A stretch of DNA of 64,000 nt from Paracoccus tegillarcae (GTDB lineage Bacteria; Pseudomonadota; Alphaproteobacteria; Rhodobacterales; Rhodobacteraceae). The stretch spans positions 2,873,001-2,937,000 of the forward strand of contig NZ_CP025408.1 in NCBI RefSeq assembly GCF_002847305.1. The letters are read 5' to 3'. Below, one piece after another: positions 1 to 64,000 of the stretch. Within the stretch, counting starts at the first letter, position 1; each line of letters opens with the position of its first letter. Position numbers and translations under genes: made by a program. The notes beneath the pieces are model-generated. The model was not told where the DNA came from, did not search any database, and saw only the letters and a program-made list of their open reading frames with translations.

Positions 1-671
1 CCTCGCTGCCCTATATCTTCCGCTCGGTCGAGCACATGCACAAGGTCATGGACGGCCCCGTAGGCCAGCAGATCCTGGATGCCTTTGGCGATCACGATCT
101 GGTCGGGCTGGCGTTTTATGATGGTGGCTCGCGCAGCTTCTACAATTCCGAAAAGCCGATCACCTCGATGGCCGACATGGAGGGGATGAAGTTCCGCGTG
201 ATGCAGTCGGACATGTTCGTCGATATGGTCAGCGCCCTGGGCGCCAATGCGACGCCCATGCCTTACGGCGAGGTCTATTCCGGGATCCAGACCGGCGTCA
301 TCGACGGCGCCGAGAACAACTGGCCATCCTATGACAGTTCCGGCCATTTCGAGGTCGCGAAATACTATACGATGGACGAGCATCTGATCGTACCCGAAGT
401 GCTGGTCATGTCGCGTACCGCTTTTGACGGCCTGAGTGCCGAAGATCAGGAACTGGTCCGGCAGGCAGCCAAGGATTCGGTGCCGGTCATGCGCGAGTTG
501 TGGGCGGCCCGCGAGGCAGAGTCCGAGGCCAAGGTGCGCGAGGCCGGCGTCGAGATCGTGACCGATATCGACAAGACCCCGTTCATCGAGGCGATGGTGC
601 CGGTCTACGAGAAATATGTCACCTCGCCGGTGCTGCAGCAGATGGTGCAGGACATCCAGGCGACCGAATGA
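1..671 (+). CDS. dctP: TRAP transporter substrate-binding protein, DctP family (5' partial)
   Basis: This is the C-terminal part of a periplasmic TRAP binding protein. The reading frame is open from base 3 and runs into the window, so the start and signal peptide lie outside. The segment [10 protein letters not shown] carries the arginine that in DctP-family proteins salt-bridges the substrate carboxylate, followed by the family-typical [22 protein letters not shown] stretch (split here as PMPYGEVYS and GVIDGAENN). It is followed by the small and large membrane subunits. Beside pectin genes the ligand is probably a uronate such as galacturonate or an unsaturated uronate; that is inference from context. 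Family assignment is secure, substrate is not. Confidence 0.93.
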
Positions 672-731
672 CGTCACGCAGGCCCGCGCCATTCGGTGCG
701 GGCCGATCCACTTCGGATCAGGGGTAAACGC

Positions 732-1256
732 ATGCAAGACAGGATGAAGTCCATCGCCGAGGCAACCGGCCTGCTGGCCCGTGCGGCGCTGTGGCTGGCC
801 GGGATCGGTCTGGTCCTGATGACCGCGCTGATCGCGGCGCAGGTTTTCTGGCGCTATATCCTGAATGACAGCATCATCTGGACCGAGCCTGCCTCGGTCA
901 TGATCATGGGCTGGTTCATCTTTCTGGGTGCGGCCGTCGGCATCCGCGAGGGCTATCACCTGTCCTTCGACGTGCTGCTGTATGTGCTGCCCGATACCGT
1001 CAAGAAAATCCTGCATTCAGTGTCCGATCTGGCGGTCGGCGGCTTTGGCGTCGGCATGATCTGGTATGGCTGGCAACTGGCCGCCAAGACCGCCGGGAAT
1101 ACGCTGCCCAGCCTTGGCATTTCAGGCGCGTTCGACTTTGCCCCGATCATCGGAGGCGGCGCGCTGGTCGTGCTGTTCTCGATCGAGCGCATCTTGCGAC
1201 GTGCAGCCGGTCTGCACACCGCTCGCTTTGGCGAAGAGCCGTTGGAGGACGGGTGA
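732..1256 (+). CDS. dctQ: TRAP transporter small permease, DctQ family
   Basis: A 174-residue membrane protein with about four hydrophobic segments, the usual size of the DctQ subunit that pairs with DctM. The ATG at 732 follows an AGGGG-type ribosome site; an earlier in-frame start at 696 would add 12 residues without hydrophobic character and is less likely. The motif FWRYILNDSIIWTEPASVM and the later GIREGYHLSFD stretch are typical of this family. Its TGA overlaps the ATG of the large subunit by one base, so translation is probably coupled. The job is energising and scaffolding uptake with the binding protein upstream. Confidence 0.93.
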   Translation: MQDRMKSIAEATGLLARAALWLAGIGLVLMTALIAAQVFWRYILNDSIIWTEPASVMIMGWFIFLGAAVGIREGYHLSFDVLLYVLPDTVKKILHSVSDLAVGGFGVGMIWYGWQLAAKTAGNTLPSLGISGAFDFAPIIGGGALVVLFSIERILRRAAGLHTARFGEEPLEDG

Positions 1257-2536
1257 TGGAACTGTATGTCCTGTTTGGAACCTTCGTCTTTCTCCTGCTG
1301 ATCGGCACGCCGGTGGCCTTTTGTCTGGGCGTGGCCAGTTTCGCGACCGTCATCTATCTGGACCTGCCGCCCGTCGTGGTGTTCCAGCGGCTGAATTCCG
1401 GTGTGTCGGTGTTCGCGCTGATGGCCATTCCGTTCTTTATCTATGCCGGCGACCTGATGGTGCGCGGTGACATTGCCCGCCGTCTGGTCGCTCTTGCGGG
1501 CGCCTTTGTCGGGCATCTGCGCGGCGGGCTGGGGCAGGTCAACGTGCTGTCCTCGGTCATGTTCGGCGGGGTTTCGGGTTCGGCCGCGGCCGATGCCAGC
1601 GCCGTGGGCGGGCTGATGGTGCCGCAGATGAAAGCGCGCGGATATGATGTCGATTATGCGGTGAACATCACCGTGGTCAGCTCGATCATCGCGCTGTTGC
1701 TGCCGCCGTCGCATAACATGATCATCTATTCCATCGCGGCAGGGGGACGGATCTCCATCGCGGATCTGTTCACCGCCGGGATCGTGCCGGGATTGCTGCT
1801 GGCCCTGGTGCTGATGATCGCATCCTGGTGGGTTGCCGTGCGCAAGGGCTATCCCGTTCAGGCCTTCGAGGGCTTTGGAAGGATCGGCCATTACTTCGTC
1901 TCGGCGCTGCCCGGACTTGTGTTGGTAGCGATCATCTTCGGGGGCGTACGCTCGGGTATCTTTACCGCCTCGGAATCGTCGAATATCGCGGTGGTCTACG
2001 CGCTGTTGGTGACCTTCTTCGTCTATCGCAGCCTCAGCTGGCACGATTTTGTCGAGGCGACATTCGCGGCCGTCCGCACCACAGCCATGGTACTGATGGT
2101 GATCGGCTGTGCGGCCTCATTCGGCTGGCTGCTGGCATTTCTCAAGGTGCCGGCCTCGATGGTCACGCTGCTGCAGAACGTATCGGACAATCCGATCGTC
2201 ATCCTGTTGCTGCTGAACGTCGTTTTGCTGATCCTTGGCACTTTCATGGACATGTCGCCGCTGATCATCATCACCACGCCGATCTTCTTGCCCGTCGCCG
2301 TCGCCTTTGGCATCGACCCGGTGCATTTCGGGGTGATCCTGATCCTGAACCTTGGCATCGGTTTGTGTACGCCACCGGTGGGTGCGGTTCTGTTCGTCGG
2401 CTGTGCCGTTGGGCGCATACCGATCTGGGACGCCGTTCGCACGATCTGGCCGTTCTACGGCGCCGCCTTCGCTGTGCTGATGCTTGTCACCTATATCCCT
2501 GCGCTGTCGCTGTGGCTGCCCGCGCAGTTCCGCTGA
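1256..2536 (+). CDS. dctM: TRAP transporter large permease, DctM family
   Basis: A 426-residue, very hydrophobic protein of about 12 membrane segments, the sodium-coupled transport subunit of a TRAP system. Family features include the GxxSGSAAADASAVGGLMVP region near residues 102-122 and PPSHNMIIYS. The ATG at 1256 shares its A with the stop of the small subunit; a GTG one codon upstream (1253) is the alternative. Together with the two preceding genes it makes a complete tripartite importer, placed directly before a secreted pectate lyase, which suggests uptake of uronic acids released outside the cell. Confidence 0.94.
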   Translation: MELYVLFGTFVFLLLIGTPVAFCLGVASFATVIYLDLPPVVVFQRLNSGVSVFALMAIPFFIYAGDLMVRGDIARRLVALAGAFVGHLRGGLGQVNVLSSVMFGGVSGSAAADASAVGGLMVPQMKARGYDVDYAVNITVVSSIIALLLPPSHNMIIYSIAAGGRISIADLFTAGIVPGLLLALVLMIASWWVAVRKGYPVQAFEGFGRIGHYFVSALPGLVLVAIIFGGVRSGIFTASESSNIAVVYALLVTFFVYRSLSWHDFVEATFAAVRTTAMVLMVIGCAASFGWLLAFLKVPASMVTLLQNVSDNPIVILLLLNVVLLILGTFMDMSPLIIITTPIFLPVAVAFGIDPVHFGVILILNLGIGLCTPPVGAVLFVGCAVGRIPIWDAVRTIWPFYGAAFAVLMLVTYIPALSLWLPAQFR

Positions 2537-2579
2537 CCCACGTGGCGTCTGACCGCAGACCCGAGAAGGAGTAAACCCG

Positions 2580-3896
2580 ATGACCTTGATGCGAAACCTT
2601 GCTGCCATCTGTGCGCTCTGCTGGTCCTCTGCTCAGGCGCAGGAGATTCCGGCCGAACATCTGGCCGTCGCAACGCAGCCGGCCACTGTCGGATGGGCCA
2701 GTGTCGAGGGTGAGACAACCGGCGGTGCGGCGGCGACCGCCGAGCAGGTCCATGTGGTCTCGTCGCGCGCTGAACTGGTCGCGGCACTGGGTGGCGACAA
2801 CGCCGGCAACGCGACCAATGATACCCCTGCGATCATCTTTGTCAGCGGCACGATTGATCTGACCGCCGATGATCAGGGCGGCGCGCGGGACATGTCTGCA
2901 TTTGCAGATCCCGAATATGACGAGGCTGCCTATATCGCCACCTACGACCCCGAGGTCTATGGCCGCGAAAACGAACCCGAAGGCCCGCTGGAGGACGCAC
3001 GCAAACGTTCGCAGCAGGCGCAGGCACTGGTCAGCGTCATTCGGGTGGGTGCCAACAAGACGCTGATCGGTCAGAACGATGCCCGGATCATCAATGGCAC
3101 CTTGCTGCTGAAAGAGGTCAGCAACGTCATCATCCGCAACATCACCTTCGAGGATTCCTACGATTTCTTTCCGCAATGGGACGCGACGGATGGCAGCGAG
3201 GGGAATTGGAATTCGGAATATGATCTGATTTCCATCGAGACGGCGACCCATGTCTGGATCGATCATTGCAGCTTTTCCGACGGCGCTCGGCCGGACGATC
3301 ACACCCCGCCGGTCTTTGGTCGCGTCAAGCAGCACCATGACGGGTTGGTCGATATCAAGACCATGGCCGACCATATCAGCATCACCAACAATCGGTTTTT
3401 CGACCATGACAAGGTCCACCTGATCGGATCCTCCGATAGCCGGACCGAGAACCGTGGGCATCTGAAAATCACCCTGACCGGTAACTGGTACGACAATATC
3501 GGCCAGCGCACCCCGCGTGTGCGGTTTGGCCAGGTTCATGTCTTTGGCAATCTCTTCACGCCGCGCGCGGATGGTCCCTATGCGTTTTCCTATGCTTTGG
3601 GTGCCGGCATCGAATCCCACATCCTGTCCGAAGCCAATGCGTTCGAACTGCCCGATGCTATTGCGCCTGCCGCCATCCTGCGCAGCTACAAGGGCGACAG
3701 GGCGCAGGACAATGGCTCGATCGTGAACGGCGAGGCCGTCGATCTGGTGGCCGCGCATAATGCAGCCAACCCCGACACGCCGCTGGCACCGACGGTCGAC
3801 TGGACGCCGCCCTATGACTATTCGCCCGCCGACCCTGCCACCATCGCAGAACAGATCCGCGCCGATGCCGGTGCCGGGGCGCTGTTGCCCCGGTAA
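2580..3896 (+). CDS. secreted pectate lyase, polysaccharide lyase family 1
   Basis: A 438-residue enzyme that cleaves polygalacturonate by beta-elimination, giving oligomers with 4,5-unsaturated ends. Residues 1-20 form a Sec signal peptide ending in AQA, so the mature enzyme is exported. PL1 beta-helix motifs are clear: the WIDHCSF block, the VDIKTMADHISITNN block, and QRTPRVRFG, in which R310 matches the catalytic arginine and R315 the second conserved arginine of the family. The ATG follows a good AAGGAG site. It is the only carbohydrate enzyme of the locus with an export signal, so it probably makes the first cut outside the cytoplasm. Calcium dependence is expected for the family. Confidence 0.95.
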   Translation: MTLMRNLAAICALCWSSAQAQEIPAEHLAVATQPATVGWASVEGETTGGAAATAEQVHVVSSRAELVAALGGDNAGNATNDTPAIIFVSGTIDLTADDQGGARDMSAFADPEYDEAAYIATYDPEVYGRENEPEGPLEDARKRSQQAQALVSVIRVGANKTLIGQNDARIINGTLLLKEVSNVIIRNITFEDSYDFFPQWDATDGSEGNWNSEYDLISIETATHVWIDHCSFSDGARPDDHTPPVFGRVKQHHDGLVDIKTMADHISITNNRFFDHDKVHLIGSSDSRTENRGHLKITLTGNWYDNIGQRTPRVRFGQVHVFGNLFTPRADGPYAFSYALGAGIESHILSEANAFELPDAIAPAAILRSYKGDRAQDNGSIVNGEAVDLVAAHNAANPDTPLAPTVDWTPPYDYSPADPATIAEQIRADAGAGALLPR

Positions 3897-3932
3897 TCGC
3901 TGCAAACCCTGACCGAACCGAAAGACTGAACC

Positions 3933-4244
3933 ATGCCCAACACCCATCCCGTTGTCCCGACCGATCCCGGCGTTACCCGCCAGGTGCTGGCCGAAAGCCC
4001 GGACATGATGGTCGTCGCCTTCCGCTTTGACACCGACGCCGAGGGGGCCTTGCACCATCACCCTCACGTGCAATCGACCTATGTCGAGGCGGGGCGCTTT
4101 ACCTTCATCCTTGAGGGTGCCGAGCATGATCTGGGGCCGGGCGACAGCCTTGTGATTCCCTCGGACGCAGCCCACGGTTGTGTGTGCCGCCAGGCGGGCA
4201 CGCTGATCGACACCTTCACACCCCGCAGCGACGATTTTCTCTGA
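3933..4244 (+). CDS. kdgF: cupin, KdgF-type unsaturated uronate lineariser
   Basis: A 103-residue single-domain cupin. KdgF proteins help open 4,5-unsaturated uronate rings to the linear 5-keto-4-deoxyuronate consumed by KduI. The cupin motif 1 appears as HHHPHVQSTYVEAGRFTF and motif 2 as PGDSLVIPSDAAHGC, which supply the metal-binding histidines. There is no signal peptide, so it acts in the cytosol. It lies between the lyase and kduI, exactly where such an enzyme is needed. Small cupins are hard to tell apart by sequence alone, so the name rests on similarity plus neighbours. Confidence 0.88.
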   Translation: MPNTHPVVPTDPGVTRQVLAESPDMMVVAFRFDTDAEGALHHHPHVQSTYVEAGRFTFILEGAEHDLGPGDSLVIPSDAAHGCVCRQAGTLIDTFTPRSDDFL

Positions 4245-4260
4245 TTGGAAAGACTGAACA

Positions 4261-5085
4261 ATGCTCAAGACACAAACACGCCATGCCATCGACCCCGCAA
4301 CCACCAAGACGCTGGATACCGATCAGCTGCGCGATCATTTCCATGTCGGCGGGCTGTTCAGCGATGGCGAGATCGATCTGGTCTACAGTCACTATGACCG
4401 CCTGATCCTTGGTTCTGCCGTGCCCGCTGGCGGGTCGCTGGTGCTGGATGCCGTCGCAGAAACCGGGACGCCCTCCATTCTTGACCGGCGCGAAATGGGT
4501 GTGCTGAACATCGGCGATACTGGCAGCGTCAGCGTTGGCGGGCAGGACCATACGCTGGAAAACGGCGAAGTGCTGTATATCGGCATGGGCTCTGGTCCCG
4601 TGACCTTTGGCGGCAATGGCCGCTTTTACGTCCTGTCCGCGCCGGCACATCAGACCTATCCGACCAAACTGATCAAGCTGTCTGACGCCCGCCGTGTCGA
4701 GTTGGGCTCGCGCGAGACGGCGAATGAACGCGTGATCATCCAGTTCCTGCATCCCGAGGTCTGCCAAAGCTGTCAGTTGCTGATGGGCTATACGCAATTT
4801 GCAGAAGGCTCGGTCTGGAACACCATGCCCGCCCACCTGCATGACCGCCGGATGGAGGCCTATCTGTATTTCGGCCTGCCGCAGGATCAGCGCGTCTTTC
4901 ACTTCATGGGTGAGCCGTCGCAGACCCGCCATATCGTCATGGCCAATGAAGAGGCCGTGATCTCTCCGCCCTGGTCGATCCATTCGGGCGCGGGCACCTC
5001 GTCTTACACGTTCTGCTGGGCGATGGCGGGCGACAATGTCGATTTCACCGACATGGACATGGTCGCGATGGAGGATCTGCGCTGA
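4261..5085 (+). CDS. kduI: 5-keto-4-deoxyuronate isomerase (4-deoxy-L-threo-5-hexosulose-uronate ketol-isomerase)
   Basis: A 274-residue cytosolic isomerase that turns 4-deoxy-L-threo-5-hexosulose uronate into 3-deoxy-D-glycero-2,5-hexodiulosonate. The zinc ligands are visible as H192, H194, E199 (in AHLHDRRMEAY) and H241 (in SIHSG). The spacing is identical to the known E. coli ligands H196, H198, E203 and H245, shifted by four. The N-terminal RHAIDP and HFHVGGLF segments are family-typical. It starts 16 bases after kdgF and its stop overlaps the kduD start by one base, so the three genes are one transcriptional unit. Confidence 0.97.
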   Translation: MLKTQTRHAIDPATTKTLDTDQLRDHFHVGGLFSDGEIDLVYSHYDRLILGSAVPAGGSLVLDAVAETGTPSILDRREMGVLNIGDTGSVSVGGQDHTLENGEVLYIGMGSGPVTFGGNGRFYVLSAPAHQTYPTKLIKLSDARRVELGSRETANERVIIQFLHPEVCQSCQLLMGYTQFAEGSVWNTMPAHLHDRRMEAYLYFGLPQDQRVFHFMGEPSQTRHIVMANEEAVISPPWSIHSGAGTSSYTFCWAMAGDNVDFTDMDMVAMEDLR

Positions 5086-5828
5086 TGGCGGGCCCGTTTT
5101 CCCTTGAAGGTCGCCATGCGCTGGTCACGGGTGCGAATACCGGGATCGGTCAGGCCATTGCCGTGGGGCTGGCCGAGGCCGGGGCGAAGGTCATCTGCGC
5201 CGGTCGCCGGGCCAGCGACGAGACGGTCGATCTGATCTCCCAGGCAGGTGGCACCGGATCGTCGGTGCTGGTGGATTTTGCCGATCCGATGGCGGGCAAT
5301 TCGCTGTTTGACGGGCAACAGATCGACATTCTGGTCAACAATGCCGGCATCATCCGTCGCGACGATGCCGTCGATTTCTCAGAGGCCGATTGGGACGATG
5401 TGATCGACGTCAACCTCAAGGCGCTGTTCTTTACCACGCAGGCCTTTGCCAAGCCGGTTCTGGCGCGGGGCGGTCATGCGTCGGTGGTGAATATTGCGTC
5501 GCTTCTGTCGTTTCAGGGCGGCATCCGGGTGCCGTCCTACACGGCCTCGAAACACGGGGTCGCCGGTCTGACCAAGCTGATGGCGAATGAATGGGCGGCC
5601 AAGGGCATCAACGTGAATGCCGTCGCGCCCGGCTATATCGCCACCAACAACACCGAGGCTCTGCGGGGTGATCCCGCGCGCAATCAGGCAATCCTTGATC
5701 GCATCCCCGCCGGTCGCTGGGGCGAGGCCTCTGACATCGCCGGGGCGGCGGTTTATCTGTGCACGCCGGCGGCGCGCTATGTCCACGGTGCAATCTTGAA
5801 CGTTGATGGAGGCTGGCTTGCCCGCTGA
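5085..5828 (+). CDS. kduD: 2-deoxy-D-gluconate 3-dehydrogenase / 2,5-diketo-3-deoxygluconate reductase
   Basis: A 247-residue classical short-chain dehydrogenase that reduces the KduI product to 2-keto-3-deoxygluconate. The nucleotide motif TGANTGIGQA is near residue 15, the NNAG motif is present, and the catalytic Y152 and K156 sit in YTASKHG. The first residues (FSLEGRHALVTGANTGIG) are typical of KduD. The start overlaps the kduI stop as TGATG. Kinase and aldolase for the product (KdgK, KdgA) are not in this window and must be encoded elsewhere. Confidence 0.96.
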   Translation: MAGPFSLEGRHALVTGANTGIGQAIAVGLAEAGAKVICAGRRASDETVDLISQAGGTGSSVLVDFADPMAGNSLFDGQQIDILVNNAGIIRRDDAVDFSEADWDDVIDVNLKALFFTTQAFAKPVLARGGHASVVNIASLLSFQGGIRVPSYTASKHGVAGLTKLMANEWAAKGINVNAVAPGYIATNNTEALRGDPARNQAILDRIPAGRWGEASDIAGAAVYLCTPAARYVHGAILNVDGGWLAR

Positions 5829-7245
5829 AAGACTGACCCATTCGGGCGCCCCGCGCCCCGGCACCGGCATCGTCCATCTGGGACTGGGTGCGTTCTTTCG
5901 CGCCTTTGGCTGCGTCTACATCGCCGATGCGATGGCATCTGGTGGCGGCGACTGGGGTATTGTGGGCGTATCGCTGCGCAGCCCTGACACGCGCAACGCG
6001 CTGTCGCCGCAGGGCTGGGCCTATAATTCCGTCACGCTTGGTCCGGATGGCGAGAAGGCTCGGGTGATCGAGGTGCTGAACGATGTGCTCGTTGCACCGA
6101 AAAACCCCGAGGCGGTTCTGTCCGCCATGGCTGACCCGGGCGTAAAGATCGTCACGCTGACGGTCACGGAAAAGGGCTATTGCCACAATCCGGCCACCGG
6201 CAGGCTGAATGCCGATCACCCCGATATCCGTCACGATCTGGAAGATGCCCTGCCGGTTTCGGCCGTCGGCTATCTGGTTCGCGCGTTGCAGCGCCGCCGT
6301 GACGCGGGTCTGGCGCCTTTCACCGTGCTGACCTGTGACAACCTGCCGGAAAACGGCAAACTGGTGCGCGGGCTGGTGCTGGATTTCGCCCGGCTGCTGG
6401 ACCCATCGCTTGCCAGCTGGATAGAGGCAGAGACGCGGTTTCCATCGACCATGGTCGACCGGATCACACCGGCCACCACCGATGCCGATATCGCGCGCGT
6501 CGAAGAACTGACCGGCAGGCATGACGCCGCGCCGGTGATGCATGAACCCTTTGCGCAATGGGCGGTCGAGGATGATTTCGTCGGCGGTGAGCGACCCGAT
6601 CTGGCCGCCGCGGGCGCCGAAATGGTCAGCGATGTCACCGCGCATGAGCACATGAAGCTGCGGATGCTGAACGGCACCCATTCCTCGCTGGCCTATACCG
6701 GCTATCTGGCGGGGCATGAAACCATCGCGGCGACTGTCGCCGATCCGGTTTACGCCGATTTTGTCCGGCAGTTGTGGTCCGAGATCATCCCGACCGTCGA
6801 GGCTCCCTCGGGCGTCAGTCTGGACGCCTATGCCGACGCGCTGTTTGATCGCTACGCCAACCCGGCGGTTCGTCACCGGACCTGGCAGATCGCGATGGAC
6901 GGCAGCCAGAAGCTGCCTCAGCGCCTGTTGGGGACACTGCGCGAGAACCTGGATGCCGGGCGCGCTTCGCCCGCGCTTTACCTCGCCGTTGCGGCCTGGA
7001 TGCGCTATGTCGGCGGCATCGACGAGGCGGGCGGCGCGATCGAGGTCAAGGACCCGCTGGCAGCGCACTTGCGCGAATTGTCCGATGCAGCCGATACACC
7101 TGCTGACACAGTTGCCGCCCTGCTGGCCGTCGACGACATCTTTCCACCCGAACTGGCCGCACGTCTGCAACAGCCTGTGACACAGGCGGCTGAACTGCTG
7201 TGGGCCAAAGGTGCGCGCAAAGCCGTGCAAGAGACGACTGCATGA
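5806..7245 (+). CDS. mannitol dehydrogenase family oxidoreductase, probable fructuronate/tagaturonate reductase
   Basis: A long-chain mannitol dehydrogenase family member of about 480 residues. It has an N-terminal Rossmann domain (IVHLGLGAFFRAF) and a C-terminal helical domain with the catalytic pattern K284, N289, H292 in HMKLRMLNGTH; the K-x4-N-x2-H spacing matches the family. In a pectin locus the likely reaction is NAD-dependent reduction of D-tagaturonate or D-fructuronate (UxaB/UxuB-like role), but polyol oxidation cannot be excluded. No uronate isomerase UxaC is in the window. The coordinate given uses the ATG inside kduD (23-base overlap). A TTG at 5818 preceded by GGAGG is an equally credible start. 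Confidence 0.88.
   Translation: MEAGLPAERLTHSGAPRPGTGIVHLGLGAFFRAFGCVYIADAMASGGGDWGIVGVSLRSPDTRNALSPQGWAYNSVTLGPDGEKARVIEVLNDVLVAPKNPEAVLSAMADPGVKIVTLTVTEKGYCHNPATGRLNADHPDIRHDLEDALPVSAVGYLVRALQRRRDAGLAPFTVLTCDNLPENGKLVRGLVLDFARLLDPSLASWIEAETRFPSTMVDRITPATTDADIARVEELTGRHDAAPVMHEPFAQWAVEDDFVGGERPDLAAAGAEMVSDVTAHEHMKLRMLNGTHSSLAYTGYLAGHETIAATVADPVYADFVRQLWSEIIPTVEAPSGVSLDAYADALFDRYANPAVRHRTWQIAMDGSQKLPQRLLGTLRENLDAGRASPALYLAVAAWMRYVGGIDEAGGAIEVKDPLAAHLRELSDAADTPADTVAALLAVDDIFPPELAARLQQPVTQAAELLWAKGARKAVQETTA
5808..5812 (+). promoter_or_regulatory. ribosome binding site that may favour the TTG start at 5818
   Basis: GGAGG lies inside the end of kduD, five bases before an in-frame TTG. The ATG at 5806 has no comparable upstream site. 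If this site is used, the mannitol-dehydrogenase-family protein begins LPAERLTHSG with Met replacing the first residue. Confidence 0.5.
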
Positions 7246-7288
7246 TCCGTACCGACCCCCCGTACCGGCACCAGAACGGAGCTGCAAA

Positions 7289-8674
7289 ATGAGCAAGAGA
7301 GCTGTGACCATCGCCTATATCGGTGGCGGTTCGCTGAACTGGGCCTTTCGGCTGATGGCCGATCTGGCGCATGATACGACGCTTGCGGCGCATGTGCGGC
7401 TGTACGATATCGACCACGCCGCGGCAGAACGGAACGCCCGGATCGGCGCCCGCTTTGCCGAGGTGTCCAAGGGTCAGCCTGCGACCTATCAGGCGGTGCC
7501 CGATATCGCGCAGGCGCTTGCCGGGGCCGATGTCGTGGTCGTCTCGATCCTGCCGGGGCAGTTCGACGATATGGCGCAGGATGTGGATATCCCCGCGCGA
7601 TTTGGCATCCTGCAATCGGTTGGCGACACGGTCGGGCCGGGCGGGTTCTTCAGGGCGCTGCGCTCGATTCCGATGATTGCGCAGATTGCGCGCGATATCC
7701 GCGATCACGCGCCAGAGGCCTGGGTCTGCAACCTGACCAACCCGATGAGCGTGCTGACCGGCGCCATGTACAGCGCCTTTCCCGAGATCAAGCTGTGGGG
7801 CGAATGTCACGAAGTGACCAAGCTGCGCCATCAGGTCGCCTGGATCGCCAACAACGAGGCGGGTGGGCCGCAGGTCAGCCATCGCGATGTCATCGTCAAC
7901 GTGCTGGGGATCAACCATTTCACTTTTGTCGACGCCATCGGGCTGAAAGGCCGCGACATGCTGCCCGCCTATCAGGAATTTGTGAACCAGCACGGCAATA
8001 GCGGCTGGTCGTCGCGCGAGCCCGACCCCGAGGACGATCACGACACCTACTTCATGGATCGCAGTCGGGTGAAGTTCGATCTTTATCGCCGCATCGGCAT
8101 ACCGGCGGCGGCGGGTGACCGGCATCTGGCCGAGTTCATGCCGCAAGGCGACTATCTGGATACTCATGCCGATTGGGGCTTTGCGCTGACGCCGGTTGCC
8201 TACCGGATGCGCGATCGCGACAGCAAACGCGAACGCGCCGCCGCGCTGGCCGCAGGGCAGGGCACGCCGCAGGCAGAACGCTCGGACGAGGCGCTGGTGG
8301 ATCAGATCAAGGGTCTGCTGGGGCTGGGGCATTTCGTCAGCAATGTGAACCTGCCGAACCGGGGCCAGATCGACGGATTGCCGCATGGCACCATCGTGGA
8401 AACCAACGCGCTGTTTTCCTCGCTTGGGGTGACACCGCTGGTCGCCGGGCGGCTGCCCGATGCGTTGCAGACGATCACCGCCGATCACGCCGCGCGCCAG
8501 ACTGCGCTGACGCAGGCCGTCATGACCGCAAGCTGGGGCGATCTGTTCGATCTGTTCCGATCCGATCCGCTGGTCGTGCCGCTGAGTGATGCGTGCGCGA
8601 AAGATCTGTTTGTCGAGATGGTGCAGGCCACGGCCCACCATCTTCCTGAGGAATTGCAGAGGGAGGCCGCATAA
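7289..8674 (+). CDS. glycoside hydrolase family 4, probable alpha-galacturonidase
   Basis: A 461-residue GH4 enzyme, a family that uses NAD and a divalent metal in a redox-assisted hydrolysis. The Rossmann start (IAYIGGGSLNWAFRL), the CNLTNPMSVLT motif, C173 and H174 in GECHEV, and H210 in GINHF supply the cofactor and metal ligands expected for GH4. GH4 covers alpha-glucosidases, alpha-galactosidases, 6-phospho-glycosidases and alpha-galacturonidases (LplD type). Lying between uronate enzymes and an oligosaccharide importer, galacturonidase is the best guess. It has no signal peptide. The ATG at 7289 has GGAG eight bases upstream; the longer frame from 7211 would run into the preceding gene. 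Confidence 0.9.
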   Translation: MSKRAVTIAYIGGGSLNWAFRLMADLAHDTTLAAHVRLYDIDHAAAERNARIGARFAEVSKGQPATYQAVPDIAQALAGADVVVVSILPGQFDDMAQDVDIPARFGILQSVGDTVGPGGFFRALRSIPMIAQIARDIRDHAPEAWVCNLTNPMSVLTGAMYSAFPEIKLWGECHEVTKLRHQVAWIANNEAGGPQVSHRDVIVNVLGINHFTFVDAIGLKGRDMLPAYQEFVNQHGNSGWSSREPDPEDDHDTYFMDRSRVKFDLYRRIGIPAAAGDRHLAEFMPQGDYLDTHADWGFALTPVAYRMRDRDSKRERAAALAAGQGTPQAERSDEALVDQIKGLLGLGHFVSNVNLPNRGQIDGLPHGTIVETNALFSSLGVTPLVAGRLPDALQTITADHAARQTALTQAVMTASWGDLFDLFRSDPLVVPLSDACAKDLFVEMVQATAHHLPEELQREAA

Positions 8675-9558
8675 TGGGTGGTGACAGCCGCTTTCTGGGG
8701 ATCGCTTACGTATCCCCATACATCATTGGACTACTCGTCTTTACTGCATTCCCGTTTCTGGCATCGCTTTATTTGTCATTCACGGATTACGATCTGCTCT
8801 CCGCCCCGAAATGGGTCGGTTTGGACAATTACGAACGCCTTTTCACGCGCGACCGCACTTTCGACAAATCGCTTTGGGTGACGTTGCTTTACGTTTTCAT
8901 GACGGTGCCTCTCAAGCTGGCCTTCGCGCTGCTGGTCGCGGTCGTGCTGAACTACAAGCTCAAGGCAATCGGCTTCTTTCGCACGGCCTATTACGTGCCC
9001 TCGATCCTCGGCGGCTCTATCGCGATCGCGGTTCTGTGGCGCTATATCTTTGCCGAGGCGGGGCTGGTGAACATGGCCCTGACCGGGTTGGGCATGGATC
9101 CGATCAACTGGTTCGGTGATCCGCAGAATGCGATGTTCACGCTGGTTCTGCTGCGCTGCTGGCAGTTCGGTTCGGCCATGGTGATCTTTCTGGCCGCCCT
9201 GCAATCGGTGGACAAGTCGCTTTATGAGGCGGCGTCGATCGACGGCGCGAACAAGTGGCATGTGTTTCGCTATATTACCGTGCCGCTGATCACGCCGGTC
9301 ATCTTCTTCAACCTGATCATGCAGACGGTCCAGGCGTTTCAGGAATTCAACGGACCCTACATCATCACCAATGGCGGGCCGCTGAAATCAACCTATCTGC
9401 TGCCGCTTTATATCTACGACAAGGCCTTCAAGAGCTTCGACATGGGTTACGCCAGCGCCATCGCCTGGATCCTGTTCGTCATCATCATGGTGCTGACGGT
9501 GCTCGCGTTCTGGTCTTCGAAAAAGTGGGTCTATTACGCCGGCGACAAGAGGAGCTGA
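8674..9558 (+). CDS. oligosaccharide ABC transporter permease (CUT1, TogM-like)
   Basis: A 294-residue inner-membrane permease of the MalF/UgpA class with about six membrane helices. The EAA loop that contacts the ATPase is visible as EAASIDGANKWHVFRYITVP near residues 188-207. Its ATG overlaps the stop of the GH4 gene (TAATG). It pairs with the permease just downstream to form the channel. By position between galacturonide enzymes it is probably the equivalent of TogM, which imports oligogalacturonides. Confidence 0.94.
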   Translation: MGGDSRFLGIAYVSPYIIGLLVFTAFPFLASLYLSFTDYDLLSAPKWVGLDNYERLFTRDRTFDKSLWVTLLYVFMTVPLKLAFALLVAVVLNYKLKAIGFFRTAYYVPSILGGSIAIAVLWRYIFAEAGLVNMALTGLGMDPINWFGDPQNAMFTLVLLRCWQFGSAMVIFLAALQSVDKSLYEAASIDGANKWHVFRYITVPLITPVIFFNLIMQTVQAFQEFNGPYIITNGGPLKSTYLLPLYIYDKAFKSFDMGYASAIAWILFVIIMVLTVLAFWSSKKWVYYAGDKRS

Positions 9559-9562
9559 GGAT

Positions 9563-10480
9563 ATGGTAGACGTCTCAAACTTACCCGGACCATTCCCCGA
9601 AAGCGACCGCAGGCCGCCGACGGCAATGGAACGCAAGCTCAAGCGTCAGGAACGGCGCAGTGCAATCATCCGCTATGCCGTCCTGACGGTAGTGGGCCTG
9701 ATCATGCTGTATCCGCTGTTCTGGATGATCGGCGCATCGTTCAAGACCAATAGCGAGATCTTTTCCAGCCCCTGGTTCTGGCCGCAAGAGCCGACCGTTC
9801 AGGGCTATATCGATGGCTGGAGAACATCGACGCCCTACACCTTTGGGCATTTCTTTCTGAACTCGCTTTATATCGTGATCCCCAAGATGGTGGGCGTGGC
9901 GATCTCGTCCGTGGTGGTCGCCTACGGCTTTGCCCGGTTCGAGTTTCCGGGCAAGAAGATCCTGTTCGGCATCCTGATCGCGACGCTGCTCTTGCCCGAT
10001 GTGGTCACCCGCATCCCGCAATACCTGCTGTTTCGTGAACTGGGCTGGCTGGATACCTATCTGCCGCTCTTTGTGCCGCAATGGTTCGCGATGGAGGCCT
10101 TTTTCGTCTTCATGCTGATCCAGTTCATGCGCTCGGTTCCGCGCGACATGGAAGAGGCGGCGCGGGTCGATGGGGCCAACACATTACAGGTTTTGTGGTA
10201 TGTGGTGGTGCCGATGATGCGGCCGGCGATCATCTCTGTCTGTCTGTTCGTGTTCATGTGGACGATGAACGACTTCCTTGGCCCGCTGATCTATATCTCG
10301 TCGGTCGAGAACTATCCCATCAGCCTTGCGCTGAAACTGTCCATCGACGCGACCGAGGCATTCGCCTGGAATCAGATCCTGGCAATGACAGTGCTTGCAC
10401 TGACACCGTCGCTGGTCGTGTTCTTCATCGCTCAGAAATACTTCATCGAAGGCATCTCTACTGGGGGGGTCAAAGGATAA
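9563..10480 (+). CDS. oligosaccharide ABC transporter permease (CUT1, TogN-like)
   Basis: A 305-residue permease of the MalG/UgpE class with a roughly 35-residue charged cytosolic N-terminus, six membrane helices and the EAA loop EEAARVDGANTLQVLWYVVVP. It starts four bases after the partner permease, with GAGG upstream, and its TAA overlaps the ATG of the ATPase gene. Together the two permeases form the heterodimeric pore of the importer. Confidence 0.94.
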   Translation: MVDVSNLPGPFPESDRRPPTAMERKLKRQERRSAIIRYAVLTVVGLIMLYPLFWMIGASFKTNSEIFSSPWFWPQEPTVQGYIDGWRTSTPYTFGHFFLNSLYIVIPKMVGVAISSVVVAYGFARFEFPGKKILFGILIATLLLPDVVTRIPQYLLFRELGWLDTYLPLFVPQWFAMEAFFVFMLIQFMRSVPRDMEEAARVDGANTLQVLWYVVVPMMRPAIISVCLFVFMWTMNDFLGPLIYISSVENYPISLALKLSIDATEAFAWNQILAMTVLALTPSLVVFFIAQKYFIEGISTGGVKG

Positions 10481-11613
10481 TGGCTGATCTGCAACTTAAA
10501 TCCGTGGAAAAGGTCTATGGCGGCGGCTTTAAGGCTGTCCATGGCATCGACCTCAAGGTGGAAGACGGCGAATTCATGGTTCTCGTGGGTCCGTCCGGCT
10601 GCGCCAAATCAACCACGCTGCGCATGATCGCGGGGCTTGAGACGATTACCGGCGGCGAAATCAGCATCGGGGATCAGGTCGTGAACGATCTGGTGCCGGG
10701 CAAGCGTGGCATCGCGATGGTGTTTCAGAACTATGCGCTTTACCCGCATATGAAGGTGCGCCGGAACCTGTCCTTCGGCCTCAAGCTGAAGAAGGAGCCG
10801 CAGGACAAGATTGAACGCTCGACCCAAGAGGTCTCGGGGATTCTCGAGATCGAGCAATTGCTGGATCGCCTGCCCAAGCAGCTGTCTGGCGGTCAGGCAC
10901 AGCGCGTCGCCCTGGGCCGTGCGCTGATCAAATCGCCCGAGGTGTTTCTGTTCGACGAACCGCTGTCGAACCTGGACGCCAAGCTGCGCGCCTCCATGCG
11001 CGTCAGGATCACCGATCTGCACAAGCGCCTGCGCGACGAGGGTCGGCCCGCAACCGTGGTCTATGTGACCCATGATCAGGTCGAGGCCATGACCATGGGT
11101 GACCGGATCTGCGTGATGAAGGACGGGCATATCATGCAGGTCGCCGATCCGGTGACGCTGTATGAACGCCCCGCAAATGCCTTTGTCGCCGGGTTCATCG
11201 GCATGCCCGAAATGAACCTTGGCTCGGCGGTACTGACGACTGACGGGGTGCCAACGATCACCATGGCGGGGCAGACCATCACCATCGCGGAAGGCCTGGC
11301 CGAGCGGTTGCAGATGCGCGAGGGGCCGGTGACCTTCGGTATCCGCCCTCAGCATATCGAGCCGGTGCCGCCTGGCACGCCAGACGCGCTGGTCGGCAAG
11401 GTGCACAACCTCGAATTCATGGGTCACGAGGTGAATATTCACGTGACCATCGGCGACACGGATTTCATTTCCGTGGTGCCAACCGAACGCTTTGACCATT
11501 CGCTCAAGCGCGGGGACGAGGTCGCTTTGCGGCCATCCGGCGCACGCGTCCATCTGTTCGACAAGGACAGCGGCGAGAACATCTCGCTGGCCAATCTCGA
11601 CACTCAGAATTGA
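10480..11613 (+). CDS. oligosaccharide ABC transporter ATPase (MalK/UgpC/TogA class)
   Basis: A 377-residue ATPase with an N-terminal nucleotide-binding domain (about 1-240) and a C-terminal OB/TOBE regulatory domain typical of MalK-like subunits. The Walker A loop is GPSGCAKST, with alanine where GCGKST is usual. The Q-loop is FQNYALYPH, the signature LSGGQAQRVALGRAL, the Walker B FLFDEPLSNLD, and the switch histidine lies in VTHDQVEAM. The ATG at 10480 overlaps the permease stop by one base; the longer frame upstream lies inside that permease and is not coding. Confidence 0.94.
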   Translation: MADLQLKSVEKVYGGGFKAVHGIDLKVEDGEFMVLVGPSGCAKSTTLRMIAGLETITGGEISIGDQVVNDLVPGKRGIAMVFQNYALYPHMKVRRNLSFGLKLKKEPQDKIERSTQEVSGILEIEQLLDRLPKQLSGGQAQRVALGRALIKSPEVFLFDEPLSNLDAKLRASMRVRITDLHKRLRDEGRPATVVYVTHDQVEAMTMGDRICVMKDGHIMQVADPVTLYERPANAFVAGFIGMPEMNLGSAVLTTDGVPTITMAGQTITIAEGLAERLQMREGPVTFGIRPQHIEPVPPGTPDALVGKVHNLEFMGHEVNIHVTIGDTDFISVVPTERFDHSLKRGDEVALRPSGARVHLFDKDSGENISLANLDTQN

Positions 11614-11626
11614 TAGGGAGGATATC

Positions 11627-12889
11627 ATGAACTGCATCAAGACCATTCTGGCCGCCGCATTGGCCACCACGGCCATCGGCAGTACCGTCAACGCCGAAGA
11701 ACTGCGCATGAGCTGGTGGGGCGGCGACAGCCGTCACATCGCGACGCAAGAGGCCGTAAAGGTCTGCGGTGACAAATATGGCCACACGATCAGCCCGGAA
11801 TTCACCGGTTGGGACGGCCATTTCCAGAAGGTCGCCACCCAGCTTGCCGGTGGAACCGAGGCCGATATCATGCAGATCAACTGGCCCTGGCTGCCGATCT
11901 TTTCGGAAGAGGGCACCGGCTTTGCCGATCTGAACGACTTTTCCGATACGATCGACCTGTCGCAATGGTCCGAGGACGAGCTTGCCGCGACCACCCGCAA
12001 CGGCCACCTGAACGGGCTGCCAGCATCCGTGTCGGGACGTCTGTTCTTCTTTAACAAGACCACCTGGGACAAGGCCGGGCTGGCACTGCCCACCACGATG
12101 GAAGAGGTCATGGCGGCCGGGCCGATCTTTGCCGAGAAACTGGGGGACAACTACTATCCGCTGGAGGGCATCGGCCTTGATGCCTCGCTGATGATCCAGA
12201 TGATCGTGACCCAGCAGACCGGCAAATCCTTCATCAACCCCGAAACCAACGAGGTTCAGTGGACGGCCGAGGAACTGCAGGCCGGCATCGACATGTATCA
12301 GAAGATGGTCGATGAGCACGTTGTGAAATCATGGCCCGATATGGCGGCAGCGGGCAATGTGCCACTGTTTGAAAACGCCGACTGGTCCAATGGCATGATC
12401 GGCGGCAGCTATCAGTGGGATACGACCTATTCCAAGATCAATGATCCTCTGACAGAGGGTCAGGAACTGGTGGCCGTGGGCCTGCTGCGCGTCGATGGCG
12501 CACAGAATGACGGCGTCTATCGCAAGCCCTCGATGGTCTTTTCGATCTCGTCTCATTCGGACAAGCAACAGGCCGCAGCAGAGGTGCTGAACTGCCTGCT
12601 GAACGAGCCTGAGGGCATCACCGCGATGGGTTCGGAACGCGGTGTTCCGTCGTCGAACGCCGCTGCCTCGCAGCTGCTTGAGACCGGCGGGATCGAGCAG
12701 ATCCAGGTCGATGCGCAGGACATGGTGATGGCCGCCGAAGCCCCCGCGATCAGCCCCTTCAACGAGGATCCGGATGTCCGCGCGGGCATCGAGGATACGC
12801 TGGAACTCTTCGCTTATGGCGAGCTCGACAGCGCAGAGGCATCCGAGGAAATCCTCATGCTCGTCAACGAGGCGATGGAAGACAAGTAA
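11627..12889 (+). CDS. oligosaccharide ABC transporter substrate-binding protein (TogB-like)
   Basis: A 420-residue extracellular solute-binding protein family 1 member. Residues 1-23 are a signal peptide ending near NAEE, so it acts in the periplasm. The mature start LRMSWWGGDSRH and the GWDGHFQKVATQLAGGTEADIMQINWPW region are like oligogalacturonide-binding proteins. The ATG follows a strong GGGAGGA site. It is the last gene of the importer set and is followed by a GC-rich hairpin. The ligand is inferred from the pectin context. Confidence 0.93.
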   Translation: MNCIKTILAAALATTAIGSTVNAEELRMSWWGGDSRHIATQEAVKVCGDKYGHTISPEFTGWDGHFQKVATQLAGGTEADIMQINWPWLPIFSEEGTGFADLNDFSDTIDLSQWSEDELAATTRNGHLNGLPASVSGRLFFFNKTTWDKAGLALPTTMEEVMAAGPIFAEKLGDNYYPLEGIGLDASLMIQMIVTQQTGKSFINPETNEVQWTAEELQAGIDMYQKMVDEHVVKSWPDMAAAGNVPLFENADWSNGMIGGSYQWDTTYSKINDPLTEGQELVAVGLLRVDGAQNDGVYRKPSMVFSISSHSDKQQAAAEVLNCLLNEPEGITAMGSERGVPSSNAAASQLLETGGIEQIQVDAQDMVMAAEAPAISPFNEDPDVRAGIEDTLELFAYGELDSAEASEEILMLVNEAMEDK

Positions 12890-12896
12890 GACGACA

Positions 12897-12923
12897 GGCG
12901 GCGCCGGGCAAACCGGCGCCGCC
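12897..12923 (+). terminator. GC-rich intercistronic hairpin after the binding-protein gene
   Basis: An 11-base perfect inverted repeat (GGCGGCGCCGG / CCGGCGCCGCC) around the loop GCAAA begins eight bases after the stop. No clear T-run follows, so it is more likely a partial terminator or 3'-end stabiliser that keeps binding-protein mRNA abundant relative to the downstream hydrolase genes. Confidence 0.7.
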
Positions 12924-12946
12924 CCCTGACCTGCAAGGAAAAACCG

Positions 12947-14458
12947 ATGCCCGAATTACGCGCCATCGCCGTGACCGCGCGGACTGCGGTTGTCATGGTC
13001 GATGCCGAAACCTGCCGCTATCACCTGCCCGCAGCTCTGGATTGGGTGCTGAATGACGGGGCGCAGCGCGGCCAGACCTTTGTCGTTCCACTGTTTCTGG
13101 AGGGGCTGGCACCCGATACCGAACACCGGCTGGATGTGGCGGGCGATCTGCTGACGTTTCGCACCGCGCCCTGTGCCGGGCTGGTCGATGCGGCGGATCA
13201 CGGGGTGTCGGTCGATGCTGACGACAATGCGCAAGCCTTTGCCGCAGCCATCGCGGCAGTGCCCAGGGGCGGCACGCTGAGCGTTGCGGCCGGGCTTTAC
13301 GTCAGCGGCCCGATCTTTCTGAAATCCGACATGACATTCTATCTGCCCGAAGGCGTCCAGATCGCCGCCCCGGGCTCGCGCGAGGGCTGGCCGATCTTGC
13401 CCGAGCGTGACGGTGAGGGCCGCGTCATCGGCACCTGGGAGGGGCTGCCGGCGGCGTGCTTTGCCGCGCCCGTCACCGCCATCGGTTGCGACCGCCTGAC
13501 CCTGACCGGGCGCGGGATCATCGACGGCGGCGGCGATCGCGGCGACTGGTGGGATTGGCCCAAGGAACGGCGGCAGGGGGCATATCGCCCGCGTACGCTG
13601 TTTATGGCCCATTGCCGGGATCTGGTGATGTCGGGTGTGACCGTCCGCAACTCGCCCTCATGGACGGTGCATCCTTTTCATTGCCATGGCCTGATGGCCG
13701 CAGCGTTACGGATCGAAAACCCTGCCGATAGCCCCAATACCGACGGCTTCGACCCCGAAAGCTGCACCGATCTGCAATTGCGAGGATTGTCGATCAGCGT
13801 GGGCGACGACTGCATCGCCGTCAAATCCGGCAAGCGCGGCACCGGCGCCGACCGCCGGGTCGATCACATCGCGCCGACCCGGCATATGACCATCGCCAAT
13901 TGCCTGATGCAGGACGGACATGGCGCGGTCGTCATGGGCTCTGAAATGAGCGGCGATATCACTGATGTCGACATTAACCGCTGCGAATTCAAAGGCACGG
14001 ACCGCGGTTTGCGCATCAAGACCCGCCGGGGCAGGGGCGGGCAGGTCGCCCGTATCACCATGCGCGATGTGACCATGCAGGGCGTGGGCACCGCCTTGGC
14101 GGCCAATGCCTTTTACTATTGCGATGCCGATGGCCGCTCGGACGCGGTGCAGTCGCGCGATCCGGCCCCGGTAGATGAGACCACGCCGCAGATCGCCGAT
14201 ATCACCATAGAGAACCTTACCCTCACAGACGTGCGTCATGCCGTCGCCGCCTTTCTGGGCCTGCCCGAGGCCCCGCTGACCGGGATCCGGCTGTCGGATA
14301 TCCGCGTCAGCTATGACGACGACGCCCAGGCAGGCGATACGCTGATGGCCAGCTATCTGCCGCGCGTCCGGCATGGCGGCATCCTGCATCGCTTTGCTGA
14401 GCTGGAGACCGACGCTGCACTGCGCCCGCTGCTGGAGGACCTGAACGATGCTGGCTGA
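12947..14458 (+). CDS. glycoside hydrolase family 28, probable exo-polygalacturonase, cytosolic
   Basis: A 503-residue GH28 beta-helix enzyme that hydrolyses alpha-1,4 galacturonosyl links. All four family signatures are present: NTDG at 264-267, GDDC at 286-289 (two catalytic aspartates plus the one in NTDG), GHG at 324-326, and RIK at 356-358. An N-terminal segment of about 80 residues precedes the helix. There is no signal peptide, so it probably works on imported oligogalacturonides. The ATG is preceded by AAGGA. Its end overlaps the GH105 gene by 11 bases. Exo versus endo action is inferred from its cytosolic position. Confidence 0.93.
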   Translation: MPELRAIAVTARTAVVMVDAETCRYHLPAALDWVLNDGAQRGQTFVVPLFLEGLAPDTEHRLDVAGDLLTFRTAPCAGLVDAADHGVSVDADDNAQAFAAAIAAVPRGGTLSVAAGLYVSGPIFLKSDMTFYLPEGVQIAAPGSREGWPILPERDGEGRVIGTWEGLPAACFAAPVTAIGCDRLTLTGRGIIDGGGDRGDWWDWPKERRQGAYRPRTLFMAHCRDLVMSGVTVRNSPSWTVHPFHCHGLMAAALRIENPADSPNTDGFDPESCTDLQLRGLSISVGDDCIAVKSGKRGTGADRRVDHIAPTRHMTIANCLMQDGHGAVVMGSEMSGDITDVDINRCEFKGTDRGLRIKTRRGRGGQVARITMRDVTMQGVGTALAANAFYYCDADGRSDAVQSRDPAPVDETTPQIADITIENLTLTDVRHAVAAFLGLPEAPLTGIRLSDIRVSYDDDAQAGDTLMASYLPRVRHGGILHRFAELETDAALRPLLEDLNDAG

Positions 14459-15503
14459 TTATATTGATGACTACGTGACGCGCTATCAGCCCTACAAGGG
14501 CGGCAACTGGTGCTATGAGGATGGCTGCATCTATCGCGGCCTTGAATTGCTGCATATCGAAACCGGCGATCCGCGCTGGCTGGATCACCTGCACCGTCTG
14601 GCCGATGCGCAGATCGGCGACGATGGCAGTTTGGCTGGCTATAACCTCAGCGATTACAACATCGACAATGTGCTGCCGGGGCGCGCGCTGCTGTATCTGC
14701 AGCAGCAGACAGGCGAGCCGCGCTACATGACAGCCGCCGATCTGTTGGCCCGCCAGTTGCAGACCCATCCGCGCACCCAGTCGGGCGTCTACTGGCACAA
14801 GTTGCGCTATCCGTGGCAGATCTGGCTGGACGGCATCTATATGGGCCAGCCCTTCCGCATTGCCCATGCCCAGGCAAAGGGTCAGCCCGAAGATGTGGCC
14901 GATTCACTGCGCCAGATCGACATCGCCTTGAAGGCTTTGTTGGATGCCGAGGCTGGTCTCTACCGGCATGCCTTTGACGAGGCGCGCGAACAGCCTTGGG
15001 CCGACAAGAAAACCGGCCAGTCGCCCGCCTTCTGGGCGCGCGCGATCGGTTGGCTGGCCATGGCGCTGGTCGATGTGGCGGATCTGGTCGGTGATGATTT
15101 CGCGCCCTTGAAGGGCCGGACCGTCGATCTGCTGAACCGCCTGCAGGCGCTGCGCCAGCCAGATGGGCTGTGGCTGCAGGTGATCGACAGGCCCGATCTG
15201 ACGGGCAACTATCAAGAGATGTCGACCTCGGCCATGTTCGCCTATGCACTGCTGCGCGGGGCGCGGCTGGGGCTGGTGGACCAGCCGTCGGGTCTGGCCG
15301 AAACCCTGTTCGCACAAGCCGTCAAACCGAAATCTGGCGGCGGGCACGAAATGGTCGAGATCTGCGAAGTCGCCGGGCTTGGCATGTTCGAAAACCGCTA
15401 TCGCGATGGCAGCGCCGAATACTACCTGACCGAACGCCGCGTCGCCGACGATGCCAAGGGCGTCGGCCCGCTGATGATGGCGGCGGCGCTGGCGGGGGTC
15501 TGA
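14448..15503 (+). CDS. glycoside hydrolase family 105, unsaturated galacturonyl/rhamnogalacturonyl hydrolase
   Basis: A 351-residue alpha/alpha-barrel hydrolase that removes the unsaturated uronic acid left by lyases at the non-reducing end. Family landmarks are YLQQQTGEPRY, the catalytic aspartate D128 in WLDGIYMGQPF (equivalent to the known Asp of YteR), and WARAIGWLAMAL. No export signal is seen, consistent with action on imported oligomers. The start lies inside the GH28 gene and the stop overlaps the CE8 start (TGATG). Its product is the substrate of the KdgF-KduI-KduD route upstream. Confidence 0.94.
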   Translation: MLADYIDDYVTRYQPYKGGNWCYEDGCIYRGLELLHIETGDPRWLDHLHRLADAQIGDDGSLAGYNLSDYNIDNVLPGRALLYLQQQTGEPRYMTAADLLARQLQTHPRTQSGVYWHKLRYPWQIWLDGIYMGQPFRIAHAQAKGQPEDVADSLRQIDIALKALLDAEAGLYRHAFDEAREQPWADKKTGQSPAFWARAIGWLAMALVDVADLVGDDFAPLKGRTVDLLNRLQALRQPDGLWLQVIDRPDLTGNYQEMSTSAMFAYALLRGARLGLVDQPSGLAETLFAQAVKPKSGGGHEMVEICEVAGLGMFENRYRDGSAEYYLTERRVADDAKGVGPLMMAAALAGV

Positions 15504-16810
15504 TGCGGCCCCAGCTTACCGAGGAACAGGCCGCGCGCTACAGCCGCGATGAGGTGCTGCGCTACACCGGCGCCGCCGGGAATGATGTGACCGACCCGTG
15601 GTTGCCCGCGCCGCTGGTCGCGACCGCGATCCTGCTGGATTTCACCGTCGGGCAGGGCGGCAGCCATGCCACGGTTCAGCAGGCGGTGAATGCGGCGCTG
15701 GTTCAGGGCCGGGGCGGTCGCGTGGCAATCGGGATCATGCCGGGTGTGCATGAGGGGCTGGTTTACGTGCCGCCCGCGCCCTTCGCGCTGACCCTGATCG
15801 GGTTGGGGCGGCGTGCCGATGATGTGATGTTACTGAGCAATATAGACGCCGAGATGCCGGGCCCCGAATACAGGCGACGATTCCAGGCACAGTTTGCGGA
15901 TGCACCGGCGCAGGTTGCCAGCATCTTTCGCCGCATCGCCGCGACGGACAGGATCACGACGGCCAACGCCTCGGTGGTCCGCGTCGAGAATAACGACTTT
16001 CAACTGCTCAACCTCACCATTCGCAACAGCTACGGCGCAGATCGGGTGCAGCCGGACTCGACCGAAACGAATGCAGCAGGCCAGTTTCGCAAGGGGCAGC
16101 ATCAGGCCGTGGCACTGCTGATCGCCGGGGCGGACCGTGTGCAGGTGCAGGACGTCGCGCTGCGCAGTTTTCAGGACACGCTTTACCTGCAATCGCCCGC
16201 CAGGGGCCGGACGGTGCGGACCTGCCTGACCGGCTGCGATATCGAGGGCGATGTCGATTTCATCTTTGGCCAATCAACCGCCTGGTTCGAGCGCTGCCAG
16301 ATCCGATCTCTGGGGACGCGTGCACCGCAGGCATGGGCCACTGCACCCAGCACCGATATTTGCACGCGCCATGGTTTTGTTTTCAACGATTGCGACTTTA
16401 CGCATGACGGATCGCCTGCGGCACTGGCAGGCAGGTTCAGCCTTGGCCGGCAATGGTTCGAAGGCGTGCGCGCCACGCCTTACGGGCAGCCAACCGTGCC
16501 CGGCTATCGCTGCGATCTTGGGGCGGTGTCTGGCTATGATCCGCCCTCGGGCACGATCAGCCGCGCCACGCTGCAATCGGTGGGCAAATGCGTGATCCTG
16601 CGGTCACGGATCGGTGCGCATATCAACCGCGCGGCACCTTGGGACGATTGGAACGGGAACAGCTGGAACCCGCGCTATCGCCCTGCGCAATACCGCGCGT
16701 CGGACATGCTGGATGCCTTGTCAGGCTGGCTGCGGGGGCAGGATATCACCTTTGAGGACGTCGATCCGGCGATGGTCTTTCTGGGCGAATATGACAATCA
16801 GAACAGCTAG
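15503..16810 (+). CDS. pectin methylesterase, carbohydrate esterase family 8
   Basis: A 435-residue beta-helix esterase that removes methyl groups from galacturonate residues. Visible CE8 motifs are the GVHEGLVYV strand, SFQDTLYLQ with D225, the GDVDFIFGQ block with D252, and LGRQWF with the conserved arginine. An approximately 50-residue N-terminal extension precedes the helix. No signal peptide is found, which is unusual because many described bacterial pectinesterases are exported or lipoproteins. The ATG overlaps the GH105 stop; the longer frame from 15170 lies inside GH105. It is the last gene of the pectin cluster, 18 bases before the convergent lacI end. Confidence 0.92.
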   Translation: MRPQLTEEQAARYSRDEVLRYTGAAGNDVTDPWLPAPLVATAILLDFTVGQGGSHATVQQAVNAALVQGRGGRVAIGIMPGVHEGLVYVPPAPFALTLIGLGRRADDVMLLSNIDAEMPGPEYRRRFQAQFADAPAQVASIFRRIAATDRITTANASVVRVENNDFQLLNLTIRNSYGADRVQPDSTETNAAGQFRKGQHQAVALLIAGADRVQVQDVALRSFQDTLYLQSPARGRTVRTCLTGCDIEGDVDFIFGQSTAWFERCQIRSLGTRAPQAWATAPSTDICTRHGFVFNDCDFTHDGSPAALAGRFSLGRQWFEGVRATPYGQPTVPGYRCDLGAVSGYDPPSGTISRATLQSVGKCVILRSRIGAHINRAAPWDDWNGNSWNPRYRPAQYRASDMLDALSGWLRGQDITFEDVDPAMVFLGEYDNQNS

Positions 16811-16828
16811 GTAAGGCAGTTCTGCGGA

Positions 16829-17854
16829 TTAAATCAATTCAGGGCTGACACGGATCAGGCTGGCGTCAGAGATGCCGGCATCCAACTGACCGAAGGCCTC
16901 GCTGATGATCAGGTCGGCGCGCTGGCGGATCATGCGCAGCGGAAAGCGCGACAATGTCGCGAAGGGATCATAGTCATAACACCCAAGCCGCGCGCCGCAG
17001 ATCTGCGCCTCGGGCAGGCGCGACAGATAGCGCATCACCCCTTCGAAACAGCCGATCGAGTTCACGAACACGCCCGCCGGCAACCGGCCCAATTCGTCAT
17101 GCAGGTCCGCCAACGCCTGTTCGGCCTTTGTGTCTTCATATCCGCAGGCAATGATCTGATCCTCGCTGAAGAATGCCTCGGCAGCCTGCGTCCGCTGCCG
17201 GAAACCCTGAATGCGTTCGGCCGAGGCGGGCAGGTGCATTTCGCCACCCAGAAAATACAGCCAGGAACCCGGATCGCTGATCACGGGCTGGGGCATTTCG
17301 TTCAGCAAGGTGTCAGTCAGCAGGGACGCACCATGGGTGTTGTCGGTCACGACAGAGGGTGCCTCGGCGCAGGGGTGGTCCACGAAAACATGCGGGACAT
17401 TGGCGGCGCGGCAGGCGCGTGCCAGCGCCAGCGGTTCGGTCGCGCCCGCGATCACCACCAGATCGACCGAATAGGCGATCAGGCTTTCAACCGCGCTTAG
17501 CTGTGCCTCGGCGTCGCGGCCCGCATGAACGGTGGCGGGACACAGCCCGCGTGCATGGGCCTCGCGCGCGAATTGCTGGCTCAGTTCGGCAAAAAAGCGG
17601 TTCTCGTGATCGGGTAGCACCATGCCGGCAAGCCCGGATTCCGCCTTGCGCAGCCCGCGCGCCTGACGATTTGCGGTATAGCCCTCTTGCCCGGCGATCT
17701 TGCGAATCCGGTCGACGGTTTCCTTTTTCAACCGCCGCTGCTTCCACTTGCCGGTCAGTGCCGCAGAGACAGCCGAGGGCGATGTCCCCGCCTTTTGCGC
17801 GATGTCGTAGATCGTGCTTTTCTGCCTTGGCTTCTTTGGATCGCGTTCTTGCAA
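16829..17854 (-). CDS. LacI-family transcriptional regulator
   Basis: A 341-residue regulator. The N-terminal helix-turn-helix is STIYDIAQKAGTSPSAVSAAL (residues 13-33), followed by a hinge helix and a periplasmic-binding-protein-like sensor domain. The start appears to be TTG at 17854 with GAGAAAG upstream; no ATG fits before the HTH. It is divergent from the ABC sugar operon and convergent with the pectin cluster. The intervening palindrome at 17906 suggests that it represses the divergent operon and itself until a sugar binds. Inducer unknown. Confidence 0.93.
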   Translation of the reverse strand: MQERDPKKPRQKSTIYDIAQKAGTSPSAVSAALTGKWKQRRLKKETVDRIRKIAGQEGYTANRQARGLRKAESGLAGMVLPDHENRFFAELSQQFAREAHARGLCPATVHAGRDAEAQLSAVESLIAYSVDLVVIAGATEPLALARACRAANVPHVFVDHPCAEAPSVVTDNTHGASLLTDTLLNEMPQPVISDPGSWLYFLGGEMHLPASAERIQGFRQRTQAAEAFFSEDQIIACGYEDTKAEQALADLHDELGRLPAGVFVNSIGCFEGVMRYLSRLPEAQICGARLGCYDYDPFATLSRFPLRMIRQRADLIISEAFGQLDAGISDASLIRVSPELI

Positions 17855-17875
17855 TGAACTTTCTCAACACTCTGC

Positions 17876-17904
17876 TTGACGGGAATTATCTTTCGCGTTT
17901 AACC
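17876..17904 (+). promoter_or_regulatory. putative promoter of the ABC sugar operon
   Basis: TTGACG at 17876 is a good -35 element. A weak -10 (TTAACC) starts 17 bases later, immediately before the palindromic operator. On the other strand GATAAT (17890-17885) could be the -10 of lacI. Assigned by eye only. Confidence 0.4.
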
Positions 17905-17905
17905 T

Positions 17906-17923
17906 TGCTAAATCGATTGAGCA
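17906..17923. promoter_or_regulatory. probable LacI-family operator
   Basis: TGCTAAATCGATTGAGCA is an 18-bp palindrome around a central CG, with a single mismatched pair. Central CG and this length are typical of LacI-family operators. It lies 52 bases before lacI and 88 bases before the binding-protein gene, next to the putative -10, where bound repressor would block transcription. Confidence 0.75.
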
Positions 17924-18010
17924 ATCTTTTCAAGCTCGGCGATTCTGGCCCCGATCAACGCGGGGTCGCGGACATGGCGGCGTGGAGGCGCCGTGCTAGG
18001 GAGGAGAAGA

Positions 18011-18994
18011 ATGAAAAAATTTCTGAACGCGACCGCAATGGTCGCCCTGCTGACCGGCGCCAGTGCTGCCGGCGCGGAAACCACCATGGGCGTGGTCGTC
18101 AAGATCGGCGGCATCCCGTGGTTCAACGCAATGGAAGAGGGCATCAGCCAGCGCGCCGAAGAACTGGGTGTCACCGCCGAGATGATCGGCCCGACCTCTG
18201 CCGATCCGGCGCTGCAGGTGCGCGCCATCGAGGATCTGATCGCAAAGGGTGTCGACGTCATCGGCGTGGTTCCCAACGATGAGGCCGCGCTGGAGCCAGT
18301 GCTGAAAAAGGCCATGGATGCCGGGATCAAGGTCATCTCTCATGAGGGGCCGGGGCTTGAGAACGTCGACTGGAACTTTGAGCTGGCATCGGCCGAAGGA
18401 TTTGGCGAGGCGCATGCCAAGCTGCTGTGCGAGATGACGACAGAGCCGGGAACATATGCGGTCTTTGTCGGATCCCTGACGGTGCCGCTGCACAATGCCT
18501 GGGCGGATGCCGGGATTGCCTGGATCGAAGAAAACTGCGCTGAAAAACTGCAGCCGGTCGGTGACCGCTACGGTGTGGCGGAAAACGTCGATGACAGCCG
18601 CTCGACCGCGCTGGATCTGTTGGCGGCCAATGACGATCTGCGCGGCTTTCTGGCATTCGGCAGTCAAGGTCCGATCGGCGCCGGTCGCGCCGTCGAGGAA
18701 CGCCGGCTGGGTGGCCAGGTCCATGTGATGGGTCCGTTTTCGCCCGGACAGGGGCAAAAGCTGCTGGAAAGCGACGTGATCTCGGGTGGCTTCATGTGGA
18801 ACCCGGCCGAGGCAGGGCGCGTCTTTGTGACCTTGGGCGATATGCTGGCCAAGGGCGAAGAGATCGCCGATGGGGCCGAGATCGAAGGTCTGGGTGTGGT
18901 TCATCCCGATGTCGAGTCGCACAACATCATCACCGACAATCTGCTTGAGATCAACAAGGAGACGGTGGGCGAGTTGGCAGCAAAGGGGCTTTGA
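18011..18994 (+). CDS. sugar ABC transporter substrate-binding protein (ribose/rhamnose/AI-2 class)
   Basis: A 327-residue periplasmic binding protein family 4 member. Residues 1-22 are a signal peptide (ending AGA), followed by TTMGVVVKIGGIPWFNAMEEG, the usual first strand and sugar-binding helix. It resembles RhaS and LsrB in layout. The ATG follows GGGAGGAG. It is first in a nine-gene operon ordered binding protein, ATPase, permease, permease, as in rhizobial rhaSTPQ. AI-2 uptake is unlikely because no lsrK, lsrF or lsrG neighbours exist. The ligand is probably a pentose or deoxyhexose. Confidence 0.9.
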   Translation: MKKFLNATAMVALLTGASAAGAETTMGVVVKIGGIPWFNAMEEGISQRAEELGVTAEMIGPTSADPALQVRAIEDLIAKGVDVIGVVPNDEAALEPVLKKAMDAGIKVISHEGPGLENVDWNFELASAEGFGEAHAKLLCEMTTEPGTYAVFVGSLTVPLHNAWADAGIAWIEENCAEKLQPVGDRYGVAENVDDSRSTALDLLAANDDLRGFLAFGSQGPIGAGRAVEERRLGGQVHVMGPFSPGQGQKLLESDVISGGFMWNPAEAGRVFVTLGDMLAKGEEIADGAEIEGLGVVHPDVESHNIITDNLLEINKETVGELAAKGL

Positions 18995-19031
18995 GGCCCG
19001 GTGGCTGCCACCCGATAAACCGATAACCAGG

Positions 19032-19051
19032 GGTCCGCAGTTCTGCGGGCC
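19032..19051 (+). terminator. intercistronic hairpin between binding protein and ATPase genes
   Basis: GGTCCGCAG and CTGCGGGCC pair over nine positions (one G-T wobble) around TT, so two pairs may open to form a four-base loop. No T-run follows. Such hairpins behind binding-protein genes often raise the binding-protein share of the mRNA. Confidence 0.5.
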
Positions 19052-19074
19052 TCTGTCTGACAGGCAGAAAATTC

Positions 19075-20580
19075 ATGGCAAGTGATCCCGACAAAGCCCC
19101 GGCATTGCGGCTGCGCAACGTCTCCAAGACCTTTGGCGGCGTCAAGGCGCTGCAATCGGTCGATTTCGAGGTGCGCGCTGGCGAGGTTCATTGCCTGGCG
19201 GGTGAGAATGGCTGCGGCAAGTCGACTTTGATCAAGATCGTGACCGGCGTCTATACGCCCGATCCCGGGGCTGAGATCCAGCTTTTCGGTGAGGACGTCG
19301 CCCAGATCACCCCGACGCGGGCGCGGGCCATGGGCATCGCTGTCATCTGGCAGGATCTGGCGCTGTTTCCGCATATGACCGTGGCCGAGAACATTGCCTT
19401 TGACGAAATGGTTGGCACCATGCCGCGCCTGGCCTTTGGCGGTCGCTACAAGGGTCGTGTCCGTGCCGTGCTGGACCGGCTGAACGTGCCGCTGGATCTG
19501 GACGCGCGTTTGGGTGAACTGCCCATCGCACAGCGTCAGATAGTGGCCATCGCGCGGGCGCTGATGGGTGATGCGCGGCTGGTTTTCATGGATGAACCCA
19601 CGGCCTCGCTGACGCAAAGCGAAACCGACGCGCTGCTGGATGTCGTTCGCAATCTGTCGGCACAGGGGATTGCGGTCGTCTTTGTCAGTCACAGGCTGGC
19701 CGAGGTGCTGGACATCGCCGAGCGCGTGACCGTTGTGCGCGACGGCAAGCTGGTCGGCGTTTATCCGACCGAAGGCATGACCCAATACCGGCTGGGCGAA
19801 TTGATGACCGGCGCGCAGCTTGAATATACCGTCACCGCGCGGGATCGCTCGGATGCCGAGCCCGTGCTTGAGGTCGAGGGCCTGTCGCGCGGGGGAGAGT
19901 TTCACGACATCGACTTGACCATCCGGCGAGGCGAGGTGCTGGGACTGACCGGGCTGATCGGCGCAGGCCGGACCGAGTTGGCGCATGCGCTGATCGGCAT
20001 GACCGCAGCGGATGCCGGAAGCGTCCGGCTAGAGGGCAGGCTGGTCCGGTTCCACTCCATCCGCGAGGCCATCGCTCACGGCATCGCCTATGTGTCCGAG
20101 GACCGTTTGTCGCTGGGCCTGATCCAGCCGCAATCCATTTCGGACAACACCGTGATTTCGGTGCTGGGCCGCATTCTGAACCGGGCAGGCCTGATCTCGC
20201 CCGAGCGGCAGTCGGAACTGGTGCGCTATTGGATCAACGAACTGGCGATCAAGATCGGCTCGCCCGAAGATGCCGTCTCGACCCTGTCGGGCGGCAACCA
20301 GCAGCGTGTCGTGCTGGCGAAATGGCTGGCGACACAGCCCCGGCTGCTGATCCTCGACAGCCCGACGGTGGGCGTCGATGTGGGCGCCCGGGCGGGCATC
20401 TTTCGGATCGTGCGGCAATTGGCCGAAGAGGGGCTGTCGATCCTGCTGATCTCGGATGAGGTCAGCGAGGTGATGTTCAACGCCGACCGGGTCCTGCACA
20501 TGGCCGATGGCCGCATCGTTGGCGAATACGACCCGCGCCAGACCGATGTTCCCGAACTGGAGGCGCGGATCTATGCGTGA
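19075..20580 (+). CDS. sugar ABC transporter ATPase (CUT2, two nucleotide-binding domains)
   Basis: A 501-residue fused double ATPase of the RbsA/RhaT class. Domain 1 has a complete Walker A (GENGCGKST) and Walker B (LVFMDEPTASL) with a divergent signature (LPIAQRQIVAIARAL). Domain 2 has the usual degenerate Walker A (GLIGAGRTEL), an intact LSGGNQQRVVLAKWL signature, and a Walker B reading LLILDSPTVGVD, with serine where the catalytic glutamate normally sits. Its end overlaps the next permease by eight bases. It energises import with the two permeases. Confidence 0.94.
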   Translation: MASDPDKAPALRLRNVSKTFGGVKALQSVDFEVRAGEVHCLAGENGCGKSTLIKIVTGVYTPDPGAEIQLFGEDVAQITPTRARAMGIAVIWQDLALFPHMTVAENIAFDEMVGTMPRLAFGGRYKGRVRAVLDRLNVPLDLDARLGELPIAQRQIVAIARALMGDARLVFMDEPTASLTQSETDALLDVVRNLSAQGIAVVFVSHRLAEVLDIAERVTVVRDGKLVGVYPTEGMTQYRLGELMTGAQLEYTVTARDRSDAEPVLEVEGLSRGGEFHDIDLTIRRGEVLGLTGLIGAGRTELAHALIGMTAADAGSVRLEGRLVRFHSIREAIAHGIAYVSEDRLSLGLIQPQSISDNTVISVLGRILNRAGLISPERQSELVRYWINELAIKIGSPEDAVSTLSGGNQQRVVLAKWLATQPRLLILDSPTVGVDVGARAGIFRIVRQLAEEGLSILLISDEVSEVMFNADRVLHMADGRIVGEYDPRQTDVPELEARIYA

Positions 20581-21586
20581 TCTCTTTCACAACTATCCTG
20601 TCGAGGCCCGCATCTTTGTCGTGCTGCTGTTGATGATCATCGGTCTGTCACTGGTTACTGACAGCTTCATGACGCTGGGCAACATCACCTCGCTTTTCAA
20701 CAGCAATGCCGTGAACCTGATCTGGGCCATGGGCTTGCTGGTAGTGCTGATCGCGGGCGGCATCGACATCTCATTCGCGGTTGCGGCCTCGGTCGTGCAG
20801 TATGTCGCCGCGCAGATTTTCATCGGCATGGGCGGCGGCAACTGGGCCATCGGCTTTATCGTGGCCGGCACGCTTGGGATCGGGCTTGGCCTGATCAACG
20901 CGGCATTGATCCATGGTTTTCGGGTGATCTCTATCGTTATCACCATCGCCACCTTCAACGCCTTTTTCGGGCTGCTGATGTTCTTTACCAAGGGCCGCAA
21001 TATCTACAATCTGCCCGACTGGTGGACCGAACGGATCTATATCTTTGAACATCAGGCGGCCAATGACACCTGGTCGGAACTGAACCTCGCGGTCGCGGTC
21101 ATGCTGGGCTGCGTGCTGGCAACATGGGTGCTGATCCGGCTGACGACACTGGGCCGGCAGCTTTACGCCTTTGGCGACAATCCCGAGGGCGCGCGCCGTG
21201 CCGGCGTGAACATCTGGCAGATGCAGATGGTCGCCTTTGGCTGGTGCGGCATGATGGCCGGCATCGGCGGGCTGATGCAGGTGAATATCGCCCAGGAGGT
21301 CGTGCCCAATGCGCTATATGGTCGCGAACTCGAGGTTCTGGCAGCCGTTGTTCTGGGCGGTGCGCGACTGGGCGGCGGGCGCGGCACGGTGATCGGCTGC
21401 ATTCTGGGCGTCATGTTCGTGGCGATCACACAGAACGGGCTGAACCTGATGGGTGTTTCGCCCTTTGCCTTCCAGATGATCATCGGCGCGACCATCCTGA
21501 TCGCGATCTCGTCCTCCAACCTCAATCTGGGTTTGGGGCGTCGCAAGGGCGATGCCGAGGCGCGGCTGAAAGGGGGGACGGCATGA
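20573..21586 (+). CDS. sugar ABC transporter permease (CUT2, first)
   Basis: A 337-residue, highly hydrophobic permease of the RbsC/AraH class with 8-10 membrane helices. GGIDISFAVAASVVQY is the conserved CUT2 motif, and the C-terminal VLGGARLGGGRGTVIGC segment is also family-typical. The ATG at 20573 has GGAGG upstream inside the ATPase gene; the longer frame from 20507 is not needed. Its stop overlaps the next start by four bases (ATGA). Confidence 0.94.
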   Translation: MRDLFHNYPVEARIFVVLLLMIIGLSLVTDSFMTLGNITSLFNSNAVNLIWAMGLLVVLIAGGIDISFAVAASVVQYVAAQIFIGMGGGNWAIGFIVAGTLGIGLGLINAALIHGFRVISIVITIATFNAFFGLLMFFTKGRNIYNLPDWWTERIYIFEHQAANDTWSELNLAVAVMLGCVLATWVLIRLTTLGRQLYAFGDNPEGARRAGVNIWQMQMVAFGWCGMMAGIGGLMQVNIAQEVVPNALYGRELEVLAAVVLGGARLGGGRGTVIGCILGVMFVAITQNGLNLMGVSPFAFQMIIGATILIAISSSNLNLGLGRRKGDAEARLKGGTA

Positions 21587-22581
21587 CCAGCACCTTGCGC
21601 GAACGCATCACCGCCCGCCTTGGCCCCGAAACCCTGCCGCTGCTGGGATTCCTGCTGCTGGTCGTGGTCGCCTTCGCAGTGGCGACCCCGCTGTTTCTGA
21701 CCGGTGCAAACCTGCGGTCCATGGCCTTTCAGATGCCCGTTCTGGGGCTGCTCACACTGGCCATGCTGGTGCCGATCCTGTCGGGTGGGCTGAACCTGGC
21801 GATCATCTATCAGGCCAATATCTCGGGCCTGGCGCTGGCCTGGGTGCTGATCCAGTTCGGCGGGCCTGATGCCGGTATCGGTGCGTTCCTGCTGGGCTCG
21901 GCGCTGGCGATCATCGTCGGGGCCTTGTCAGGCGCGCTGATGGGCGCGGTGGTGGCCTATATCGGCGCGCATCCGATCCTTGTGTCGCTGGCGATGATGA
22001 TCTTTCTGCGCGGTCTGGGTGAATTCATGACCCGTGGCGGCGATATTTCCGGTTTTCCCAGCTATATGACCACCTTGGGCCATGGCAGCCTTGCGGGGAT
22101 CCCCGTGCCGTTGATCCTGTTTCTGGCCGCGGCAGCCCTGTGGCATCTGATGCTAAAGCGGACCCGGCACGGGTTTTCCGTCTATATGGTTGGCTCGAAC
22201 ATCCGCGCCACGGAATATTCGGGCCTGCCGACACGGCGGACCCTGACGCTGATCTACACGCTTTCGGGGGTGATCTGCGCTGTGGCGGGCATCCTGATGG
22301 CGGCGCGGTTCAATTCGGTCCGCGTGGGCCATGGCGAGGCGCTGCTGCTGGTCACGGTGCTTGCCTGTTTCCTGGGCGGGGTCGATCCGTTTGGCGGCTT
22401 TGGCCGGGTTTTGCCGGTGGTCATCGCACTGGTGATCCTGCAGGCGCTGTCCTCGGGGCTCAGCCTGATCGGCGCGAACCAACATCTCTCGACGGCCGTC
22501 TGGGGCCTGTTCCTGATCGGCGTCATGGCGCTGCGATGGGCCGGCGGCCGGTGGCGAAGCAGACAGCGAAAGGCAGGGTAG
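21583..22581 (+). CDS. sugar ABC transporter permease (CUT2, second)
   Basis: A 332-residue partner permease of the same class with GGLNLAIIYQANISGL at the place of the CUT2 motif and CFLGGVDPFGGFGR near the C-terminus. Having two different permeases, rather than one forming a homodimer, is typical of the rhamnose and AI-2 type systems. It ends two bases before the epimerase gene, so import and metabolism are one transcript. Confidence 0.94.
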   Translation: MTSTLRERITARLGPETLPLLGFLLLVVVAFAVATPLFLTGANLRSMAFQMPVLGLLTLAMLVPILSGGLNLAIIYQANISGLALAWVLIQFGGPDAGIGAFLLGSALAIIVGALSGALMGAVVAYIGAHPILVSLAMMIFLRGLGEFMTRGGDISGFPSYMTTLGHGSLAGIPVPLILFLAAAALWHLMLKRTRHGFSVYMVGSNIRATEYSGLPTRRTLTLIYTLSGVICAVAGILMAARFNSVRVGHGEALLLVTVLACFLGGVDPFGGFGRVLPVVIALVILQALSSGLSLIGANQHLSTAVWGLFLIGVMALRWAGGRWRSRQRKAG

Positions 22582-22583
22582 AA

Positions 22584-23432
22584 ATGGAAGGTTTCGGCGT
22601 ACACACAAGCATGTGGACCATGCATTGGGATCGGGCAGGCGCAGAGCGGACGATCCCCTCTGCGGCCGCCTACAAGATGGATTTTATCGAGATCGCGCTG
22701 CTGGACACGTCGATCGTTGATGCCGCCCATACCCGCGACCTGCTGGCCAAGCACGAGATGCGGGCGGTCTGTTCGTTGGGCCTGCCAGAGGAAAGCTGGG
22801 CCTCTGTCAATCCCGACGGTGCCATCGCCCATCTGACCGATGCCATGGACATGGCCAAGGAAATGGGCGCCGAGGCGCTGTCAGGCGTCACCTATGGCGG
22901 CATCGGCCAGCGCACCGGCCTGCCGCCGACCGAGGCGGAATACGACAATATCGCGCGCGCATTGGCGGCGGCGGCGAAACATGCCAAGGGTCTGGGCATC
23001 GCCTTCGGGATCGAGCCGGTCAATCGCTATGAAAACCACCTGATCAACACGGGCTGGCAGGCCCGGCAGATGATCGAAAAGGTGGGCGCGGACAACATCT
23101 TCATCCATCTCGACACCTATCACATGAACATCGAGGAAAAGGGCGCTGGCAACGGCATACTCGATGCGCGCGAGCATCTGCGCTATATCCACCTGTCCGA
23201 AAGCGATCGCGGCACGCCGGGCGAGGGAACCTGTGACTGGGACGAGGTTTATGCCACGCTGGCCGCAATCGGTTATAAGGGCGGGCTTGCGATGGAAAGC
23301 TTTATAAATATGCCGCCTCAGGTCGGCTATGGGCTGGCGGTCTGGCGTCCGGTTGCCGAATCCTTCGAAGAGGTGATGGACAAGGGCCTGCCGTTCCTTC
23401 GCAACAAGGCCGCACAATATCGCCTGATATGA
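22584..23432 (+). CDS. sugar isomerase/epimerase, ketose 3-epimerase-like TIM barrel
   Basis: A 282-residue xylose-isomerase-like TIM barrel. Four metal ligands are visible: E144 (in GIEPVNRYE), D177 (in HLDTYHMN), H203 (in YIHLSE) and E238 (in AMESF). Their spacing (33, 26, 35) is identical to Glu152, Asp185, His211 and Glu246 of D-tagatose 3-epimerase, whose two glutamates are also catalytic. Epimerisation of a free ketose at C3 is therefore the best prediction, but related TIM-barrel isomerases use the same ligands. The start is the ATG two bases after the permease stop. Confidence 0.88.
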   Translation: MEGFGVHTSMWTMHWDRAGAERTIPSAAAYKMDFIEIALLDTSIVDAAHTRDLLAKHEMRAVCSLGLPEESWASVNPDGAIAHLTDAMDMAKEMGAEALSGVTYGGIGQRTGLPPTEAEYDNIARALAAAAKHAKGLGIAFGIEPVNRYENHLINTGWQARQMIEKVGADNIFIHLDTYHMNIEEKGAGNGILDAREHLRYIHLSESDRGTPGEGTCDWDEVYATLAAIGYKGGLAMESFINMPPQVGYGLAVWRPVAESFEEVMDKGLPFLRNKAAQYRLI

Positions 23433-24067
23433 GCCGCCAGATCACCCTCGCTGCGCTGGCCCGGCACCTGTCAGATCTGGATCACGGTGATCGGGTGATC
23501 TGTGCGGTCGCCGGTGCGCCGGGTTCGGGCAAATCGACACTGGCCGAGGCGCTGGCTGCGCAGTTGAACAAGGGTCAGCCGGGGACAGCCGAGGTCGTTC
23601 CGATGGACGGGTTCCATTACGACGATCTCTATCTGGTCCCCGCAGGCCTGCGCCCCCGCAAGGGCGCGCCCCATACCTTTGACGTGGGCGGTTTGCGTAA
23701 TGTGCTGGCAAGGCTGCGCACCCGTGACGAGGATGCTGTCGCGGTGCCGGTCTTTGACCGCGACATGGAAATCGCCCGTGCCGGTGCGCGGCTGATCGAC
23801 CGATCGGTCCGGATCATTCTGGCCGAGGGGAACTATCTGCTGCTGGACAGCCCGCCCTGGCGCGACCTGAGCCCGCTTTTCGATGTGACGGTGATGATCG
23901 ACGTGGACGAGCAGGTGCTACGCGCCCGCCTGACCCGGCGCTGGACCCGCTATGGCCTGACCGATGAACAGATAGAGGAAAAGCTGGAGGGCAACGACCT
24001 GCCCAATGGCCGGGTCGTCCGTGAAACCAGCGCACCCGCCGATTTCGTGATCCGGCAGAACCGATGA
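23429..24067 (+). CDS. P-loop nucleoside/sugar kinase-like protein (FrcK/uridine-kinase family)
   Basis: A 212-residue cytosolic P-loop NTPase. Walker A is GAPGSGKST (29-37), the MDGFHYDD segment is the substrate-binding motif of uridine/pantothenate-kinase-like enzymes, and LIDRSVRIILAEGNYLLL is the following strand. The closest named relatives that I recall are FrcK-type proteins of the rhizobial fructose operon, whose true substrate is not well settled. Start and stop overlap neighbours by four bases each. It is one of three kinases in this operon. Confidence 0.85.
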   Translation: MSRQITLAALARHLSDLDHGDRVICAVAGAPGSGKSTLAEALAAQLNKGQPGTAEVVPMDGFHYDDLYLVPAGLRPRKGAPHTFDVGGLRNVLARLRTRDEDAVAVPVFDRDMEIARAGARLIDRSVRIILAEGNYLLLDSPPWRDLSPLFDVTVMIDVDEQVLRARLTRRWTRYGLTDEQIEEKLEGNDLPNGRVVRETSAPADFVIRQNR

Positions 24068-25476
24068 GCGACCGCGCGACCATCGCTGTGCTCGATGTGG
24101 GCAAGACCAATGTCAAGCTTTGGGCTGCCAGTGCGGACGGTGCTTTGCTGGAACAGGCAGAGACCCGGAACACGGTGCTGCCCGGCCCGCCCTGGCAGCA
24201 TCACGATCTGCAGGGGTTGGGCGATTGGGTGGGCGAAACGCTGGCCGGCTTTTGCCGCCGCCATCCGATAGAGGTGATCGTGCCGGTCGGACATGGCTCT
24301 GGCGGGGTGTTGGTGGGGGCCGATCCAGATGCCAGGGGTGGTGGCGCAGCACTGCCGATGATCGACTATGAGGATGGATGCCCGCCGGAACTGGATGCGG
24401 ACTATGCCGCGCTTGCAGGGTCGTTCGAGGATCGCGGAAGCCGCGTGATGATGGCGATGACCCACGCCGCGCGCCAGTTGCTGCGGATACAGCGGGCCGA
24501 TGCCGATGCCTTCGCGGATGCGCAGCACTATCTGAATGTCGCGCAGTATTGGGGTTGGTGGTTCAGCGGGGTTGCGGCATCCGAGTTCTCGGCAATGGGC
24601 GCGCAAACGCATCTGTGGAACGTCCCCCGCCGCCGTTGGACACCCATCGTCGAGGCGCAAGGCTGGGGCCGCCTGCTGCCCGATTTTCGCCCGGCATGGG
24701 CGCCGCTTGGCCCGTTGCGCGACAGTCTGGCACAGCGGTTCGGATTGCCTCGGGGGCTGACCATACTGACGGGCGCGCATGATTCCAGCATCAATTTCCA
24801 TCGCTACCGCGCCGCCGGGCTGACCGATTTCACGCTGGTCTCGACCGGCACCTGGATCGTCGCGATGTCACGCGAGGCCGATACCGCCGCATCCGATCAA
24901 AGCCGCAGCGCCACGATCAATGCCGATCTGACCGGCGAACCTGTCGGCGGCGCGCTGGCGATGGGCGGGCGTGAATTTTCCATGATCGCCGGCAAGGATT
25001 GGCAGGGCGAACACGTCGATCCCGCCGCGTTGGCCCGGATCGTGCAGCAGGGCACCATGGCGCTGCCCAGCTTTAGCAACAACGAGGGTCAGTTCCCGGG
25101 CAGCGCCGGGCGCGGTCGCATCATCGGCCCGCCGCCCGCAAACCCATCCGAACGCGCTGCGCTGGCGTTGATGCAATCGGCGCTGTTGACGGTGACCTGT
25201 GCCGATGTGCTGGCGGGCGGAGAGCGGCTGATCCTGGACGGCACCTTCCTGCGCGAGCCGCTTTATGCCCCCCTGGTCGCGGCGCTGCGGCCGGGCAGGC
25301 CGACCGCCTTTTCGGATGAGCCGCAGGGCGTGGTGATGGGGGCGCTGCAATTGGCAGGTCACGACGCGCCGTCCCGGCCTGCACTTACGCTAGATCCCGT
25401 GACCCCCATCCAGATCCCCGGCCTTGCCCAATACGGCAGACGCTGGCGCATAAATGCAGAAGAACAAGGAGCCTGA
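24064..25476 (+). CDS. FGGY-family carbohydrate kinase (fuculokinase/rhamnulokinase-like)
   Basis: A 470-residue sugar kinase of the ASKHA fold. The N-terminal phosphate loop is VLDVGKTNVKLW and the likely catalytic base is D240 in GAHDSS. The VSTGTWIVAMSR segment resembles rhamnulokinase and fuculokinase relatives. It directly precedes a class II aldolase gene, so phosphorylation at C1 of a ketose is the likely reaction. The exact sugar cannot be read from the sequence. Start overlaps the previous gene (ATGA). Confidence 0.88.
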   Translation: MSDRATIAVLDVGKTNVKLWAASADGALLEQAETRNTVLPGPPWQHHDLQGLGDWVGETLAGFCRRHPIEVIVPVGHGSGGVLVGADPDARGGGAALPMIDYEDGCPPELDADYAALAGSFEDRGSRVMMAMTHAARQLLRIQRADADAFADAQHYLNVAQYWGWWFSGVAASEFSAMGAQTHLWNVPRRRWTPIVEAQGWGRLLPDFRPAWAPLGPLRDSLAQRFGLPRGLTILTGAHDSSINFHRYRAAGLTDFTLVSTGTWIVAMSREADTAASDQSRSATINADLTGEPVGGALAMGGREFSMIAGKDWQGEHVDPAALARIVQQGTMALPSFSNNEGQFPGSAGRGRIIGPPPANPSERAALALMQSALLTVTCADVLAGGERLILDGTFLREPLYAPLVAALRPGRPTAFSDEPQGVVMGALQLAGHDAPSRPALTLDPVTPIQIPGLAQYGRRWRINAEEQGA

Positions 25477-25481
25477 TCCAG

Positions 25482-26162
25482 ATGACCCAAGCCGAGCTTA
25501 GACAGGCCATGGTCGAGACCTGTCGCCAGATGAATTCGACCGGCATCAATCAGGGCACGGCAGGCAACCTGTCTGTCCGTTCAGGCGACGGCTTCCTGAT
25601 CACGCCCTCGTCGCTGCCCTATGATCAGATGGGACCGGACGATCTGGTCGAGATGGATTTCGACGGCAGCTACGGCGGGCGCAGGCCCTCGTCCGAATGG
25701 CGCTTTCACCGCGATATCCTGAAGAACCGCACCGATATCGACGTGGTGCTGCACTGCCATTCGGTCTACGCCACCACGCTTGCCTGCCATCACCGCGAGA
25801 TACCGGCCTTTCATTATATGGTCGGCGTTGCCGGCGGCACCACGATCCGCTGCGCCGATTACGCGACCTTTGGCACGCAGGCCCTGTCCGATGCCGCGCT
25901 GAAGGCGCTAAAGGGGCGGCTGGCCTGCCTGCTGGGGCAGCATGGCCAGATCTCGCTCGGGCGCACGCTGGATCAGGCATTATGGCTGGCGATCGAGGTC
26001 GAGACGCTGTCGCGGCTTTATGTGCAGGCCCTGCCTCTGGGCGACCCGCCGGTTCTGCCGGATGAGGAAATGGCGCGGGTGATCGAACAGATGAAGCGGA
26101 TGAGCTACGGTCAGGGGCCAGAGCCCGAGGGCAGCAACGACATCGCCCGCCCGCGCGGCTGA
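25482..26162 (+). CDS. class II aldolase, L-fuculose-1-phosphate aldolase-like
   Basis: A 226-residue zinc aldolase/AraD-family protein. The ligands and base fall at E72 (SSEWRFH), H91 and H93 (LHCHS) and H154 (QHG), exactly one residue before the known FucA set E73, H92, H94 and H155. The GxNQGTAGNLSVR and ITPSS motifs bind the phosphate. The expected reaction splits a ketose 1-phosphate into dihydroxyacetone phosphate and an aldehyde. AAGGAG precedes the ATG. Together with the upstream kinase and epimerase it forms a plausible pathway for one imported sugar. Confidence 0.91.
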   Translation: MTQAELRQAMVETCRQMNSTGINQGTAGNLSVRSGDGFLITPSSLPYDQMGPDDLVEMDFDGSYGGRRPSSEWRFHRDILKNRTDIDVVLHCHSVYATTLACHHREIPAFHYMVGVAGGTTIRCADYATFGTQALSDAALKALKGRLACLLGQHGQISLGRTLDQALWLAIEVETLSRLYVQALPLGDPPVLPDEEMARVIEQMKRMSYGQGPEPEGSNDIARPRG

Positions 26163-26176
26163 TCAGGAGGCGCAAG

Positions 26177-27790
26177 ATGACCTGTTTCATGGGGATCGAT
26201 GTCGGCACCGGCAGCGCGCGCGCCGGGATTTTTGATGCCGTGGGCAGGTTGTTGGGCAAAGCTGCATCCGAGATCGAGACCTTTCGCGAGGGCGCCGATA
26301 TCGTCGAACAGTCATCGGCGCAGATCTGGTCGGCCGTCTGTGGTGCCTCGCGCGCAGCCATCGCGCAGGCAGGCGTCGATCCCTCGGATGTGGTTGGCCT
26401 GGGCTTTGATGCGACCTGCTCGCTGGTGGTGCTGGATGAGACGGGCAACGGGCTGCCGGTCGGTGCCAGTGAAGATCCGGCGCGCGATATCATCGTCTGG
26501 ATGGATCACCGCGCCACAGCCGAGGCCCGCGATATCAACGCCACCAAACATCCGGTGCTGGCCTATGTCGGCGGCGTCATCTCGCCCGAGATGCAGACGC
26601 CAAAGCTGCTTTGGCTGCGGCGGCACCGGCCTCAGATCTATGTCAATGCGGCGCATTTCTTTGACCTGACCGATTTCCTGACCTGGAAGGCCACGGGATC
26701 ACTGGCGCGTTCGGATTGCACGGTGACCTGCAAATGGACCTATGTCGCAGGCGAGGGCGGATGGAACGCGGACTATTTCGACCAGATCGGCCTTGAGGAT
26801 CTGGCCCGGGAAGGATTTCGCCGCATCGGCGCGCAGATCGTCCCGCCGGGCACACCGTTGGCGCAGGGGCTGACAGACGAAGCGGCGCGCGCGTTGGGTT
26901 TGGCGCGCGGGACCGCCGTTGCCGCGGGTCTGATCGACGCTCATGCCGGGGGCTTGGGCACAGTGGGCGCCAGCGGGCTTGGGCCGGCGACGCAGAACAT
27001 GGGATATGTGTTCGGCACATCGTCCTGCACCATGACGACCACCACCGATCCGGTCTTTGTGCCGGGTGTCTGGGGTCCCTATTTCTCGGCCATGCTGCCG
27101 GGCATGTGGCTGAATGAGGGCGGGCAATCCGCCGCCGGTGCCGCGATCGACCGGCTGATCCGGCTGCATCCGGCCTTTGATCAGGTCTCAGCGCTGGCCG
27201 GGCGAACGGGTCAGTCCACCCCCGACTGGCTGATGCAAACCGCATTGGCTGGCGCCGGATCGGCCAGCGATGCCGCTAGGCTGGCCGACGGGCTGATCGT
27301 GGTGCCGGAATTTCTGGGAAATCGCGCGCCCCATGCCGATCCAGATACCCGCGCGGTGATCGCGGGGTTGGGGATGGGTGATACGCCAGACAGCCTCGTC
27401 GCGCTGTATATCGCCGGAATCTGTGGTCTGGGCTATGGCCTGCGCCAGATCCTGCACGCACAGGCTGCACGTGGTGCGGCGGTCGAGCGGATCGTGATTT
27501 CAGGCGGGGCGGGGCGAAACCCGGCGCTGCGTCAGCTGCTGGCAGATGCGACAGGCACGCCGGTGGTCGCCCCCGAAAGCGATGAGCCGGTCTTGCTGGG
27601 CGCCGCCATGTTGGGGGCCTGTGCCTCGGACAGCTATGACAGTCTGGCGAAATGCATGCCGGCCATGTCGCGCGTGTCCCAGACCCATGAACCGGCCCAG
27701 GGCGAGACCGCGCGGCTGCATGCCCGGCGCTTTGATCTTTACGAGCGTCTGCACGACGTCGCGCGCCAGGTGGCGGTTCAGGCGCGCTAG
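26177..27790 (+). CDS. FGGY-family pentulose kinase (ribulokinase-like)
   Basis: A 537-residue FGGY kinase, different from the 470-residue one upstream. Features are GIDVGTGSARAGIFD at the N-terminus, DIIVWMDHRA, the catalytic D254 in GLIDAHAGGLG, and FGTSSCTM. It belongs to the pentulose kinase branch (D-ribulokinase, ribitol-kinase-like). It has its own AGGAGG site 14 bases after the aldolase stop and is the last gene of the operon. Two FGGY kinases suggest either two substrates or two products of one sugar. Confidence 0.88.
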   Translation: MTCFMGIDVGTGSARAGIFDAVGRLLGKAASEIETFREGADIVEQSSAQIWSAVCGASRAAIAQAGVDPSDVVGLGFDATCSLVVLDETGNGLPVGASEDPARDIIVWMDHRATAEARDINATKHPVLAYVGGVISPEMQTPKLLWLRRHRPQIYVNAAHFFDLTDFLTWKATGSLARSDCTVTCKWTYVAGEGGWNADYFDQIGLEDLAREGFRRIGAQIVPPGTPLAQGLTDEAARALGLARGTAVAAGLIDAHAGGLGTVGASGLGPATQNMGYVFGTSSCTMTTTTDPVFVPGVWGPYFSAMLPGMWLNEGGQSAAGAAIDRLIRLHPAFDQVSALAGRTGQSTPDWLMQTALAGAGSASDAARLADGLIVVPEFLGNRAPHADPDTRAVIAGLGMGDTPDSLVALYIAGICGLGYGLRQILHAQAARGAAVERIVISGGAGRNPALRQLLADATGTPVVAPESDEPVLLGAAMLGACASDSYDSLAKCMPAMSRVSQTHEPAQGETARLHARRFDLYERLHDVARQVAVQAR

Positions 27791-27879
27791 GGCGGCTGTT
27801 TGGCGGTCGCCAGCGTGGAGGCATGCGCAGGTGCGCGGCGCAGGCGGCCACCCGTCCGGGCAGCCGCGCGCCGATGGCC

Positions 27880-28845
27880 TCAGCGAATGGGGTTGCGGTA
27901 AACCATGCGACGGACAGAGCCGGTCTTGGATCGCATCAGGATCGTTTCGGTGGTCAGATAGCCCGGTTCGCGCTTGATCCCGGCCACGACCGACCCATCG
28001 GTCACGCCAGTGGCGGCGAAGATCACATCCGCGGTCACCAGATCGTCCTTGGAATAAATGCGGTTCAGATCGGTGATACCCGCCTTGGCCGCGCGGCCGC
28101 GTTCGTCGTCATTGCGAAACAGCAGCCGGCCCCACATCTGACCGCCCATGCATTTCAACGCCGATGCGGCAAGCACGCCTTCGGGTGCACCGCCCGAGCC
28201 CATATACATGTCGATGCCGGTCAGTTCAGCCTCGGCGGTGTGGATGACGCCGGCCACATCGCCATCGGTGATCAGACGGATCGCGGCGCCGGTCTGGCGA
28301 ACCTCGGCGATCATGTCCTCGTGCCGGGGGCGCTCCAGGATACAGACGGTGATGTCGCTGTCCTTGACGCCACGGGCCGTTGCCAGTGCGCGCACACGCT
28401 CGGCCGGCGACATGTCCAGATTGACCACATCCTTGTCATAGCCCGGCCCGATGGCCAGCTTGTCCATGTAAACGTCAGGCGCGTGCAGCAGCGTGCCGCG
28501 CGGCGCCATGGCGATCACGGTCAAGGCGTTGGGCATATCCTTGGCGGTCAGCGTGGTGCCTTCCAGCGGGTCCAGCGCGATATCGACCTCGGGGCCGTTT
28601 CCAGTGCCGACCTCTTCGCCGATATACAGCATCGGGGCTTCGTCACGCTCGCCCTCACCGATGACGACGACACCCTTGATGTCCAGCATGTTCAACTGAT
28701 CGCGCATGGCATTCACGGCGGCCTGATCGGCGGCCTTTTCATCGCCGCGTCCGATCAGCAGGGCCGAGGCATGTGCCGCCGCCTCTGACACGCGGGCCAG
28801 GCCCAGGGACAGCATGCGATCGTTGAAATCCTTCTGGGTGCTCAT
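27880..28845 (-). CDS. glpX: class II fructose-1,6-bisphosphatase
   Basis: A 321-residue GlpX phosphatase of gluconeogenesis and the Calvin-type sugar-phosphate pathways. The lithium-sensitive phosphatase motifs VVIGEGERDEAPML and DPLEGTTL hold the metal ligands, and GSGGAPEGVLAAS is the substrate loop. The ATG at 28845 follows AGAGGAAAG. It converges with the sugar operon. Growth on pectin-derived triose phosphates and pyruvate would need this step, but that link is only functional inference. Confidence 0.95.
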   Translation of the reverse strand: MSTQKDFNDRMLSLGLARVSEAAAHASALLIGRGDEKAADQAAVNAMRDQLNMLDIKGVVVIGEGERDEAPMLYIGEEVGTGNGPEVDIALDPLEGTTLTAKDMPNALTVIAMAPRGTLLHAPDVYMDKLAIGPGYDKDVVNLDMSPAERVRALATARGVKDSDITVCILERPRHEDMIAEVRQTGAAIRLITDGDVAGVIHTAEAELTGIDMYMGSGGAPEGVLAASALKCMGGQMWGRLLFRNDDERGRAAKAGITDLNRIYSKDDLVTADVIFAATGVTDGSVVAGIKREPGYLTTETILMRSKTGSVRRMVYRNPIR

Positions 28846-28940
28846 CGGCTTTCCTCTGTTGCCTGGGGCTTTACCCGGCTTCTACGCGGCCACTGCCGGG
28901 CGGGCAAGGCTGTGTGGCACATAACGGGCACGCGCAGGGC

Positions 28941-29207
28941 TCATGCCGCGTCCAGTTCCAGCGCCAGCGCATGAATGCGCGGCACGATATCGCCAAGCGT
29001 GTTGTGCACCAGCCGGTGGCGCTGCAGCCTGCTGAGTCCGCCAAAGGCCGCGCTGTTCATGCGGATGCGGAAATGGCTTTGACCGCCGTCCTGATAGCCT
29101 GCGTGGCCGCGGTGGTCCTCGCTTTCGTCGATGATTTCCAGTGCCGTCGGGGCCAGTTCGGCCAGCCGTTCGGCCATCTCATCTGCAATCAATCGCTGAT
29201 TGGTCAT
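28941..29207 (-). CDS. BolA-family protein
   Basis: An 88-residue BolA-like protein. These proteins bind monothiol glutaredoxins and act in iron-sulfur or iron signalling. The signature helix-strand RHRLVHNTLGDIVPRIHALAL is present, with the conserved histidine in HNTL and another in GQSHFRIRM. AAAGGGGG precedes the ATG. It is divergent from the J-domain gene. Which BolA subfamily it belongs to cannot be fixed here. Confidence 0.93.
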   Translation of the reverse strand: MTNQRLIADEMAERLAELAPTALEIIDESEDHRGHAGYQDGGQSHFRIRMNSAAFGGLSRLQRHRLVHNTLGDIVPRIHALALELDAA

Positions 29208-29275
29208 ATAGGCCCCCTTTCATGTCCCGTGAAAAACCCTAAACTGCCTTTCCCGAGTCGCATAGGTGCTTGAGC

Positions 29276-29902
29276 ATGACCAACAACGACCCGTTCGATT
29301 TTGATATATCGGCCGCCAAAGACAAGAAACGCAGGTCCAAGGGCCGGCGCGGCATGTCTGGCGCGTTCGAAACCTCGACACGCATGTGCGATAAGGAAGG
29401 CTGTGATCAGCCCGGCAAGTATCGTGCGCCCAAAAGCCCGCGCAACCTCGAGGACTATTACTGGTTCTGCAAGGATCACGTGCGCGAGTACAATCTGAAC
29501 TGGAATTACTTTCAGGGTCAGTCCGAGGCCGAGTTCCAGGAGTTCCTGGACAACGCCACCGTGTGGGAACGTCCGACCAAACCCTTTGGCAAGGCCACCG
29601 AAGAACAGAAATGGGCGCGCCATGGGGTCAGCGATCCGCTGGAAATTCTGGGCGCCAATGGCACCAACCCCGAGGCACGGGCCAAAACCGGCCGCAAGCT
29701 GCCGCCGACCGAACGCAAGGCGCTGGATATTCTTGAGGCCAAGGACAACTGGACAAAGACCGAAATCAGAAAGCAATACAAATCACTGGTAAAGGTTCTT
29801 CATCCAGACATGAACGGCGGTGACCGCTCGGATGAGGACCGTCTGGCCGAGGTGGTCTGGGCCTGGGATCAGGTCAAGGAAAGCCGGTTCTTTCGGGACT
29901 GA
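29276..29902 (+). CDS. J-domain protein with N-terminal Cys/His cluster
   Basis: A 208-residue protein with the J domain at the C-terminus, where IRKQYKSLVKVLHPD contains the HPD tripeptide that stimulates Hsp70. The N-terminal part has C38, C43, C65 and H68, a possible zinc site, in a conserved-looking basic region. This layout, J domain last, is unlike classical DnaJ. ATG 29276 is used; a TTG two codons upstream is possible. It may direct DnaK to a particular client, but no partner is shown by context. Confidence 0.88.
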   Translation: MTNNDPFDFDISAAKDKKRRSKGRRGMSGAFETSTRMCDKEGCDQPGKYRAPKSPRNLEDYYWFCKDHVREYNLNWNYFQGQSEAEFQEFLDNATVWERPTKPFGKATEEQKWARHGVSDPLEILGANGTNPEARAKTGRKLPPTERKALDILEAKDNWTKTEIRKQYKSLVKVLHPDMNGGDRSDEDRLAEVVWAWDQVKESRFFRD

Positions 29903-29981
29903 GGCAGGCGAGGTCCGCTAGCAATAGTGTCTATCGGCACAACCTATCGGTGCCGCAACAGGGGCTTTGGCTGCGCGTGTG

Positions 29982-30043
29982 ATAACTGAACGCGGTGGCA
30001 TCGCCACGCCACCGCAAAGCATGGCTTGCGGTGGCGCAGTTAT
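29982..30043. terminator. nested inverted repeat between convergent genes
   Basis: ATAACTG and CAGTTAT form the outer arms. Inside lie several copies of GCGGTGG and its complement CCACCGC, so more than one stem can form. It lies between the convergent J-domain gene and livM and may terminate both. No long T-run is seen. Confidence 0.55.
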
Positions 30044-30059
30044 GTGATGGGCTTGGTCA

Positions 30060-31403
30060 TTACCGTTCCGGCACCAGCCCGCGTGGCGAGAAGCGCAGCA
30101 CCAGCAGCAGCACCAGACCCATGGCGATGAAGCGCATATGGGCCGCGCTATCCAGAAGGTGTTCCTTTAGCCCGCCCTCGGGCAGCGGTGTCACCAGCAC
30201 GCCGATCAGAGAGGGACCCCAGACCTCGACCTTGATCCAGAGGAACCAGATCAAGATCGCGCCCAGCACGGCACCCCAGTTATTGCCCGATCCGCCGACG
30301 ATCACCATGACCCAGATCAAAAAGGTATAGCGCAGCGGATTATAGCCCGTGGGCGCCATCAGCCCGTCCAGCGTGATCATCATTGCACCCGCAATCCCGA
30401 TCACGGCCGAGCCGATGACAAAGACCTGCAGATGCCGGCCGGTGACGTCCTTGCCCATCGCCTCGGCTGCGGTTTCATTGTCGCGGATCGCGCGCATCAT
30501 CCGGCCCCAGGGCGATTTCAGCGCCAGTTCGGCCAAGAGGATGATCGACAACAGCACAACGAGAAACAGCGACATGTAGCACAGCTTGACCCAGATGCCC
30601 GACGCCTCGGCCAGCGGGAAACCCCAATTGGCGGCCGCGGTCTGGAATTCCGGGTTCTGCTGCAACGCGATCTCATAGGGGACCGGGCGCGGGATCGAGG
30701 TGATGTTCTTGACCCCTCGCGCCAGCCATTCCTCGTTTTTCAGCACCGCCACGATGATTTCGCCGATGCCAAGCGTCGCGATGGCCAGATAGTCAGAGCG
30801 CAGTCCAAGCGCGACCTTGCCCACACCCCAGGCGGCAGCAGCGGCGAACAGCCCGCCGACGGGCCAGGATATCAGCACTGGCCAGCCCAGACCGCCCAGA
30901 TTGCCATATTGCGCCGACTGGTTCGCCTCGATCGCGATCACGGCGGGATCAAAGATATTGCGATAGAGCACAAAGCCCGCGATCAGCGCGCCGGTCACGG
31001 CCAGCCCGCGCACCCAGCCCCGCCTGAGGCGTTGCCACAGGGTCACGGCCAGTCCCAACGTCCCAAGCCCCACGACAAGGGCCGTCAGCACGCGCAGACC
31101 GCCCGAGGACCAGCCGCCGTCGACCGGGGGCAGGGACACCAGCACCGGAGCCAGCCCGCCAAGCGCCAGGAAACCCACGACGCCGACGTTGAACAGGCCC
31201 GCATAGCCCCATTGCATGTTCACCCCAAGTGCGGTGATGGCCGAGATCAGGCCCATGTTCAGGATCGCGAGAGAGGTGTTCCAGCTGCCCGAGAACATGG
31301 CGCTGCGCCAACTGCCCTCAAGGATGAACAGGATCGCGAGGATGGCGAACAGGATCGGCGCGCGCCAGGGATTGGAGGATTCGGCTTGGCGGTTGGTGGA
31401 CAT
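30060..31403 (-). CDS. livM: branched-chain amino acid ABC transporter permease LivM
   Basis: A 447-residue inner-membrane permease, longer than many LivM proteins. The extra length lies around residues 95-190, where two hydrophobic stretches and a loop (YRNIFDPAVIAIEANQSAQYGNLGG, described here by its ends YRNIF and NLGG) are inserted. The conserved core is visible as RSDYLAIATLGIGEI and the C-terminal GGSGNNWGAVLGA. It is the last gene of the six-gene liv unit and starts 13 bases after livH. Named by family; amide or urea substrates are also possible for such systems. Confidence 0.93.
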   Translation of the reverse strand: MSTNRQAESSNPWRAPILFAILAILFILEGSWRSAMFSGSWNTSLAILNMGLISAITALGVNMQWGYAGLFNVGVVGFLALGGLAPVLVSLPPVDGGWSSGGLRVLTALVVGLGTLGLAVTLWQRLRRGWVRGLAVTGALIAGFVLYRNIFDPAVIAIEANQSAQYGNLGGLGWPVLISWPVGGLFAAAAAWGVGKVALGLRSDYLAIATLGIGEIIVAVLKNEEWLARGVKNITSIPRPVPYEIALQQNPEFQTAAANWGFPLAEASGIWVKLCYMSLFLVVLLSIILLAELALKSPWGRMMRAIRDNETAAEAMGKDVTGRHLQVFVIGSAVIGIAGAMMITLDGLMAPTGYNPLRYTFLIWVMVIVGGSGNNWGAVLGAILIWFLWIKVEVWGPSLIGVLVTPLPEGGLKEHLLDSAAHMRFIAMGLVLLLVLRFSPRGLVPER

Positions 31404-31416
31404 AGCGCGGGCCCCC

Positions 31417-32424
31417 TTACACGGATTTGCCGCTGAACAGCCCGGTGGGCTTGAACAGCAGAACGATGATCAGGATGACGAAGCTGACGGCGAACTTGTA
31501 CTCGGTCGACAGCAGCTGCAGCAGCCCGTCCGGCTGCCAGTCGGGGAACAGATAGCCCGCGATCTTCAGCCAGGGATAGGTGATTGCCACCTCGGAAAAG
31601 GCCACCACAAAGCCGCCTGCGATGGCGCCAAGCGGGTTGCCCAGACCGCCCACGATGGCGGCGGCGAAGATCGGCAGCAGGATCTGGAAATAGTTGAAGG
31701 CCTTGAAGGATTTATCCAACCCGTACAGCACGCCGGCAATGGTCATCAGCGCGGCGGCGATGATCCAGGTCAGGCGCACGACGCGTTCGGGATCGACGCC
31801 GGAGAGCAGCGCCAGATCCTCGTTGTCGGAATAGGCGCGCATGGCCTTGCCCGATTTGGTGCGGTTGAGAAACCAGAACAGCGCCCAGACCACCACGACC
31901 ACGACGACCAGCGTCAGTGCCTGCGTGGTTTTCAGCGCCAGCCCCTCTGTCAGGCCCGACCATTCGCGGAAATCGCGGACATTGATCACGAAACGCGCGC
32001 CATCGGCAAATCGCTGCTCGTCCACGCCGATCAACAGGCGCGTGAACCCGTTCATCAGGAACATGACGCCGACAGAGGCCATCACCAGAATGATCGGCGC
32101 GGCCCGTTGTGCGCGGTAAAAGCGATAGACGGTGCGGTCGGTCAGCAGCACCACCGCCGCCGTCCCCGCAATCCCCACCGGCAGCGCCAGCAGCGCCGTG
32201 GGCAGCGGCCCGAGCGAGATCCCAAGCGATTGCAACCCCCATGTCACGATGATGGTGATCGCGGTGCCAAAGGCCATGGTGTCGCCATGGGCAAAGTTGG
32301 AAAATCGCAGGATGCCGTAGATCAGCGTGACCCCTAGCGCCCCAAGCGCAAGCTGCGCGCCATAGGTCGCGGCGGGGATGAAGACAAAGTTCAGAAAGGC
32401 CACGAGGGCGTTCAGGATATCCAT
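31417..32424 (-). CDS. livH: branched-chain amino acid ABC transporter permease LivH
   Basis: A 335-residue permease with about eight membrane helices. The typical LivH start is ALGALGVTLIYGILRFSNFAHGD, and GGLGNPLGAIAGGF is the conserved inner loop. The ATG at 32424 overlaps the TGA of the small secreted gene upstream by one base; a TTG one codon earlier is the alternative. It forms the membrane pore with LivM. Confidence 0.94.
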   Translation of the reverse strand: MDILNALVAFLNFVFIPAATYGAQLALGALGVTLIYGILRFSNFAHGDTMAFGTAITIIVTWGLQSLGISLGPLPTALLALPVGIAGTAAVVLLTDRTVYRFYRAQRAAPIILVMASVGVMFLMNGFTRLLIGVDEQRFADGARFVINVRDFREWSGLTEGLALKTTQALTLVVVVVVVWALFWFLNRTKSGKAMRAYSDNEDLALLSGVDPERVVRLTWIIAAALMTIAGVLYGLDKSFKAFNYFQILLPIFAAAIVGGLGNPLGAIAGGFVVAFSEVAITYPWLKIAGYLFPDWQPDGLLQLLSTEYKFAVSFVILIIVLLFKPTGLFSGKSV

Positions 32425-32813
32425 CAATGGGCCTCTTCGCAGCGTCCGAGATAGGTCATGACCATGGCCGGATCGGCGATATGGGTTGTGTAGCGCGCGG
32501 TTCCGTCGGGCGAGAGCGTCAGCAAGCGCGCGCCGGTGGCGTTTTCGATATTGAAAAGTCGAACCAGACCGTTCTGGTCCATGCCGGCAAGCGGCAGGTT
32601 CTCGGCACTGTCTTCCAGGCGCCCGCTCAGCGTGGCGATACCGGCGTCGATGCTGCTCGCAAGCAGCACCAGGCTGGCCTCATAACCCGAGGGCGCGCAT
32701 TCCTGGTCGAGACATTCGTTGTCAAAGCTGCAATGCCAGCTGGCCTCTTGCGCCAGCACGCCCAGGGGCATCAGGCTGCACAGGGCCGCTGCAAGGGCAG
32801 GGATCATTCGCAT
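32424..32813 (-). CDS. small cysteine-rich periplasmic protein of unknown function in the liv operon
   Basis: A 129-residue protein that I do not recognise. Residues 1-21 are a clear signal peptide ending VLAQ. The mature chain has four cysteines (28, 34, 39, 125), enough for two disulfides, with the first three clustered in WHCSFDNECLDQECAP. It sits between livF and livH, three bases after livF and overlapping the livH start, so it is co-translated with the transporter. A periplasmic accessory to the importer is possible; no function is shown. Confidence 0.8.
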   Translation of the reverse strand: MRMIPALAAALCSLMPLGVLAQEASWHCSFDNECLDQECAPSGYEASLVLLASSIDAGIATLSGRLEDSAENLPLAGMDQNGLVRLFNIENATGARLLTLSPDGTARYTTHIADPAMVMTYLGRCEEAH

Positions 32814-32816
32814 GTC

Positions 32817-33656
32817 TCAGCCCCCCAGGAAGGTGCGGCGCACCTCGTCATTGGCCATCAGCTCCTTGCCGGTGCCGGTATGTGCGTTGCGGCCCTGAAC
32901 CAGCACATAGGCCTTGTCGGCGATCATCATGGCCTGCTGGGCGTTCTGTTCCACCATCAGCACAGGCAAACCGCCTCGGGCGATGGCGATGATACGATCG
33001 AACAGCTCGTCCATGACAATGGGCGACACGCCCGCGGTCGGCTCGTCCAGCATCAGCAGGTCGGGCCGGGTCATCAGCGCGCGGCTGACGGCGACCTGCT
33101 GGCGTTGGCCACCTGACAACTCGCCTGCCGCCTGCTTGCGCTTGTCGGCGACGGCGGGGAAAAGCTCGTACACCTGTTGCAGCGTCTCGCGAATGTCATC
33201 GTCGCGGATAAAGGCGCCCATTTCCAGGTTTTCCTCGACCGTCATCGAGGGAAAGATGTTGTTCACCTGCGGCACAAATCCCATCCCGGCCTTGACCCGG
33301 TCCTGCGGATTTAGCGCCGTGATGTCACGCCCGTTCAGCCGGACCGAACCCTGCCGCAGATCCAGCATCCCGAAGATCGCCTTCATCGCGGTGGACTTGC
33401 CGGCGCCATTGGGGCCGACGATGACGGCGATTTCGCCCTTTTCGACCGCGATCGTGCAATCGTGCAGAATGTCCGGGCCGCGCCCGTAGCCGCCGGTCAT
33501 GCCGTCGCCGATCAGAAACGGATCGCCTGCGCGTCCGGGACCGGTGGGCCCGGATTTGCGGGTGCCGTCAACCGTGCCTGGCGGGCGTGGGTTCACGATC
33601 GACGCGTCGCGGTTGCCACGCTTTCCGAATGCCTTGTCGGCGTCGCTGTCGCTCAT
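32817..33656 (-). CDS. livF: branched-chain amino acid ABC transporter ATPase LivF, N-terminally extended
   Basis: A 279-residue ATPase with Walker A GPNGAGKST at 81-89, signature LSGGQRQQVAVSRAL, and Walker B LLMLDEPTAGVSP. Usual LivF proteins are about 235-240 residues with Walker A near residue 38, so this one has about 43 additional N-terminal residues rich in Gly, Pro, Arg and Asp. The ATG at 33656 overlaps the livG stop by four bases, which supports this start; an ATG after the extension (for example at GMTGGYGRG) is the alternative. Confidence 0.92.
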   Translation of the reverse strand: MSDSDADKAFGKRGNRDASIVNPRPPGTVDGTRKSGPTGPGRAGDPFLIGDGMTGGYGRGPDILHDCTIAVEKGEIAVIVGPNGAGKSTAMKAIFGMLDLRQGSVRLNGRDITALNPQDRVKAGMGFVPQVNNIFPSMTVEENLEMGAFIRDDDIRETLQQVYELFPAVADKRKQAAGELSGGQRQQVAVSRALMTRPDLLMLDEPTAGVSPIVMDELFDRIIAIARGGLPVLMVEQNAQQAMMIADKAYVLVQGRNAHTGTGKELMANDEVRRTFLGG

Positions 33657-34435
33657 GCGCCGATCATCTCCTTGTTTTTCAGGCCGCGGCCCAGATAGGC
33701 CTCGATCACCTGTTCGTTCTGCATGATCCCCTCTGCCGAACCCTGCGCCAGCACCTTGCCTTCGGCCATGACGATCACCGGATCGCAAAGCTTGCCGATG
33801 AAATCCATGTCATGCTCGATCACGCAGAAGGTATAGCCGCGTTCCTTGTTCAGCCGGATGATCGCGTCCGAGATCGTGCCCAGCAGGGTGCGGTTCACAC
33901 CTGCGCCGACCTCGTCGAGAAAGACGATATTGGCATCGACCATCATCGTGCGGCCCAGTTCCAGCAGCTTTTTCTGGCCACCCGAAAGATTGCCGGCCTT
34001 TTCGTGCGTCAGGTGTCGGATGGTCAGAAAGTCCAGCACCTCATCAGCGCGCTTGCGCAGCGCCTCTTCTTCGCGGTCGATCTGGCCGCGCCGGAACCAA
34101 GTGTTCACGATGGTTTCGCCGGTTTGTTTGCCAGGCACCATCATCAGGTTTTCGCGCACCGTCATCGACGAAAATTCATGGGCAAGCTGGAACGTGCGCA
34201 GCAGACCCTTGTGAAACAACTCATGTGGCGGCAGACCGGTGACGTCTTCGTCGCCCATGAAAACGCGACCGGAAGTTGGCTTGAGAACCCCTGCGATCAC
34301 ATTGAAAAGAGTTGTCTTTCCAGCCCCGTTCGGGCCGATGAGCCCGGTGATCGAGCCCTTTTCGATGGTCATGCTGGCACCGTCAACCGCACGGAATCCA
34401 CCAAAGTGTTTATGCAGATCCTCAACGCGGATCAT
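33653..34435 (-). CDS. livG: branched-chain amino acid ABC transporter ATPase LivG
   Basis: A 260-residue ATPase. Walker A is GPNGAGKTT, the signature is LSGGQKKLLELGRTMM, Walker B is IVFLDEVGAGVN (valine in place of the usual proline after the glutamate), and the switch histidine lies in VIEHDMDF. It pairs with LivF on the cytosolic side. It lies downstream of the binding-protein gene with a strong hairpin between. Confidence 0.94.
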   Translation of the reverse strand: MIRVEDLHKHFGGFRAVDGASMTIEKGSITGLIGPNGAGKTTLFNVIAGVLKPTSGRVFMGDEDVTGLPPHELFHKGLLRTFQLAHEFSSMTVRENLMMVPGKQTGETIVNTWFRRGQIDREEEALRKRADEVLDFLTIRHLTHEKAGNLSGGQKKLLELGRTMMVDANIVFLDEVGAGVNRTLLGTISDAIIRLNKERGYTFCVIEHDMDFIGKLCDPVIVMAEGKVLAQGSAEGIMQNEQVIEAYLGRGLKNKEMIGA

Positions 34436-34505
34436 GGCAATTTTCCCCTGTCAGATTGCGCCGTTTGTGGCGCAGCGGACCTTTGCGGCCCTGTCATTTA
34501 TTGCA

Positions 34506-34538
34506 ATCAGGCCCGATGCAGCGCGCATCGGGCCTGAT
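34506..34538 (-). terminator. intercistronic hairpin between livK and livG
   Basis: A perfect 14-base inverted repeat (ATCAGGCCCGATGC / GCATCGGGCCTGAT) with a five-base loop begins 19 bases after the livK stop. On the minus strand it is followed by TGCAATAAATG, without a strong T-run. It probably lets most transcripts end after livK, giving excess binding protein. Confidence 0.75.
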
Positions 34539-34556
34539 CAGATCTAACCGAAAGGC

Positions 34557-35738
34557 TTAGTGGAAACCAACCACGCTCAGCTCGCCTTCGGGGAATTCCA
34601 CCTCGCGGTAGACGCCGGCGCTTTCGCCTGGGCCGACCAGCTCGACTGCGGTGGCGCCGACATAGTCGATGTCGGTGCCAGCAGCCAGCAATTCCAGACC
34701 TTTGGCCAGTTCACCCGGCATGATCTTTTCGCCCGGCTCGTTGGCGATTTCCATCACCTTGTCCTTGTAGGCGGCAGGGTCCGAGGAACCGGCAGCCTGC
34801 ATTGCCAGCAAGATCATCGCGGCGGCGTCATAGGCTTCGGCCGAAAAGGCCGAGCTGCCGTCAAAGCCTGCGGCTTCGGCGGTGGCGATATAGTTGTCGC
34901 GGCCTTCACCTTCGGCGGCCGGGTTCTGTCCGAACGAGGTTGCCAGTTCGGTGCCGAAATTGTCGACCAGAGCCTGGCTGATCATGCCGTCGGGGAAGAC
35001 AAAGGTTTCAAAAGCGCCCGTGTCCAGCGACGCGCGGGTGATGCCCGAGCCACCCTGATCGACATAGCCTGCCACGACCAGCGCATCGCCGCCTGCTGCG
35101 GCCAGTGCTGCGACCTCGGCCGAATAGTCGGCCTTGCCGTCGTCATGCGCTGCATTGATGGTCACAGTGCCGCCAGCAGCCTCGTATGCTGCCTGAAAGC
35201 TGTCGGCCAGACCCTTGCCATAGTCATTATTGGTATAGGTCAGTGCCACGCTTTCGATGCCACGGCTTTTGATGATGTCGGACATCACTTCGCCCTGACG
35301 CGCATCCGAAGGCGATGTGCGGAAGAACAGGCCCTGATCTTCGATCGTCGACAGCGCCGGCGAGGTTGCCGAGGGCGAGATCATGACGATGCCGTTCGGC
35401 ACGGCCACATTTTCCAGCGAGGCGATGGTTTCGCCCGAGCACATGCCGCCGACGATGCCCTTGATGCCTTCGGCCACGACGCGTTCCAGCGCCGAGACGG
35501 CCGCAGCGGCATCGGTACAGGTCGAATCGGACTGAACGATTTCAACGGTCGAGCCGTCCAGCAGATTGCCGGAATCGGTGACTTCCTTCGCGGCCAGTTC
35601 AGCACCACCCAGCATGTCGGGTGCCAGCGATTCCAGTGCACCGGTAAAGCCAAGCGAGGCGGCGAGTTTGATATCCTCTGCACCGGCAATGCCGGCTGTG
35701 AAGGTCATCGCCACACTGGCAAGAAGAAGTTTTTTCAT
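34557..35738 (-). CDS. livK: branched-chain amino acid ABC transporter substrate-binding protein
   Basis: A 393-residue periplasmic binding protein of the Leu/Ile/Val type. MKKLLLASVAMTFTAGIAGA is the signal peptide. The mature part begins EDIKLAASLGFTG and contains VQSDSTCTDAAAAVSALERV and YTNNDYGKGLADSF, typical of this type-1 fold. The ATG at 35738 follows GGGAGAC; a start eight codons upstream is possible but would put charged residues before the signal. It is the first gene of the liv unit. The ligand is inferred from the family. Confidence 0.92.
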   Translation of the reverse strand: MKKLLLASVAMTFTAGIAGAEDIKLAASLGFTGALESLAPDMLGGAELAAKEVTDSGNLLDGSTVEIVQSDSTCTDAAAAVSALERVVAEGIKGIVGGMCSGETIASLENVAVPNGIVMISPSATSPALSTIEDQGLFFRTSPSDARQGEVMSDIIKSRGIESVALTYTNNDYGKGLADSFQAAYEAAGGTVTINAAHDDGKADYSAEVAALAAAGGDALVVAGYVDQGGSGITRASLDTGAFETFVFPDGMISQALVDNFGTELATSFGQNPAAEGEGRDNYIATAEAAGFDGSSAFSAEAYDAAAMILLAMQAAGSSDPAAYKDKVMEIANEPGEKIMPGELAKGLELLAAGTDIDYVGATAVELVGPGESAGVYREVEFPEGELSVVGFH

Positions 35739-35871
35739 AATTTTGTCTCCCAATTGGAACAAGTTCCTGCGGCGCAGGTTAGAAGCGCCAATTCCAAAAG
35801 AAAAGCACCATGTCGCTGCGTCCTGCCTATCAATTCAGTCAATTTGACCCAGTTTCGGGCGGAATGCGGGG

Positions 35872-36363
35872 TCAGCGCCAGCCCAGGCGGTCGTCGCGCC
35901 GGCGAAACGGCAGCGCCAGCAGGCCAAATAACAGCCAGCCCAGCAGAAAGCCGATGCCCCCGGCCGCCAGTCCCGCAAATGTAACCGGGATCGCAGGGCT
36001 GAAATCGCCCCAGGTCGCGCTGAGTGTTTCAGGGTCGCGCAGCCTGTGAGGCAGCAGCATTCGCTCCAGCGGGCCGGCCAGGCGCAACATTGCCAGATCG
36101 GCCTCGGCGTGGTCCAGCCGGTCGAAGGCTCTGGTCATATCGGCCTGATGCAACTCGCGAAAGGCGCTGCCGCTCAGATCCGCAAGCGCCTCGGCGCGGG
36201 TCACGCCGGCGCGCTCGGCGCTGGCATCGAAGTCCCGCGCGATTCGGCCAAGCGCATCGACCTGGCCGCCAAGCCGCTGGACATATTGGTCGGAAAAAGC
36301 GGGAAACTGCGACAGCGCGACGGCGCAGGCAAGCGCCATCGCCAGTCGCAGAAATCCGGTCAT
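35872..36363 (-). CDS. DUF2937 family membrane protein
   Basis: A 163-residue protein with an N-terminal hydrophobic segment (possibly a signal anchor), a charged middle part (about 25-110) and a C-terminal membrane helix ([16 protein letters not shown]) ending in a basic tail. It matches the DUF2937 pattern beginning with a short signal-like helix and [16 protein letters not shown]. Function unknown. It overlaps the end of proS by four bases, so it is translated with that gene. Confidence 0.8.
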
Positions 36364-37715
36364 ACCGCGTTCGCCGCCAGGATCGGCTCATAGATCTGGA
36401 CCAGACGTGCCACCGCGTCCTTGGGCGACATTTCCTGGCTTTCGCCGGTGCGGCGGCTGGTCAGTTCCACCTTGTTATCGGCCAAACCGCGCGGGCCGAC
36501 GGTGATCCGCCAGGGCAGGCCGATCAGGTCCATGGTGGCGAACTTGGCGCCGGCGCGCTCGTTGCGGTCATCATAAAGCGGGTCCAGTCCACGCGCCTTC
36601 AATTCAGTATACAGCGCCTCGCAGGCGCTGTCGGTGCTGGCGTCACCCTGTTTGAGGTTGGCAATGCCGACATGGAAAGGGGTCACGCCCTCGGGCCAGA
36701 CAATGCCCTTGTCGTCATGGCTGGCCTCGATGATCGCGCCCAGCAGTCGCGAGACGCCGATGCCATGGCTGCCCATATGCACCGGCACCTTGGCCCCGTC
36801 CGGACCGACCACGGTGGCGCCCATCGGTTCGGAATATTTGGTGCCGAAATAGAACAATTGGCCGACCTCGATCCCGCGCGCGGAACGGCGGCGCTCTTCG
36901 GGGACCTTGTCGAACACGTCCTGATCGTGGGTCTCATCGGTGCGCGCATAGCGGCTGGTAAATTCCTCCAGCACGGCCTGGCACTGGCCCACATCATCAT
37001 AATCGATCTGCCGGTCGCCAAAGCTCAGATCGGTGATTTCGCTGTCATAGAACACCTCAGACTCGCCGGTTTCGGCCAGGACCAGAAACTCATGCGTGTA
37101 ATCGCCACCAATCGGCCCGCCATCGGCGCGCATCGGAATGGCCTGCAGCCCCATGCGTTCATAGGTGCGCAGATAGGCCACCAGATGCCGGTTATAGGCA
37201 TGCAGCGCGTCTTCCTTGGTCAGATCGAAGTTATAGCTGTCCTTCATTAGGAATTCCCGCCCGCGCATCACCCCGAAACGGGGGCGGCGTTCGTCGCGGA
37301 ATTTCCACTGGATGTGATACAGCGTCAGTGGCAGATCCTTGTAGCTGTTCACCCCGGACCGGAAAATATCGGTGATCATTTCCTCGTTGGTGGGGCCATA
37401 TAGCAGATCGCGCTTGTTGCGATCCGTGACGCGCAGCATTTCTTCGCCATAGGCGTCATAGCGGCCCGATTCCTTCCACAGCTCGGCAGGCTGCAGCGTG
37501 GGCATCAACAGCGGGATATGCCCGGCGCGCTGCATTTCCTGATGCACGATCTGCTCGATCCGGCGCAGAACCTTGTAGCCAAGCGGCAGCCAGGAATAGA
37601 TCCCCGCCGTCTGCTGCTTGACCATGCCCGCACGCAACATCAGCCGATGGCTGACGATCTGGGCCTCTTTGGGGTCCTCTTTCAGGACGGGCAGAAAATA
37701 GCGCGACAGACGCAT
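36360..37715 (-). CDS. proS: prolyl-tRNA synthetase, short alphaproteobacterial form
   Basis: A 451-residue class II synthetase that charges tRNA-Pro. Motif 2 ([27 protein letters not shown], here by its core [10 protein letters not shown]) and motif 3 ([14 protein letters not shown]) are clear, and the TNEEM segment binds proline and adenylate. Its length shows that the large editing insertion of the E. coli enzyme is missing, as usual in alphaproteobacteria. Start ATG 37715 ([13 protein letters not shown]) is family-typical; the longer frame is non-homologous. Confidence 0.96.
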
Positions 37716-37861
37716 GGGGCGGCCCTTTCGGCGGCGATTGGCATTATTCTGGCCTTCTGAGCCAAGCCGGCATGCGATGCAAGGGTCGCGCGGCCGTGCA
37801 CCTTGCCGTCGGCGGGCGAGGGCCGTCATAGTGCCGTGAACAGTTTGCGAGTATCGGCGCG

Positions 37862-39469
37862 ATGAAAAAGAACGAGCCGCCCAAGGATCTGCTGGATTGG
37901 CTGGGCATCAGCGAAGCACCCAACTGGGGCGTGTCGCGGCCATTGGGCGGGTTGATTGCGATGCTGATCGGCCTGCTGGTGATTCTGGCGCTGTCAGCGG
38001 CGGTTGTCATGCTGGTGCAAGTCGCCGGGGGCGCCGCGGCCTCGCTTGGGGCAGGGGCACTGATCGTGGCGGTGCTGTCGGCGCCGTTTCTGATATGGGG
38101 CACGTGGATCAAGCACCGGGCTCTTGGCTTTCAGAAAGAGGGCCACCTGACGGACCGGCTGGCCAAGGCTGTTGAACAGCTTGGCGCGGAAAAGACGGTC
38201 AAGAAAATCGTCGATGGCACGACGCAGGAAACCAGCGAACCCAACCTGGAGGTTCGCATCGGCGGTCTGCTGTCGCTGGAGCGCATCGCGCAAGACAGCA
38301 GCGCCTATGACCAAGGCCGCGATCATGTCCGGGTGATGGAGATCATCTGCGCCTATATCCGCAATAATGCGCCGGCAAGCATGGCGCAGGATTTCCCCGA
38401 GGGCGATCTGGAACCGCTGGATGATGAGGCCGACGCCGAACAGATCAAGGCGCATATTGACCTGATCGGGAACCGGAGGACGGAACGCCGCAAATGGCTC
38501 GCCGGCCTCAAGAAACCGACCGAGGATATCGCGCTGGCCCTGCTGATCCTCGAACGTCGCAGCGACCGGCAGCGCCGGTCCGAGGCTGCGCATGGGCAGG
38601 ACGGCGTGACCGCGGCCCAATGGGTCTTTGCCGAAGCTTGTCCGACTCTGCCCGAACCGCCAAAGGACCAGCCGCACCCACCCGGTGCGATCAAGGATTT
38701 CGAGGAACGCTTGGCGGATTGGAAGCGAAAGTTGGCTGACTATCGTGGCTATCGCCCCGATTTGCGCGGCACCTGCCTGCAGCGCGCCGATCTGGCGGGC
38801 TTACACCTCGGAGGTGTTCGATTGGAAAGCGCGCGGCTGGAAGGGGCGGAGCTTTGGGGCGCGCGGCTGGAAGGGGCGGAGCTTTGGGGCGCGCGGCTGG
38901 AAGGGGCGAGCCTTGGGCGCGCGCGGCTGGAAGGGGCGGAGCTTTGGGGCGCGCGGCTGGAAGGGGCGAGCCTTGGGCGCGCGCGGCTGGAAGGGGCGGA
39001 GCTTGGGCGCGCGCGGCTGGAAGGGGCGGAGCTGTGGGGCGCGCGGCTGGAAGGGGCGAAGCTTTGGGGCGCGCGGCTGGAAGGGGCGGAGCTTGGGCGC
39101 GCGCGGCTGGAAGGGGCAGAGCTTTGGGAGGCGCGGCTGGAAGGGGCAGAGCTTTGGGAGGCGCGGCTGGAAGGGGCGGAGCTTTGGGAGGCGCGGCTGG
39201 GTCGCACCATCCTCACGGCTGCTAAGTGCAATGGTGCAGCCTTGAGGATGGTAGATCTGTCTTCAACTGTCGATTTGACGGGCGATCAGGTCAAATCAGC
39301 TTTTGGCGATGCCAGTGTGACATTGCCCGAGCATCTGCGCCCGCCGCCGGATCATTGGCCGGATTGGGTTATGGATCGTGAAGATTTTGACAACGAATGG
39401 GCCGAATTCCGCGACAACCCCGACAGTTACACCCCGCCACCCCGGCCCGCGGAATCCGCCAGTGACTAA
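37862..39469 (+). CDS. membrane-anchored pentapeptide-repeat protein
   Basis: A 535-residue protein. Residues about 26-80 form two membrane helices. Next comes a soluble helical domain (about 90-180, [17 protein letters not shown] and [14 protein letters not shown]) often found in front of pentapeptide repeats. A second domain follows, then a right-handed repeat helix from about 298 to 445 built of [10 protein letters not shown] decamers. The tail after 445 is acidic and Pro-rich. The decamers are encoded by nearly identical 30-base DNA units. The biological role of such proteins is generally unknown. Divergent from proS. Confidence 0.88.
38831..39200 (+). repeat. 30-bp tandem repeat, 12 full units, inside the pentapeptide gene
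   Basis: Twelve units beginning GCGCGGCTGGAAGGGGC, plus a 10-base partial, encode ARLEGAxLxx. The last four codons vary by class: ELWG in units 1, 2, 4 and 7; KLWG in 8; SLGR in 3 and 5; ELGR in 6 and 9; ELWE in 10-12. Because the unit is a multiple of three and lacks stops in several frames, long spurious frames overlap it on both strands. Confidence 0.97.
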
Positions 39470-39529
39470 CCCACACTTGCAACCTCGCAGCCAACCGGCC
39501 ACATAGTTCCGAAGGTCGAAAAGGTGGTC

Positions 39530-40693
39530 ATGATGCGTATTCCCGTTCAACGGCAGCTTATCTGGTGGGGCATTGCCGGCATTTTGCTGCTGGTCACCAT
39601 GTGGCTGCTGGGCAGCGCCATTCTGCCCTTTATCCTGGGGGCGGGCGTTGCCTATCTGCTGGATCCGGTGGCGGACCGGCTGGAACGGATGGGGCTGTCG
39701 CGGACCATGTCGGTTGTCGTGATCACCGCAGCTGCCGTGCTGGTCTTTGCGCTTGCGCTGTTGCTGGTTGTGCCGCTGCTTGTGCGTCAGGCCTCGCAAT
39801 TGATCGCCACCGCGCCCGAGATGCTGGACGGGCTGCGCAGTTTTCTGGCCAGCCAGTTCCCCAATCTGATGCCCGAAGACAGCACCATCAACGTGGCCAT
39901 CACGCGCGTCAGCAGCGCCATTGGCGAGCGCGCGGGCGAGGTGATCAGCACCGTCATGGGTTCGGTCGCCGGCGTCTTTGGGGTGATCGCGCTGTTTGTG
40001 ATCGTGCCGGTGGTGGCGTTTTACCTGCTGCTGGACTGGGACCGGATGGTCGCCCATATCGACACGCTGCTGCCGCGTGAACATGCGCCGACGCTGCGCC
40101 GGCTGGCCCATGAGGTCGATGAGGCGCTGTCGGGATTTCTGCGCGGGCAGGGGCTGGTGATCCTGATCCTCGGCACGTGGTATTCGTTCATGCTGATGCT
40201 GGTTGGCCTGCCCTTCGGCTTTTTCATCGGCATCATGGCGGCTGTGCTGTCCTTTATTCCCTATGTCGGCGTCTTGGTCGGCGGGGCCACGGCCATCGGG
40301 GTGGCGCTGTTCAGTTTCTGGGGCGATCCGCTGTGGATCGGCGCGGTCGTTGCCATCTTCGCCATCGGTCAGGTGGTCGAGGGCAATTACCTGCAGCCCA
40401 AGATCGTCGGCGAAAGCATCGGTCTGCATCCGGTCTGGCTGCTCTTGGCGCTGTCGGTCTTTGGCACGCTGTTCGGCTTTGTCGGACTGGTCATCGCGGT
40501 GCCGCTGGCGGCGGCGCTTGGTGTGCTGGTTCGCTTTCTCACCCAAAGATACCGCGAAAGCAGTCTTTATACCGGGCAGGGTGCGCCGGCCGAACCGGCC
40601 GAACCCATGCGGGTTGAACTGGTGCCGCGCGGCACCGTCGAGGCCAGCCGGCAAGATGCGGCGACCAGCCCGTCCAGCGCGGACATCGCCTGA
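39530..40693 (+). CDS. AI-2E family (PerM-like) membrane transporter
   Basis: A 387-residue membrane protein with about eight helices. Family signatures are the VAYLLDPVADRLER segment near residue 40, the SGFLRGQGLVILILG segment and the IPYVGVLVGGATAI segment, with QVVEGNYLQPKIVGESIGLHP near the C-terminus. The family is known for exporters of various small substrates, and the substrate here cannot be told. The start is ATG 39530 or 39533 with AAGG upstream. It precedes hdaA by five bases. Confidence 0.92.
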   Translation: MMRIPVQRQLIWWGIAGILLLVTMWLLGSAILPFILGAGVAYLLDPVADRLERMGLSRTMSVVVITAAAVLVFALALLLVVPLLVRQASQLIATAPEMLDGLRSFLASQFPNLMPEDSTINVAITRVSSAIGERAGEVISTVMGSVAGVFGVIALFVIVPVVAFYLLLDWDRMVAHIDTLLPREHAPTLRRLAHEVDEALSGFLRGQGLVILILGTWYSFMLMLVGLPFGFFIGIMAAVLSFIPYVGVLVGGATAIGVALFSFWGDPLWIGAVVAIFAIGQVVEGNYLQPKIVGESIGLHPVWLLLALSVFGTLFGFVGLVIAVPLAAALGVLVRFLTQRYRESSLYTGQGAPAEPAEPMRVELVPRGTVEASRQDAATSPSSADIA

Positions 40694-40698
40694 TCCCC

Positions 40699-41388
40699 GT
40701 GCCCCGGCAACTGACCCTTGATCTGGCCGGCGATCCGGCCCATTCGCGCGCCGATTTTCTGGTGGCTGATGCCAATGCGCTTGCGGTGGCGGCGCTGGAC
40801 GCGCCGGATGCCTGGCCGCAGGGCCGGATGCTGCTGATCGGAGAGGCAGGCGCCGGCAAGACCCATCTCGCCTCGTTCTGGGCGGCCGAGCGTGGCGCGA
40901 TGCGTGTCTCGGCCCCGGCGCTGACCCCTGAGGCCGCCGATGGGCTTGCCTGCCAGAACGGCGCGCTGGTGATCGAGGATGCGCATTGCGCGGGCGGGCT
41001 GCCGCAGGCCGAGCAAGCGCTGTTCCATCTGTGGAACATCTGCCACATGCGCAACTGCCTGCTGCTGCTGACCGCGCGCAGGGCGCCGCGCGATTGGGGC
41101 GTGGTCTTGCCTGATTTGCGTTCGCGCATGGATGCGATGCCGCAGACCCGGATCGCCGCGCCGGACGAGGGTTTGCTGGCCGCGGTGCTGGTGAAACTGT
41201 TCGCTGATCGCCAGCTGTCGGTGCCTGCGGGGCTGATCGACTGGCTGGTTCTGCGCATGGATCGCGATCTGGGACTGGCCAGAAAACTGGTCGCGGCGCT
41301 GGACGAATCTGCTATGGCGGATCAAAAGCCGGTCACGCGCCGTCTGGCCTCGGATCTGCTGGACCAGCTGACGGCACCTGACCCATGA
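40699..41388 (+). CDS. hdaA: DnaA-related replication regulator HdaA
   Basis: A 229-residue DnaA-domain protein. It contains the AAA+ core (Walker A GEAGAGKTHLASFW at about 48-61, Walker B LVIEDAH) but no DNA-binding domain IV, the layout of Hda. Such proteins promote hydrolysis of DnaA-ATP with the sliding clamp to prevent re-initiation. The N-terminal QLTLDL looks like a clamp-binding peptide, which supports this role. Start is GTG 40699. It lies between the AI-2E gene and ppk1 and is probably co-transcribed. Confidence 0.9.
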   Translation: MPRQLTLDLAGDPAHSRADFLVADANALAVAALDAPDAWPQGRMLLIGEAGAGKTHLASFWAAERGAMRVSAPALTPEAADGLACQNGALVIEDAHCAGGLPQAEQALFHLWNICHMRNCLLLLTARRAPRDWGVVLPDLRSRMDAMPQTRIAAPDEGLLAAVLVKLFADRQLSVPAGLIDWLVLRMDRDLGLARKLVAALDESAMADQKPVTRRLASDLLDQLTAPDP

Positions 41389-41416
41389 TCCGCCCTCTTG
41401 CGCGCAATAGCCTGAC

Positions 41417-43582
41417 ATGACCCAAGCTGATTTTCTGCACAATCCGTTTCCGCCCGCCCGCGAGGTGCCCGGCGGCACGCCCGAGGGCCCCGCGCGCTTT
41501 TTCAACCGCGAACTCAGCTGGCTAAGCTTTAACTGGCGGGTGCTGGATGAGGCACGAAATGCCCGTGTGCCATTGCTGGAACGTCTGCGCTTCCTGTCGA
41601 TCAGCGCCACCAATCTGGATGAATTCTATACCGTTCGCGTGGCCGGGCTGCGTGAATTGATGCGCAGCGGGAATGCGGGTCCGTCGGATGACGGGCTGAC
41701 CCCGGCCGAGCAGCTTGCACTGATCAACGCGGATGCGCGCCGGTTGATGGGCGCGCAGCAATCGGTCTGGAACCGGCTCAGCGATGAGATGGCGCAGGCG
41801 GGCATCACGATCCTTGAACGGGGTGAGGTGACGCCCGAGCAGGCCGACTATCTGACGCATTATTTTCAGGATAGCGTCTTCCCGGTCCTGTCGCCCCTGG
41901 CCATCGACCCGGCGCATCCGTTTCCATTCATTCCCAATGCCGGGTTCTCGCTGGCGCTGGAACTGGTGCGAGACCGCGATGGGCGCAAGATGCAGGCATT
42001 GTTGCCCATTCCGGGCCAGCTTGCGCGGTTTATCCGTTTGCCGGGCAGCCGGGATTTTCTACGGCTCGAAGACCTGTTGCTGATGAACCTGGCCAGCCTG
42101 TTTCCGGGGTATCGCGATGGCGGACACTGCGCGTTTCGGGTGCTGCGCGAAAGCGATCTGGAGGTCGAGGAAGAGGCCGAGGATCTGGTGCGCGAGTTCG
42201 AGACCGCCTTGAAACGCCGCAGGCGTGGCAGCGTCGTGCGCCTGAAGATCACCGCGGGTGCCCCGCCGGCTTTGCGTGACCTGATCATGCAGGAACTGGA
42301 AGTCAGCCCTGACGAGGTGGTCGAGGTCACCGGCTTGATGGGCATGACGGATCTGGCCGAGTTGGTGCTGGACGACCGGCGCGATCTGCTATGGCCGTCG
42401 TTTACGCCGCGCGTGCCCGAACGCGTGCAGGATCACGGCGGCGACATGTTCGCGGCGATCCGGCAAAAGGACATGTTGCTGCACCACCCCTATGAGACGT
42501 TTGACATGGTGGTCCGCTTTCTGCAGCAGGCGGCGCGCGACCCCGACGTCCTTGCAATCAAGCAGACGCTCTATCGCACCAGCCGCGACAGCCCCATCGT
42601 TGACGCGCTTTGCGAGGCGGCCGAGGCGGGCAAATCCGTCACCGCCTTCGTCGAACTGCGCGCCCGCTTTGACGAGGCGGCGAACATCCGTCAGTCGCGC
42701 CGGCTGGAACGCGCGGGCGCGCATGTCGTTTATGGTTTCGTCAACTACAAGACACATGCCAAGATCAGCAGCGTCGTGCGCCGCGAGGGCGACCGGCTGG
42801 CGACCTACAGCCATTGGGGCACCGGAAATTATCACCCGATCACCGCGCGCATCTATACCGATCTGTCGATGTTTACCTGTGATCCGGCGCTTGGGCGCGA
42901 TGCCACCAAGGTGTTCAACTACCTCTCGGGCTATGTGAACCCCGAGCGGCTGGAAAACCTGTCGATCAGCCCCATCGACATGAAGGACAACCTGATCGCG
43001 CTGATCCGGCGCGAGGCCGAAATCGCCCGGCAGGGCCGACCAGCCGCGATCTGGGCCAAGATGAATTCGCTGATCGAAAAAGACGTGATCGAGGCGCTGT
43101 ATGACGCCGGCACTGCCGGGGTAAAGATCAGCCTGATCATTCGCGGCATCTGCGGCATCCGGCCCGGCATCAAGGGATTGTCCGAAAATATCCGCGTGAA
43201 ATCGATCGTCGGGCGCTATCTGGAACATTCCCGCATCGTCTGCTTTGGCAATGGCGGGGGCCTGCCATCGGACAGGGCGCGGGTCCTGTTTTCTTCGGCC
43301 GACTGGATGAAACGAAACCTGCTTTATCGCGTCGAAACATTGGTCGAATGCCACAACCAGACGGTCAAGGCGCAGATCGTCAATCAGATCATGGCAGCCA
43401 ATCTGGCGGATGAGGCCCAAAGCTGGATCCTGCAGCCTGACGGGCGTTATGTCCGCTATTTGCCTGCCGAACGGGATGACCTGTTCAATTGCCATGTGTT
43501 CTTCATGGCCAACCCCTCGCTCTCTGGGCGCGGCACGGCGGGGTATCGCGATGTCCCCGCCCTGACGCATTCGACCGGCTAG
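41417..43582 (+). CDS. ppk1: polyphosphate kinase 1
   Basis: A 721-residue enzyme that reversibly makes inorganic polyphosphate from ATP. The N-terminal FFNRELSWLSFNWRVL start is diagnostic. H466 in SHWGTGNYH is the phosphorylated histidine and H604 in EHSRIVCFGN is the second catalytic histidine. Length and domain order match the family. It is followed by a polyphosphate-degrading gene (ppx) after 166 bases, giving a synthesis and breakdown pair. Confidence 0.97.
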   Translation: MTQADFLHNPFPPAREVPGGTPEGPARFFNRELSWLSFNWRVLDEARNARVPLLERLRFLSISATNLDEFYTVRVAGLRELMRSGNAGPSDDGLTPAEQLALINADARRLMGAQQSVWNRLSDEMAQAGITILERGEVTPEQADYLTHYFQDSVFPVLSPLAIDPAHPFPFIPNAGFSLALELVRDRDGRKMQALLPIPGQLARFIRLPGSRDFLRLEDLLLMNLASLFPGYRDGGHCAFRVLRESDLEVEEEAEDLVREFETALKRRRRGSVVRLKITAGAPPALRDLIMQELEVSPDEVVEVTGLMGMTDLAELVLDDRRDLLWPSFTPRVPERVQDHGGDMFAAIRQKDMLLHHPYETFDMVVRFLQQAARDPDVLAIKQTLYRTSRDSPIVDALCEAAEAGKSVTAFVELRARFDEAANIRQSRRLERAGAHVVYGFVNYKTHAKISSVVRREGDRLATYSHWGTGNYHPITARIYTDLSMFTCDPALGRDATKVFNYLSGYVNPERLENLSISPIDMKDNLIALIRREAEIARQGRPAAIWAKMNSLIEKDVIEALYDAGTAGVKISLIIRGICGIRPGIKGLSENIRVKSIVGRYLEHSRIVCFGNGGGLPSDRARVLFSSADWMKRNLLYRVETLVECHNQTVKAQIVNQIMAANLADEAQSWILQPDGRYVRYLPAERDDLFNCHVFFMANPSLSGRGTAGYRDVPALTHSTG

Positions 43583-43699
43583 GCCGACGCGGCGGATGAC
43601 ACCCCATGGGTGGTAAATGAGCCCGCGACATGCCGCTGATATCGCCAATTCATGCCTGCCAGCGGATTGACCCGGTGCCCGCCTACGTCCATGAACACA

Positions 43700-43716
43700 C
43701 CAAGATCGAATCTTGG
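43700..43716. repeat. short palindrome upstream of ppx
   Basis: CCAAGAT-CGA-ATCTTGG is a perfect 7-base inverted repeat 33 bases before the ppx start. It could be a protein-binding site or a small hairpin. No Pho-box pattern was seen around it. Confidence 0.4.
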
Positions 43717-43748
43717 CCTATCCGATTGCAGGCAAAGGGGAACACGCG

Positions 43749-45287
43749 ATGAACGGCGTTCTGACAGCCAGTGGCAAGGTGATCGAACCACTACGAGAAT
43801 CGATGATGATGGACGACAAGGCACGTGCGCTCAGCCGTGTCGGCGTTGTCGATGTGGGTTCGAACTCGATCCGTCTGGTTGTGTTCGAAGGGGCTGCGCG
43901 CAGCCCGGCCTATTTCTTCAATGAAAAGGTCATGGCTGGTCTGGGTCAGAAAATGGCCGAAACCGGCCGCCTGAACCCGCAAGGGGTCGAGCGCGGTTTC
44001 GAGGCGCTTCGCCGCTTTGCGGTGCTGGCCGAGGGGATGAAGGTCAAGCCGCTGAGCTGTGTGGCCACGGCCGCCGTGCGCGACGCCGAAGACGGCCCGG
44101 AATTTCGCAAGCGCGTGGAAAAGGAACTGGGCCTTAAACTGCTGGTCGTCGATGGCGAGGAAGAGGCGCGGCTGTCGGCCCAGGGTGTGCTGTTGGGTTG
44201 GCCCGAGGCCAGCGGTCTGGTCTGCGATATCGGCGGCAACTCGATGGAGTTGGCGGTCCTCAAGGATGGCAAGGTCGGAAAATGCGCCACCTCGCAACTG
44301 GGCCCCTTTCGGTTGCAGCAGGTTGCGGGCGGCAAGGCCGGGCTGCGTGACTATATCAAGAAGACGATGCAAGAACTGGCCGAAGAGGTCGGCACCGATC
44401 ACCAGTGCATCTATCTGGTCGGCGGCAGTTGGCGCGCCATCGCCCGGCTGGATATCGAGCGTGTGGGCTATCCGATGACGGTCTTGCATGAATACCGGAT
44501 GCGCCCGCAGGCCGTGGGGCAGACGGTGAAATGGATCCTGGAAAACGACCCCGAAGAACTGCGCAAGAGCGTCGGCATCGGCAGCGCCCGGATGGAATTG
44601 GTGCCCCTGGCCAGTCAGGTGCTGCGCGAACTGGTGGCAACCTTCAAACCCAGGGAACTGGCGGTCAGCAGCTACGGTATCCGCGAGGGGCTGCTGTACG
44701 AGCATATGTCAAAGGCCCTGCGCAAGCGCGATCCGTTGATCGAGGGCGCGCGTTTTACCGAACGCCAGATGGCGCGGATGCCTGGTTTTGGCAAAAAGCT
44801 GTATAAATTCCTGCAGCCCTTGTTCGAAAACGCCAAACCCGATCGTGACCGGCTGATCCGCGCAGCCTGCATGTTGCATGACACGACCTGGCGCACCCAT
44901 CCCGACTACCGCGCCGAAGCCTGTTTCGACAATGTGACGCGCGCCAATATGGCAGCGCTCTCGCATCCCGAACGTGTCTTTCTGGGCCTGTCCTTGCTGC
45001 ACCGATACAAGAACAGCCGTGAAGATTCCCCGATGGAGCCGATCTTCGCCTTGCTCAATGATCGCCAAAAGCAGGATGCCGAGGTGCTGGGCAAGGCGAT
45101 GCGCTTCGGCGCCATGTTCTCGGTCAAGGACCCCTCCAAGGCGGGCAGCCTCAAGCTGTATCCCAAGAAGAAGAAGCTTGAGTTGCACCTGACCAAGATC
45201 GGACAGGCGATGTTCGGAGAGGTCGCGCTGTCGCGGTTTGAATCGTTGTGCAAGGCGATGGAAGTCGAGCCGGTCGTGGTAGGATAG
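43749..45287 (+). CDS. ppx: exopolyphosphatase (Ppx/GppA family)
   Basis: A 512-residue phosphatase that removes phosphate from polyphosphate ends, and in some relatives from pppGpp. The ASKHA phosphate loop is VVDVGSNSIRLVVFEG, and GGNSMELAVL and LVGGSWRAIARLD are the second and third motifs. A helical C-terminal domain (from about 330) follows. The ATG at 43749 has AAAGGGG upstream; a TTG 12 codons earlier is less likely. Paired with ppk1 upstream. Confidence 0.94.
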   Translation: MNGVLTASGKVIEPLRESMMMDDKARALSRVGVVDVGSNSIRLVVFEGAARSPAYFFNEKVMAGLGQKMAETGRLNPQGVERGFEALRRFAVLAEGMKVKPLSCVATAAVRDAEDGPEFRKRVEKELGLKLLVVDGEEEARLSAQGVLLGWPEASGLVCDIGGNSMELAVLKDGKVGKCATSQLGPFRLQQVAGGKAGLRDYIKKTMQELAEEVGTDHQCIYLVGGSWRAIARLDIERVGYPMTVLHEYRMRPQAVGQTVKWILENDPEELRKSVGIGSARMELVPLASQVLRELVATFKPRELAVSSYGIREGLLYEHMSKALRKRDPLIEGARFTERQMARMPGFGKKLYKFLQPLFENAKPDRDRLIRAACMLHDTTWRTHPDYRAEACFDNVTRANMAALSHPERVFLGLSLLHRYKNSREDSPMEPIFALLNDRQKQDAEVLGKAMRFGAMFSVKDPSKAGSLKLYPKKKKLELHLTKIGQAMFGEVALSRFESLCKAMEVEPVVVG

Positions 45288-45512
45288 GGACGAGGCCCGC
45301 GATTGGTGGATGTCGCTTCCGCGGGACCTTGCGGGCTTTCGCTGCAGATTCGCCAATTTCCGGTTCGGCGAACCGTTCAACAAATGGTCGGTTTTGGAAT
45401 GGCTGTGCGGATGCGACGGATGGCAGATTCGGGGCCATGAAAATGATCCACACGCCTTGCTGCATCATACTATAAGGCGCCTGAACCAGTCTAATTGCAG
45501 GAGGACAGTGCC
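45288..45512. other. intergenic region between ppx and the VOC gene
   Basis: No gene is seen. GCCCGC (45295) and GCGGGC (45331) could form a weak stem followed by CTTT, a possible ppx terminator. TTCGCC / GGCGAA makes a second small stem. Base composition falls towards A/T at the right end, beginning the low-GC islet. Confidence 0.45.
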
Positions 45513-45860
45513 ATGGCTGTTACCAGGATAGTTGCAAACCTTTCCGCGCCAGACCCGCTCGCGCTCGCGCAATTTTACCAAGAGGTTTTCGATATGGACT
45601 TGCCGCTGGATATGGGATGGATCTCGTTCTTAGCGAACAATTCGACACAGAAGATTGAGTTGCATACTGCCTCCGAAGGAGGCTCAGGCACGGAGTTGCC
45701 AGTGATCTCAATCGGTGTTGATGATCTTGATGCCACTGAAGCGGCAGTCCGCGCAGCCCGAGCAGAAATTGTCTATGGCCCGATCAAAGAAGATTGGGGC
45801 CTTCGAAGGTTCTACTTCCGCGACCCGGCAGGCAATCTTGTCAACGTTGTTGACAGCTAA
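45513..45860 (+). CDS. VOC (glyoxalase/bleomycin-resistance fold) family protein
   Basis: A 115-residue vicinal-oxygen-chelate protein, one betaalphabetabetabeta pair. It begins AVTRIVANLSAPDPLALAQFYQEVF and ends YFRDPAGNLVNVVDS, as usual in the family. Glutamates typical of metal binding are not all obvious, so enzymatic activity is open. The start is ATG 45513 behind AGGAGG. Codon use (TTA, ACA, GCA, GAA, many T- or A-ending codons) differs clearly from the neighbouring genes, which points to recent acquisition. Confidence 0.88.
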   Translation: MAVTRIVANLSAPDPLALAQFYQEVFDMDLPLDMGWISFLANNSTQKIELHTASEGGSGTELPVISIGVDDLDATEAAVRAARAEIVYGPIKEDWGLRRFYFRDPAGNLVNVVDS

Positions 45861-46186
45861 CCGCACAACGACAGGCCTTCATTGGGGTGGCCCTAAGGGC
45901 ACCGATCCGCGCGATAAGCAAACTTTCGACGTCGGGCCCGAACGGCAATTTTTTCTCGCATAGCGAACCTTGGGGATTCACATATCCACCTTTTTGGCAC
46001 GTCTTGAGAGGCGACGGTTCTTCACTGCCACAAACCCCGCTCAAAACCCCGGCAGTTGTTGCAGGGTTTTGCTTCACTGTTGATTGCAGCCATTCGAACA
46101 CATTGCGGCATCGGTCACTCTGGGCTCTAAGCCGACCCCGACTATTTGAAAGAAGTCAGATCAAGCGGCGCTTGCCTCTGACAAGA
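45861..46186. other. 326-base gene-poor, low-GC stretch between the VOC gene and hisH
   Basis: No convincing gene is found. An 86-residue frame on the minus strand (45841-46101) starts in the VOC gene and has no recognisable domain. CAAAACCC (46042-46049) and GGGTTTTG (46064-46071) form an 8-bp stem that might terminate hisH or the VOC transcript. Composition is lower in G/C than the surroundings. Confidence 0.55.
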
Positions 46187-46816
46187 CTATACCTGCCAGT
46201 GCAGAAAATTCGTTATAATCCGCAGGCCCACCGCCTGCGATTTTTCGGGGTGGAACTGGGTGCCGACGATATTGTCGCGGCCCACAACCGCCGTGATCGG
46301 TCCACCGTAATCCGCATGGGCCAGACGGTGTTTGGGATCTTTCACCTGAAACTGCCAGCTATGGACGAAATAGGCGTGATCGCCGGTGGCCACGCCTTCC
46401 AGCACCGGGTGCGGATTGTCGATGAGAAGATCGTTCCAGCCCATATGTGGCACTTTCAGGTCCGGGGCGTCGATGGCCACGACCTCGCCGCCGATCCAGC
46501 CCAGCCCCTCGGTGGGGCGGTATTCATGTCCCAGATCGGCCAGCATCTGCATGCCGACGCAGATGCCCATGAAGGGCACGCCGCGGTTCAAGACCGCCTC
46601 GCGCAGGGCATCCGCCATGCCGTCCACTTCGCCCAGGGCGGCGCGGCAGGCGGGGAAGGCGCCGTCGCCGGGCAGCACGATGCGGTCGGCGCGGGCGGCA
46701 ACATCGGGGTCCGAGGTCACGGTGATCTCGGCCCCGACCTCGCGGCCCATCAGCTGAAACGCCTTTTCCGCCGAATGCAGGTTGCCGCTGTCGTAATCAA
46801 TCAGCGCAACCTTCAT
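46187..46816 (-). CDS. hisH: imidazole glycerol phosphate synthase, glutamine amidotransferase subunit
   Basis: A 209-residue class I glutaminase that supplies ammonia to HisF in histidine synthesis. The triad is C86 (in GICVGMQ), H189 and E191 (in QFHPEKSQ). The oxyanion and partner-contact residues around VPHMGWN are conserved. It overlaps hisB by four bases. The partner hisF, and hisA, usual downstream neighbours in Rhodobacteraceae, are not adjacent; instead the low-GC stretch follows. Confidence 0.96.
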
Positions 46817-47400
46817 AGCGCGCCCTTGGTCGAAGGCAGCACACCGGCCATGCGCGGATCGGGCTCGACCGCCTCGCGCAGGGCGCGGGCGACGGCTTTG
46901 AAGGCGGCCTCGGCGATGTGGTGCGAATTGATCCCGTGGATGCGATCAACATGCAGGGTAATGCCACCATGCGTGGAAAGCGCCTGAAAGAATTCGCGCA
47001 CCAGTTCGGTGTCGAATGTGCCGATCTTGGCCGTCGGGAAATCGACATTCCACACCAGAAAGGGACGTGCCGACAGGTCCAGCGCGGCGCGCACCAGCGT
47101 ATCGTCCATTGCCAGCAAAAAGCTGCCATAGCGCCGGATGCCACGCTTGTCGCCCAGAGCCTGCGTCAGCGCCTGACCGATGGCAATGCCGGTATCCTCG
47201 ACGGTGTGGTGATCGTCGATGTGCAGATCGCCCGTCGCGCGAACGGTCAGATCTATCAGCGAGTGGCGCGACAACTGGTCCAGCATATGGTCGAAAAAGC
47301 CGACGCCGGTCCGGTTGTCATAGGTCCCGGTGCCGTCCAGATTGACGGTAACCTCGATCTGGGTTTCGGCGGTGTCGCGGGTGATGGTGGCTGTGCGCAT
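46813..47400 (-). CDS. hisB: imidazoleglycerol-phosphate dehydratase
   Basis: A 195-residue enzyme of histidine biosynthesis, single-function form. The paired metal motifs are [14 protein letters not shown] and [15 protein letters not shown], and [15 protein letters not shown] is the N-terminal signature. The start MRTATITRD at 47400 gives the usual alphaproteobacterial length; the frame extends five more codons to 47415. Co-transcribed with hisH. Confidence 0.96.
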
Positions 47401-47447
47401 CGGCTGATCCTTCATCTTACGCGGCGCTTATAGGCCGTGCGGGCCGG

Positions 47448-48803
47448 TCAGCCAAGATGCACTTGTCCCTCGGGATAGCGGACCCGCGATGCAACCCGCG
47501 TGGCCAGGAAAACCCCCAGAGTCAGCGGGCCGACCCGGCCCAGAAACATCATCACCATGATCGCGATGCGGCCGAAATCGGACAACTCGCTCGTATAGCC
47601 GCGCGACAGGCCGGTGGTGCCGAAGGCGCTGGCGACCTCGAAGGCGATATCGAGGAAATGCCCGTCATGCGTGGCGGTCAGAATGAACGTGGCGGTAAAG
47701 GTCAGCATCGCGGCGATGGCCATCAGGGCCATGACTTTCATCACCTCTTCCAACCCGACCGATCGGCCAAAGGCCCAGACATGGGTGCGGCGTCGAAAAA
47801 AGGCGATGGTGGCCAGCACCATGACCACGACGGTTGTCACCTTTATCCCGCCAGCAGTCGATGTCGGGCCACCGCCGATGATCATCAGCGCCATATACAA
47901 CAGTGACGTGGAATCGTGCAGCCCCCCGATATCGGTGCTGTTAAAGCCTGCCGTGCGCGGTGTGACCCCCTGAAACCAGGCTACCGCCATGCGTGCGGCG
48001 GCGCTGTCATATTGCCCAAGCGTGCGCGGATTGTTCCATTCGAGCAGTGCTGTCAGCCCGACGCCCAGCACGATCAGCACCGCGGTTCCCACCAGCATCA
48101 ACCGTGTGTGCAGCGTATAGCCGCGCCAGAAGGGGCGGCCTGCAATGTCGGACACCACGAGGTAGCCGATGCCCCCGGTGATGAACAGCGCCGGGATCAC
48201 GATATTGACGATCGGGTCAGTGGCATAGCGCACGAGCCCGGTCGAAAAGGTCGAGAAACCGGCATTGTTGAAGGCCGAAACCGAATGAAAGATCGCGTGC
48301 CAGATGCCCTGATGGAACCCGTATATTGGCACAAAGGTCAAAGCCAGCAGCATCGCGCCGGCCACTTCAGCCAGCAAGACAACGCGAAAGATTGTCCGGA
48401 CCAGCCGGGTCAGGCTGTCATAAGAGGTCTGGCGCAGATCCTCGCGCAGGTATTGATGATGGGTGACACCCATTGGCACGCCAAGCGCCACAAAGATCAG
48501 CACTGCAAAGGTCATCAGCCCCAGGCCACCCAGCTGGATCAGCAGCATGACGATCAGCTGGCCCCAGAAGCTCAGCGTCAGTTCCGTGTCCAGCACCGCC
48601 AGCCCGGTCACCGTCACCGCCGAGGTCGAGGTGAACAGCGCGTCCATCGCCGTGATCGGACGGGTGGTGGCAAAGGGCATCGACAGACCAACTGCGCCCA
48701 GCAGGATCAGTGCCAGATACAGCGTGGCCAGCACCGCCGTCGGTGGTGTCCGGTTCAGCCAGCGCCGAAAACCGCGACGGGTTGGGCGGGGCAGTTGGAT
48801 CAC
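47448..48803 (-). CDS. ktrB: potassium uptake protein, KtrB/TrkH family
   Basis: A 451-residue membrane subunit with four repeated helix-loop-helix units that form a K+ pathway. Selectivity-filter-like loops are visible around STSAVTVTGL, SVSAFNNAGFS, GVTPRTAGFN and SAFGTTGLSRG. The length (about 450) fits KtrB better than the longer TrkH. The start is GTG 48803, overlapping the stop of the regulator gene (GTGA). It works with the cytosolic subunit encoded just upstream, probably in osmotic adaptation with the BCCT transporter nearby. Confidence 0.92.
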   Translation of the reverse strand: MIQLPRPTRRGFRRWLNRTPPTAVLATLYLALILLGAVGLSMPFATTRPITAMDALFTSTSAVTVTGLAVLDTELTLSFWGQLIVMLLIQLGGLGLMTFAVLIFVALGVPMGVTHHQYLREDLRQTSYDSLTRLVRTIFRVVLLAEVAGAMLLALTFVPIYGFHQGIWHAIFHSVSAFNNAGFSTFSTGLVRYATDPIVNIVIPALFITGGIGYLVVSDIAGRPFWRGYTLHTRLMLVGTAVLIVLGVGLTALLEWNNPRTLGQYDSAAARMAVAWFQGVTPRTAGFNSTDIGGLHDSTSLLYMALMIIGGGPTSTAGGIKVTTVVVMVLATIAFFRRRTHVWAFGRSVGLEEVMKVMALMAIAAMLTFTATFILTATHDGHFLDIAFEVASAFGTTGLSRGYTSELSDFGRIAIMVMMFLGRVGPLTLGVFLATRVASRVRYPEGQVHLG

Positions 48804-49456
48804 AACCGATCGCCAAAGGCCGTCAGTTCGGATCGCTTGCCCAGCAACAACAACCGGTCGCCTTCCTTCAGGCGCAGCTGCTGATCGTCGGTTGGCAGGA
48901 ATTCGGTCCCGCGCATCAATCCGAGCAGGCGAATGTCCTGCCCTTTGCTCAGATCGGCCAGCGCCGAGCCGTCGTGACGTCGGGGGATCAGCAGGTTCAC
49001 CACGCTGAACCCGTTCCCGAGTGCGACATAATCCTGAACCGCCGGATTGTTGAGCATTTGCGCGGTGTGACGACCCATTTCCAGCGCAGGCAGGATCACG
49101 CGGTCGACCCCGATCTTGGACAGGATACGATGCTGAGTCCGGTTTTCGGCTTTGGCCCAGACCGTGCCCAGACCGATCAGCCGCAGGTTCATCGAGGCAA
49201 GGATACTGCCTTCCAGGTCATTGCCGATGGACACCAGGGCGACATCGTAATTGCCGGCGCCGGCCTCGCGTAGCGCGCCTTCATCGGTTGCGTCCAGAAT
49301 GACGGCATTGGGCAGGGTCTCGGCCAGCATGGCGACACGCTTTGGGTCCTTGTCGATGCCCAGCACCCGATTGCCGAAACGCGCCAGTTCGGTTGCGATC
49401 ACGCCTCCAAAGCTACCCAGTCCGACGACGACGAAACTGCGATTTCTGCGACTCAT
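48800..49456 (-). CDS. ktrA: potassium uptake regulatory subunit, KtrA/TrkA family (RCK domains)
   Basis: A 218-residue cytosolic protein. It has an RCK N-domain with the nucleotide motif VVGLGSFGG and acidic GIDKD, and a C-terminal RCK_C domain (about 140-218). Such rings gate KtrB according to bound nucleotide. A single RCK pair, rather than the doubled TrkA form, again points to a Ktr system. It starts divergently from the BCCT gene across 251 bases. Confidence 0.94.
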   Translation of the reverse strand: MSRRNRSFVVVGLGSFGGVIATELARFGNRVLGIDKDPKRVAMLAETLPNAVILDATDEGALREAGAGNYDVALVSIGNDLEGSILASMNLRLIGLGTVWAKAENRTQHRILSKIGVDRVILPALEMGRHTAQMLNNPAVQDYVALGNGFSVVNLLIPRRHDGSALADLSKGQDIRLLGLMRGTEFLPTDDQQLRLKEGDRLLLLGKRSELTAFGDRL

Positions 49457-49707
49457 TTCGTGGCTCCGGTCCTGGCGGCGGCGATAGTGGGTAGCTCGGA
49501 GATCGGGGTCAAGGCGCTTCCGCCGTTACAGCGGCGCTGGCTGATTCGGTCGTTTTGTGGCTGAATACTGTCGCGGACCCTATAGTGCCGGGCGACCGGG
49601 TGGCCATTCTGAACAAGATGTGACAGCTTGGCCGTCCTTGGCGGAAAACCGCTGATCGGCCGCGATGAGACGACCGAAATGACAAACAAAATAAGGAAAG
49701 GGACGGA
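49457..49707. promoter_or_regulatory. divergent control region between ktrA and the BCCT gene
   Basis: This 251-base gap must hold promoters for both the ktrAB unit and the BCCT transporter. AAGGAAAGGG before 49708 is the BCCT ribosome site. CCGCC / GGCGG elements near 49525-49545 can form a small stem. I could not assign -35/-10 pairs confidently. Confidence 0.5.
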
Positions 49708-51432
49708 ATGAAAGACCCAACCGATCCACGCAAGGGCCTCAAGGGGCGCCCTGAAGACCGCGAGGCGCAGCGCCGCGTTCTCAAGGGCGAAGCCGAGATC
49801 GTGGAAACCGATGACGAAGCCATCCCCTCACCCGAAGGCGTGACCGAGGTCATCGATACCGATTATGAAATCGGTCAAGACAATATCTCCAGCGATGGCA
49901 AGGTTCCCTTCGACATTCACAACCCTGTCTTTGTGATCTCGGCGACGGCCATCTTGATCTTTACCGTGGTCACGATGCTGTTTGCCAGCGCGCTGGAACC
50001 GTATTTCACGGGCATGCGCGATGCGCTAACGGGCGGGCTGGACTGGTTCTTCCTGATCGCAGGCAATATCTTCGTGCTGGTCTGTGTTGTGCTGATCCTG
50101 TCGCCTTATGGCAGTGTCCGACTGGGTGGCCCAGATGCCACGCCTGACTTTACCATGACCGGCTGGTTCGCGATGTTGTTCGCGGCAGGCATGGGCATCG
50201 GCCTGATGTTCTATGGCGTCAGCGAGCCGATCAGCCATTTCGATACGTCACTGGCCGGACCGGTCGTCGAAAACGGCGTTCGTACCGACTGGGCACCCTT
50301 GCAGGGCGCACCGGGGGATGAACTGGGGGCACGCCGTCTGGGCATGGCCGCGACCATCTTCCACTGGGGTCTGCACCCTTGGGCGATCTATGCCGTTGTC
50401 GCGCTGGCGCTGGCATTGTTCAGCTATAACAAGGGTCTGCCGCTGACCATGCGGTCGATCTTTTATCCGATCTTCGGCGAACGCGTCTGGGGCTGGACCG
50501 GCCACTGCATCGACATTCTTGCTGTGTTTGCAACGATCTTCGGTCTTGCAACCTCGCTTGGCTTTGGCGCCGAGCAGGCGACCGCAGGCCTGAGCTACCT
50601 GTTCGGCATCCCGAATACGACACTGACCAAGATCATCCTGATCATCGCGATCACGGGTGTGGCGATGCTGTCGGTTGTTCTGGGCGTCGAAAAAGGTGTG
50701 AAACGCCTGTCCGAGATCAACATGGGTCTGGCCCTGTTGCTGCTGTTGTTCGTCATTGCTGTCGGCCCGACCGCCGACATCATCAGCGGGTTCTTCGGCA
50801 ATCTGGGCGCCTATGCCAAAGAGCTGATCCCGCTGTCGAACCCATTCGGGCGTGACGACGACAACTTCCGTCAGGGCTGGACCGCGTTCTACTGGGCGTG
50901 GTGGATCAGCTGGTCACCGTTCGTGGGCATGTTCATCGCGCGGGTTTCGCGCGGGCGGACTGTGCGTGAACTGCTGGTCGCTGTGCTGGTCGTGCCGTCG
51001 ATCGTCTGCGTGTTGTGGATGACCGCGATGGGTGGCACCGCGATCTCGCTGACCCTGGGCGGCTTTACCGGCATCTCTGACGCGGCGCTTGAACTGAAGC
51101 TGTTCCAGATGCTGTCGCAACTGCCGCTGGCAAGCATCACCAGCTTTGTCGGTATCATCCTGGTGATCGTGTTCTTCGTGACCTCGTCGGATTCCGGTTC
51201 GCTGGTCATCGACACGATCGCTGCAGGCGGCAAGATCAACGCGCCCGTTCCGCAGCGCGTGTTCTGGTGCACCTTTGAAGGGCTGGTCGCGATTGCGCTG
51301 ATGCTGGGTGGCGGCCTTGGGGCGCTGCAGGCGATGGCGGTTTCGACGGGCTTCCCGTTCACCATCGTGCTGCTTGGCGCGGTCTGGGCGATCTTCAAGG
51401 GATTGCATGCTGAAAGGCGCGAAACCGCCTGA
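49708..51432 (+). CDS. BCCT-family (betaine/choline/carnitine) transporter
   Basis: A 574-residue transporter of compatible solutes. About 65 hydrophilic residues, many acidic, precede 12 membrane helices; such extensions can sense osmotic state. The family glycine-rich stretch GMGIGLMFYGVSEP and the signature region around FYWAWWISWSPFVGMFIARVSRGR (core WWISWSPFVGMFIARVSRG) carry the aromatic box. Substrate is likely glycine betaine or choline. It is followed by a strong terminator. Confidence 0.95.
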   Translation: MKDPTDPRKGLKGRPEDREAQRRVLKGEAEIVETDDEAIPSPEGVTEVIDTDYEIGQDNISSDGKVPFDIHNPVFVISATAILIFTVVTMLFASALEPYFTGMRDALTGGLDWFFLIAGNIFVLVCVVLILSPYGSVRLGGPDATPDFTMTGWFAMLFAAGMGIGLMFYGVSEPISHFDTSLAGPVVENGVRTDWAPLQGAPGDELGARRLGMAATIFHWGLHPWAIYAVVALALALFSYNKGLPLTMRSIFYPIFGERVWGWTGHCIDILAVFATIFGLATSLGFGAEQATAGLSYLFGIPNTTLTKIILIIAITGVAMLSVVLGVEKGVKRLSEINMGLALLLLLFVIAVGPTADIISGFFGNLGAYAKELIPLSNPFGRDDDNFRQGWTAFYWAWWISWSPFVGMFIARVSRGRTVRELLVAVLVVPSIVCVLWMTAMGGTAISLTLGGFTGISDAALELKLFQMLSQLPLASITSFVGIILVIVFFVTSSDSGSLVIDTIAAGGKINAPVPQRVFWCTFEGLVAIALMLGGGLGALQAMAVSTGFPFTIVLLGAVWAIFKGLHAERRETA

Positions 51433-51451
51433 TCAGAGGCTGTTTGGAAAA

Positions 51452-51486
51452 AAGGACGGGCGGGTAACTCCGCCCGTCCTTGTTTT
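51452..51486 (+). terminator. rho-independent terminator after the BCCT gene
   Basis: A 12-base perfect stem (AAGGACGGGCGG / CCGCCCGTCCTT) with loop GTAACT, followed by GTTTT. The stem begins 20 bases after the stop codon. Clear and strong. Confidence 0.93.
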
Positions 51487-51551
51487 ATGAAGCGGGGAAT
51501 GTCAAAAAGTCTGTTAAAGCTAAGCTCGCGAATGCCGTAAGGACTGAAGTG

Positions 51552-52244
51552 ATGAGTGATATAAAGGCCAGTGAGCGCCGGCTGGCGGCTGCGCTTGACC
51601 GTATCGACTATCTTCTGGAAACCGCCGCTGCTCCGAAACGGGGCGATCTGGGTCAGGGGACTGCAGCAGATAGCGCGCCGCCGCAGGCTGACGCTGCGCT
51701 GCAGGCCCAGATGGCCGAAGTGTTGGCCGATAATCAGCGCCTGCATTCCGCGCTGGAGGCGATGCGACCGCAATTGCAATCGACACATGACGCCGGCGAC
51801 GACGGCGAGAGTTACCGGGTGGCGGAACTGGGCGATCAGGCCGCGCGCCTGTCATCGGCAAACGAGGAATTGGTGTCCGCCAATCGCGGACTGATCGAGG
51901 CCCTTGCCGGCACGAATGATGGCGTCGAGGCCGTGGCTGTTGCTTTGGAGGCCGAAATAGAGGGGCTGCGCGCCGCCCGCGCTGCCGAGATTTCGCAGTT
52001 TGCCGATCTCATGGCCGAATTGCAGCGAATGCTGACCGAATCCGCCGCAGCAGATGCGCCCTTCGCCGCAGATGTTGCGGTGGCCGAGGTTGAAAGCCGC
52101 GATGCCGATATCGTCAGTTTCGGCGATGAAGGCGGCGTGCCAGAGCAGTCGCGCGAGCGCGAAACGACTTTTGATGCCGTCTATGGCGACGAACCCGACG
52201 ATCCGGGCGCCGATCTGGACGATGCAGAGAATGGGGGCCGGTAA
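51552..52244 (+). CDS. coiled-coil protein upstream of zapA
   Basis: A 230-residue cytosolic protein rich in Ala, Glu and Asp with predicted coiled coil from about residue 8 to 155 and an acidic, disordered tail (DDPGADLDDAENGG). No enzymatic motif is seen. The frame is open from 51480, but that start lies within the terminator; ATG 51552 fits. It abuts zapA without a gap, so a role in division or Z-ring assembly is plausible but unproven. Confidence 0.8.
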   Translation: MSDIKASERRLAAALDRIDYLLETAAAPKRGDLGQGTAADSAPPQADAALQAQMAEVLADNQRLHSALEAMRPQLQSTHDAGDDGESYRVAELGDQAARLSSANEELVSANRGLIEALAGTNDGVEAVAVALEAEIEGLRAARAAEISQFADLMAELQRMLTESAAADAPFAADVAVAEVESRDADIVSFGDEGGVPEQSRERETTFDAVYGDEPDDPGADLDDAENGGR

Positions 52245-52607
52245 ATGGCGGAAGTTGATTTCACGATCGGACACAAGGAATACCGCCTTGCCAGTCAACC
52301 GGGCGAAGAGCGCCTGCTAAAGCGCGCCGCGGCGCTGCTGGACACAGAGGCGCAGCAGATCCTGGAACAGGCCGGGCGGATGCCCGAGCCGCGCTTGCTG
52401 CTGCTGGCGGGCCTGATGCTGGCCGATAAGTTCAACACCCTGGAAGATCGCGCCGACAAGGCCGAAAAGCAGTTGCAACGGCTGCAATCCAACCCGGCCA
52501 AGGTCGAGGTCCCGGTGATCCCCGAGGACCTGAAAGAGGCGATGGCCGAACTCGCCGCCCGCGCCGAATCGCTGTCCGAGCAGCTTGAAGAACGGATGGG
52601 CGACTGA
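52245..52607 (+). CDS. zapA: cell division protein ZapA
   Basis: A 120-residue FtsZ-associated protein that bundles Z-ring filaments. The globular head is [26 protein letters not shown] and the C-terminal half is a coiled coil used for dimerisation. The start follows the stop of the coiled-coil gene directly (TAAATG). A hairpin follows before purA. Confidence 0.92.
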
Positions 52608-52615
52608 CGCGCCAA

Positions 52616-52642
52616 ATCGCCGCTTTCATCCGCTGCGGCGAT
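52616..52642 (+). terminator. hairpin after zapA
   Basis: ATCGCCGC and GCGGCGAT form a perfect 8-base stem with an 11-base loop, starting eight bases after the zapA stop, followed by CCTCTATT. A weak intrinsic terminator or processing site before purA. Confidence 0.55.
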
Positions 52643-52689
52643 CCTCTATTCCCTCATGCGGCGAATTTCGGACCGGAAGGGGGCATTTC

Positions 52690-53982
52690 ATGGCCAATGT
52701 GGTGGTTGTCGGCGCGCAGTGGGGCGACGAGGGCAAAGGCAAGATCGTCGACTGGCTGTCAGAGCGGGCCGATGTGATCGCGCGCTTTCAGGGCGGCCAT
52801 AATGCCGGCCACACGCTGGTCATCGGCGGCGAGGTCTACAAGCTGAACGCGCTGCCCTCGGGCGTTGTGCGTGGCGGCAAGCTGTCGGTGATCGGCAATG
52901 GCGTCGTGCTGGACCCGTGGCACCTGGTCAAGGAAATCGCGTCGATCCGAGAGCAGGGCGTCGAAATCACGCCCGAGACGCTGATGGTGGCGGAAAACAC
53001 ACCGCTGATCATGCCCTTCCACGGCGAACTTGATCGCGCGCGCGAGGCACAAAACAGCGTCGCCCGCATTGGCACCACCGGTCGCGGCATCGGCCCTTGC
53101 TACGAGGATAAAGTTGGTCGCCGCGTCGTTCGCGTGGCTGATCTGGCGGATGAGGAAACCCTGCAACTGCGTGTGGATCGCGCGCTGGTTCACCACAATG
53201 CGCTGCGTTCGGGCCTTGGGATGGAGCCCATCGACCGCGAGGCCGTACTGAACAGCCTGCGCGAGATCGCGCCCGAGATCCTGAAATACGCAGCCCCCGT
53301 GTGGAAGGTAATGAACGAAGCCCGCCGTGCCGGCAAACGCATCCTGTTCGAGGGCGCGCAGGGCAGCCTGCTGGACATTGATTTCGGCACCTATCCCTAT
53401 GTCACCTCGTCGACGGTCATTGCCGGGCAGGCGGCGGCTGGTACCGGCATGGGGCCGGGCTCGATCGATTTCGTGCTGGGCATTGTCAAGGCCTACACCA
53501 CCCGCGTCGGCGAAGGTCCGTTTCCGACCGAGTTGGACGACGAAGACGGCCAGCGTTTGGGCGAAAGGGGCCGCGAATTCGGCACCGTCACCGGGCGCAA
53601 GCGCCGCTGTGGCTGGTTCGATGCGGTTCTGGTGCGTCAGACCTGCGCGATTTCCGGGGTGAACGGCATCGCGCTGACCAAGCTGGACGTGTTGGACGGG
53701 TTCGAAACGCTAAAGATCTGCGTCGGCTATGAAATCGACGGCGAGCGTTTCGATTATCTGCCCACCGCCGCCGCATTGCAGGCCAAGGTGACGCCGATCT
53801 ACGAAGAAATGAAAGGCTGGAGCGAATCCACCGCTGGCGCGCGCAGCTGGGCCGATTTGCCGGGCGAGGCGATCAAATATGTGCGCCGGATCGAAGAACT
53901 GATCCAGTGCCCCGTCGCCATGCTGTCCACCAGCCCGGAACGCGACGACACGATCCTTGTGACAGACCCGTTCGAGGATTGA
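52690..53982 (+). CDS. purA: adenylosuccinate synthetase
   Basis: A 430-residue GTP-dependent enzyme that converts IMP and aspartate to adenylosuccinate. The GDEGKGK loop (residues 12-18) and the catalytic Asp in it, the GHNAGHT motif, GTTGRGIGP and the C-terminal TKLDVLD are all canonical. The start at 52690 gives the usual length; the longer frame from 52585 lies in zapA. AAGGGGG serves as ribosome site. Confidence 0.97.
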
Positions 53983-53986
53983 TCCG

Positions 53987-54586
53987 ATGCGCGTCCTGCT
54001 GATCGACGGCCATCCCGATAGCGACCGGCTGTCTGCGCATCTGATGGACAGCTATCAGAAGGCACTGCCCGCCGATGCACAGATCACGCGCCTGGCTTTG
54101 CGCGATCTGGATTTCAACGCCGATCTGTCGCGCGGTTACGCGGACATGCCCGATCTGGAACCCGATCTGGCGGCGGCGCTGGACCACATCGAGGCTTGCG
54201 ATCATCTGGTGCTGGCCTTTCCGCTGTGGTGGGGCGCCGAGCCGGGGCGAATGAAGGGCTTTTGGGACCGCATCCTGCTGCCGCGCCGCGCCTTTCGCTA
54301 TCACCAGAAGGATCTGTTCTGGGACCGGCTGCTCAAGGGCCGTTCGGCCGATGTGATCGTCACGATGGACACGCCGCCGCCCTATCTGCGGTTGGTCTAT
54401 TTCGACCCGATCGGTTGGCGTTATCGTCGGCAGGTGCTGGGCTTTGTGGGCTTCAAGCCGATCCGAATGGCCTATTTCGGCATGGTGCGCCGGGGTGGGG
54501 CCGAAAAGAACCTGCCCAAATGGCGCAACAAACTGCAGCGCCTGGCCAAGACGGCCAGCGGCCTGCGGCGCGGAGAGAAACTGTAA
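53987..54586 (+). CDS. NAD(P)H:quinone oxidoreductase-like flavodoxin-fold protein
   Basis: A 199-residue protein of the NQO1/KefF/MdaB-like flavodoxin fold. LIDGHPDSDRLSAHL binds the FMN/FAD phosphate, and LVLAFPLWWGAEPGRMKGFWDRIL is the aromatic flavin-contact strand. It probably reduces quinones or similar electrophiles with NAD(P)H. It follows purA after four bases and overlaps the next gene by one base. Exact substrate unknown. Confidence 0.88.
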   Translation: MRVLLIDGHPDSDRLSAHLMDSYQKALPADAQITRLALRDLDFNADLSRGYADMPDLEPDLAAALDHIEACDHLVLAFPLWWGAEPGRMKGFWDRILLPRRAFRYHQKDLFWDRLLKGRSADVIVTMDTPPPYLRLVYFDPIGWRYRRQVLGFVGFKPIRMAYFGMVRRGGAEKNLPKWRNKLQRLAKTASGLRRGEKL

Positions 54587-54795
54587 TGGATCTGAAAACC
54601 CGCAAACGTCTGTCGATCCTGGTGCTTTTGATCGGGCTGCCGGGCTATATCATCATAGCCTGGATGCTGTTGGGCTGGTTGTCTGATACATATGGCCGGC
54701 TGAGTTGGTGGACAGAGCTGTTGGTGGTCATCGGGCTGGGCGTCATCTGGATCCTGCCGCTAAAGCGCCTCTTCAGCGGCGTTGGCAAGGATTAG
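54586..54795 (+). CDS. DUF2842 family small membrane protein
   Basis: A 69-residue protein with two membrane helices (SILVLLIGLPGYIIIAWMLL and LLVVIGLGVIWILPL) and basic ends. It matches the alphaproteobacterial DUF2842 pattern beginning with a short charged start then a LIGLPGYI core. Its ATG overlaps the preceding stop (TAATG), and the next gene starts two bases after it. Function unknown. Confidence 0.85.
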   Translation: MDLKTRKRLSILVLLIGLPGYIIIAWMLLGWLSDTYGRLSWWTELLVVIGLGVIWILPLKRLFSGVGKD

Positions 54796-54797
54796 GG

Positions 54798-55457
54798 GTG
54801 GCTGCGGCGGTTGTCTCTTCGGCGGGCGGTGTCACGCTGATTGGTGGCGGGGCGGTCACGCCCGAGGATATGTCGCAGGCATTGGCGGTCGCACCGGTGC
54901 TGGTCGCCGCTGATGGTGGGGCGGATGCCGCGCTGAAACTGGGGCAACGCCCGACAGCTGTTATCGGCGATTTCGATTCGTTGTCGCAGGAGGCGCGGGC
55001 GATTTTGCCGCCCGAAACCCTGCATCACGTCGCCGAACAGGACAGCACCGATTTTCAGAAATGTCTGTCGCGCATCGACGCGCCATTCGTGATCGCCATC
55101 GGCTTTTCCGGTCTCAGGCTGGATCATACGCTGGCTGCGCTGAACGTGATGACGCGATTTCCGGCACGACGCGTGATCCTGATCGCTGCCGAGGACATCA
55201 TCTTTCTATGCCCGCCCAGGTTGTGTCTGGACCTACCCCCCGGTTCAAGGTTATCATTGTTTCCAATGGGTTCCTCGCGCGGAACCAGTCAGGGTCTGGA
55301 ATGGCCCATTGACGGGTTGGAATTTGCACCGGATGGCCGCAGCGGCACCTCGAACCGCGTGACCGGACCGGTGCAGCTGACGATGCAGGGTCGAATGCTT
55401 GTACTCTTGCCGCGCGACATGCTGGGTGCCGCCCTTGCGACGCCTTTAGAACGGTAA
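54798..55457 (+). CDS. thiamine pyrophosphokinase
   Basis: A 219-residue enzyme that makes thiamine diphosphate from thiamine and ATP. The motifs VAADGGADAAL, VIGDFDSLSQ, DSTDFQKCL and GLRLDHTLAAL are all typical of the family. The start is GTG 54798 with AAGGATTAGG upstream; the longer frame from 54705 runs through the DUF2842 gene. No TPP riboswitch was seen in front of it. Confidence 0.91.
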   Translation: MAAAVVSSAGGVTLIGGGAVTPEDMSQALAVAPVLVAADGGADAALKLGQRPTAVIGDFDSLSQEARAILPPETLHHVAEQDSTDFQKCLSRIDAPFVIAIGFSGLRLDHTLAALNVMTRFPARRVILIAAEDIIFLCPPRLCLDLPPGSRLSLFPMGSSRGTSQGLEWPIDGLEFAPDGRSGTSNRVTGPVQLTMQGRMLVLLPRDMLGAALATPLER

Positions 55458-55556
55458 ACACGGGCCAATCAGGCGTTCCGACTGCGCGGGCGCATAGTTT
55501 CAACGAGAGGACACCCGGCCGTTTCATCCAAATCAACTGTTAAAGGTGAGATGAAG

Positions 55557-57950
55557 ATGACTGATCAGCGACCAGAAGATGCGACAACGGTTCCGGACAA
55601 CAAACGACATCGCAAAGACGCCGTCTCCGCCTGGGTGCGGTTTGTGGCTGCCTTGCTGTTCATTGCGGGCATCCCACTGCTGCTGGGCGGTGTTTACCTG
55701 ATCACCCTGGGTGGATCATGGTACTATGCGCTCGCCGGAGCGGGCATTTCCTATGCCGCCTGGCATATCTGGAAAGGCCGGATGTGGGGCGTCCATGTCT
55801 ATCTGGGCGTCTTTCTACTGACAGCCCTCTGGGCATTTTACGAAGCGGGCCTGACCTATTGGCCACTGGTGCCCCGGCTGATCGCGCCGCTTTTCCTGGC
55901 CGGTCTGGCGATGCTGATCGTGCCCAAATTGTCGGCGGCTGAACGTCCGGGCAAGGCGCGCGGCTATGTCTGGGGCGGTGTTGCCGCACTGGCAGGTTTC
56001 GTCGTGTGGCTGGTCTCGATGTTCTTCCCGCATGATATCATCAGAAATCCGGTCGCCGTGACGGCAGGGCAGGCCGCGCCGACGACAGTTGAGGCCGGCG
56101 ACAACTGGTACGCTTATGGCCGCACCGGCAGCGGCACACGCTTTGCGCCCGACACGCAGATCACCGCCGATAATATTGACCAGTTGGATGTTGCCTGGAC
56201 CGCCCAAACCGGCTTTGTCGCCGATCAGGCAAAGAGCGAACAGGACCAGACGGTGCCGCTTTATGTCGATGGCACGGTCTATCACTGTGGCCCGGTGGGG
56301 CAGATCACTGCGCTGGACGGTGTGTCGGGCCAGATCAAATGGCAGTTCGATCCGCAGGCCGCATCCACCGACTGGAAGCGCTGCCGATCCATCGGCTATT
56401 TCGATCCCGGCCCCGGCGATGCCTGCGGTCCGCGTATTGTCGAGACCACGGTCGATTCGCGGCTGATCTCGGTCCGGGCCGAGGATGGCCAGCCGTGCGA
56501 AACCTTTGGCGAGGGTGGAACCGTCGATCTGTGGACGGGCATGGGTGAGACCGATGCCGAATATCTGACCAGTTCCAGCGGGCCTTTGGTGGCGGGCGAC
56601 AAGATCATCGTGGCCGCGCGTGTGACAGACAACGTCACGGTGGGCGAGCCATCGGGTGTGATCCGCGCCTACGATGCGTTGACCGGCGATCTGGCCTGGG
56701 TCTGGGATCTGGGCAATCCCGACTTGAAGGGGCTGCCACCGACGGGCGAAAGCTATACCCCCGGCACGCCCAATGTCTGGTCGCTGATGGCCTATGATCT
56801 GGAACTGGGCATGGTTTATCTGCCGCTTGGCAATGCCACGCCCGATATCTGGGGCGGCGGCCGGCGCGATTTTGACGATGCCTATAGCTCCGCCGTCGTG
56901 GCGCTGGACCTCGAGACCGGGGACGAGGTGTGGAAGTTCCAGACCGTGCGCCACGACCTGTGGGATTACGACCTCCCCGCGCAGCCTGTTCTGGCCGATA
57001 TTCCCGATGGCAATGGCGGCGTCGTTCCGGGGCTGATCCAGACCACCAAACGGTCGCAGATCTTTGTACTGGACCGGCGGAATGGTGCGCCGATCAAGGC
57101 AGTTGTGGATCGCCCCGCGCCGCCATCGGATGGCACGATCGAGGGGGAATATTACGCCGAAACACAGCCCTATTCGGTTGAAATGGCGGCCATCGGCACC
57201 GAGCCGCTGGAAGGGCGCAAGATGTGGGGCGCCACCCCCATCGACCAGATGCTGTGCCGCATCATGTTCCAGAAATACCGCTATGAGGGCGAGTTCACCA
57301 CGCCATCGACCGAATGGTCGCTTGTCTATCCAGGCGCCATGGGTGGGATGAATTTCGGCAGCACCGCCGTCGATGAAACGCGCAACATTATGGTTGCCGC
57401 CGAAATGACCATGCCACTGGTGCAGCGCCTTGTTCCGCGCGCCGAGGTGACGCCGGACATGCAATATACCGGCGAAAGCGGTCCCTATGCCCCGATGGAT
57501 GGCACGCCCTACGGGATGGAGCGCAGCAACTTTACCTCGCCGCTTGGTATTCCCTGCCTCGAACCCAGCTGGGGCGCCATCGTCGGTGTCGATCTGGCCA
57601 CGGGTCGGCAGATCTGGGAGCATCCTGCGGGCACCGCCAGGGATCTTGCCTTTGGCGACGTCACGCCGGGGCTGGGCTTTTACGTCGGCCTGCCGCCGCT
57701 TGGCGGGGCGATGATCACCGGCGGCGGTATTGCCTGGTATGCCGGCACACAGGATTTCGTCTTGCGCGGCTTTGACGTCGAGACCGGCGACTTGCTGTGG
57801 GAAGGCGATCTGCCGACCGGATCACAGGGCACCCCGATGAGCTATGTCGGACCCGATGGACGGCAATATATCGTTATCTCGGCCGGCGGCGCGCGGTATA
57901 ATTTCTCTAATATGGGCGATTACATCGTTGCCTTTGCCTTGCCCGGCTGA
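55557..57950 (+). CDS. gcd: membrane-bound PQQ-dependent glucose dehydrogenase
   Basis: A 797-residue quinoprotein. Five membrane helices fill residues 25-150, as in mGDH, followed by an eight-bladed beta-propeller in the periplasm that binds PQQ and calcium. DNWYAYGRTGSGTRFAP, WDYDLPAQPVLADIP and LATGRQIWEHPAGTARD are family landmarks. It oxidises glucose or other aldoses to lactones and passes electrons to ubiquinone. AAAGGTGAG favours ATG 55557; ATG 55551 is two codons upstream. No PQQ synthesis genes are in the window. Confidence 0.93.
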   Translation: MTDQRPEDATTVPDNKRHRKDAVSAWVRFVAALLFIAGIPLLLGGVYLITLGGSWYYALAGAGISYAAWHIWKGRMWGVHVYLGVFLLTALWAFYEAGLTYWPLVPRLIAPLFLAGLAMLIVPKLSAAERPGKARGYVWGGVAALAGFVVWLVSMFFPHDIIRNPVAVTAGQAAPTTVEAGDNWYAYGRTGSGTRFAPDTQITADNIDQLDVAWTAQTGFVADQAKSEQDQTVPLYVDGTVYHCGPVGQITALDGVSGQIKWQFDPQAASTDWKRCRSIGYFDPGPGDACGPRIVETTVDSRLISVRAEDGQPCETFGEGGTVDLWTGMGETDAEYLTSSSGPLVAGDKIIVAARVTDNVTVGEPSGVIRAYDALTGDLAWVWDLGNPDLKGLPPTGESYTPGTPNVWSLMAYDLELGMVYLPLGNATPDIWGGGRRDFDDAYSSAVVALDLETGDEVWKFQTVRHDLWDYDLPAQPVLADIPDGNGGVVPGLIQTTKRSQIFVLDRRNGAPIKAVVDRPAPPSDGTIEGEYYAETQPYSVEMAAIGTEPLEGRKMWGATPIDQMLCRIMFQKYRYEGEFTTPSTEWSLVYPGAMGGMNFGSTAVDETRNIMVAAEMTMPLVQRLVPRAEVTPDMQYTGESGPYAPMDGTPYGMERSNFTSPLGIPCLEPSWGAIVGVDLATGRQIWEHPAGTARDLAFGDVTPGLGFYVGLPPLGGAMITGGGIAWYAGTQDFVLRGFDVETGDLLWEGDLPTGSQGTPMSYVGPDGRQYIVISAGGARYNFSNMGDYIVAFALPG

Positions 57951-57976
57951 CCGGCGGCTGGCAGCGCACAGATTAG

Positions 57977-58010
57977 TGACGGGCGGCTGTGGTTGCCCGT
58001 CATTTGCGTT
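57977..58010 (+). terminator. hairpin terminator after gcd
   Basis: TGACGGGC and GCCCGTCA form an 8-base perfect stem with a 10-base loop, followed by TTTGCGTTT. It starts 26 bases after the gcd stop and precedes ispG. Confidence 0.75.
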
Positions 58011-58045
58011 TGGCGTATCTGCAAGGGCGAAACCCGGAGGTCCAG

Positions 58046-59170
58046 ATGACCCACAATCCGATCCGTCCCTGGCGCAATATCGAACGTCGCAAATCGCGGC
58101 AGATCATGGTTGGCAATGTGCCGGTCGGCGGCGATGCTCCGATCTCTGTGCAAACCATGACCAATACCGATGGCCATGACGTGCGCGCGACGCTGGCGCA
58201 GGTGATCGCAGCCGCCGATGCCGGCGCCGATATCGTCCGCATCAGTGCGCCTGATGTGGAGACGACGAAGGCACTGAAGGAAATCTGCCGCGAAAGCCCG
58301 GTGCCGATCGTGGCCGATATCCATTTCCACTATAAACGCGCGATCGAGGCCGCCGAGGCCGGTGCCGCCTGCCTGCGCATCAATCCCGGCAATATCGGCG
58401 ATGCCACCCGCGTGCGCGAGGTCATCAAGGCCGCCCGCGATCACGGCTGTTCGATGCGGATCGGCGTCAATGCCGGCTCGCTGGAAAAGCACCTGCTGGA
58501 AAAATACGGCGAGCCTTGCCCCGACGCGATGGTCGAAAGCGGTCTGGATCACATCAAGCTGCTGGAAGATAACGACTTCCACGAATTCAAGATCAGCGTA
58601 AAGGCCAGCGACGTGTTTCTGGCCGCCGCAGCATATCAGCAATTGGCCGAGGCCACAGACGCGCCCATCCATCTTGGTATCACAGAGGCCGGCGGCTTTG
58701 TCGGCGGCACGGTGAAATCGGCTGTCGGGCTGGGCAATCTGCTGTGGTCGGGCATTGGCGATACGATCCGGGTGTCGCTGTCGGCGGACCCGGTGCAAGA
58801 GGTCAAGGTCGGCTTTGAAATCCTGAAGACGCTTGGCCTGCGCACGCGCGGCGTGCAGATCATTTCCTGCCCGTCCTGCGCGCGACAGGGCTTTGACGTC
58901 ATCAAGACCGTCGAGGCGCTGGAAATGCGGCTGGAACATATCAAGACGCCGATGTCGCTGTCGATTATCGGCTGCGTCGTGAACGGGCCGGGCGAGGCGC
59001 TGATGACCGATATCGGCTTTACCGGCGGTGGCGCGGGCAGCGGGATGGTTTATCTGGCGGGCAAGCAGGACCACAAGCTGAGCAACGATCAGATGGTCGA
59101 TCACATCGTCGAACTGGTCGAGGAACGCGCGGCCCGGATCGAGGCAGAGGCGACGAAAGCCGCCGAATAG
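58046..59170 (+). CDS. ispG: 4-hydroxy-3-methylbut-2-en-1-yl diphosphate synthase
   Basis: A 374-residue iron-sulfur enzyme of the MEP isoprenoid pathway. Cluster ligands C275, C278, C310 and E317 keep the spacing of the E. coli set (C270, C273, C305, E312). The N-terminal TIM barrel has VQTMTNTDG and [13 protein letters not shown] precedes ATG 58046; the longer frame from 57989 lacks homology. Convergent with the ClC gene. Confidence 0.97.
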
Positions 59171-59191
59171 CCCGACCGTCAGGCCCGCCTG

Positions 59192-60898
59192 TCAGCTATG
59201 TTCTTCGGCGGCAGCTTCGGCCAAGGCCTGATTCAACGCACGCAGGGCGTCGACATGATAGACGATCCCGATGATCTCGGGGTCGGGGGCTGCCTCACTG
59301 TCATCAACTGGTTCCTCTGACGGGCGGATCACCGGAAGGAACGCGGCCCCGATGCGCTCGAACTCGGCCAGCGCCTGATCGAGCCGCATCCCCTCATCCA
59401 GCGCGTTGCCCTTGATCGCCAGATTGCGGACCAGATCGGATGACGGCCCCTCATCCTCTGTCACCGGCCGCATGACCGTCGAGATACGCATTTTCTGGGG
59501 CAACCAGACCTGCGGGCCCTCAGCCACATGCACATCGCGGTTTTCCAACTGTGTCAGGAAGAACGACCGATGGACCAGCCGCGAGGCCAGCGCAGAAGAC
59601 AGCGACACCGCCGTCATCACGGCGATCCCCGTTTGCCAGTCGCCGGTCATCTCGAACACGATCAGCGCGGTCGAGATCGGCGCGCCCAGCACCGCCGCCG
59701 CCACAGCACCCATTCCGGCCAGCGCATAGAGGTTCTCCGAGCCGGAAAGCTCGGGCAGAAAACCCGTGGCCATGATCCCAAAGGCCAGCCCGGTCAGCGC
59801 CCCCATGACCAGCGAGGGCGAAAAGATCCCGCCGCCCATGCGCCCGCCAAGCGTGATCGCCACCGCGACGGCCTTGACCATGGCGATGATGATCGCCTCG
59901 CCAAAGCCAATGCGACCGGTCAGCGCCGCCGAGGTCGTCTCGTAGCCGACGCCGATGATTTCAGGGAAGGGAATGGCGATCAGGCCCAGAAACCCGCCCG
60001 CAATGGTCGGCAACAGCCAGCGCGGCCAGCCGGTGCGGGCCAGGACATAGCGGCCCAGATCATCGGCGCTGAAAACAGCCTTCATCAGGGCCGCGGCGAC
60101 CAGCGCGCAAAGCAGCCCCAACAGCATGAAAGCCGGCAATTCGACATAAAATCCCAGATCATTTCCGTGCGGCAGCGAGAATTCGGCAACATTTCCGAAT
60201 TCCAGACGGTTTATGACGGTGCCCGCGACGGCGGCGATGGCGATGGGGGCAAAGGCGTGGATGGCGAAATGGCGCAGCACGACCTCATGGGCGAAAAGCG
60301 CGCCGGCAATCGGTGCGTTAAAGCTGGCAGCAACAGCGCCCGCCACCGCGCAGCCCAGCAGGTCGCGCCCGGTCATCGGGCTGGCCTTGATCCGTTCGGC
60401 AACCATGGTCGAGATCACGGCGGCCAGATGCACCACCGGACCCTCGCGGCCCGAACTGCCGCCGCTGCCCAATGTGATCAGCGATGCGGCAGCCGAGGCA
60501 AGGCCGGCCTTTGTCTCGACGCGTCCGCCATCCAGCGCCGCGCCTTCGATCACGTCCGAGACCGTGCGGCAGCGCCCGTCAGGGGTAAAGCGGTGAAGGA
60601 TCTGGCCCACGACAAAGCCGCCGATGATCGGCACGGTCAGCACCCAATACCACGGCAGATGAAAGGCCGTGCTGGCCATGGTCAGATCGTCAGCACCATA
60701 GATTGCCCGCTGCAATGCACCGATGCCCAACCGAAAACCCAGTGCCGCGAAGCCGGCACAGATCCCGATCATCAGCGCCATGAACCAGAACTGCAACTGA
60801 CTGGGGCCGCGATCGCGCATGACCTGCATCGCATGGGTGCAGCGCCCCGTCGTGTAGCGCCACCCTCTTTTGATCCAGCTTTGTTGCTCTGAACTCAT
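59192..60898 (-). CDS. ClC-family chloride channel/transporter with CBS-like tail
   Basis: A 568-residue ClC membrane protein. The chloride-filter motif GSGGSSGREGP (144-154) keeps the gating glutamate E152. The internal proton glutamate of the E. coli antiporter (E203) aligns with V206 in LFAHEVVLRHF, as in ClC channels. GGRMGGGIFSPSLVMGA is the second filter motif. A cytosolic tail (about 455-568) resembles CBS domains. The start MSSEQQSWIK follows AAGGGATGG; the longer frame reads into the neighbouring gene. Confidence 0.92.
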   Translation of the reverse strand: MSSEQQSWIKRGWRYTTGRCTHAMQVMRDRGPSQLQFWFMALMIGICAGFAALGFRLGIGALQRAIYGADDLTMASTAFHLPWYWVLTVPIIGGFVVGQILHRFTPDGRCRTVSDVIEGAALDGGRVETKAGLASAAASLITLGSGGSSGREGPVVHLAAVISTMVAERIKASPMTGRDLLGCAVAGAVAASFNAPIAGALFAHEVVLRHFAIHAFAPIAIAAVAGTVINRLEFGNVAEFSLPHGNDLGFYVELPAFMLLGLLCALVAAALMKAVFSADDLGRYVLARTGWPRWLLPTIAGGFLGLIAIPFPEIIGVGYETTSAALTGRIGFGEAIIIAMVKAVAVAITLGGRMGGGIFSPSLVMGALTGLAFGIMATGFLPELSGSENLYALAGMGAVAAAVLGAPISTALIVFEMTGDWQTGIAVMTAVSLSSALASRLVHRSFFLTQLENRDVHVAEGPQVWLPQKMRISTVMRPVTEDEGPSSDLVRNLAIKGNALDEGMRLDQALAEFERIGAAFLPVIRPSEEPVDDSEAAPDPEIIGIVYHVDALRALNQALAEAAAEEHS

Positions 60899-60927
60899 GC
60901 CGCCATCCCTTCGACAGGGCCAGCGAA

Positions 60928-61740
60928 TCACAAATGCCGCGTCGGGTCCAGCATCCTTGGCAGGCTGGCGCGCAGCTTTGTCATCCCGCCCGGCCGCCAG
61001 CCCAGCCGTGCCAGCCCGCTGCAATCGGGCAGACGCAGGGTTGTCGCGTCCGCGCGTGGGGGCAGGGGGTGGGCGCAGCCGGTCAGCTGTGCCACCTCGG
61101 CCAGCAGGTCACGCCGGTCCAGCACAAGATCACTGACGTTCAGCGTGGCGGGCGCATCCTCGCGCAGTGCCAGCAGCGCGGCGGCGGCAAGATCCTCGCC
61201 GTGAACCTCGGTCGCGATGCGCGCTGCAATCGGATGACCCGCCAGATAATCGCCGAACAGGTCGCGCCACTTGTTCCCGCGCCCCGGCCCATAGATGCCG
61301 GTCGCGCGCAGCGAGGTGCTGGCGATGGGCAGATCTGCCAGCGCGGCCTCTGCCAGCGCCTTGACCTCGCCGTAAAGCGTGGTTGGGCTGGGTGACAGAT
61401 CATCGAACAGTGCGGTGCCCGCTGGCTGGCCGTCATGAACGGCGCGCGACGACAGGAACACGACGCGGCTTACCCCCGCGCCGACCGCCGCATCGAACAG
61501 GCGCAGCGTGCCGTTCAGATTGAGCCGCCGAAAACGCGCATGATCATCGCCTTCGCCGCCACGATAGCGACCTGGGGCATGCGCAAACGCTGCATGTATC
61601 AGTGCGTCATGGCCTGTCAGATCGGGCCTGTCGCCTAGTCGATAGTCGGGCAACGGATTCAGGTGATGCCCGGCCTCGCGGACGGCATGGGCGATAAACC
61701 CTCCGACAATGCCGGTAGCGCCGGTCAGGGCGATCCTCAC
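60928..61740 (-). CDS. NAD-dependent epimerase/dehydratase family protein (extended SDR)
   Basis: A 270-residue extended short-chain dehydrogenase. ALTGATGIVGGFIAH is the nucleotide loop, and YGEVK holds the catalytic Tyr and Lys. Such proteins modify nucleotide sugars or reduce varied substrates. It sits between a GT8-like glycosyltransferase and a ClC gene on the same strand with a 31-base gap, so a role in sugar-nucleotide chemistry is possible but not shown. Confidence 0.88.
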   Translation of the reverse strand: MRIALTGATGIVGGFIAHAVREAGHHLNPLPDYRLGDRPDLTGHDALIHAAFAHAPGRYRGGEGDDHARFRRLNLNGTLRLFDAAVGAGVSRVVFLSSRAVHDGQPAGTALFDDLSPSPTTLYGEVKALAEAALADLPIASTSLRATGIYGPGRGNKWRDLFGDYLAGHPIAARIATEVHGEDLAAAALLALREDAPATLNVSDLVLDRRDLLAEVAQLTGCAHPLPPRADATTLRLPDCSGLARLGWRPGGMTKLRASLPRMLDPTRHL

Positions 61741-61771
61741 GGTTGGATCGCGTGGCAGTGCAATCGGCGGA

Positions 61772-62665
61772 TCATGCGGCGGGGCGTCTTTGCTGCGTCA
61801 GATCGGGGATCGGTTCGCCCGCCGCGATCTGGCGCCATAGCTGGATAAGGGGCGCCAGCGCCTGTGCCTTGTCGTGGTCCTGCCACGGCTTTTCATATTG
61901 GTAATGCAGAATATGAATGTCGCGCCAGTTCCACAGCGCGGGCAGGTTCATCCAGACATATTGCAGCAGATTGTACTGGATCGGCAGGCCGTGCCAGTCG
62001 GGAAAGAAATCCTGCAAAAAGCTCTGATCGGTGCGCGCCCAGAACTGGCCTGGCCGGTCCAGCCGTGCCAGCATCAGACGAAAGGTTTCGGGATCGGGCC
62101 GCGCTGTGAAAACGCCGGAGTTCATCCGGTGAAACCCATCCAGCCCATCATAGACATTGGGTGCCGCGCAAAATTCAGGAAAGTCGAACAGCTTGTCGAC
62201 GGGCCGCAGCACCAGCGCATCGGCGTCGATGAAAACGCAGCGCGCATAGTCCAGCTGCCACAGCCGCAGCTTGACGAAATTGTCCAGAGGGGTATGAAAA
62301 TCCGGCTTGCCGCCGCGGGTGAAAGCCGCGCGCCGATGCAAAGCATCGCGGGCATGGATGCCGTCGAATTCGGCGCTGGTGGGCAGCAGGTCGGCCGCGA
62401 TCAGCCGCGCCCCAAGCGCGCGCAACCGCGCCAGCCCGTCCGCCGGGACATGGCGATGCATCACCGCAATATCTGCGCCGGTGCCCGACAACCTGAGCGA
62501 GCGTATCAGCGCCTCGGCACCGGGCAGGTAGTCATTGTTTGTGACCAGTGTCACAAAGGCGCGTTCGGCGCGTGCGGGCAACTCGGCCCGCAGCCCCGGC
62601 GCCACGCGATAGCAACTGCGCGCCTGCGGCTGGTCTGCGATCTGGCTGATATGCGGTGATGTCAT
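61772..62665 (-). CDS. GT8-like glycosyltransferase (glycogenin/galactinol-synthase fold)
   Basis: A 297-residue cytosolic enzyme. AFVTLVTNNDYLPGAEALIRSL is the GT-A start, the metal motif DAD lies in CVFIDADALVL, and MNSGVFTARPD and LHYQYEKPW are further GT8 landmarks. It transfers a sugar from a nucleotide sugar; donor and acceptor are unknown. Likely co-transcribed with the SDR gene downstream. Confidence 0.88.
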   Translation of the reverse strand: MTSPHISQIADQPQARSCYRVAPGLRAELPARAERAFVTLVTNNDYLPGAEALIRSLRLSGTGADIAVMHRHVPADGLARLRALGARLIAADLLPTSAEFDGIHARDALHRRAAFTRGGKPDFHTPLDNFVKLRLWQLDYARCVFIDADALVLRPVDKLFDFPEFCAAPNVYDGLDGFHRMNSGVFTARPDPETFRLMLARLDRPGQFWARTDQSFLQDFFPDWHGLPIQYNLLQYVWMNLPALWNWRDIHILHYQYEKPWQDHDKAQALAPLIQLWRQIAAGEPIPDLTQQRRPAA

Positions 62666-62834
62666 GGCCGTTGAATCCCTGACTCTTTGCTGCTCTTTCC
62701 TGCCCTTTAAAAGGCTAGGTTGCTGGTGTTACGCCCTCATGACGCAGGCTTGACGTATTTATGACAGGCTCATGGGTTCTTTCCTAGTCTCGCAACCGCC
62801 GATAAGCTGAGGGTCACCAGTCAGAGGTTGCGCC
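62666..62834. promoter_or_regulatory. divergent control region upstream of the glycosyltransferase and FAD oxidase genes
   Basis: A 169-base gap. TTGACG near 62751 could be a -35 element for the + strand. ATGACGCAGGC and ATGACAGGC, 20 bases apart, form an imperfect direct repeat that might be a regulator site. Neither is certain. Confidence 0.35.
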
Positions 62835-64000
62835 ATGCCGATACCCGCCCCCGTCCTTTCCGAATTGCAAACGCTGCTGGGCGAACGCCTGTCATCGACG
62901 CAGGCTGACCGCGATCATCACGGCGGATCCGAAAGTTATCACCGTGCGCCGCCGCCCGATGCGGTCGCCTGGCCAGAGACAACGCAAGAGGTCTCGGCGA
63001 TCCTGCAACTGTGCAACAGACATGGCGTGCCGGTGATCGGCTGGGGCACGGGCACCTCGCTAGAGGGACATGCGCTGGCCGTCGTCGGCGGTCTGTCGCT
63101 GGATATGGCGCGGATGAACAAGGTGACCGAGGTTCGGTCCGAGGATATGCAGGCCAGCGTCCAGCCCGGTTTGACGCGCGAGGAACTGAACACCGAACTG
63201 CGCACCACGGGGCTGTTCTTTCCGGTCGATCCGGGTGCCAATGCCAGTCTGGGCGGCATGGCGGCGACGCGGGCCAGCGGCACCACTGCGGTGCGCTATG
63301 GCACCATGCGCGACAATGTTCTGGCGCTGGAGGTCGTGCTGGCCGACGGGCGCATCATCCGCACCGGCAGCCGGGCCGCGAAGTCCAGCGCAGGCTATGA
63401 CCTGACCGCGCTGATGGTGGGGTCAGAAGGCACGCTTGGGATCATCACCGAACTGACCTTGCGCCTGCACGGGCAGCCGGAAAAGATCGCCGCTGCCGTC
63501 TGCGCCTTTCCGACGCTGGAGGGCGCGGTCGAATGCGTGACGGCGACGATCCAGTCGGGCATACCGATGGCCCGGATCGAGTTCATCGACGAAGTGTCGG
63601 TCCGCGCCTTCAACGGCTATGCGGGCCGGAATTTCCCCGAGCAGCCGCATCTGATGATCGAGTTTCACGGCAGCGAGGATGCCGTCGCCGCCGATGCCGA
63701 GCGCTTTGGCGAACTGGCCAATGACTTTGGTGGCCAGGGCTTTGAATGGGCCGCCACGCCCGAAGATCGCAACGCGTTGTGGAAGATGCGCCATCAGGCC
63801 TTTCCGGCGCAGCTTTCGGTGCGCCCGGGCAGTACCGCTGTCGTGACCGATATCTGCGTGCCGATGTCGGAACTGGCCGGCGCTGTGGCCGCCGCACATG
63901 AAGATATTGCAGCCGACGGCATGGTTGGCCCGATACTTGGCCATGTGGGTGACGGTAATTTTCACTCGGCGCTGCTGGTCGAACCGGGCAATGAGGACGA
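62835..64000 (+). CDS. FAD-linked oxidase, D-lactate dehydrogenase/GlcD family (3' partial)
   Basis: The first 388 codons of a flavoprotein that oxidises 2-hydroxy acids; the end lies outside the window. The FAD-binding part has GWGTGTSLEGHALA, FPVDPGANASLGGMAATRASG and VGSEGTLGIITELTLRL. The C-terminal domain shows MRHQAF and ILGHVGDGNFH, the metal/substrate histidines. No signal peptide is seen. D-lactate, glycolate or another 2-hydroxy acid is the likely substrate; the choice cannot be made here. The ATG lies at GCC-ATG with GAGG about 10 bases upstream. Confidence 0.93.
   Translation, partial: MPIPAPVLSELQTLLGERLSSTQADRDHHGGSESYHRAPPPDAVAWPETTQEVSAILQLCNRHGVPVIGWGTGTSLEGHALAVVGGLSLDMARMNKVTEVRSEDMQASVQPGLTREELNTELRTTGLFFPVDPGANASLGGMAATRASGTTAVRYGTMRDNVLALEVVLADGRIIRTGSRAAKSSAGYDLTALMVGSEGTLGIITELTLRLHGQPEKIAAAVCAFPTLEGAVECVTATIQSGIPMARIEFIDEVSVRAFNGYAGRNFPEQPHLMIEFHGSEDAVAADAERFGELANDFGGQGFEWAATPEDRNALWKMRHQAFPAQLSVRPGSTAVVTDICVPMSELAGAVAAAHEDIAADGMVGPILGHVGDGNFHSALLVEPGNED

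Follow-up and report, generated by a model that had tools for sequence, protein, structure and literature searches.

The closest described relative of the locus analyzed here is supABCD–smb20488 of Sinorhizobium meliloti, for which diCenzo et al. (2016) predicted that SupABCD imports psicose and that Smb20488 converts psicose into fructose (PMC4961836). In that paper D-psicose is listed for deletion deltaB163, a pSymB deletion and not one of single genes, which also shows dulcitol and D-glucosamine, whereas D-tagatose is listed under a different deletion, deltaB181 (PMC4961836). In the passage concerned the prediction covers import and epimerisation only, and the kinase–aldolase pair encoded in the same locus lies outside it (PMC4961836).

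In the window, by which we mean the whole 64,000-nucleotide stretch of Paracoccus tegillarcae DNA that was analyzed, a check of the open reading frames placed nine genes in the same direction on the forward strand at 18011–27790, in the order binding protein, ATPase, two permeases, epimerase (EPI), FrcK-like kinase (FRK), FGGY kinase (FG1), aldolase (ALD) and second FGGY kinase (FG2), facing a LacI-type regulator. From the ATPase to FG2 adjacent genes overlap or are at most 14 bases apart and the widest intergenic gap, between binding protein and ATPase, is 80 bases; because of this tight spacing the nine genes likely form a single operon. The divergent LacI-family gene (16829–17854, reverse strand; PF00356/PF13407, with a TTG start in the list of open reading frames) and a palindrome at 17905–17924 are parts of the same locus, and an equally divergent counterpart of the regulator, 77% identical, is found in the closest related operon. 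The initial annotation had described a nine-gene sugar operon with an epimerase, three kinases and a FucA-like aldolase, which open reading frames, Pfam and NCBIfam confirmed, and it was also right that aldose isomerase, mutarotase and lactaldehyde dehydrogenase are all absent from the nine genes, as judged by Pfam and NCBIfam.

With its divergent LacI gene, binding protein, ATPase, two permeases and epimerase of the D-tagatose 3-epimerase (DTE) family, all orthologous, the window shows the supABCD-type layout. The locus of S. meliloti 1021 (assigned to smb20484–90 from gene order and position) has the identical order of regulator, binding protein, ATPase, two permeases, EPI, FG1 and ALD, with 71% identity for the binding protein, 74% for EPI, 53% for FG1 and 81% for ALD, and the same operator core; what the window has beyond it are FRK and FG2. 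As its transporter and epimerase are those of the supABCD–smb20488 locus, the operon is neither isolated nor wholly undescribed. The suggestion of a possible undescribed pathway thus stands in part: we found no description of a pathway with this exact set, as had been proposed, but the transporter–epimerase half corresponds to a locus already predicted to serve psicose.

The rhizobial rhaSTPQ–rhaK system (represented by Mesorhizobium loci recognized by their architecture and by an Aminobacter locus with annotated rhaI, rhaM and RhaD) has a transporter architecture and an FG1-type kinase like those of the window. However, the binding proteins are only 27–32% identical, the FG1 paralog found among the annotated rhamnose genes of Aminobacter is 32% identical, and RhaI, mutarotase and RhaD are missing from the nine genes. 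As the NCBIfam RhaS model also scored only 108.9 on the binding protein against a cut-off of 342.25, a rhamnose operon was rejected. A Pantoea operon (binding protein–ABC–alsE–alsK–rbsK) has transporter subunits 46–53% identical to those of the window (binding protein 53%) and encodes members of named families, namely AlsE (D-allulose-6-phosphate 3-epimerase; 376.5 against a cut-off of 271), AlsK (353.1 against 253) and RbsK (300.6 against 299.65). It lacks a DTE, an FGGY kinase and an aldolase, and phosphorylation would precede an epimerisation acting on the phosphate; psicose/allose chemistry would be common to both operons, in Pantoea by named families, and the enzymes, though unrelated, indicate the same sugar. 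From the L-fucose pathway only the aldolase finds a counterpart, as no FucI, FucK, FucO or aldehyde dehydrogenase is present among the nine genes.

The SupA-like periplasmic binding protein (18011–18994, forward; PF13407, Peripla_BP_4) is followed by the ATPase (19075–20580, forward; two ABC_tran stretches in Pfam) and the two BPD_transp_2 permeases (20573–21586, corrected start 20573, and 21583–22581, both forward). An AlphaFold model of the binding protein has a mean pLDDT of 87.9. Its closest solved structures are 3d02 and 9i1m (AauA, whose substrate we take to be L-arabinose), each only 41% identical, a distance that weighs against psicose. A Klebsiella plasmid transporter with a 50–55% identical binding protein lies beside L-ribulose-5-phosphate 3- and 4-epimerases (L-xylulose type), showing that the ligand can differ at this level of identity. 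An argument from the binding pocket was dropped, as 60 conserved-block positions chosen by eye did not discriminate between the Pantoea protein (51/60) and the L-xylulose-type protein of Klebsiella (50/60).

EPI (22584–23432, forward; corrected start 22584) belongs to the D-tagatose/D-psicose 3-epimerase family by its AP_endonuc_2 TIM barrel, its Glu/Asp/His/Glu site and its kinship to PDB 7dz5, deposited as ‘D-tagatose 3-epimerase’, with which it shares 212 of 281 residues (75%). The 7dz5 enzyme itself shares 269 of 281 residues with the epimerase encoded in the locus of S. fredii NGR234 and 265 of 281 with that of S. meliloti 1021. Residues E143, D176, H202 and E237 (numbered from 22587) have the same spacing as the metal ligands E150/D183/H209/E244 given for 2HK1 (PMC3869271). 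On the D-psicose 3-epimerase model NF051856 EPI remained below the cut-off (149.1 against 300 bits), and it reached no NCBIfam cut-off among the families listed. Enzymes of this family are promiscuous in substrate; for a characterised Sinorhizobium DTEase the preferred substrate given in a table is D-tagatose (PMC7758420). The DTE from R. sphaeroides (PMC5679380) was set aside as a reference, being a different enzyme of 295 residues.

FRK (23429–24067, forward) is a P-loop sugar kinase with weak PRK/AAA matches in Pfam that passed NF006746 (268.6 against 250) and matched PDB 3c8u, deposited as ‘Fructokinase’, with an E value of 1.2e-48. FG1 (24064–25476, forward) combines FGGY_N (PF00370) with FGGY_C_2 (PF21546) and reached no NCBIfam cut-off among the families listed; it is a putative ketose 1-kinase. 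ALD (25482–26162, forward; PF00596, Aldolase_II), a class II aldolase, is identical to FucA of PDB 1dzx at 99 of 204 positions and keeps the residues aligned to E73, H92, H94, H155, Y113, F131 and Y209, which presumably have functional roles in FucA, and from these conserved residues it likely works like FucA. Nevertheless, it scored 209.9 bits on the FucA equivalog model TIGR01086 (L-fuculose-phosphate aldolase) against a cut-off of 400.25 and 164.7 on the ribulose-1-phosphate aldolase model against 300, and no NCBIfam cut-off was reached among the best 25 of 28 families. FG2 (26177–27790, forward; FGGY_N and FGGY_C) passed TIGR01315 (663.4 against 408.7 bits), a family which we take to include D-ribulokinases. 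By family FG2 is thus a pentulose kinase, which speaks against psicose.

The transporter–epimerase block of the window recurs across Alphaproteobacteria. We compared 27 complete loci using a tblastn gene table (through which FRK of L058, L115 and L117 was included), leaving out the truncated loci L029, L031, L094, L121 and L122, the distant L074, L075 and L076, L097 with another transporter and L070, which is from S. meliloti like L073. EPI is present in all 27 and FRK in 12, while FG1 and ALD are in every locus either both present or both absent and stand side by side in all 13 loci that carry them. A second FGGY kinase of the FG2 type lies inside the operon in seven loci, and the window is the only one of the 27 with all three modules (FRK, FG1–ALD and FG2). 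Exclusion between FRK and FG1–ALD has a Fisher p of 0.006 over the 27 loci, but on independent tree pairs it is not significant (median p 0.5) and is therefore a tendency only. Among relatives the kinases tend to occur in place of each other, forming alternative tails; in contrast to the original idea that the other kinases handle a second product, they need not act in series.

Two loci (L071 and L116) have EPI without FRK, FG1, ALD or FG2, and thus the product of EPI should suit housekeeping enzymes. The operon of L071 is not strictly bare, as a fructose-bisphosphate aldolase gene follows EPI. A trio of FRK, FG1 and ALD is found on a 19-kb contig of one genome (G068, locus L029) that has no match to EPI. 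Five related operons contain HxlB-like SIS genes, whose products missed the cut-off of TIGR03127 (6-phospho-3-hexuloisomerase; 142.3–152.2 against 160) and point to hexulose phosphates. XylB was over its cut-off in 11 of 13 genomes scanned and the ROK fructokinase NF007108 in none of the 13, both of which carry little weight.

The probable LacI-type operator TTGCTAAATCGATTGAGCAA (17905–17924, strandless) is a 20-bp palindrome with 18 of 20 palindromic positions. Its pattern, derived from the site itself, matches once in the window compared to 0.02 times in shuffles; the genome has one exact copy and one further site at three mismatches. Of 33 related loci scanned, 24 have a similar site with up to two mismatches. 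The exact core pattern was found in eight of 295 family genomes, seven times at this operon type and once (G342, L097) between a LacI gene and a different sugar transporter. With a single exact genome copy and seven of eight core sites at the operon, a wider regulon under this operator was rejected, and its recurrence suggests one inducer common to the variants.

The operon probably imports a rare sugar, with D-psicose (allulose) as the best candidate, which would be used via up to three alternative enzyme routes. We assign a probability of roughly 0.55 to the reading that the operon is under LacI control and serves a rare ketohexose, with D-psicose as the likeliest one, through epimerase–kinase and parallel kinase–aldolase branches. 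Gene content, conservation, module swapping, the recurring operator, family membership and the conserved active-site residues are observed; sugar, phosphorylated carbon, products and regulation are what we infer. The inducer would release repression at the operator, the ABC system would bring in D-psicose, EPI would convert it to D-fructose, and FRK or a housekeeping fructokinase would phosphorylate D-fructose for glycolysis. In the parallel branch FG1 would add a phosphate at C1 of the (3R,4R) ketose and ALD would cleave D-psicose-1-phosphate to DHAP and D-glyceraldehyde, whereas FG2 might be the third of the interchangeable ketose kinases, with an uncertain substrate. D-psicose formed from DHAP and D-glyceraldehyde has this (3R,4R) geometry. 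FucA aldolase is described to make D-psicose from exactly these two compounds (PMC3869271). The scheme first proposed, in which a ketose is imported, epimerised at C3, phosphorylated at C1 and split by an aldolase, fits the parts best. Only tentatively, and with the odds somewhat against it, do we name FG1 a D-psicose 1-kinase and ALD a D-psicose-1-phosphate aldolase, the branches being interchangeable cassettes under one regulator type with both and a third kinase in the window. No description of such a branch for psicose was found in the literature that could be searched. If the imported sugar is psicose, EPI is unnecessary for the FG1–ALD branch, which counts against this sugar.

The family of FG2 and the 164.7 bits of ALD on the ribulose-1-phosphate aldolase model would also fit a pentulose operon, in which D-ribulose (or D-xylulose) is imported and interconverted by EPI, FG2 forms D-ribulose-5-phosphate and FG1/ALD yield DHAP and glycolaldehyde via D-ribulose-1-phosphate. 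D-ribulose is likewise a (3R,4R) ketose, and in Klebsiella a transporter with a 41% identical binding protein (L076) directly precedes a TIGR01315 kinase, without EPI. We nevertheless regard this serious alternative as unlikely, given the HxlB-like genes in sister operons, the psicose prediction for S. meliloti and the AlsE/AlsK operon of Pantoea; moreover, operons with EPI only would require a xylulokinase, and in G059 (97% complete) the best XylB score was 283.9 against 380.25, although a genuine XylB may stay below this cut-off. A different hexulose, such as D-tagatose, L-sorbose/L-tagatose or an alditol-derived 3-hexulose, led by EPI and SIS-type isomerases to fructose-6-phosphate, appears improbable, as D-tagatose 1-phosphate and D-sorbose 1-phosphate would not have the stereochemistry of FucA and 3-epimerisation of D-tagatose or D-sorbose would not lead to a housekeeping sugar. 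It would account for a 71% identical EPI relative whose operon also includes an HxlB-like gene and an SDR gene (L065), for D-tagatose as the top listed substrate of the Sinorhizobium DTEase (PMC7758420) and for dulcitol under deltaB163, but D-tagatose itself belongs to the other deletion, deltaB181 (PMC4961836).

A pectin-derived sugar (apiose, L-rhamnose, L-fucose or L-arabinose) was suggested by pectate lyase, KduI, KduD-like, GH4, GH28, GH88 and pectinesterase genes at 2580–16810. Distant paralogs of FG1 and the transporter do occur in rhamnose-type operons, an 80% identical aldolase lies beside rhaI–rhaM in Aminobacter, and apiose catabolism likewise relies on an isomerase of the TIM-barrel type together with an FGGY kinase and a class II aldolase. 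However, no relatives of the pectate lyase, KduI, GH4, GH28, GH88 or pectinesterase genes were present in the flanking sequence fetched for 32 related loci, the only exceptions being KduD-like SDRs and one UxuB-like gene. The link to the pectin neighbours is thus not supported, a pectin, RG-I or RG-II sugar was rejected as leading reading, and rhamnose, fucose, arabinose and apiose are not favoured; as EPI shares 75% identity with a deposited ketose 3-epimerase and the RhaS and FucA models are far under their cut-offs, such a sugar is very improbable.

Returning to D-psicose, this sugar is produced industrially as a sweetener using DTE-family epimerases, and to our knowledge many epimerases of this family have no natural role assigned. 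The operon names a candidate ketose-1-phosphate route of which we found no description, and a possible psicose 1-kinase and (3R,4R) aldolase might serve as enzymes for rare-sugar sensing or synthesis. With its constant transporter, recurring operator and swappable tails, this type of operon would allow a direct test of the physiological role of DTE-family epimerases.

The nine-gene set that the initial annotation had placed at 18011–27790 was confirmed by ORF list, Pfam and NCBIfam, with all genes being collinear and a LacI-family regulator gene (16829–17854) lying divergent from them. From the ATPase gene to the last kinase gene the reading frames overlap or are at most 14 bases apart. Behind the transporter, whose sugar-binding protein (SBP) is encoded at 18011–18994, follow an epimerase of the D-tagatose 3-epimerase family (EPI, 22584–23432), a FrcK-like P-loop kinase (FRK, 23429–24067), an FGGY_C_2 kinase (FG1, 24064–25476), a FucA-like class II aldolase (ALD, 25482–26162) and a pentulose-type FGGY kinase (FG2, 26177–27790). 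Curated NCBIfam cut-offs are exceeded by two of the five enzymes: FRK, with the subfamily model NF006746, and FG2, with TIGR01315. EPI, ALD, FG1 and SBP stay under every cut-off among the families listed. A gene for a GlpX class II fructose-1,6-bisphosphatase (27880–28845, minus strand; 324.8 against a cut-off of 259.3) is convergent with the operon end. ALD is identical to FucA of 1dzx at 99 of 204 positions and keeps the residues aligned to its Glu, three His, Tyr113, Phe131 and C-terminal Tyr, departing from it at F206 (Met) and T43-G44 (Ser-Ser). EPI shares 212 of 281 positions with a deposited D-tagatose 3-epimerase (PDB 7dz5), and its four metal ligands have the spacing given for the D-psicose 3-epimerase 2HK1 (PMC3869271).

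The transporter–EPI part of this operon is a conserved locus. Searching 394 family genomes with SBP gave 16 matches at E ≤ 1e-95, and EPI lies behind the transporter in all 13 of these genomes in which the locus is complete on one contig, the other three (G022, G068, G405) being interrupted by contig ends. EPI is found in 20 of 292 genomes of the order at E ≤ 1e-60. FG1 has matches in 37 of 100 family genomes, with at least 53% identity in only 6 (own genome counted) and at most 37% in the others; four relatives at 31–32% (L003–L005, L027) sit in RhaSTPQ-like operons. In Aminobacter (L079:12001–12684) an aldolase 80% identical to ALD comes straight after rhaI and rhaM; the rhamnose-type genes grouped there include RhaD and one more class II aldolase. 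Plasmid records revealed the locus in S. meliloti, S. fredii NGR234, Ruegeria, Chelatococcus, Thalassospira, Skermanella, Microvirga, Agrobacterium larrymoorei and Rhizobium johnstonii.

We compared 27 complete loci, the window included, with SBP at least 64% identical, a sample that is not unbiased because the anchors differ (EPI, FG1, SBP and hand-picked plasmid hits). FG1 and ALD co-occur in 13 loci and neither is ever alone, FRK is present in 12, and FG2 lies inside the operon in 7 and adjoins it in two more (L051, L072). All four are absent from L116 and L071, the latter having a fructose-bisphosphate aldolase gene after its EPI. FRK is combined with FG1–ALD only in the window and L117. 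Of the gene set that the initial annotation proposed to search for elsewhere, the EPI–transporter block recurs (27/27), and among these loci the full enzyme tail occurs in the window alone. In L078 and L082 the FG1–ALD pair forms a separate unit on the far side of the regulator; in the Skermanella system (L078:483–16159) the transporter and EPI lie on one side, and opposite them are LacI, xylulokinase, FG1, ALD and a further FG1-type kinase. Outside the 27, the fragmented genome G068 carries FRK–FG1–ALD on a contig without EPI (L029). Because FG1–ALD requires at least 6 changes, FRK 8 and FG2 4 on an SBP tree (quick search, 26 labelled rows after L118 dropped out, 9 of 25 inner branches open), the tails were repeatedly gained and lost. 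A tendency of FRK and FG1–ALD to exclude each other (Fisher p 0.006) is not significant with tree pairs. Judged by its regulator and EPI, the operon nearest to that of the window is L095 (regulator 77%, SBP 86%, EPI 93%, FRK 72%), which has neither FG1 nor ALD.

With a probability of about 0.55 we favour D-psicose as the imported sugar, used via both the epimerase and the FG1–ALD branch. This is supported by the kinship of EPI and by a Pantoea operon where AlsE and AlsK, each above cut-off, come after a 53% identical SBP. Where EPI is the sole enzyme its product should be a housekeeping sugar, which fructose fits. HxlB-like SIS genes (~184 aa) between SBP and ATPase in five loci (L053, L098, L118, L120, L122) score just below the 6-phospho-3-hexuloisomerase cut-off and nevertheless point to hexulose phosphates. 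Nearest solved binding proteins are 41% identical to SBP, which counts against D-psicose, and one is titled 'AauA, a sugar-binding protein with its substrate', its ligand presumably being L-arabinose. Also against it stands a Klebsiella plasmid transporter, with an SBP 50–55% identical, beside L-xylulose-type genes. With L-ribulose-5-phosphate 3-epimerase, an FGGY kinase and AraD next to the transporter, this plasmid (L074) seems to serve the use of L-xylulose, and its SBP match recurs on Citrobacter plasmids. A psicose prediction for S. meliloti and the phenotype of the pSymB deletion deltaB163 (PMC4961836) support D-psicose, a case weakened by the other losses of this multi-gene deletion. 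Growth of S. meliloti is tabled on D-psicose and on beta-D-allose (PMC4207669). As D-psicose can be formed by a FucA out of DHAP and D-glyceraldehyde (PMC3869271), FG1–ALD would be chemically sensible for D-psicose-1-phosphate.

The pentulose kinase family of FG2 counts against D-psicose and would suit D-ribulose or D-xylulose, an import we regard as unlikely. Another hexulose seems slightly less probable still; it is favoured, at the expense of D-psicose, by a Sinorhizobium DTEase tabled as preferring D-tagatose (PMC7758420), which we infer to be the 7dz5 enzyme. Adjoining the Ruegeria operon (L072:1–4202) are genes for an alcohol dehydrogenase, an HxlB-like SIS protein, two SDRs and an FG2-like kinase, and genes of similar size are present in L051; this set possibly represents an alditol-to-hexulose pathway.

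A link of the sugar to the upstream pectin/uronate cluster (2580–16810: pectate lyase, KduI, SDR, mannitol-dehydrogenase family, GH4, two ABC sugar permeases, GH28, GH88, pectinesterase) had also been proposed and was not supported. Eight of its proteins were compared with 32 related loci, whose flanks differ in length and are partly short, and at E ≤ 1e-10 six had no match; KduD-like SDRs occur in L051, L052, L070, L072, L073, L076, L077 and L117, and a single UxuB-like gene in L052. The cluster looks incidental. In the open-licence PMC literature searched, no psicose pathway that pairs an FGGY kinase with a FucA-type aldolase was found described; PMC5434028, PMC9048046 and PMC7934257 name psicose-1-phosphate or allulose 1-phosphate once each, and K. 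pneumoniae has a psicose locus of another kind (PMC6020474). Elsewhere in the genome to which the window belongs (L129:6688–10623, C1 ~1.167–1.171 Mb) a distant FG2-like kinase lies with an SDR, a fumarylacetoacetate hydrolase-family protein and a 2-oxo-tetronate isomerase-like protein.

The palindrome TTGCTAAATCGATTGAGCAA at 17905–17924 is a putative operator, with one copy in the window against 0.02 in shuffles (the pattern being drawn from the site itself) and one exact copy in the whole genome. Sites within two mismatches of TTGCNNNATCGATTNNGCAA are present in 24 of 33 related loci (presence per locus, one strand as fetched), spanning FRK, FG1–ALD and FG2 variants as well as L071. None was found in L068, L074, L075, L076, L078, L082, L115, L116 and L119, of which L078 and L082 carry the related GCTAAATNGATTTAGC. 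L097:8496–16830 has a LacI gene and a similar operator followed by an XylF-like transporter, with an FRK-like gene and a kinase that resembles FG2 (59%). The exact operator pattern occurs in 8 of 295 family genomes and its reversed control in none; seven of the eight sites sit at the EPI–transporter operon. The same operator type in front of differing tails suggests that these operons may respond to one inducer.
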